Shown here piece after piece: positions 1 to 21,934 of a stretch of 21,934 nucleotides of DNA. A program made the position numbers and the translations under genes. The stretch covers positions 1 through 21,934 of IMG/VR virus record IMGVR_UViG_3300020457_000117, one strand, 5' to 3'. The notes beneath the pieces are model-generated. The model ran no database searches. It was not told the DNA's origin and saw nothing but the letters and a program-made list of their open reading frames with translations. The DNA comes from a virus. The number at the start of each line of letters is the position of its first letter. Within the stretch, counting starts at the first letter, position 1.

Positions 1-1
1 C

Positions 2-94
2 AACGAAGTGCATGAATCTGATAGCATTTCTGTATGGTACTCCCCCGAATATTACACATTAAGTGATACTATTCAATCCGAAGTTTGGTACTAA
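2..94 (+). CDS. 3' end of a truncated hypothetical gene
   Basis: An open frame enters from the left edge and stops at TAA 92-94, giving the last 30 residues of a protein that ends in SEVWY. The tail is acidic and aromatic-rich (several Asp, Glu, Tyr and Trp). No start codon or domain is visible, so the function is unknown. It reads in the same direction as the small genes that follow and is followed at once by a hairpin that may be its terminator. The reading frame is supported only by being open from the edge and by the terminator placed just after its stop. Confidence 0.5.
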   Translation, partial: NEVHESDSISVWYSPEYYTLSDTIQSEVWY

Positions 95-107
95 AATAAT
101 ACTCACG

Positions 108-126
108 AGGGGACAATCTTTCCCCT
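108..126 (+). terminator. Probable intrinsic terminator after the truncated gene
   Basis: A perfect 6-bp stem AGGGGA/TCCCCT encloses a 7-nt loop and is followed by TATTT. It lies 14 bases after the stop of the truncated gene. The stem is GC-rich for this genome, but the T-run is short, so termination may be incomplete. Confidence 0.5.
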
Positions 127-157
127 TATTTAATGCCCATTTAACAAACAATTCATT

Positions 158-418
158 ATGCAAATTACATCTAAAAAAGGTTCAATAGTATTAGATTACT
201 ATCCAATTAAGAATCTGAATAATAACATTTATCAAGATGAAGTTCTGAGGGTGTTAACATTTAGGGGTGAAACTATGAATAAAAGAATCATTACAACTGA
301 AAAGATGGGTGATGAAGTGTTAGATAGAAAGGATAATTTCGATTATATTATAACAGATAACAGTAAAGGTTTACCACAATTTGTATCACATTATCAGAGA
401 AGATCTTACATAGACTAA
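158..418 (+). CDS. Hypothetical protein, 86 aa
   Basis: This 86-residue frame starts at the first ATG after the hairpin at 108-126 and ends at TAA 416-418. There is no clear Shine-Dalgarno sequence; the upstream bases are AT-rich, which is common in marine cyanophages. The product is soluble-looking and polar, rich in Asn, Asp, Lys and Ile, with no signal peptide or membrane segment. I recognise no domain. It heads a run of five small co-directional genes (158-1123), a pattern typical of phage accessory or early regions. It could encode a host-modifying protein, but the sequence does not show what it does. Confidence 0.6.
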   Translation: MQITSKKGSIVLDYYPIKNLNNNIYQDEVLRVLTFRGETMNKRIITTEKMGDEVLDRKDNFDYIITDNSKGLPQFVSHYQRRSYID

Positions 419-448
419 CATGATTCACTTATTTGTGCTATTATTAAT

Positions 449-673
449 ATGCGTAATCGCATCATCAATGATAACACTTTACGTTCACAATCCTCATCAT
501 TATTAACAATGAAACAACGTATTACAGTCTCTCAGTATGAACAATTACAAGAAGAGTTTGACTTTAAAAATCAACAATATGACTCTGTTAATTGTTATCA
601 TAGTCCGTTATATTACAATAATCCGTTATACTTTAATCCACTATCTTATGAGGTAATTGACAATGAACACTAA
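449..673 (+). CDS. Hypothetical protein, 74 aa
   Basis: A 74-residue frame with a polar N-terminal half and a striking Tyr/Asn/Pro-rich C-terminal half (residues 45-70, with near-repeats of PLYYNNPLYFNP type). The N-terminal part contains QYEQLQEEFDF, likely helical. No family is recognised. The leader contains GTGCTATTAT, a 10-mer also found just before the small gene at 5019. There is no good ribosome-binding site at ATG 449; a second in-frame ATG lies at residue 21. Its last 11 bases overlap the next gene, which suggests translational coupling. Confidence 0.55.
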   Translation: MRNRIINDNTLRSQSSSLLTMKQRITVSQYEQLQEEFDFKNQQYDSVNCYHSPLYYNNPLYFNPLSYEVIDNEH

Positions 674-815
674 TGAATTACAGTCCTATTATGCACAACA
701 AGCATTAATAGATAGAAACCAAACTCAAGGATTATCGTCACTAATTAATAAGAATAAAACACAAGATGATTATAAAAAGTGTTATAAACCGTATCGTACT
801 CTTAATAACTATTAG
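663..815 (+). CDS. Small hypothetical protein, 50 aa, overlapping the previous gene
   Basis: The frame runs from ATG 663 to TAG 813-815 and encodes 50 residues rich in Gln, Asn, Lys and Tyr, with the ending RTLNNY. It overlaps the 3' end of the preceding gene by 11 bases in another frame. A GAGG at 650-653, nine bases before the ATG, supports this start. The product looks soluble, with a Q/N-rich helical first half. No homologue is recognised. The overlap, the ribosome-binding site and the tight spacing to the next gene (9 bases) are the reasons for calling it real. Confidence 0.5.
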   Translation: MNTNELQSYYAQQALIDRNQTQGLSSLINKNKTQDDYKKCYKPYRTLNNY

Positions 816-824
816 GAGAGAAAT

Positions 825-959
825 ATGCAATCAATGACTAACTATGAATGGGATGAAGATTTCTACAAAGAAATAGTTAAGGATCACAATTATAGATTTC
901 CGAAGTATAATAGTATTGATTATCCCTTACCTAATATAACACATAGAGAGGAGGAATAG
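825..959 (+). CDS. Small acidic hypothetical protein, 44 aa
   Basis: ATG 825 is preceded by a good Shine-Dalgarno sequence (AGGAG, 814-818), itself overlapping the stop of the previous gene. The 44-residue product is acidic and aromatic (YEWDEDFYKE near the N-terminus, THREEE at the C-terminus), soluble-looking and without a recognised family. Its stop TAG (957-959) overlaps the GTG start of the next gene in TAGTG, a classic coupling arrangement. The ribosome-binding site and coupling make a real gene likely even though it is short. Confidence 0.55.
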   Translation: MQSMTNYEWDEDFYKEIVKDHNYRFPKYNSIDYPLPNITHREEE

Positions 960-1123
960 TGACATCTAATTATACACGACATGGCAGAAGTCCGTTATCT
1001 GATGAACATTTAAGGCAGTTAGATTGTCTTTATAAAGCATACAATCAAGAAGGCATATCAGAGGGAGATAAAAGATTTTACTGGGCAAAGATTCAACAGT
1101 TAACTAATAGTCTAACAGAGTAA
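959..1123 (+). CDS. Small hypothetical protein, 54 aa, GTG start
   Basis: The start is taken as GTG 959, one base overlapping the previous stop, because AGGAGG (949-954) is the strongest ribosome-binding site in this part of the window and there is no in-frame ATG. The 54-residue product (ending LTNSLTE) contains a likely helix with SDEHLRQLDCLYKAYNQEG and an aromatic FYWAKIQQL segment, reminiscent of small helical phage proteins but not assignable to a family. It is the last gene before the 365-base gene-free region, and its stop lies inside the first copy of the TAAGTTTTCCACA repeat. Confidence 0.6.
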   Translation: MTSNYTRHGRSPLSDEHLRQLDCLYKAYNQEGISEGDKRFYWAKIQQLTNSLTE

Positions 1124-1159
1124 GTTTTCCACAGAAAGTATCATTAATTGTGGAAAACT
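1123..1159. repeat. 11-bp perfect inverted repeat built from two DnaA-like boxes
   Basis: AGTTTTCCACA (1123-1133) and its exact reverse complement TGTGGAAAACT (1149-1159) are separated by 15 bases. It could form a hairpin or cruciform immediately after the gene ending at 1123. No T-run follows, so it is a poor intrinsic terminator; paired binding sites are the better reading. Confidence 0.6.
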
Positions 1160-1257
1160 ATGCTATTATATGTTAAATAAGGTGTTAAAATGGTCTTATA
1201 AATATAACCTTGTTGTTTATAAGTTTTCCACAATGTTGTTAAAAACCCTTGTTAATA

Positions 1258-1307
1258 TGTGGAATAAGTGTTAATTAGTAGAAATATTGTGTGGATAAGT
1301 GTTGATT
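1258..1307. repeat. Imperfect direct repeat containing two minus-strand boxes
   Basis: TGTGGAATAAGTGTTAATT (1258-1276) and TGTGGATAAGTGTTGATT (1290-1307) differ by one inserted base and one substitution, and start 32 bases apart, about three helical turns. The copies carry the TATTCCACA and TTATCCACA boxes respectively. The identity extends beyond the 9-mers, which suggests duplication of a larger binding unit. Confidence 0.5.
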
Positions 1308-1320
1308 TCTTAGTGATCTT

Positions 1321-1376
1321 AGCGAGTCGATTATAACACGAACTCGCTTAAATTACCAGACCCTCGGTAATATTTT
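1321..1376 (+). other. Two consecutive hairpins in the gene-free region
   Basis: The first hairpin has stem AGCGAGT/ACTCGCT (1321-1327 and 1342-1348) with a 14-base loop. The second has stem ATTACC/GGTAAT (1352-1357 and 1366-1371) with an 8-base loop and is followed by ATTTTG, so the pair could end a short transcript. No tRNA cloverleaf can be drawn. They may be a small RNA, a terminator or an origin-associated structure; the evidence is structural only. Confidence 0.3.
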
Positions 1377-1429
1377 GTAGGGATATTAAGTTTTCCACAT
1401 ATAAACCTTTTTATAAATATCCTTACTAC

Positions 1430-1458
1430 TTGACAATAACTCCGTTATATTGTAGAAT
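1430..1458 (+). promoter_or_regulatory. Sigma70-type promoter TTGACA-N17-TAGAAT
   Basis: TTGACA (1430-1435) matches the -35 consensus exactly, the spacer is 17 bases, and TAGAAT (1453-1458) has one mismatch to the -10 consensus. The expected start is near 1465, leaving a leader of about 25 bases before ATG 1489. Host-type promoters like this usually drive early genes in cyanomyoviruses. Confidence 0.7.
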
Positions 1459-1488
1459 ACTTATTAACACTCTCCTCCCTCTAATCTC

Positions 1489-1662
1489 ATGACAGTTAGT
1501 AACTATTATGGACAAAAGAGTAAGTATAGAATAACGCTGGAATTAGATGTCTTAGATGACTTTAACCCTCGACAGATTGAGTGGGAAAAGTTATTTGAAT
1601 TGCAGGACAATGAGACTGTAGAAAGTGTTATCGAAGACCTGCAAGATCCTGTGAGTTGGTAA
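1489..1662 (+). CDS. Small acidic hypothetical protein, 57 aa
   Basis: ATG 1489 follows the promoter at 1430-1458 by about 30 bases. The 57-residue product begins MTVSNYYGQK, has a central beta-like YRITLELDV stretch followed by DDFNPRQIEWEKLFEL, and ends acidic (QDPVSW). No Shine-Dalgarno is seen; the leader is pyrimidine-rich (CTCTCCTCCCTCT). No family is recognised. The first 13 bases are identical to those of the gene at 1763, so the two small genes share their initiation region and the N-terminal MTVS. As the first gene after a strong host-type promoter, it is plausibly an early gene; that is inference. Confidence 0.6.
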   Translation: MTVSNYYGQKSKYRITLELDVLDDFNPRQIEWEKLFELQDNETVESVIEDLQDPVSW

Positions 1663-1762
1663 CACTAACGGGGGGTCGATTAAAGTGTTGCTATAGTATA
1701 CGACCTGAACAAGTCTTTAAACTATTCTTATAAACAATTACCACCTAATTAGGTTCTTTATT

Positions 1763-1891
1763 ATGACAGTTAGTAGCACACAGTTTGTATCACCAAACTT
1801 TGCAGAATTTCTATTAGAAAATACAAACAATGGCAATGAAATCTTATCAGTTCTCGATGATATTGTAGAGGGTGCAGATACAGTCCTATAA
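1763..1891 (+). CDS. Small acidic hypothetical protein, 42 aa
   Basis: ATG 1763 opens a 42-residue frame, MTVSSTQFVS at the start and ending DDIVEGADTVL, acidic and probably helical in the middle (FAEFLLEN). A weak AGG at 1751-1753 precedes it. The frame ends 14 bases before a strong terminator, which supports its being expressed. A possible extended -10 element (TGCTATAGT, 1689-1697) lies upstream without a matching -35, so it may instead be read from the promoter at 1430. The shared 13-base start with the gene at 1489 suggests a partial duplication. Function unknown. Confidence 0.55.
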   Translation: MTVSSTQFVSPNFAEFLLENTNNGNEILSVLDDIVEGADTVL

Positions 1892-1905
1892 GTAACAACA
1901 ACCGT

Positions 1906-1939
1906 TCCCCTGCTAACTAACACTTAGTGGGGGATTTTT
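1906..1939 (+). terminator. Strong intrinsic terminator
   Basis: An 11-bp stem, TCCCCTGCTAA (1906-1916) with TTAGTGGGGGA (1924-1934), closes with two G-T wobble pairs around a 7-base loop and runs into TTTTT. It ends the transcript of the two small genes at 1489 and 1763. Confidence 0.85.
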
Positions 1940-1965
1940 ACCAGTCTTAAATGTTACTTAGTGCC

Positions 1966-2029
1966 ACACAGTTATTATAACATTGTGGTTACACAGTTGT
2001 TGACACATAGGACAGTAATATGGTACAAT
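1966..2029 (+). promoter_or_regulatory. Sigma70-type promoter with operator-like direct repeats
   Basis: TTGACA (2000-2005) and TACAAT (2024-2029) are 18 bases apart, a good host-type promoter. Directly upstream, ACACAGTTATT (1966-1976) and ACACAGTTGTT (1991-2001) form a direct repeat with a 25-base period; the second copy overlaps the -35 box, as expected of an operator. Transcription from here would give a leader of about 150 bases before the oxygenase gene. That leader (2036-2184) has a G/T-rich segment (2040-2095), a weak hairpin AGGG/CCCT near 2107, and two TATAAAAA elements (2099, 2151) one base off the late promoter octamer. I see no known riboswitch in it. Confidence 0.55.
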
Positions 2030-2184
2030 TGTTATATACAGTCGTTCGGCAGTTATATGCGGTTCGTTTATATTTTGCGTCGGTTGCGTTGCCCCGTTTA
2101 TAAAAAAGGGTAAGTCCCTAACCTACAGAGGTGACAATTCGAGTTCTATATATAAAAATCCGAAAAAATTTTTGGGGGTAAAAA

Positions 2185-2829
2185 GTGTCTCATAGGGGTT
2201 TTAAAAGAACTTTTAAAAGAATACTGGGAGTCCCCATATGGGAAATAAAAAAGAGAGATACTTTTAACCAACAGAAAATAATAGATGAGATAATCGCAGC
2301 AAAGAAAAAAAATCCAGAACAAACAGAAAAGCAAGAAGTTGATAAATGGGAGTGGGAAGATCTTGGTGGATTTGGTGTAAATGAAGGATTCCACCAACAA
2401 GGATATGAATCATATGCATATATGAACTCACCTGAATCTGACTTAGTAGAAACATACCAATATATGAGAGACGTATTGGAGAGTGATGGTGGATTAGATT
2501 TCCCCCATCAGATATGCGAAGGATGGTTTAATTTCAATAAGAAATTCCAAGCAAACATGCCACACACTCATGGTGAGGTAGGATTAGCATCTGTATTGTT
2601 TTTAAAGAACGCAAAAGGGTTGACGTTTTACTATCCGAATCCTTTTAGTGGTATTGACAACCATAATGATGCAGTTGGATTAGACATGTCATTAGAGTTT
2701 TATCATGTGGATGCAGAGGTAGGAGATGCTGTAGTATTTCCAAGCAATCTATTACATTGGGTAAGACCTCATAATAAAGAAGAAGATAGAATAACATTTG
2801 CTTGTAACATTAAAATAAATAGATTCTAA
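2185..2829 (+). CDS. 2-oxoglutarate/Fe(II)-dependent oxygenase family protein
   Basis: The 214-residue product resembles the compact 2OG-Fe(II) oxygenase family common in marine cyanomyoviruses. Visible signatures are W114-F-N, the first metal-ligand region PHTHGEV (His127, His129, Glu131), a beta strand LASVLFL, then GDAVVFPSNLLHWV with the distal His191, and an Arg at 202 in RITFACNI, placed where the family binds the 2-oxoglutarate carboxylate. The first ligand set is H-T-H rather than the textbook H-x-D, as is common in this branch. The first ~100 residues are basic then acidic and not conserved. GTG 2185 is used because a stop codon lies two codons upstream and there is no in-frame ATG for about 80 codons. 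Substrate unknown; virion protein or host metabolite hydroxylation are both possible. Confidence 0.8.
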   Translation: MSHRGFKRTFKRILGVPIWEIKKRDTFNQQKIIDEIIAAKKKNPEQTEKQEVDKWEWEDLGGFGVNEGFHQQGYESYAYMNSPESDLVETYQYMRDVLESDGGLDFPHQICEGWFNFNKKFQANMPHTHGEVGLASVLFLKNAKGLTFYYPNPFSGIDNHNDAVGLDMSLEFYHVDAEVGDAVVFPSNLLHWVRPHNKEEDRITFACNIKINRF

Positions 2830-2830
2830 A

Positions 2831-3061
2831 ATGAATGATATGGAATCAACAACCTATCACATCTATGCAAAAGATAGAGTATTGTATTATAATCTAGAGG
2901 AAGAAGAATTTAAAGAGAAGTGGGAACTACTTCAAGTCATGGTAGATTTGTTAGAGACAGACTATACTGAGAGAGACTTATCATATATTAAGTTGACACC
3001 TGTTGGATGGCCAGGTAAGATCGTTCATAAAACACCTATGTGGGAAGAAGATTCATATTGA
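2831..3061 (+). CDS. Conserved-looking hypothetical protein, 76 aa
   Basis: It starts one base after the oxygenase stop and so belongs to the same transcript. The 76-residue protein starts with MNDMESTTYHIYAKDRVLYY, followed by an acidic helix (EEEEFKEKWELLQVMVDLL) and DYTERDLSYIKL. An alternative start is ATG 2840 (MESTTYH), which fits my memory of related cyanophage proteins better. There is no membrane segment or known domain. Its stop TGA (3059-3061) lies inside the -35 box of the next promoter. The role is unknown; the close coupling suggests it works with or alongside the oxygenase. Confidence 0.7.
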   Translation: MNDMESTTYHIYAKDRVLYYNLEEEEFKEKWELLQVMVDLLETDYTERDLSYIKLTPVGWPGKIVHKTPMWEEDSY

Positions 3062-3086
3062 CATATACATAATACCGATGTATAAT
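3058..3086 (+). promoter_or_regulatory. Perfect consensus sigma70 promoter before the glycosyltransferase
   Basis: TTGACA (3058-3063), a 17-base spacer and TATAAT (3081-3086) match the bacterial housekeeping consensus at all twelve positions. The -35 box overlaps the upstream stop codon. Expected transcription starts near 3093, some 16 bases before ATG 3109. Confidence 0.8.
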
Positions 3087-3108
3087 TGAAAAGTAATTAC
3101 AAGGTATT

Positions 3109-3876
3109 ATGGGAAAAGGATTTACCGTAAAAGCAAATGCTCCTACAAAGAAAAAGGAAGAATGGGACATCCCTGCGATTAAGGAAAGATGGAAAGGTAA
3201 GACAATAGTATTTTGTCTACCTGGTAGAGGATGTTCATATATCTTTCTGAAGAACTTTGTACAACTATGTTTTGACATGGTTCAGAATGGAATGAGTATT
3301 CAGATATCTCAGGATTACTCATCTATGGTAAACTTTGCAAGATGTAAGTGTCTTGGAGCAAATGTATTACGTGGACCTAACCAGATACCTTGGGATGGTA
3401 AACTTAAGTATGACTATCAGTTATGGATTGACTCGGATATAGTCTTTGACACTAACAAGTTCTGGCAATTAGCAGATCTTGCATTACCTGCTGAAGGTGC
3501 TGAGAAAGAAATTACAGCAGGTTGGTATTGTACAGAAGATGGCAAGACTACATCTGTCGCACACTGGTTAGAGGAAGATGATTTCCGTACAAATGGTGGA
3601 GTAATGAACCACGAAATGGTGGATGGCATCAGCAAGCGTAAGAAACCATTCACTGTAGATTACACAGGTTTTGGATGGGTGCTCGTTAAAAAGGGAGTCT
3701 TTGAGAATCTTCCATATCCTTGGTTTGCTCCTAAGATGCAAGTCTTTGAATCTGGTAGTGTACAAGACATGTGTGGAGAGGACGTATCGTTCTGTCTAGA
3801 TGCCAAAGAGAAAGGTTATGAAATCTGGTGCGATCCTCGTATCAGGGTCGGTCACGAAAAAACTCGTGTAATATAA
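3109..3876 (+). CDS. GT-A-like glycosyltransferase
   Basis: The 255-residue protein looks like a GT-A-fold (family-2-like) glycosyltransferase. An N-terminal strand KTIVFCLPGRG (31-41) is followed by NFARCKCLG (75-83), then the metal-binding DxD-type motif LWIDSDIVF (DSD at 108-110) at the end of a strand, an acceptor-side segment DYTGFGWVLVKKGVFE (184-199), GEDVSFC (223-229) and a C-terminal strand with His249 in GHEK that may complete the metal site. There are no membrane segments, so the enzyme is cytosolic. The start is the ATG after the consensus promoter. Likely targets are a phage protein, phage DNA or host envelope sugars; the sequence does not decide. The downstream gene starts four bases after its stop. 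Confidence 0.75.
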   Translation: MGKGFTVKANAPTKKKEEWDIPAIKERWKGKTIVFCLPGRGCSYIFLKNFVQLCFDMVQNGMSIQISQDYSSMVNFARCKCLGANVLRGPNQIPWDGKLKYDYQLWIDSDIVFDTNKFWQLADLALPAEGAEKEITAGWYCTEDGKTTSVAHWLEEDDFRTNGGVMNHEMVDGISKRKKPFTVDYTGFGWVLVKKGVFENLPYPWFAPKMQVFESGSVQDMCGEDVSFCLDAKEKGYEIWCDPRIRVGHEKTRVI

Positions 3877-3880
3877 ACCT

Positions 3881-4102
3881 ATGAATAAAGATCAGCAGTT
3901 ATCTATGGAACGATCCGTTAAGTGGGTTGATTTTCATATGCCTTCAAAGACATCAGAAGAACTATGGTATCTTTGTTCAAACATTCTTACAGAACTATCC
4001 GAGCGTGACTCGGTTCGATATCGTATCAGAGCAACGGAAGCATCTGTAGCAGCGAAACTCGATTTAATTGATGAAGACACACACGACTCGGAGGGTTGTT
4101 AA
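3881..4102 (+). CDS. Small helical hypothetical protein, 73 aa
   Basis: It lies four bases after the glycosyltransferase stop and joins the next gene without a gap, so it is co-transcribed. The 73-residue product is mainly helical: SEELWYLCSNILTELSERD (39-56 region) and VRYRIRATEASVAAKLDLID, ending in an acidic DEDTHDSEGC. No family recognised. Its last codons carry GGAGG, the ribosome-binding site for the 47-residue gene that follows. Function unknown. Confidence 0.65.
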   Translation: MNKDQQLSMERSVKWVDFHMPSKTSEELWYLCSNILTELSERDSVRYRIRATEASVAAKLDLIDEDTHDSEGC

Positions 4103-4246
4103 ATGGCAAAAATGTTTAGCGGTGGCGTAGCAGGGGAAACTCTCGAATCAAAACCGAAAAAAACTCGTCAAGGAAGAGGAAAGCATACCAAATATGCCGC
4201 TTCCTCTCGTAACCATGCTAAAAAAAGAAGTAGAGGTCAAGGATAA
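4103..4246 (+). CDS. Very basic small protein, 47 aa
   Basis: The frame starts on the base after the previous stop (TAAATG) with GGAGGG about seven bases upstream, a strong Shine-Dalgarno. It encodes 47 residues: a short MAKMFSGGVAG head, then a tail with 13 Lys/Arg and only two acidic residues (segments such as KPKKTRQGRGKHTKYA and NHAKKRSRGQG). It resembles small basic proteins I recall from other cyanomyoviruses, but I can name no family. The composition resembles ribosomal-protein tails and nucleic-acid-binding peptides. Binding to DNA, RNA or the acidic surface of another protein is inference. Confidence 0.75.
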   Translation: MAKMFSGGVAGETLESKPKKTRQGRGKHTKYAASSRNHAKKRSRGQG

Positions 4247-4248
4247 CC

Positions 4249-4956
4249 ATGCCAGCATTAATATGTAACTTACCTGCATATGAGGTGTGGGTAAGAAAAG
4301 AATATTTGCTTGACCATAAAGGTGGGCATGGTGAATTTGTAAAAGGTGTCTGGGTTGCTGCTAAAAGCATACCTGGACGTGCTTTTTACTTTGAGACTTA
4401 TCTACCTGATTATGCAGCAATGTTTGATAAGTTACCTATATCTGCGTTTCTAAGCGAACCAGAGATTCCTGATCCTGATATGGAGTTACATAACCTCCAG
4501 TTCTGGAATTGTATGGATTATGGCGTTACAGCAGTTCAAAAGCAGTTTGTAGGGTCTATGCACTATGAATTGTATACAAGAGACTATGGAACTCAGACAG
4601 GTACGTATATTTGTACATTAGATAACTATCATCAAGACGTTGATGCTGTTGATTATTCTACAAGTGAAAATCCTGCTGAACATAAGTCACATAATTTGAT
4701 TGAACTTGATAATGGTCAGTTTGCACTCTATCCAAATAATAGAATGCGTATCTATGATAATAGTTTAACACCTGAACCACCTAATATGCCTGATTTTAAG
4801 GTTTCTACGGTCTTCTATCAAGTGGAGAATGGTCATGATCGTGATGGACTAGGAAATGATGAAAATTATTTTTGGAAAACATCAAAAGAAAGAAAAGATA
4901 CTGAAGAACCTAGTAAAAATGTATCAGAAATTGAAATAGAACCAGAGTTAGGGTAA
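4249..4956 (+). CDS. Conserved-looking hypothetical protein, 235 aa
   Basis: It begins two bases after the basic protein, with AGAGG and AAGG upstream. The 235-residue product starts MPALICNLPAYEVWVRKEYL and has a compact aromatic core (SIPGRAFYFETYLPDYAAMF, then QFWNCMDYGVTAVQKQFVG and GSMHYELYTRDYG), a DNGQFALYPNNRMRIYD strand pair, a proline-rich turn (LTPEPPNMPDFK) and an acidic C-terminal tail of about 25 residues. There is no signal peptide, membrane segment or catalytic motif I can name. I recall similar proteins upstream of gp25 in other cyanophages but cannot search. It is the last gene before the terminator near 5000, closing this operon. Confidence 0.75.
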   Translation: MPALICNLPAYEVWVRKEYLLDHKGGHGEFVKGVWVAAKSIPGRAFYFETYLPDYAAMFDKLPISAFLSEPEIPDPDMELHNLQFWNCMDYGVTAVQKQFVGSMHYELYTRDYGTQTGTYICTLDNYHQDVDAVDYSTSENPAEHKSHNLIELDNGQFALYPNNRMRIYDNSLTPEPPNMPDFKVSTVFYQVENGHDRDGLGNDENYFWKTSKERKDTEEPSKNVSEIEIEPELG

Positions 4957-4974
4957 ATTATCTCAGATAAATAT

Positions 4975-5000
4975 AAAGGACTCTTCGGAGTCCTTTTTTT
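4975..5000 (+). terminator. Intrinsic terminator with UUCG tetraloop
   Basis: AAAGGACTC (4975-4983) and GAGTCCTTT (4988-4996) pair perfectly around TTCG, an especially stable tetraloop, and run into a T-tract to 5000. It separates the oxygenase/glycosyltransferase operon from the baseplate genes. Confidence 0.95.
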
Positions 5001-5018
5001 GTATCATCTAGTGCTATT

Positions 5019-5159
5019 ATGACCGAAAAGAAAATGTTGCGGGAAATTGCTAATGACACTATCACTCCTAAAAAGACTGATCGTAAAATAAACAATGATC
5101 TCTATGAAAATGATGATTTAGATTATGATGAAACTCTTTATGCACCTTGCGATATATAA
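5019..5159 (+). CDS. Small acidic hypothetical protein, 46 aa
   Basis: The frame from ATG 5019 to TAA 5157-5159 sits between the terminator and gp25. The 46-residue product has a basic first half (MTEKKMLREIAND, TPKKTDRKINND) and a very acidic second half (YENDDLDYDETLY), ending APCDI. It has no recognised domain. The leader TCTAGTGCTATT resembles the leader of the gene at 20811 and shares GTGCTATTAT with the gene at 449. The stop codon lies inside the late promoter for gp25, an overlap typical of compact phage genomes. Its reality rests on position and composition only. Confidence 0.5.
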   Translation: MTEKKMLREIANDTITPKKTDRKINNDLYENDDLDYDETLYAPCDI

Positions 5160-5203
5160 ATATTAATTAATACTAATAAATAAAGTAAGGTTTATAATAA
5201 ATA
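5155..5203 (+). promoter_or_regulatory. T4-type late promoter region before gp25
   Basis: TATAAATA at 5155-5162 matches the T4 late promoter octamer exactly and lies 42 bases before the gp25 start. Two further AATAAATA elements (5175-5182, 5196-5203) follow, the last abutting the ATG and so unlikely to act alone. This fits late, sigma-gp55-like transcription of the baseplate genes. GATAAATA at 4966-4973 is another partial match but precedes the terminator. Confidence 0.7.
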
Positions 5204-5204
5204 A

Positions 5205-5606
5205 ATGCCTTTACAGAGGGTAAGTCAAGGGTTTAAAGATATTAGCATGAGTTTTCAGGCTAATCCACTTAATAACGACCTTATAGGACTTAAAAACGAA
5301 AATGCTATCGCTAGAGCATTAAGGAATATTGTTTTTACCTTACCTGGTGAAAAATTCTTTAATGAAAACTTTGGTTCTAATGTTTCTGCTTCTCTTTTTG
5401 AGAATATTGATGATATTACTGCCTCTACCATAAAGGATGAAATATTTCAATCTATTATTAACTTTGAACCACGAGTTGAATTGACTAGCGTTAAGGTTTT
5501 CCCAAATTTTGATGAAAATGGGTTTGATGTTGTTATTAAATATATCATTATAGGGGCAGAAATTCCCCCACAAGAATTACAATTTGTTTTAATACCAACT
5601 AGGTAA
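5205..5606 (+). CDS. gp25: Baseplate wedge protein gp25
   Basis: The 133-residue product matches the gp25/GPW family in length (T4 gp25 is 132) and pattern: an N-terminal helix with NENAIARALRNIVFTLPGEK (31-50), FNENFGSNVS, a helical ITASTIKDEIFQSIINFEPR and the hallmark EPR motif at 88-90, then paired strands VELTSVKVFPNFDENGFDVVIKY. The protein forms part of the baseplate wedge core with gp6 and gp53 and is conserved in contractile injection systems. It follows a perfect late promoter and stops one base before the gp6 start codon. No strong Shine-Dalgarno is seen; AAGG lies about 15 bases upstream. Confidence 0.95.
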   Translation: MPLQRVSQGFKDISMSFQANPLNNDLIGLKNENAIARALRNIVFTLPGEKFFNENFGSNVSASLFENIDDITASTIKDEIFQSIINFEPRVELTSVKVFPNFDENGFDVVIKYIIIGAEIPPQELQFVLIPTR

Positions 5607-5607
5607 G

Positions 5608-7743
5608 ATGCCATTAGTTAATTTTAGTAACCTTGATTTTGATCAGGTTAAAACAACACTTAAAGAATATATTCAGTCGAATTCTAACTTCACTGACTAC
5701 GATTTTGAGGGATCTAACCTCTCAACTATCGTAGATGTTCTGGCATATAATACTTACATCACTTCATACAATGCCAACATGGTAACAAATGAAGTTTTCA
5801 TTGATAGTGCAACTTTACGAGAGAATGTAGTTAGTTTAGCAAGAAATATTGGATATTTACCTCGTTCTAGAAAAGCATCACAAGCAAATATAAGTTTTTT
5901 CGTCGATACAACAGGTATAAATCCTGCACCCTCAACTATTATACTTAAAAAAGGTCCAGTTGCAGCATCTCAAGGATCTTTTGGTGGTTCTTCTTTCGTT
6001 TTTTCAATTTTAGACGATATTACGGTTCCTGTTGTCAATAATATTGCAACATTTAACAATATTTTAGTTTATGAAGGAACTGTTTTATCATCTAACTTTA
6101 TTTTTAGCACAAGAGATCCAAATCAGAAATTTATTATCCCAAATACTGGTGTTGATACTGGATTAATGAAGGTTACAGTCGAACCAAACGCAAATTCTAT
6201 TAATGTAACGCAAAAATATAATTATACTCTCCAAGATAGCATTCTTGACATAAAATCTAACTCAAAAGTCTTCTATTTACAAGAAATTGAAGATGAACAA
6301 TACCAAATTTTCTTTGGAGACGGTATTTTTGGTCAAAAATTAGACGATGGCAACTTTGTAACTGTAGATTATATCGTTTCTAGTGGAAGTGAAGCAAATG
6401 GAGTCAATGCTTTTAGTTTTTCAGGTCGAATTGTTCATCAAGTAGCAGGTGCAGGGCAAAATAGAACTGAAACACCAATCACATCAGGCATTTCTTTAAT
6501 AACAACTAACATAAAAGCAACTGGAGGCGAAAGTATTGAGTCAGTTGAGTCGGTTAAGAAGTTTGCACCTAGAATTTATGCCTCTCAAAACCGTGCATTA
6601 ACTGCAAATGACTATGAAACTCTAATTCCAGCAAGAATTTACCCCGAAACAGAGTCAATTTCTGTTTTTGGAGGTGAAGAATTGATTCCTCCCCAGTATG
6701 GAAAGGTCTTTATTAGCATAAAACCAAGATCAGGTGATTTTTTACCAAATTTAACTAAGGATAACATCAAAAATAAGTTGAAAAAGTTTGCAGTTGCAGG
6801 AATTGTTCCAGAAATTCTTGATTTGAAGTACCTTTATCTAGAATCTGACTCCAAAATTTACTATAATTCCAATTTAGCACCTTCTGGTGGGATTGTTTCT
6901 TCAATAGTTCAACAAAATGCATCAAGATATGCAGATTCTAGTGAGTTGAACAAGTATGGAGCAAGATTTAAGTATAGTAAATTCTTAAATATGATTGATA
7001 ATAGTCATGATTCCATTACATCTAACATTACAACTGTTCAAATACGAAGAGATTTAAGAATAGTTCTTAATGCTTTTGCAGAATACTCTATTGGGTTTGG
7101 GAATGAGTTCCATATTAAGAACATGGGTGGTTATAATATCAAATCAAGTGCATTTACAGTATCAGGAATTAGTCAAGTTGTCTATATTTCAGACATTCCT
7201 AACACTAATAGAATAAATGGATCCTTATTCTTATTTACTTTACCATCTTCTAACTCTACATCACCTACAATTGTAAGAAGAAATGTCGGTTCTATCAATT
7301 ATCAGAAGGGAATTATTACTATTAATCCAATAGTTATACAATCTGGTAAGAAAAAAGACGGTCAAGCTATCATAGAACTATCTGCTACACCTAAATCTAA
7401 TGATGTCATTGGATTACAGGATCTTTATTTGCAACTAGATATAAGTAATAGTACCTTTGAACCTATTGTCGATGGAATTTCATCAGGTTTGAATCCATCA
7501 GCATCAAATTATACAGTATCTTCAAGTTTTGCAAATGGCAGTTTAGTCCGTGGCGGTGCAGTTAGTAGTGTAGTTGGTGAGGCAACTGGGGCAACTAGTG
7601 GCACAACAGGTACAACAGGCACGACAGGCACAAGCAGTTACGGAGGCGGTACATCAGGAGGTATGACTGGAGGCACGAGTGGTGCAACTGGTGGAACCAC
7701 TACATCATCTTCATCATCATCTTCATCAGGATCATCATACTAA
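5608..7743 (+). CDS. gp6: Baseplate wedge protein gp6
   Basis: This 711-residue protein is the gp6/J-type baseplate wedge subunit (T4 gp6 is 660). The N-terminus is characteristic: NFSNLDFDQVKTTLKEYI, then NFTDYDFEGSNLSTIVDVLAYNTY (about 28-50) and ENVVSLARNIGYLPRSRKAS. The middle is beta-rich, with QEIEDEQYQIFFGDGIFGQ (about 225-243) and AANDYETLIPARIYPE (about 333-347). gp6 dimers form the ring around the baseplate hub and bind gp25 and gp7. AGGTAAG just before the ATG is a close Shine-Dalgarno. Residues from about 655 to 711 are a Gly/Thr/Ser low-complexity tail not expected in the family. The gene sits between gp25 and the giant virion gene. Confidence 0.95.
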   Translation: MPLVNFSNLDFDQVKTTLKEYIQSNSNFTDYDFEGSNLSTIVDVLAYNTYITSYNANMVTNEVFIDSATLRENVVSLARNIGYLPRSRKASQANISFFVDTTGINPAPSTIILKKGPVAASQGSFGGSSFVFSILDDITVPVVNNIATFNNILVYEGTVLSSNFIFSTRDPNQKFIIPNTGVDTGLMKVTVEPNANSINVTQKYNYTLQDSILDIKSNSKVFYLQEIEDEQYQIFFGDGIFGQKLDDGNFVTVDYIVSSGSEANGVNAFSFSGRIVHQVAGAGQNRTETPITSGISLITTNIKATGGESIESVESVKKFAPRIYASQNRALTANDYETLIPARIYPETESISVFGGEELIPPQYGKVFISIKPRSGDFLPNLTKDNIKNKLKKFAVAGIVPEILDLKYLYLESDSKIYYNSNLAPSGGIVSSIVQQNASRYADSSELNKYGARFKYSKFLNMIDNSHDSITSNITTVQIRRDLRIVLNAFAEYSIGFGNEFHIKNMGGYNIKSSAFTVSGISQVVYISDIPNTNRINGSLFLFTLPSSNSTSPTIVRRNVGSINYQKGIITINPIVIQSGKKKDGQAIIELSATPKSNDVIGLQDLYLQLDISNSTFEPIVDGISSGLNPSASNYTVSSSFANGSLVRGGAVSSVVGEATGATSGTTGTTGTTGTSSYGGGTSGGMTGGTSGATGGTTTSSSSSSSSGSSY
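7582..7740 (+). repeat. Gly/Thr repeat and poly-Ser tract encoding the gp6 tail
   Basis: Four 9-base units of GGCACAACA type (7600-7635) encode Gly-Thr-Thr triplets, preceded by GGCAACTGG-like units and followed by Gly/Thr-rich codons and a TCA/TCT run (7708-7740) encoding about eight serines. The segment is in frame with gp6. It is richer in GC than its surroundings and of a form prone to slippage. Confidence 0.8.
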
Positions 7744-7752
7744 AACTATAAC

Positions 7753-10700
7753 ATGTCAGAAAAAAGAGTACAATTTAGTAATATTGTCCAAAATCAACTC
7801 CCTTCATATGTTAGGGCAGATTTTCCTTTAATATCTGAATTTTTAAAGCAGTATTATATTGCTCAAGAGTTTCAATCTGGTCCGATTGATCTGATTCAGA
7901 ATATTGATGAGTATGTAAAAATTGATGAAATTACAAATCTTAGCGAATCTGTTATTCTTGAAGAAGATATTGAAACAGATGCCACTACAATTAATGTAGA
8001 TTTATCAGCATCTGTAACAGGTACTAATGGATTCCCTGATTCTTATGGATTACTTAAGATTGGTGAGGAAATAATAACTTATACTTCAAAGACAGATACT
8101 TCATTTGTTGGATGTGTTAGAGGATTTGTTGGAACGTGCGACTATGATAAAGAATCATTACTTTTTAAAACATCTGATGCATCTATTCATAGTAAGGGTG
8201 ATGTAATTATAAATTTAAGTTGTTTATTTCTTAAGCAATTTTTATTAAAAAGTAAGTATCAATTACTACCAGGATTTGAAGGAAGAGCATTAAACGTAGA
8301 TTTAAACCAAAATGTTTTTATAAAACAATCAAAAGATTTTTACTTAAGTAAGGGAACTGATAGATCTTTTGAGATTTTATTTAAGGCACTTTATAATGAA
8401 GATGTTAGTGTAATTAAACCTAAAGATAGATTACTTACACCATCTAACGCTGAGTATAGGATTACAAAAGATATCGTTGTAGAACCCGTTACAGGCGATC
8501 CTAGCGACCTTACAGAGGCAACCCTGTACCAAGATGCATATTCAAATAATATTGAAAAAGCATATGCTCCAATTACAGCAGTCCAACAAATCAATGCTGG
8601 TGCTGGAAAAACATTTTATAAACTTAGCATAGATAGCGGATATAATAGAGATACTAGAGTAGATGGTTCTATATATGGAGAATTTTCAGTAAACCCAAAA
8701 ACAAAAATAATAGGAAAAGTATCTGCAGGAACTACTGTAGTGGATGTAGATTCTACAATTGGTTTTCCTAATAGCGGTGAATTATACGTAACTTATGAAG
8801 ATGAAAATATTGGATTTGTTTCTTATACTTCTTCATCGATAAACCAATTTTATGGAATTTCTAATGTATCAGGAACAATCTTAGATGGAACCACTGTAGG
8901 GATCAATACTTTTGCATATGGAACTTCAGGAATAGATGGTTCAATAGTTAAGGTTAGAATAACATCTGTATTAGAAAAAACTAATTATCCCAATAATACC
9001 TTTGGACATTCCAAAAATGAAACAGGAAAGATTAAAACTTTAGGTTTTAAGGGTACTGATTCTAAATTTAAAAATTGGATTTATAATGTAGCACCAATTT
9101 ATAAGATAAAAAGTTTTGATTTGATTGATGTATCAAATTTCACTTATAATGTTTCATTAGAAACAGAGCATTATTTTAACATAGGTGATTCTGCTCAAAT
9201 TATTACTTCAGGTTTACAATTAGCTGAATCAATGACAACTAAGATTGTCAGTGTTAATTCAGAAACCTCTTTTAGTATTCAGGGACAAGGGCAACTTCCT
9301 CCAGAAGGTGTTTATAATATTAAGAGATTAATATTACGTTCTACTTCTAACTCTTTTCCAGAATCTTCAATTTATTCTACAAATGTTCAGAATGTTTATT
9401 CTAAACCTGTAGATATTCTTAATGGAAAACCATATAATGGTCCTTCACATTTTCACCCAAATACAGGTAAGAAAATGGTGGGTGCAAAACATGTAGACAC
9501 ACCTCATCAAACTCTTACTACCATTAAAGGTTTAGATAAGTTATTAGTTGCATCTTCTTCTATACCTTCTTATCCTTCTCAACCAATTAATGCATCTACT
9601 AGATCAATTTCATTTAAAGGAACTTTTGTAGGTGATGAATTTAATATTAGTGATTTATCTGATGGCACTATTATTGATGATCATGGTTTTTATACTGGAG
9701 ATGAGGTATATTATACTCCAGAAACAATAACTTCATCTACAATTAGTCCTATTACAGGTTCAGTAGGAGTTACCACTTCTATAAACTATCTGCTTCCAAA
9801 AGAAGGTCTTTATTTTATTAAAAGAATAGATTCTAGAATAGTAAAATTTGCTGTAAGTGCATCTGATATTTACAATAATAAATTTGTTTCTATTCCTAGC
9901 ACCACTGTAATAAATCAAGTAATAGAACCTTACAAATTTAAAAACAAGACCTTAGAATCTCAAAAATTATTCAGAGAAGTATGTCCACCTGAAGAGCATA
10001 GTTCTAAAACAAAAACAGAGGCAGGATTTACTGGTATATTAATTAATGGAGTTGAGATATTAAATTATAAATCTCCAGATATTATAAGATACGGTAAAAT
10101 TGAAGATATTGAGATTTTAGCAGCAGGATCTAATTATGATATAATTAATCCTCCCAATGTAAATATCACAGATAATATTGGTACAGGTGCAACAGGATTT
10201 TTAGGTGTTTCTGGACAATTAAAAGAAATAAGAATAAAAGATAGTGGATATAATTATGCGAAAGCACCAAGGGTGACTATAACTGGTGGTGGAGGTGAAG
10301 GTGCAAAGGCTTCATCAAAAATGAAGTTAATTACTAATGAAGCACCATTTGTTGCTCAAGTTATTAATAACGTAATTAATGTTGGTTTAGGTGCAACTAA
10401 TTCTACAATTGGATTTAGCACTTTTCATAGATTCAATCAAGGTGAAAAAGTAATTTATATTTCAAATGGACAAAAAGGAGTTGCAGGATTAAGTACAAAT
10501 AATGTTTACTATGCTGGATTAAAAAATTCTACTAAAATTTCATTACACACAAGTGAAGAGGATGCATTTATTGGTATTAATACAGTTACTTTAACTGACT
10601 ATGGTGTAGGAACTCAATTTATAAGATCATTTGAGAAAAAATTAGTATTAGACTCTTTTGTTATTGTTGACAGTGGATCTAATTATAGAAATAATAGAAC

Positions 10701-13700
10701 TGTTGCTGTTGGTGTTAATACTTCAAATAATCAAATTAATGTTAATAACCATAATTATAATGATGGTGATATTATTAAGTATAATACTCTAGGAACAAAA
10801 ATTGATGGATTAGATGATGGTTCTGAATATGTTGTAACTAAAATTAATGATGATAATTTTAAACTTTCTGCACTAGGTCCAATTGGAGATAAAAAGTTTA
10901 ATTATACTACAAAACAGTATATTAATTTTATTTCAAAAGGTGTTGGAACTCAAGTCTTTAATTATCCAGAAATTAGTGTAACTTTAAGTGATGATGCAGA
11001 TCAAATTCAAGGAAGAAAGTATCCATGCGAAATTGATCCTATTTTTAGAGGTAGCATAACATCTCTAAATTTAACAAATAATGGTGTTGGATATGGTTCA
11101 TCTGAAATTATTAATTTTAACAGACAACCTTTAATTGAACTTTCTAATTCTATAAATGCTCAATTATCTGCCATTATTAATGATGGCAAAATAGTCGAAG
11201 TTCTTGTTATCAATCCTGGTTCTGGTTATGTTAGTTCTCCTGATATAATTGTTAATGGTAGTGGTATTGGTGCTGTACTTGTACCCATACTTGAAAATGG
11301 AACTATAAAAGAAGTTAAAGTTATTGATCCTGGTACAAACTACAGTCAAGACACAATCAATATTTCTGTTGTAACACCAGGAACTGGAGCAGAGTTTAAA
11401 TCAAATATTAAGACATGGACAATAAACTTAGTTGAAAAAAATAGAAGTTCATTTACTGCTGACGATGGTTTTATTACCAATCCAAGAAATATTGATTTTG
11501 GACTTCAATATTCTCATTTATATGCACCTAGAAAATTAAGAGGACAAACATTTGCTGTCGGTATTAATACTGTTACAGGTGATGTTTTATATGGACAATC
11601 TGATTTACAAATTGTTAATGGAGAGGAATCAACATCTCAGTTCCATTCACCAATAATTGGTTGGGCATATGATGGAAATCCAATTTATGGACCATATGGA
11701 TATACCTCTAAGAGTGGTGGATCAGTTGGTCAATTAAAGTCTGGATATGAAATTAATCTGTCTGATGAAAGACCTCCTAGCAATGTATTTCCTCCAGGAT
11801 TCTTTATAGAAGATTATTCTTATGTAAAAACAACTGATGCATTAACCTTAGATGAAAATAATGGAAGATTCTGTGTTACTCCAGATTATCCAAAAGGAAC
11901 ATATGCATATTTTGCTACAATTACGCCTGGTCAATTATTAGATTCTGATGGACCTTTTGAAGGATTTAAGAGTCCTGTTTTCCCGTATCTTATTGGTGAT
12001 AAGTTTAACTCAAAGGTAAATGAATTTAATTTGAAGATCTCTTCAAATCAAGATAATTTAGATTTAAATGAAACTGATTGGTCTAGAAATACAGATCCAT
12101 ATAATTTGATTGACGATACTCTTAGATATAACTATCTTTCTATTCCCGATGATTTATCACAAACTGTTGATGTTACTTCAGTGCTTCCAGGTTCTGTTGA
12201 TAGTATTGGTATTAGCACAGGAGGAAGTGATTATAAAATAGGAGAGTTTGTAGTCTTTAAAAATAGTGATACTCAAGGTTCTGGTGCTAATGCAAAAATA
12301 TCTAGAATTGAAGGAAAAACAGTTAAGTCTATAAGTTTAGGAACGACTAGTATTGATAGTGTTGAATTTTATTCAACATCAAATGGAGATTATGAAGTTG
12401 TTTCCTCTAATCCTCATAATTTTAAATTAAATGATCATATCATAGTTTCTGGATTATCTACAACTACTTCTAAGTTAGAGGGTGCATATAAAATAGGAAT
12501 TACTACTGCTAATTATTCTCTGACTGGTGGAGGAAGAACTTCTGGGGGTGTTGGTGATATATCAGCAACTGGTATCGTAACTTTCTTTAATGTTAGTGGT
12601 AATATTGTTGCAGAACCAAATGATATATTTAAAATTGGTACAGAAGAAATAAAAGTTCTAAATCCAGAACCAACAAAATCTAGACTTAGAATTTTGAGAG
12701 GTCAAAACGGAACTGCAGGATCTTCCCATACAGTAACATCTACTCTCTTTGAACAGCAACGAAGATTAACAATAAACTCAGGATTCCATACAACAGATAC
12801 TATAAAACGTAATACTGAAATTTATTTTGATCCTTCTGAGTCAGTTTCTGTTGGAGTTGGTATAGGAACTACATTATCATTCTCTAATCCTGGTGCTGGT
12901 GTAAGTGAACTTTTTGTTCCTTCAAAATCAATATTCCTCCCTAATCATAAATTAGAAACAGGAGATAAGTTAACATATAATTCTAATACAGGAACAGCAC
13001 TTTCAGTTAGGTATAATGAAAGTTCTTCTATAGTTTCTTTAACTGATGGGCAAACTCTTTTTGCTGCTAAAATTACTCCAGATTTAGTAGGAATATCAAC
13101 TGTTCTTGTAGGAGTAGGAACTACAGGATCATTTACTGGTATTGCAAGTGCTTTTAGTAACTCCTCTACTTTATTCTTTAGTGGAATAGGAACGGGAGTC
13201 TTTCATAGTTTTAAAACTAACTATAAACCAATAACAGGTAATATTAAAAGAAATTTAGTAACTGTATCAACAGCAAACACTCATGGATTAACCAGTGGTG
13301 ATATAACTGATATTAAAGTAAATCCTTCTATTGGATCCACTTTCATTGTGGAGTATAACGATTATAATAGAAGAATTGTAATTAATCCAAGAGATTTTGA
13401 TCTTGCAAGTGTAAACGTTGATACAAATACAATAACCATACCTGATCACGGATATTTTACTGGACAGAAAGTTATTCATACTGCAGCAACTCCTTCTGTT
13501 GGATTGGAAGATAATGCAATTTATTATGTTGTTGTAACTGGTGATAACACAATCAAATTATCACCAACTCTTTATGATGCAACTCTACTTAAACCAAATG
13601 TATTGAATATTACTGGTGCTGCTAATGGAACTATTGCTCCTATCAATCCAGCAATTAGTGCTTATAAAGATTCTTTAATTGATTTTAATCTTACAAGTCC

Positions 13701-16700
13701 TACATTATCATATCTTAAGTTAACAAGTCCATATTCTGCATTTGAATTAGATTTTTACACAGATAAAGAAATGACTATTCTTTGGAATAAGAGTAGTGAA
13801 AGTAGTTCATTTGAAATCAATAGAAGAGGAAGTGTAGGTATTTCTACAAATGCTAATGTAACTTTGGCAGTTAGTAAAAATTTACCATCAATTTTATACT
13901 ATAAATTTAATCCTATATTTGAATCAGATGTACCTGATGTTAAAAAAGAAATTATAGTAGATACTGAAAATTCTTCAAATAGTGAAATACAAATAAAAAA
14001 TAGTCTTTATAATGGAAAACAGCAAATTAATGTTGGTATTGGTTCTACTAATGCATTTACATATACGTTATCAGTAGATCCAGAAAAATCATCTTATATT
14101 TCATCTACATCTGAAATAGATTACACAACTAACTCAAAAACTGCTTTAGGTTCAATATCCAAGGTAGATGTACTTTATGGTGGTGGTAATTATTACAACC
14201 TTCCTGGTATTTCTACAATCACTACTTTATTTGGAAAAAATGCTATTATAAATGCGTCAAGTTCATCCATAGGAAAGATTAATAGTAATACTATTAAAGA
14301 TATTGGATTTGATTTTCCTTCTGACAAAACTTTAAGACCTTCTTTAAGTTTGCCTCAAGTTATAGTAATTGACGCACTTCAAGGAATTGAATCTATAGGA
14401 ATAACATCCGTTGGTCGTGGTTACTCTTCTGCACCTAAGTTATTAGTATTTGATGGTAAAACTGATGAGAAAGTAATAGGTTTAGATTTAGCGTATGATT
14501 TAGAATCATCTACGGTAACCATTTTATCTAACACTGCAGGAGTTAATAATACTCCACCAAAAGTTCTCCCTACAAAAAATAGTAACGGTGTAGGAATTAG
14601 TACTATTAGTTACAATTCTTCTACTAAAGATGTAACAGTTAGTCTTGAAGTAGGATTTGGAACTGATGATTCATTCCCATTTGCTTTTGGTGATAAAGTT
14701 CTGATTGAAGGCGTTAGTATTGGAGTAGGATCGGAAGGAAAGGGATATAATTCTGAAAATTATGATTATCAATTATTCTCTGTAGTATCTCTTGCAAAAA
14801 ATCCAGGTGGTATTGCAACAGTTGGATATAATTTAAGTGAACATTTCCCTGATAATTTGACAACTCCAGGTAATATGGATGTTTTCAATTCTTCAGGTAG
14901 AATTATTCCAGAAAAAGATTTTCCTAGTTTTGATGTTAAATTAAAATCTAAAGAATATTTTATAGGGGAAACCGTTTCATCTAAGTCTGCTTCTGGTAAA
15001 GTTGAATCATGGAATTCTATAAATGGAATATTAAATGTAACTTCTGACAATGATTTTAAAGTTGGTGAACGTATTACTGGTTCAACATCAAACAGTCAAG
15101 GGACAGCATCAGAAGTAAATTCTTATAATTCCTTTATTGACTTAAATTACTTCTCAATAGTTAAAAATGGATGGCAAAGTGAATCTGGAGTTTTAAATAA
15201 TAATTTACAAAGAGTTCAAGATAATCTTTATTATCAAAGATTTGCATATTCATTAAAATCAAGAGTTCCTTTTAGTACGTGGGAAGATATTGTTGGTTCT
15301 TTGAACCATACTTTAGGATTTAGAAAATTTGCAGATTTTCAAGCAGAATCTTCTAATGTAGGATCTTATGGTATAGTTGGTAGTCAAGTCTTATTTAATG
15401 CTGCTGGTGGATTTGACAAGACAGGTATTTCTACTGATAGTAGTGCTAATCCTCCTGGTGGACAATGGGTGATGTCTAGCACTCAAGGTAGTGCTAACGT
15501 ATCACAATCTCCAATAACAGTACGTCCTTTAGAACCCTCTGCTATTGTTGATAGACTTCAAGATGTAATTGGATTTGGTAATTTAAATTCTGTACATGAT
15601 TTTGAGATTGGTACTGAAAATACATTGAAAGTAACGTCTTCAGAAATAGTTTCTAATGAAATAATTTTATCTGGATCAAGAATTCTTACTGATTACTTTG
15701 AATCAATTGGAAACCGAGTTCTGACTATAGATGATATTAGTGGTCAATTTAATAGCAATCCAAGAACAACTGAATTTACCGTTGTAAGTAAGTTTAATTT
15801 AGAAGATACTAGATCTTTAAAATATATTACTTATGTTAAAGATAAGAGATTCTTCAATACAAGACAATTAATGATTGTTGATCTTGTTCATGATAATTAT
15901 ATTGGATATTTGAATCAATATGGTAGACTAGAAAATGTTCATGATTTAGGATCATTTGATTTCAATATTAGTGGAACTGAAGGTCAATTGCTATTCTTCC
16001 CAAATAAGAGTAAAGTAAATGATTATGAGGTTACTGCTTTATCATACAATATAAATGATAATTTATTGTCAGTAGGAAGCAGTGTATTTGGTGCTGCAGC
16101 AGAAGTTAAAACAAGCAGTGTGCAAATACCTGCCAATACTCCTACAACAATTGTAAGTATTGCTAGTACTTATCGTGCAGCAAAAGTTTTAGTATCTCTT
16201 ACTGCAGATACTACAAGGATTGATGCTGGTGGAGAATTTGAGTTTGATGAACTTAACATTCTTAATGATGGAACAAATGTAGAAATACTTGAATATCCAC
16301 AATTAATTACCAGCACTGGTTTAACCAATCCAATACCTGGATTTGGAACTTACTCTGGATATCTTGATGGTAATCTAGTGAAGATTGATTTCCATCCTCA
16401 TAACAGCACTGCTGGTGTAGGAACTACTTCAATAGTTAATACCATTCAAGTTGCTATCAGCAGTGAAACTTCTACTGGAACTGGTGCATTTGATTTAAAA
16501 CATGCCAGAATTGAAGGTAGATCAACAACTATAAGTTCTTCAGGTTCTCCAACTGAAAATGTTATTGGAAGTTATCCTGATGATTATGATGCAGCATATT
16601 TTATTGTTCAGATATCTGATACTACTAACAACACGTATTCCTTCTCTGAAGTAATTACTATTGATGATTATGATAGTGTTACTGATACTGGTGATACTTA

Positions 16701-19700
16701 TAATACAGAATACGGTATTCTTGAGTCAGTATCAGGATTAGGAACTATTGGAACTCGTATAACAAGTGGTGTAGTGGAATTGGTATATACTCCAGTTCCT
16801 AGTATTAATGCTCATGTCAATGTATTCATGAATGCATTAAGAATCCAAGATGATTCTAGAGATGCAATAAGTCTTAATAATGCAACAATACAAACTGAGT
16901 ATGGGGAATATTTTGGTACTGAAAGAGATATTAAGAGAGCATTTGAATTAAAGCATGAAACTAATCCAATATTTGAGAGAAGTTTTGAAGGAAATAATGC
17001 ACAAGTTGTTGATATAACAAATGATCAACCCTTTAGTAATACTATTCAGATACCAAATCACTTCTTTGTTACTGGAGAAAAACTTACTTATATTCATGCT
17101 GGTGCTGGCACAACTCAAGCAATCGGAATAACTTCGACTGATTCATTTGTTGGGATAGGAACTACTGATAAACTACCTTCAACAGTGTTTGCAGTTAAAA
17201 TTAGTGAAGACAAAATTAGACTTGCCCCAACTGCAAAAGATGCTCTTTTAGGAGTTGTCAATAACGTTGACTTTACCAGTGTAGGTATAGGAACATCTCA
17301 TAGATTTGTATCAAGTAATCAAAACTCTAAAGTTCTTGTAACTTTAGATAATATCATACAGTCTCCTGTTGTATCTACTGCTATAACATCACATGTTATT
17401 GGTGAGGTATTTACTACTAGTGATATCATTGAGTTTGCTGGAATAACTTCATTCTTTGGTGGAGATTTGGTAAAGATTGACAATGAGATAATGAAGATTG
17501 AAGGTATTGGTGTTGGTAACACTAATTCAATACGAGTTCGTAGAGCATGGTTAGGAACATCTCTTGCTGGATATAGCACGGGTGATGTAATAACCAAAGT
17601 TATAGGTAATTATAATATTGTAGAAAATATTTTAAACTTCGTTGAAGCACCTTATGGACCTAATCCAATAAGCACTTCTACTAATCCACCAGATGAAAGA
17701 GATTGGACAGGGATTGCTACAGGATCTCATTTCCAAGGAAGATCATTCATGCGTTCTGGTATTCCTAATACTGAACAAGAAACATATTCTAGGAACTATG
17801 TCTTTGATGATATTTCATCAGGATTTACAGGAACAGAGAGAGATTTTATTTTAACATCTGCAGGTGGAACTGTAACTGGTATTGAAAATGATAATGCTAT
17901 TATTTTAATTAATGATGTGTTCCAAAATCCAGGAAGTTCTAATGATTACATATTAGAGGAATCTGGTTCTACAGGGATTACGACTATCTCATTCACAGGC
18001 ACAGCTTCTTCAATTGCAAATGACGTTAACACTTCAAATCTTCCAATTGGTGGTGTTATAGTTTCAGTAGGTTCTACTGAAGGATTTGGATACCAACCAT
18101 TGGTCGCTGCTGGTGGAACAGCAGTTGTATCCGCAGCAGGAACCATATCTTTAGTTTCTATTGCTAATAGTGGATCTGGTTATAGATCAGGTGCTCAGGA
18201 AGTTAATGTTGGTATAAAAACTCAGAGTTTAACTGGTGTTAATATTGTTTCTATTGGAACAGCATCAGTTTCAAATGGAAACATTATTGGTGTTGCAGTT
18301 ACTAACTCTCAGGTCTTTTATGCTCCAAGAATAGTTGATAATGCACTATATAACGAATCCACTGGAGAGTTAGTTGTAACCACTTCTTCTGCTCACGGAT
18401 TGAATGTCGGTAGCGAAGTATTAGTATCAGGAATTGCATTTACTTGCACATATTCTAGTTCTGCTCCAAGAAACATCTCTAACTTTGTTTATGATAATGT
18501 TACTGGTATAGCAACAGTAACTACTACCAGTGCTCATGCTTTATCTGTAGGTAAGGATATAATCTTTACTGGAATAGCATTTACTTGCGGTTTAGATGGT
18601 GGTTCTTCTACTCATGTATATCCAAGAACAACTGATCCTCATTTTACTGGTTCAGTAGTTACTAAAATTATTTCTGTTCAAAAATTTGAAACTAATGTTG
18701 GTGTTTCAACTGTTCCTACTTTCTATCAGTCAGGTGGAACGGTACAAAGATCATTAATGACTCCAAGAGCAACTGATCCTGCTGCAAGCGGAACAGATGT
18801 TATAAAAATATTGAATCCTACTACATTTGCAGTAAATGTAGGTATATCAACTACAGCACATCTTTATGCTAGGGGTGGAACTGTTAAAATGCCAATGGAT
18901 GTTGTTGTTGATTCTCCACTTTCATATTCAAATATTCCTTTACAATATAGTTCATCTTCTGTATCTGGAATTGGTTCTAATGCTGTTGTTGATGTAGTAG
19001 TTGGTAATGGTTCAAGTGTTATTGACTTTAAGTTAACGAATAGTGGATATGGATATGGTAATGGCGAAATTCTAACTGTATCTATAGGAGGAACCACTGG
19101 AATACCTACAACTTCGGGATACCAAGAGTTCCAACTTGAAATTGATAATGTATTTACTGATGAATTTACTGCTTGGTCAGTTGGTCAATTACTCGCATTA
19201 GATGATATTACATCTCTATTCAATTCAGATAGATTAACATTCCCATTGACTCAATCTGGAACACTTATTTCTATAAGAGCTGCTAAAGGATCTCCAGTAA
19301 ATGTTGAAGATACTCTTCTAATATTTGTAAATGATATTCTTCAAGTTCCTGGTCAAGGATTCAAGTTTGATGGTGGAAGTACCATTACATTTACTGAAGC
19401 ACCCAAACCAGGAGATACTTGTAAGATAGTATTCTATAAAGGTAGTGGTGATCAAGATGTTAAGTTTAGAGAGGTTGAAGAACCTGTTGAAGTAGGTGAT
19501 ACTTTAACATTAAATGCATATGATCCTATTCCTTCATATCTTCAAGAAGACCCAAGAACAGTAACATTGATTAAATCTACGAATAATGTAGATACAATTC
19601 CTTACTATGGACCAGGAATTACAGGAGATCCTAATCAAACAAGACCAGTCACTCTAAGTAGACAAACTGATGATATAATTCTCAACGGAAAAGAAGTTTC

Positions 19701-20784
19701 TAAAGATAGATCTTTCTATGAACCACGTATTAGACCTGCTGCATTTATTATAAAAAATGTTGGTATAACTTCTACTCAACTTTATGTTGATAATGTTAAA
19801 CCTATATTTGATTCTAAAAATGAGACTGATGGTAGTGATTTAACTTTCCAAGATAAAATTACTCTGACATCTCAAGTAGGAAAAGAGGGTGCTACTGCTA
19901 CATCTGTAGTATCTACTGGAGGAACTGTTAGTTCTATCTCTATTGTTGATGGTGGAACTGGATATGTATCAGCACCAAATGTGATTATTTCTAATGCTGT
20001 TGGTTTTGGTTCTACTGCAACTGCAACAGCATCAATTACTAATGGTTCAGTTACAAGTGTAACAGTATCATTTGGTGGTACAAATTATAATGAAAGTCCT
20101 CAAGTTCTTATTGAACCTCCTACTGTAATTACAGAAACTAATGAGGTTGATTCCTATATTGGTGATTATGGTGTTGTTGTTGGGTTTGGTACTACAACAG
20201 CAGGTACTGTGGATAAAATAATTATGGATCTATATATTCCCACATATTCTGATTTAAGACAAACAAAATATGTAGGAACTGCGATCACTGTTAGTTCTCT
20301 TGATCTTCAGGACTTCTTTATGGTTTCTGCATCTAATGCAGGAAGTGCTACAACATCTATAACTTCTAAAGATACTGATAATAATATAATTGGTTTAGGA
20401 ACGCAATTTATTGACAACATATATCAAGTAAGTGCAGTAAGTACAATAGAAAGGGAAGTAGTTGGTGTTGGATCCACTTTTGTAAGAAGAGTTTTTGCAA
20501 ATATAAGTGGACTCTCGACAGTCACATTTGGATCTGGTGGTATCGACTTTTCTTCTGATGCCTTTACCTTTGATGATGATGGTGAAGGAACAGGAAGCGG
20601 GTTCGCAGGAATCATAACTGCTTCTAATTACTTTGGTAATTACAGTTGGGGTAAGATTACCCTTAAAGGTAGATCTGAATCCAACGCATTTGAGGTTTAT
20701 CCAACTAATGGAATAAGTGGAATTTCTACTTGGCCATTAGTGCAACGGACAAATCCATTGAAGTCTGTTAATTATATTATCTAA
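7753..20784 (+). CDS. Giant modular virion protein with YHYH domain, gp7-like position
   Basis: One uninterrupted frame encodes 4343 residues. Residues 1-60 form a helical start (SNIVQNQLPSYVRADFPLIS, FLKQYYIAQE) and 191-218 contain KQSKDFYLSKGTDRSFEILF, both typical of large cyanophage baseplate-associated proteins downstream of gp6. The rest is beta-rich: a His cluster (566-585), a YHYH domain (about 1290-1395), about a dozen GSGY-type motifs, about ten HGF-x-x-GD modules, at least three IGxE/RGxxGT modules and tandem 47-residue units (3537-3711). The C-terminus ends LKSVNYII. There is no signal peptide. T4 has gp7 (1032 residues) at this place, so a wedge/periphery role is likely, but homology to gp7 is unproven. 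A long fibre or spike is the main alternative. No good ribosome-binding site is seen; the nine-base gap to gp6 suggests coupling. Confidence 0.9.
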   Translation: MSEKRVQFSNIVQNQLPSYVRADFPLISEFLKQYYIAQEFQSGPIDLIQNIDEYVKIDEITNLSESVILEEDIETDATTINVDLSASVTGTNGFPDSYGLLKIGEEIITYTSKTDTSFVGCVRGFVGTCDYDKESLLFKTSDASIHSKGDVIINLSCLFLKQFLLKSKYQLLPGFEGRALNVDLNQNVFIKQSKDFYLSKGTDRSFEILFKALYNEDVSVIKPKDRLLTPSNAEYRITKDIVVEPVTGDPSDLTEATLYQDAYSNNIEKAYAPITAVQQINAGAGKTFYKLSIDSGYNRDTRVDGSIYGEFSVNPKTKIIGKVSAGTTVVDVDSTIGFPNSGELYVTYEDENIGFVSYTSSSINQFYGISNVSGTILDGTTVGINTFAYGTSGIDGSIVKVRITSVLEKTNYPNNTFGHSKNETGKIKTLGFKGTDSKFKNWIYNVAPIYKIKSFDLIDVSNFTYNVSLETEHYFNIGDSAQIITSGLQLAESMTTKIVSVNSETSFSIQGQGQLPPEGVYNIKRLILRSTSNSFPESSIYSTNVQNVYSKPVDILNGKPYNGPSHFHPNTGKKMVGAKHVDTPHQTLTTIKGLDKLLVASSSIPSYPSQPINASTRSISFKGTFVGDEFNISDLSDGTIIDDHGFYTGDEVYYTPETITSSTISPITGSVGVTTSINYLLPKEGLYFIKRIDSRIVKFAVSASDIYNNKFVSIPSTTVINQVIEPYKFKNKTLESQKLFREVCPPEEHSSKTKTEAGFTGILINGVEILNYKSPDIIRYGKIEDIEILAAGSNYDIINPPNVNITDNIGTGATGFLGVSGQLKEIRIKDSGYNYAKAPRVTITGGGGEGAKASSKMKLITNEAPFVAQVINNVINVGLGATNSTIGFSTFHRFNQGEKVIYISNGQKGVAGLSTNNVYYAGLKNSTKISLHTSEEDAFIGINTVTLTDYGVGTQFIRSFEKKLVLDSFVIVDSGSNYRNNRTVAVGVNTSNNQINVNNHNYNDGDIIKYNTLGTKIDGLDDGSEYVVTKINDDNFKLSALGPIGDKKFNYTTKQYINFISKGVGTQVFNYPEISVTLSDDADQIQGRKYPCEIDPIFRGSITSLNLTNNGVGYGSSEIINFNRQPLIELSNSINAQLSAIINDGKIVEVLVINPGSGYVSSPDIIVNGSGIGAVLVPILENGTIKEVKVIDPGTNYSQDTINISVVTPGTGAEFKSNIKTWTINLVEKNRSSFTADDGFITNPRNIDFGLQYSHLYAPRKLRGQTFAVGINTVTGDVLYGQSDLQIVNGEESTSQFHSPIIGWAYDGNPIYGPYGYTSKSGGSVGQLKSGYEINLSDERPPSNVFPPGFFIEDYSYVKTTDALTLDENNGRFCVTPDYPKGTYAYFATITPGQLLDSDGPFEGFKSPVFPYLIGDKFNSKVNEFNLKISSNQDNLDLNETDWSRNTDPYNLIDDTLRYNYLSIPDDLSQTVDVTSVLPGSVDSIGISTGGSDYKIGEFVVFKNSDTQGSGANAKISRIEGKTVKSISLGTTSIDSVEFYSTSNGDYEVVSSNPHNFKLNDHIIVSGLSTTTSKLEGAYKIGITTANYSLTGGGRTSGGVGDISATGIVTFFNVSGNIVAEPNDIFKIGTEEIKVLNPEPTKSRLRILRGQNGTAGSSHTVTSTLFEQQRRLTINSGFHTTDTIKRNTEIYFDPSESVSVGVGIGTTLSFSNPGAGVSELFVPSKSIFLPNHKLETGDKLTYNSNTGTALSVRYNESSSIVSLTDGQTLFAAKITPDLVGISTVLVGVGTTGSFTGIASAFSNSSTLFFSGIGTGVFHSFKTNYKPITGNIKRNLVTVSTANTHGLTSGDITDIKVNPSIGSTFIVEYNDYNRRIVINPRDFDLASVNVDTNTITIPDHGYFTGQKVIHTAATPSVGLEDNAIYYVVVTGDNTIKLSPTLYDATLLKPNVLNITGAANGTIAPINPAISAYKDSLIDFNLTSPTLSYLKLTSPYSAFELDFYTDKEMTILWNKSSESSSFEINRRGSVGISTNANVTLAVSKNLPSILYYKFNPIFESDVPDVKKEIIVDTENSSNSEIQIKNSLYNGKQQINVGIGSTNAFTYTLSVDPEKSSYISSTSEIDYTTNSKTALGSISKVDVLYGGGNYYNLPGISTITTLFGKNAIINASSSSIGKINSNTIKDIGFDFPSDKTLRPSLSLPQVIVIDALQGIESIGITSVGRGYSSAPKLLVFDGKTDEKVIGLDLAYDLESSTVTILSNTAGVNNTPPKVLPTKNSNGVGISTISYNSSTKDVTVSLEVGFGTDDSFPFAFGDKVLIEGVSIGVGSEGKGYNSENYDYQLFSVVSLAKNPGGIATVGYNLSEHFPDNLTTPGNMDVFNSSGRIIPEKDFPSFDVKLKSKEYFIGETVSSKSASGKVESWNSINGILNVTSDNDFKVGERITGSTSNSQGTASEVNSYNSFIDLNYFSIVKNGWQSESGVLNNNLQRVQDNLYYQRFAYSLKSRVPFSTWEDIVGSLNHTLGFRKFADFQAESSNVGSYGIVGSQVLFNAAGGFDKTGISTDSSANPPGGQWVMSSTQGSANVSQSPITVRPLEPSAIVDRLQDVIGFGNLNSVHDFEIGTENTLKVTSSEIVSNEIILSGSRILTDYFESIGNRVLTIDDISGQFNSNPRTTEFTVVSKFNLEDTRSLKYITYVKDKRFFNTRQLMIVDLVHDNYIGYLNQYGRLENVHDLGSFDFNISGTEGQLLFFPNKSKVNDYEVTALSYNINDNLLSVGSSVFGAAAEVKTSSVQIPANTPTTIVSIASTYRAAKVLVSLTADTTRIDAGGEFEFDELNILNDGTNVEILEYPQLITSTGLTNPIPGFGTYSGYLDGNLVKIDFHPHNSTAGVGTTSIVNTIQVAISSETSTGTGAFDLKHARIEGRSTTISSSGSPTENVIGSYPDDYDAAYFIVQISDTTNNTYSFSEVITIDDYDSVTDTGDTYNTEYGILESVSGLGTIGTRITSGVVELVYTPVPSINAHVNVFMNALRIQDDSRDAISLNNATIQTEYGEYFGTERDIKRAFELKHETNPIFERSFEGNNAQVVDITNDQPFSNTIQIPNHFFVTGEKLTYIHAGAGTTQAIGITSTDSFVGIGTTDKLPSTVFAVKISEDKIRLAPTAKDALLGVVNNVDFTSVGIGTSHRFVSSNQNSKVLVTLDNIIQSPVVSTAITSHVIGEVFTTSDIIEFAGITSFFGGDLVKIDNEIMKIEGIGVGNTNSIRVRRAWLGTSLAGYSTGDVITKVIGNYNIVENILNFVEAPYGPNPISTSTNPPDERDWTGIATGSHFQGRSFMRSGIPNTEQETYSRNYVFDDISSGFTGTERDFILTSAGGTVTGIENDNAIILINDVFQNPGSSNDYILEESGSTGITTISFTGTASSIANDVNTSNLPIGGVIVSVGSTEGFGYQPLVAAGGTAVVSAAGTISLVSIANSGSGYRSGAQEVNVGIKTQSLTGVNIVSIGTASVSNGNIIGVAVTNSQVFYAPRIVDNALYNESTGELVVTTSSAHGLNVGSEVLVSGIAFTCTYSSSAPRNISNFVYDNVTGIATVTTTSAHALSVGKDIIFTGIAFTCGLDGGSSTHVYPRTTDPHFTGSVVTKIISVQKFETNVGVSTVPTFYQSGGTVQRSLMTPRATDPAASGTDVIKILNPTTFAVNVGISTTAHLYARGGTVKMPMDVVVDSPLSYSNIPLQYSSSSVSGIGSNAVVDVVVGNGSSVIDFKLTNSGYGYGNGEILTVSIGGTTGIPTTSGYQEFQLEIDNVFTDEFTAWSVGQLLALDDITSLFNSDRLTFPLTQSGTLISIRAAKGSPVNVEDTLLIFVNDILQVPGQGFKFDGGSTITFTEAPKPGDTCKIVFYKGSGDQDVKFREVEEPVEVGDTLTLNAYDPIPSYLQEDPRTVTLIKSTNNVDTIPYYGPGITGDPNQTRPVTLSRQTDDIILNGKEVSKDRSFYEPRIRPAAFIIKNVGITSTQLYVDNVKPIFDSKNETDGSDLTFQDKITLTSQVGKEGATATSVVSTGGTVSSISIVDGGTGYVSAPNVIISNAVGFGSTATATASITNGSVTSVTVSFGGTNYNESPQVLIEPPTVITETNEVDSYIGDYGVVVGFGTTTAGTVDKIIMDLYIPTYSDLRQTKYVGTAITVSSLDLQDFFMVSASNAGSATTSITSKDTDNNIIGLGTQFIDNIYQVSAVSTIEREVVGVGSTFVRRVFANISGLSTVTFGSGGIDFSSDAFTFDDDGEGTGSGFAGIITASNYFGNYSWGKITLKGRSESNAFEVYPTNGISGISTWPLVQRTNPLKSVNYII
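11620..11937 (+). other. YHYH domain inside the giant virion protein
   Basis: Residues 1298-1317 contain HSPIIGWAYDGNPIYGPYGY, the strongly conserved core of the YHYH domain, followed by LTLDENNGRF and the later family motif region at GTYAYFAT (1382-1389). In the canonical family that second motif is Y-H-Y-H; here it reads Y-A-Y-F, so the name-giving histidines are absent. The domain's function is not established; it occurs in cyanophage virion proteins and bacterial secreted proteins. Confidence 0.8.
18361..18885 (+). repeat. Tandem 47-residue protein repeats within the giant virion gene
   Basis: Residues 3537-3565 and 3583-3612 are two copies of a unit with Ala-His-Gly/Ala-Leu and ending GIAFTC; the two Cys are 47 residues apart. 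Residues 3624-3664 and 3671-3711 are two 41-residue copies that begin PR-x-TDP, contain F-x-x-NVG-x-ST and end GGTV, again with a 47-residue period. Bases of the first pair are nearly identical over GCATTTACTTGC, pointing to fairly recent duplication. Confidence 0.8.
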
Positions 20785-20810
20785 ATACTTTTAAATCTAG
20801 TGCTCTATAA

Positions 20811-21934
20811 ATGGCAAAGTTAGGAATATCAACGGGTGCAGCACCAGACGACGGCACAGGTAGTAGTCTGTTAGTTGGTGCTGCAAGAGTCAATAGTAAT
20901 TTTGATGAACTTTATACTTTACTAGGAGCAGGTTCGACTACCAACCTAGCACCTGGTATTGTTACTTCTATTGTTGCTGGAGATAATATAAATGTTTCTG
21001 GATCTGGACAAGTAACAATTACGAGTTTAGCAAGTACCGCATTTTTAAATGCTGCTTCTTTAAATGTTTCTGGTATTTCTACTCTTTCAGATGATGTTAC
21101 TTTCTTAGGTGGAGGACAAAATCTTTTATGGGATAAAACAGATAACTTACTTTGGTTTAAAACAAATACAAGCGGAGGTCAATCAGCTAAAGCTTGGTGG
21201 GGAGATGGTAGCAGTTATGGAAATCTTGAGATTTATAGACAGACTGGTGGACCTAACCTTATAACAAGTCAGAACTCTGATTTACAAATTGCTGCATTTA
21301 GTGGTGGAAAAGTAAAATTATTGTCTGGTGATGAGGTTTCTATTATTAATAGTGCTCAAACAACTGGATATTGGATAAGATGTAAAGAGAATACAAATAT
21401 AAGTGATCAATATGTCAATCTTTATTATGGACATACTGGAACTGAGGCAAATGATATACGATTATCAACCACTTCTGGAGGAATATCTGTTAATGGGCAT
21501 GTAGGTGCTTCTGGTTCAGTAACTGCTGCTACATTCTATGGTAATGGTGCAGGATTAACTGGAGTTGGTGGTGGTAGCACTTCATTCGTAAGCACGAAAT
21601 CTTTAGTTGTTACTACTGGAATGAGCACAGTATCAAATATGCAAACTTTTGATGGTACTTATCATTATTATGGTGGTTCTGGTTTCGGTGCTGCACTTAC
21701 TTTTGCTTCTGTTGGACGTAATGGTCAGGACTTAATAGTTCAAAATGATAATAAGATTTTACTAAGAAATGGTTCTAATACAAAATTAGAAGTGAATGTT
21801 TCTGGAACTATCGTAACTGGTGTTGCTACTGCTACTTCATTTAGTGGTCATGGCAATGATTTTGTTACATCACAGTGGGCAGTTGGTAATAGTGGTTCTA
21901 GTCACTATACCTTTACTGGTCCAGGTAATTTGAG
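20811..21934 (+). CDS. Tail-fibre-like virion protein, 5' part (runs off window)
   Basis: An open frame from ATG 20811 continues through the window edge for 374 codons with no stop. The start MAKLGISTGAAPDDGTGSSL and the motif ARVNSNFDELYTLLG (25-39) are the common N-terminal signature of cyanophage tail-fibre and structural proteins (N-x-NF-x-E-x-Y). Further on are SVTAATFYGNGAGLTGV, a fibre-shaft motif found in many phage fibres, and near the edge SSHYTFTGPG, which I recall from cyanophage virion proteins. Composition is Gly/Ser/Thr/Asn-rich and beta-rich without Cys clusters, as for a trimeric fibre shaft. No Shine-Dalgarno; the leader shares TCTAGTGCT with the gene at 5019. It lies 26 bases after the giant gene and is probably co-transcribed. 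Confidence 0.85.
   Translation, partial: MAKLGISTGAAPDDGTGSSLLVGAARVNSNFDELYTLLGAGSTTNLAPGIVTSIVAGDNINVSGSGQVTITSLASTAFLNAASLNVSGISTLSDDVTFLGGGQNLLWDKTDNLLWFKTNTSGGQSAKAWWGDGSSYGNLEIYRQTGGPNLITSQNSDLQIAAFSGGKVKLLSGDEVSIINSAQTTGYWIRCKENTNISDQYVNLYYGHTGTEANDIRLSTTSGGISVNGHVGASGSVTAATFYGNGAGLTGVGGGSTSFVSTKSLVVTTGMSTVSNMQTFDGTYHYYGGSGFGAALTFASVGRNGQDLIVQNDNKILLRNGSNTKLEVNVSGTIVTGVATATSFSGHGNDFVTSQWAVGNSGSSHYTFTGPGNL

Follow-up and report, generated by a model that had tools for sequence, protein, structure and literature searches.

Why should a lytic T4-like phage, which brings a replisome of its own, carry a dense cluster of sites for the replication initiator of its host? The question is raised by a DNA stretch of 21,934 nucleotides (IMG/VR virus record IMGVR_UViG_3300020457_000117, positions 1 to 21,934), denoted here as the window. 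An initial annotation had assigned it to a T4-like cyanophage, and its identity as a fragment of such a genome is borne out by gp25 and gp6 (Pfam, PHROGs). Few viruses in the sea are as abundant as the T4-like cyanophages. A description of DnaA boxes in cyanophages or T4-like phages was not found in the literature, a mention in the Syn9 genome or transcriptome papers being possible, and a single predicted theta origin in Syn9 is the sole information on replication start in a review (PMC2984593).

The sites occupy 275 bp of intergenic DNA. Five match TTWTCCACA exactly, TTTTCCACA accounting for four, and a sixth is a weak box; their orientation is mixed:

1125..1133, plus strand: DnaA box 1, TTTTCCACA, exact match, left arm of an inverted pair
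1149..1157, minus strand: DnaA box 2, TTTTCCACA, exact match, right arm of the inverted pair, its start 24 bp from that of box 1
1184..1206, plus strand: A+T-rich element lying between boxes 2 and 3 and including TATAAATA (1197-1204)
1224..1232, plus strand: DnaA box 3, TTTTCCACA, exact match, +99 from box 1
1256..1264, minus strand: weak box TATTCCACA, near match read from the sequence
1290..1298, minus strand: DnaA box 4, TTATCCACA, exact TTWTCCACA match
1391..1399, plus strand: DnaA box 5, TTTTCCACA, exact match, ~30 bp upstream of the rightward promoter
1430..1458, plus strand: predicted rightward sigma-70-type promoter, TTGACA-17-TAGAAT, with a -35 that is invariant across the aligned relatives

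The inverted pair of boxes 1 and 2 is perfect, with the layout AGTTTTCCACA-N15-TGTGGAAAACT. A 13-mer, TAAGTTTTCCACA, is present in three identical copies at 1121, 1220 and 1387, the first of which shares bases with the stop codon of the preceding ORF. The cluster is flanked by a 54-aa ORF (959-1123) on the left and a 57-aa ORF (from 1489) on the right; between them (1124-1488) there is no ORF of at least 50 aa on either strand, merely a 29-aa minus-strand frame. In 400 first-order Markov simulations of the whole window, scored per 279-bp stretch, the means per whole window were 0.49 for TTTTCCACA and 0.93 for TTWTCCACA, and three or more boxes in any 279-bp stretch were reached in 0/400, compared with five in the window. 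The cluster is genuine and chance is excluded; at least three host-type DnaA boxes within ~300 bp, as in an oriC-like region, are present. All boxes were found again, and the dense, gene-free array beyond chance expectation described in the initial annotation stands. The region is wider than first described, since the rightward promoter and a leftward promoter element at ~1310-1366 belong to it.

Conservation was assessed in an alignment of the window with 17 relatives. Some of these relatives had been retrieved by means of boxes 1 and 2. Box 1 is identical in 17/17; boxes 1-3 show 99-100% identity to the window, and box 3, which like the weak boxes played no part in retrieval, shows 99%. The weak box TATTCCACA reaches 90% and box 4 89%, so that most boxes stand at 89-100% compared with 44-63% for most spacers between them. 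Box 5 has a column identity of 53% and shifts its position among relatives; in three of these (L143, L157, L185), a box sits within the -35/-10 spacer of the rightward promoter. A second retrieval used gp6 similarity only and yielded 80 loci, 16 of which had more than 3.8 kb of upstream sequence. TTTTCCACA is clustered at 9/16 of these and ranks top among all 9-mers for clustered recurrence, compared with a mean of 0.01 loci and a maximum of 1 for 400 permuted motifs. The best box cluster genome-wide is found at the same locus, ~3-8 kb upstream of gp25-gp6, in 6/6 complete or near-complete cyanomyovirus genomes, with gp6 identity to the window down to 34%. Four were chosen independently of the boxes (Syn9, cluster at 52.57 kb; S-SM1, 48.84 kb; S-PM2, 19.23 kb; ACG-2014d, 36.9 kb) and two were found via window similarity or box pattern (G003, 41.7 kb; S-SM2, 58.07 kb). 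The inverted box pair occurs in at least 120 viral contigs and its permuted version in 0; the corresponding scan of genome contigs also matches many bacteria and is not counted as evidence. Exact clustered boxes are absent from Bellamy, P-SSM2/5, P-SSM4, S-RSM4, P-HM1, S-CRM01 and S-CAM7. Since several cyanomyoviruses do without them, DnaA is not essential for the replication of T4-like cyanophages in general. The cluster is conserved at this locus in many relatives, though not universally, and the objection that the initial annotation had foreseen, a lack of conservation in close relatives, is thereby removed.

Some relatives differ in the layout of the boxes. L124 and L188 harbor several tandem TTTTCCACA boxes in ~80-300 bp, denser than in the window. 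ACG-2014d (KJ019056.1) has an extreme helix-phased array, in which four tandem boxes or near boxes follow one another at intervals of exactly 11 bp (36889-36930), and, 0.9 kb from this array, a second box pair, also with 11-bp spacing (37817-37836). In S-PM2 (NC_006820.1, 19177-19333), the DnaA boxes are covered by annotations for tRNA-Asn and tRNA-Leu, neither of which is found by ARAGORN; this annotation looks spurious.

The substitutions tolerated in the boxes match those at host dnaN origins. As a cyanobacterial DnaA box, TTTTCCACA has been published and is supported in vitro, boxes of this sequence having been subjected to binding assays in Cyanothece and Anabaena (PMC4674748), in agreement with the cyanobacterial type assigned at the outset. 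Among single-substitution variants, those enriched near clusters carry only A at box positions 1, 2, 3 or 6; positions 4, 5 and 7-9 are essentially invariant. The weak box TATTCCACA carries one of the enriched changes, T-to-A at position 2. The variants ATTTCCACA, TATTCCACA, TTATCCACA and TTTTCAACA are also located upstream of dnaN in small cyanobacterial genomes (1.6-2.7 Mb, taken as picocyanobacteria from this size and the dnaN position), two of which hold three exact TTTTCCACA there. Host variants on the dnaN side that are not enriched in phages exist as well, e.g. TTTTCCCCA, and the match between phage and host boxes appears good but not exact. A full DnaA is encoded in 15/15 picocyanobacterium-like genomes; DnaA domain IV is absent from 16/16 cyanophage records and present in both hosts tested. 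Tandem boxes are spaced by 11-12 or 20-22 bp, i.e. in helical phase, in 36/41 cases, the p-value being indicative only because related sequences are not independent. Convergent boxes are mostly 13-14, 23-25 or 34 bp apart, a range partly set by the search pattern. Both kinds of spacing would suit a protein that assembles along a single face of the helix, and the phased arrays are a further trait of oriC-like regions. Judged from the sequence, the region very probably binds host DnaA.

Cyanobacterial oriC (dnaN side) likewise has TTTTCCACA boxes on both strands and tolerates similar variants, but its boxes are spaced differently (roughly -/+/- at 0/43/63 in L441 and L459), it lacks the leftward promoter element, and the phage region has no dnaN or dnaA neighbor. 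Simple capture of a host oriC was rejected, given the different box spacing and the absence of dnaA from the phage.

The leftward promoter element, designated K, is located ~40-190 bp to the right of the strong boxes and has the following layout in the window:

1310..1366, minus strand: element K, conserved putative leftward promoter with extended -10 and degenerate -35
1359-1354, minus strand: -35 of K, CTGGTA, degenerate and poor in the window
1335-1330, minus strand: extended -10 of K, TGT-TATAAT, a perfect -10 in the window
1321-1327 and 1342-1348: imperfect dyad of K, AGCGAGT / ACTCGCT, around the leftward -10

In many relatives, K takes the form TTGACA-N17/18-TATAAT/TATACT/TAGAAT with a TG extension on the minus strand; the Syn9 group has a poorer -10, TAAGAC. 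Members of the Syn9 group have the sequence TTGTRGTCTTAGCRYG..CTAWCA..TGTCAA, those of the window group GTGATCTWAGCGAGC..TATAACACGA. By its sequence, K is a putative sigma-70 promoter directed leftward into the boxes, and no minus-strand gene was found behind it in the window. Its degenerate consensus occurs once per genome among the matching genomes, and K lies to the right of the boxes in every genome carrying both. When sites were fetched by K, without box information, two or more boxes were present on the left in 22/23 sites of the Syn9 type and 36/86 of the window type, nearly no boxes on the right, and ~0 permuted boxes. A profile search detects K also in Bellamy and other box-less relatives, and in S-RSM4 it is located 6.7 kb upstream of gp25.

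In some relatives, both arms of the dyad at the -10 of K (AGCGAG..CTCGCT) are altered (CCGAG/CTCGG, CCGTGC/GCACGG); in L110, L164 and L137, its right arm is flipped, giving a direct repeat. Metagenome contigs often start or end inside K or at most 100 bp from it (L018, L027, L038, L011 and 11 further K sites). The assembly probably broke here because the stretch is conserved, although a replication structure or a physical end is conceivable too.

Position adds a further line of evidence, for which the neighboring genes serve as anchors:

1489..1662, plus strand: 57-aa ORF (phrog_12516), directly downstream, a conserved neighbor of the cluster
5205-5606, plus strand: gp25 baseplate gene, synteny anchor for the comparison with T4 oriE/oriF (Pfam, PHROGs)
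5608-7743, plus strand: gp6 baseplate gene, synteny anchor for the same comparison (Pfam, PHROGs)

The T4 record gives 79,355 as the position of oriE, which puts it 1.7 kb ahead of gene 6, and has oriF next to gene 25; the primer RNA of oriE runs in (-)-direction and is complementary to the gene 5 transcript. T4 oriE has evenly spaced repeats, which are present in syntenic regions of relatives, and needs an early promoter (PMC3016281). Cyanophage genomes have gp25 and gp6 side by side, and the cluster with K lies upstream of this block, i.e. just upstream of gene 6/gene 25 as for T4. Both regions combine repeats with a promoter of early type, one independent of phage factors, and K would, by its sequence, provide a host-type promoter for an antisense (-)-direction RNA comparable to the oriE primer. 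They differ in that T4 oriE lies inside gene 5, with 12-nt iterons and no clustered DnaA boxes, whereas the region in the window lies between genes, carries element K together with DnaA boxes of the host type, and shows no 12-nt iterons. The likeness is positional, with no sequence homology established.

On this basis, the segment 1120-1460 is, with slight preference, read as a control region bound by host DnaA, most likely one replication origin of the phage and the counterpart of T4 oriE. Belief and doubt are about balanced for origin function itself, oriE-like and DnaA-assisted; the region would then be of the T4 origin type but employ the host initiator. Transcriptional control or DnaA titration are possible roles as well. 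The cluster beside its conserved promoter is the best candidate for the replication start of these viruses. A DnaA-assisted, oriE-like origin would explain the position, the array geometry and the noncoding leftward promoter together. In the proposed scheme, host-DnaA boxes take the place of the 12-nt iterons of T4. Early in infection, host RNA polymerase would fire K through the box array, and pre-existing cellular DnaA would assemble on the helix-phased boxes as well as on the inverted pair. DnaA might then open or stabilize an A+T-rich stretch, or hold the K transcript as an R-loop, after which the phage replisome (gp43, gp41/61 and so on) would start at the box region. Initiation would need no phage-made initiator, because DnaA is already in the cell.

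A candidate unwinding element is the A+T-rich stretch at 1184..1206. Its TATAAATA resembles a T4/cyanophage late promoter, and it is kept in the box-less Bellamy, L075 and L006. When stretches of window positions 1-5200 are ranked by stability, two of the lowest eight fall in the cluster region; helical instability near the cluster is exceptional in S-PM2, S-SM2 and ACG-2014d and ordinary in Syn9, S-SM1 and G003. The cumulative GC skew, proposed in the initial annotation as a check, did not point to the locus: the cluster coincides with no minimum or switch in six complete genomes, and skew-step tests on complete genomes gave nothing consistent. This is a weak test here, since nearly all genes are on one strand and the skew is positive throughout.

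DnaA-assisted origins of temperate phages and plasmids, such as P1 oriR, pSC101 and R6K, also place host DnaA boxes on a non-chromosomal replicon. These replicons rely on a plasmid-type Rep protein and iterons; the window, by contrast, belongs to a T4-like phage that is lytic and brings its own replisome, and beside the box site no Rep gene was seen. The proposed origin would offer a single, exact and conserved candidate site per genome together with a named host factor, making origin use directly testable in the cultured phages Syn9, S-PM2, S-SM1 and S-SM2, and could tie phage replication to the host cell cycle via DnaA.

The strongest competitor, considered rather unlikely, is a transcriptional switch, in which host DnaA would regulate K and the rightward promoter, by repression or timing, and couple early phage transcription to the DnaA state of the host, no origin being involved. 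The boxes do adjoin two oppositely directed promoters, with K on their right wherever both occur, and a box inside the rightward -35/-10 spacer, as in the three relatives named above, occupies a classic repressor place. However, a simple operator would not require a convergent pair of strong boxes together with several weak boxes at 60-190 bp from the promoters, and K has no gene to express.

More improbable is a DnaA sink, in which the boxes, once a few copies of the phage genome exist, would draw off host DnaA so that the host initiates no further rounds of replication, much as datA does in Escherichia coli. The latter is a DnaA titration locus with a compact cluster of about five DnaA boxes, as in the window. 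The phage boxes are of perfect consensus, better than most host oriC boxes, and the phage genome multiplies during infection. Yet only ~2-6 boxes are present per phage genome, and fixed genome position, conserved spacing, helix phasing and linkage to K are all unneeded in, and unexpected of, a mere sink. A datA-type locus would hold boxes without origin or promoter function, whereas promoter sequences are present at this site. The position match with oriE, the helix-phased arrays and the conserved leftward noncoding promoter favor an origin over a passive sink.

Slightly less probable still is binding by another protein at an origin or promoter, either phage-encoded or a host factor, with a specificity resembling DnaA. 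The place left of K does accept other sites: in box-less, K-bearing relatives such as S-RSM4, L580, L586 and L596, a different motif, ATTCTCAA/TTGAGAAT, is often repeated there. The substitution pattern of the boxes, however, agrees with host oriC boxes and the known cyanobacterial DnaA box, and no DnaA-like domain is encoded in the phages tested. An RNA hairpin acting in processing or stability, for which the 11-bp inverted repeat of boxes 1 and 2 might speak, is highly improbable and was rejected, as S-SM2 and ACG-2014d have the 9-mer only in tandem and unable to pair, lone boxes are kept as exact 9-mers, and a permuted inverted pair of equal pairing occurs in 0 contigs.

Returning to the DnaA-assisted origin, it can tentatively be suggested, with doubt prevailing, that in a branch of lytic T4-like viruses the T4-type origin was replaced or supplemented by a host-DnaA-driven one, with an exchangeable slot for initiator sites beside a fixed K. 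As tentatively, this slot would hold DnaA boxes in most members, the ATTCTCAA repeat in some and nothing recognizable in others. Some other initiator or regulator may bind the ATTCTCAA/TTGAGAAT motif; in S-RSM4 (L466, NC_013085.1, ~140.2 kb), it forms an inverted repeat, TTCTCAATA..TATTGAGAA.

Further features of the window were recorded beside the box region. An Rfam scan of the window matched no family. A second conserved noncoding stretch (1976-2160) lies upstream of a 2OG-Fe(II) oxygenase gene and contains a predicted promoter, TTGACA-18-TACAAT, at 2000; the block 2095-2153 shows 85% identity to phage Bellamy. The product of 4249-4956 falls into a PHROG family of ferredoxins (phrog_3704), whereas its S-SM2 homologue is annotated as purM, and Pfam backs neither. 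One ORF of 4343 aa (7753-20784) occupies the position of gp7, the baseplate wedge initiator, and is enlarged as in S-SM2.
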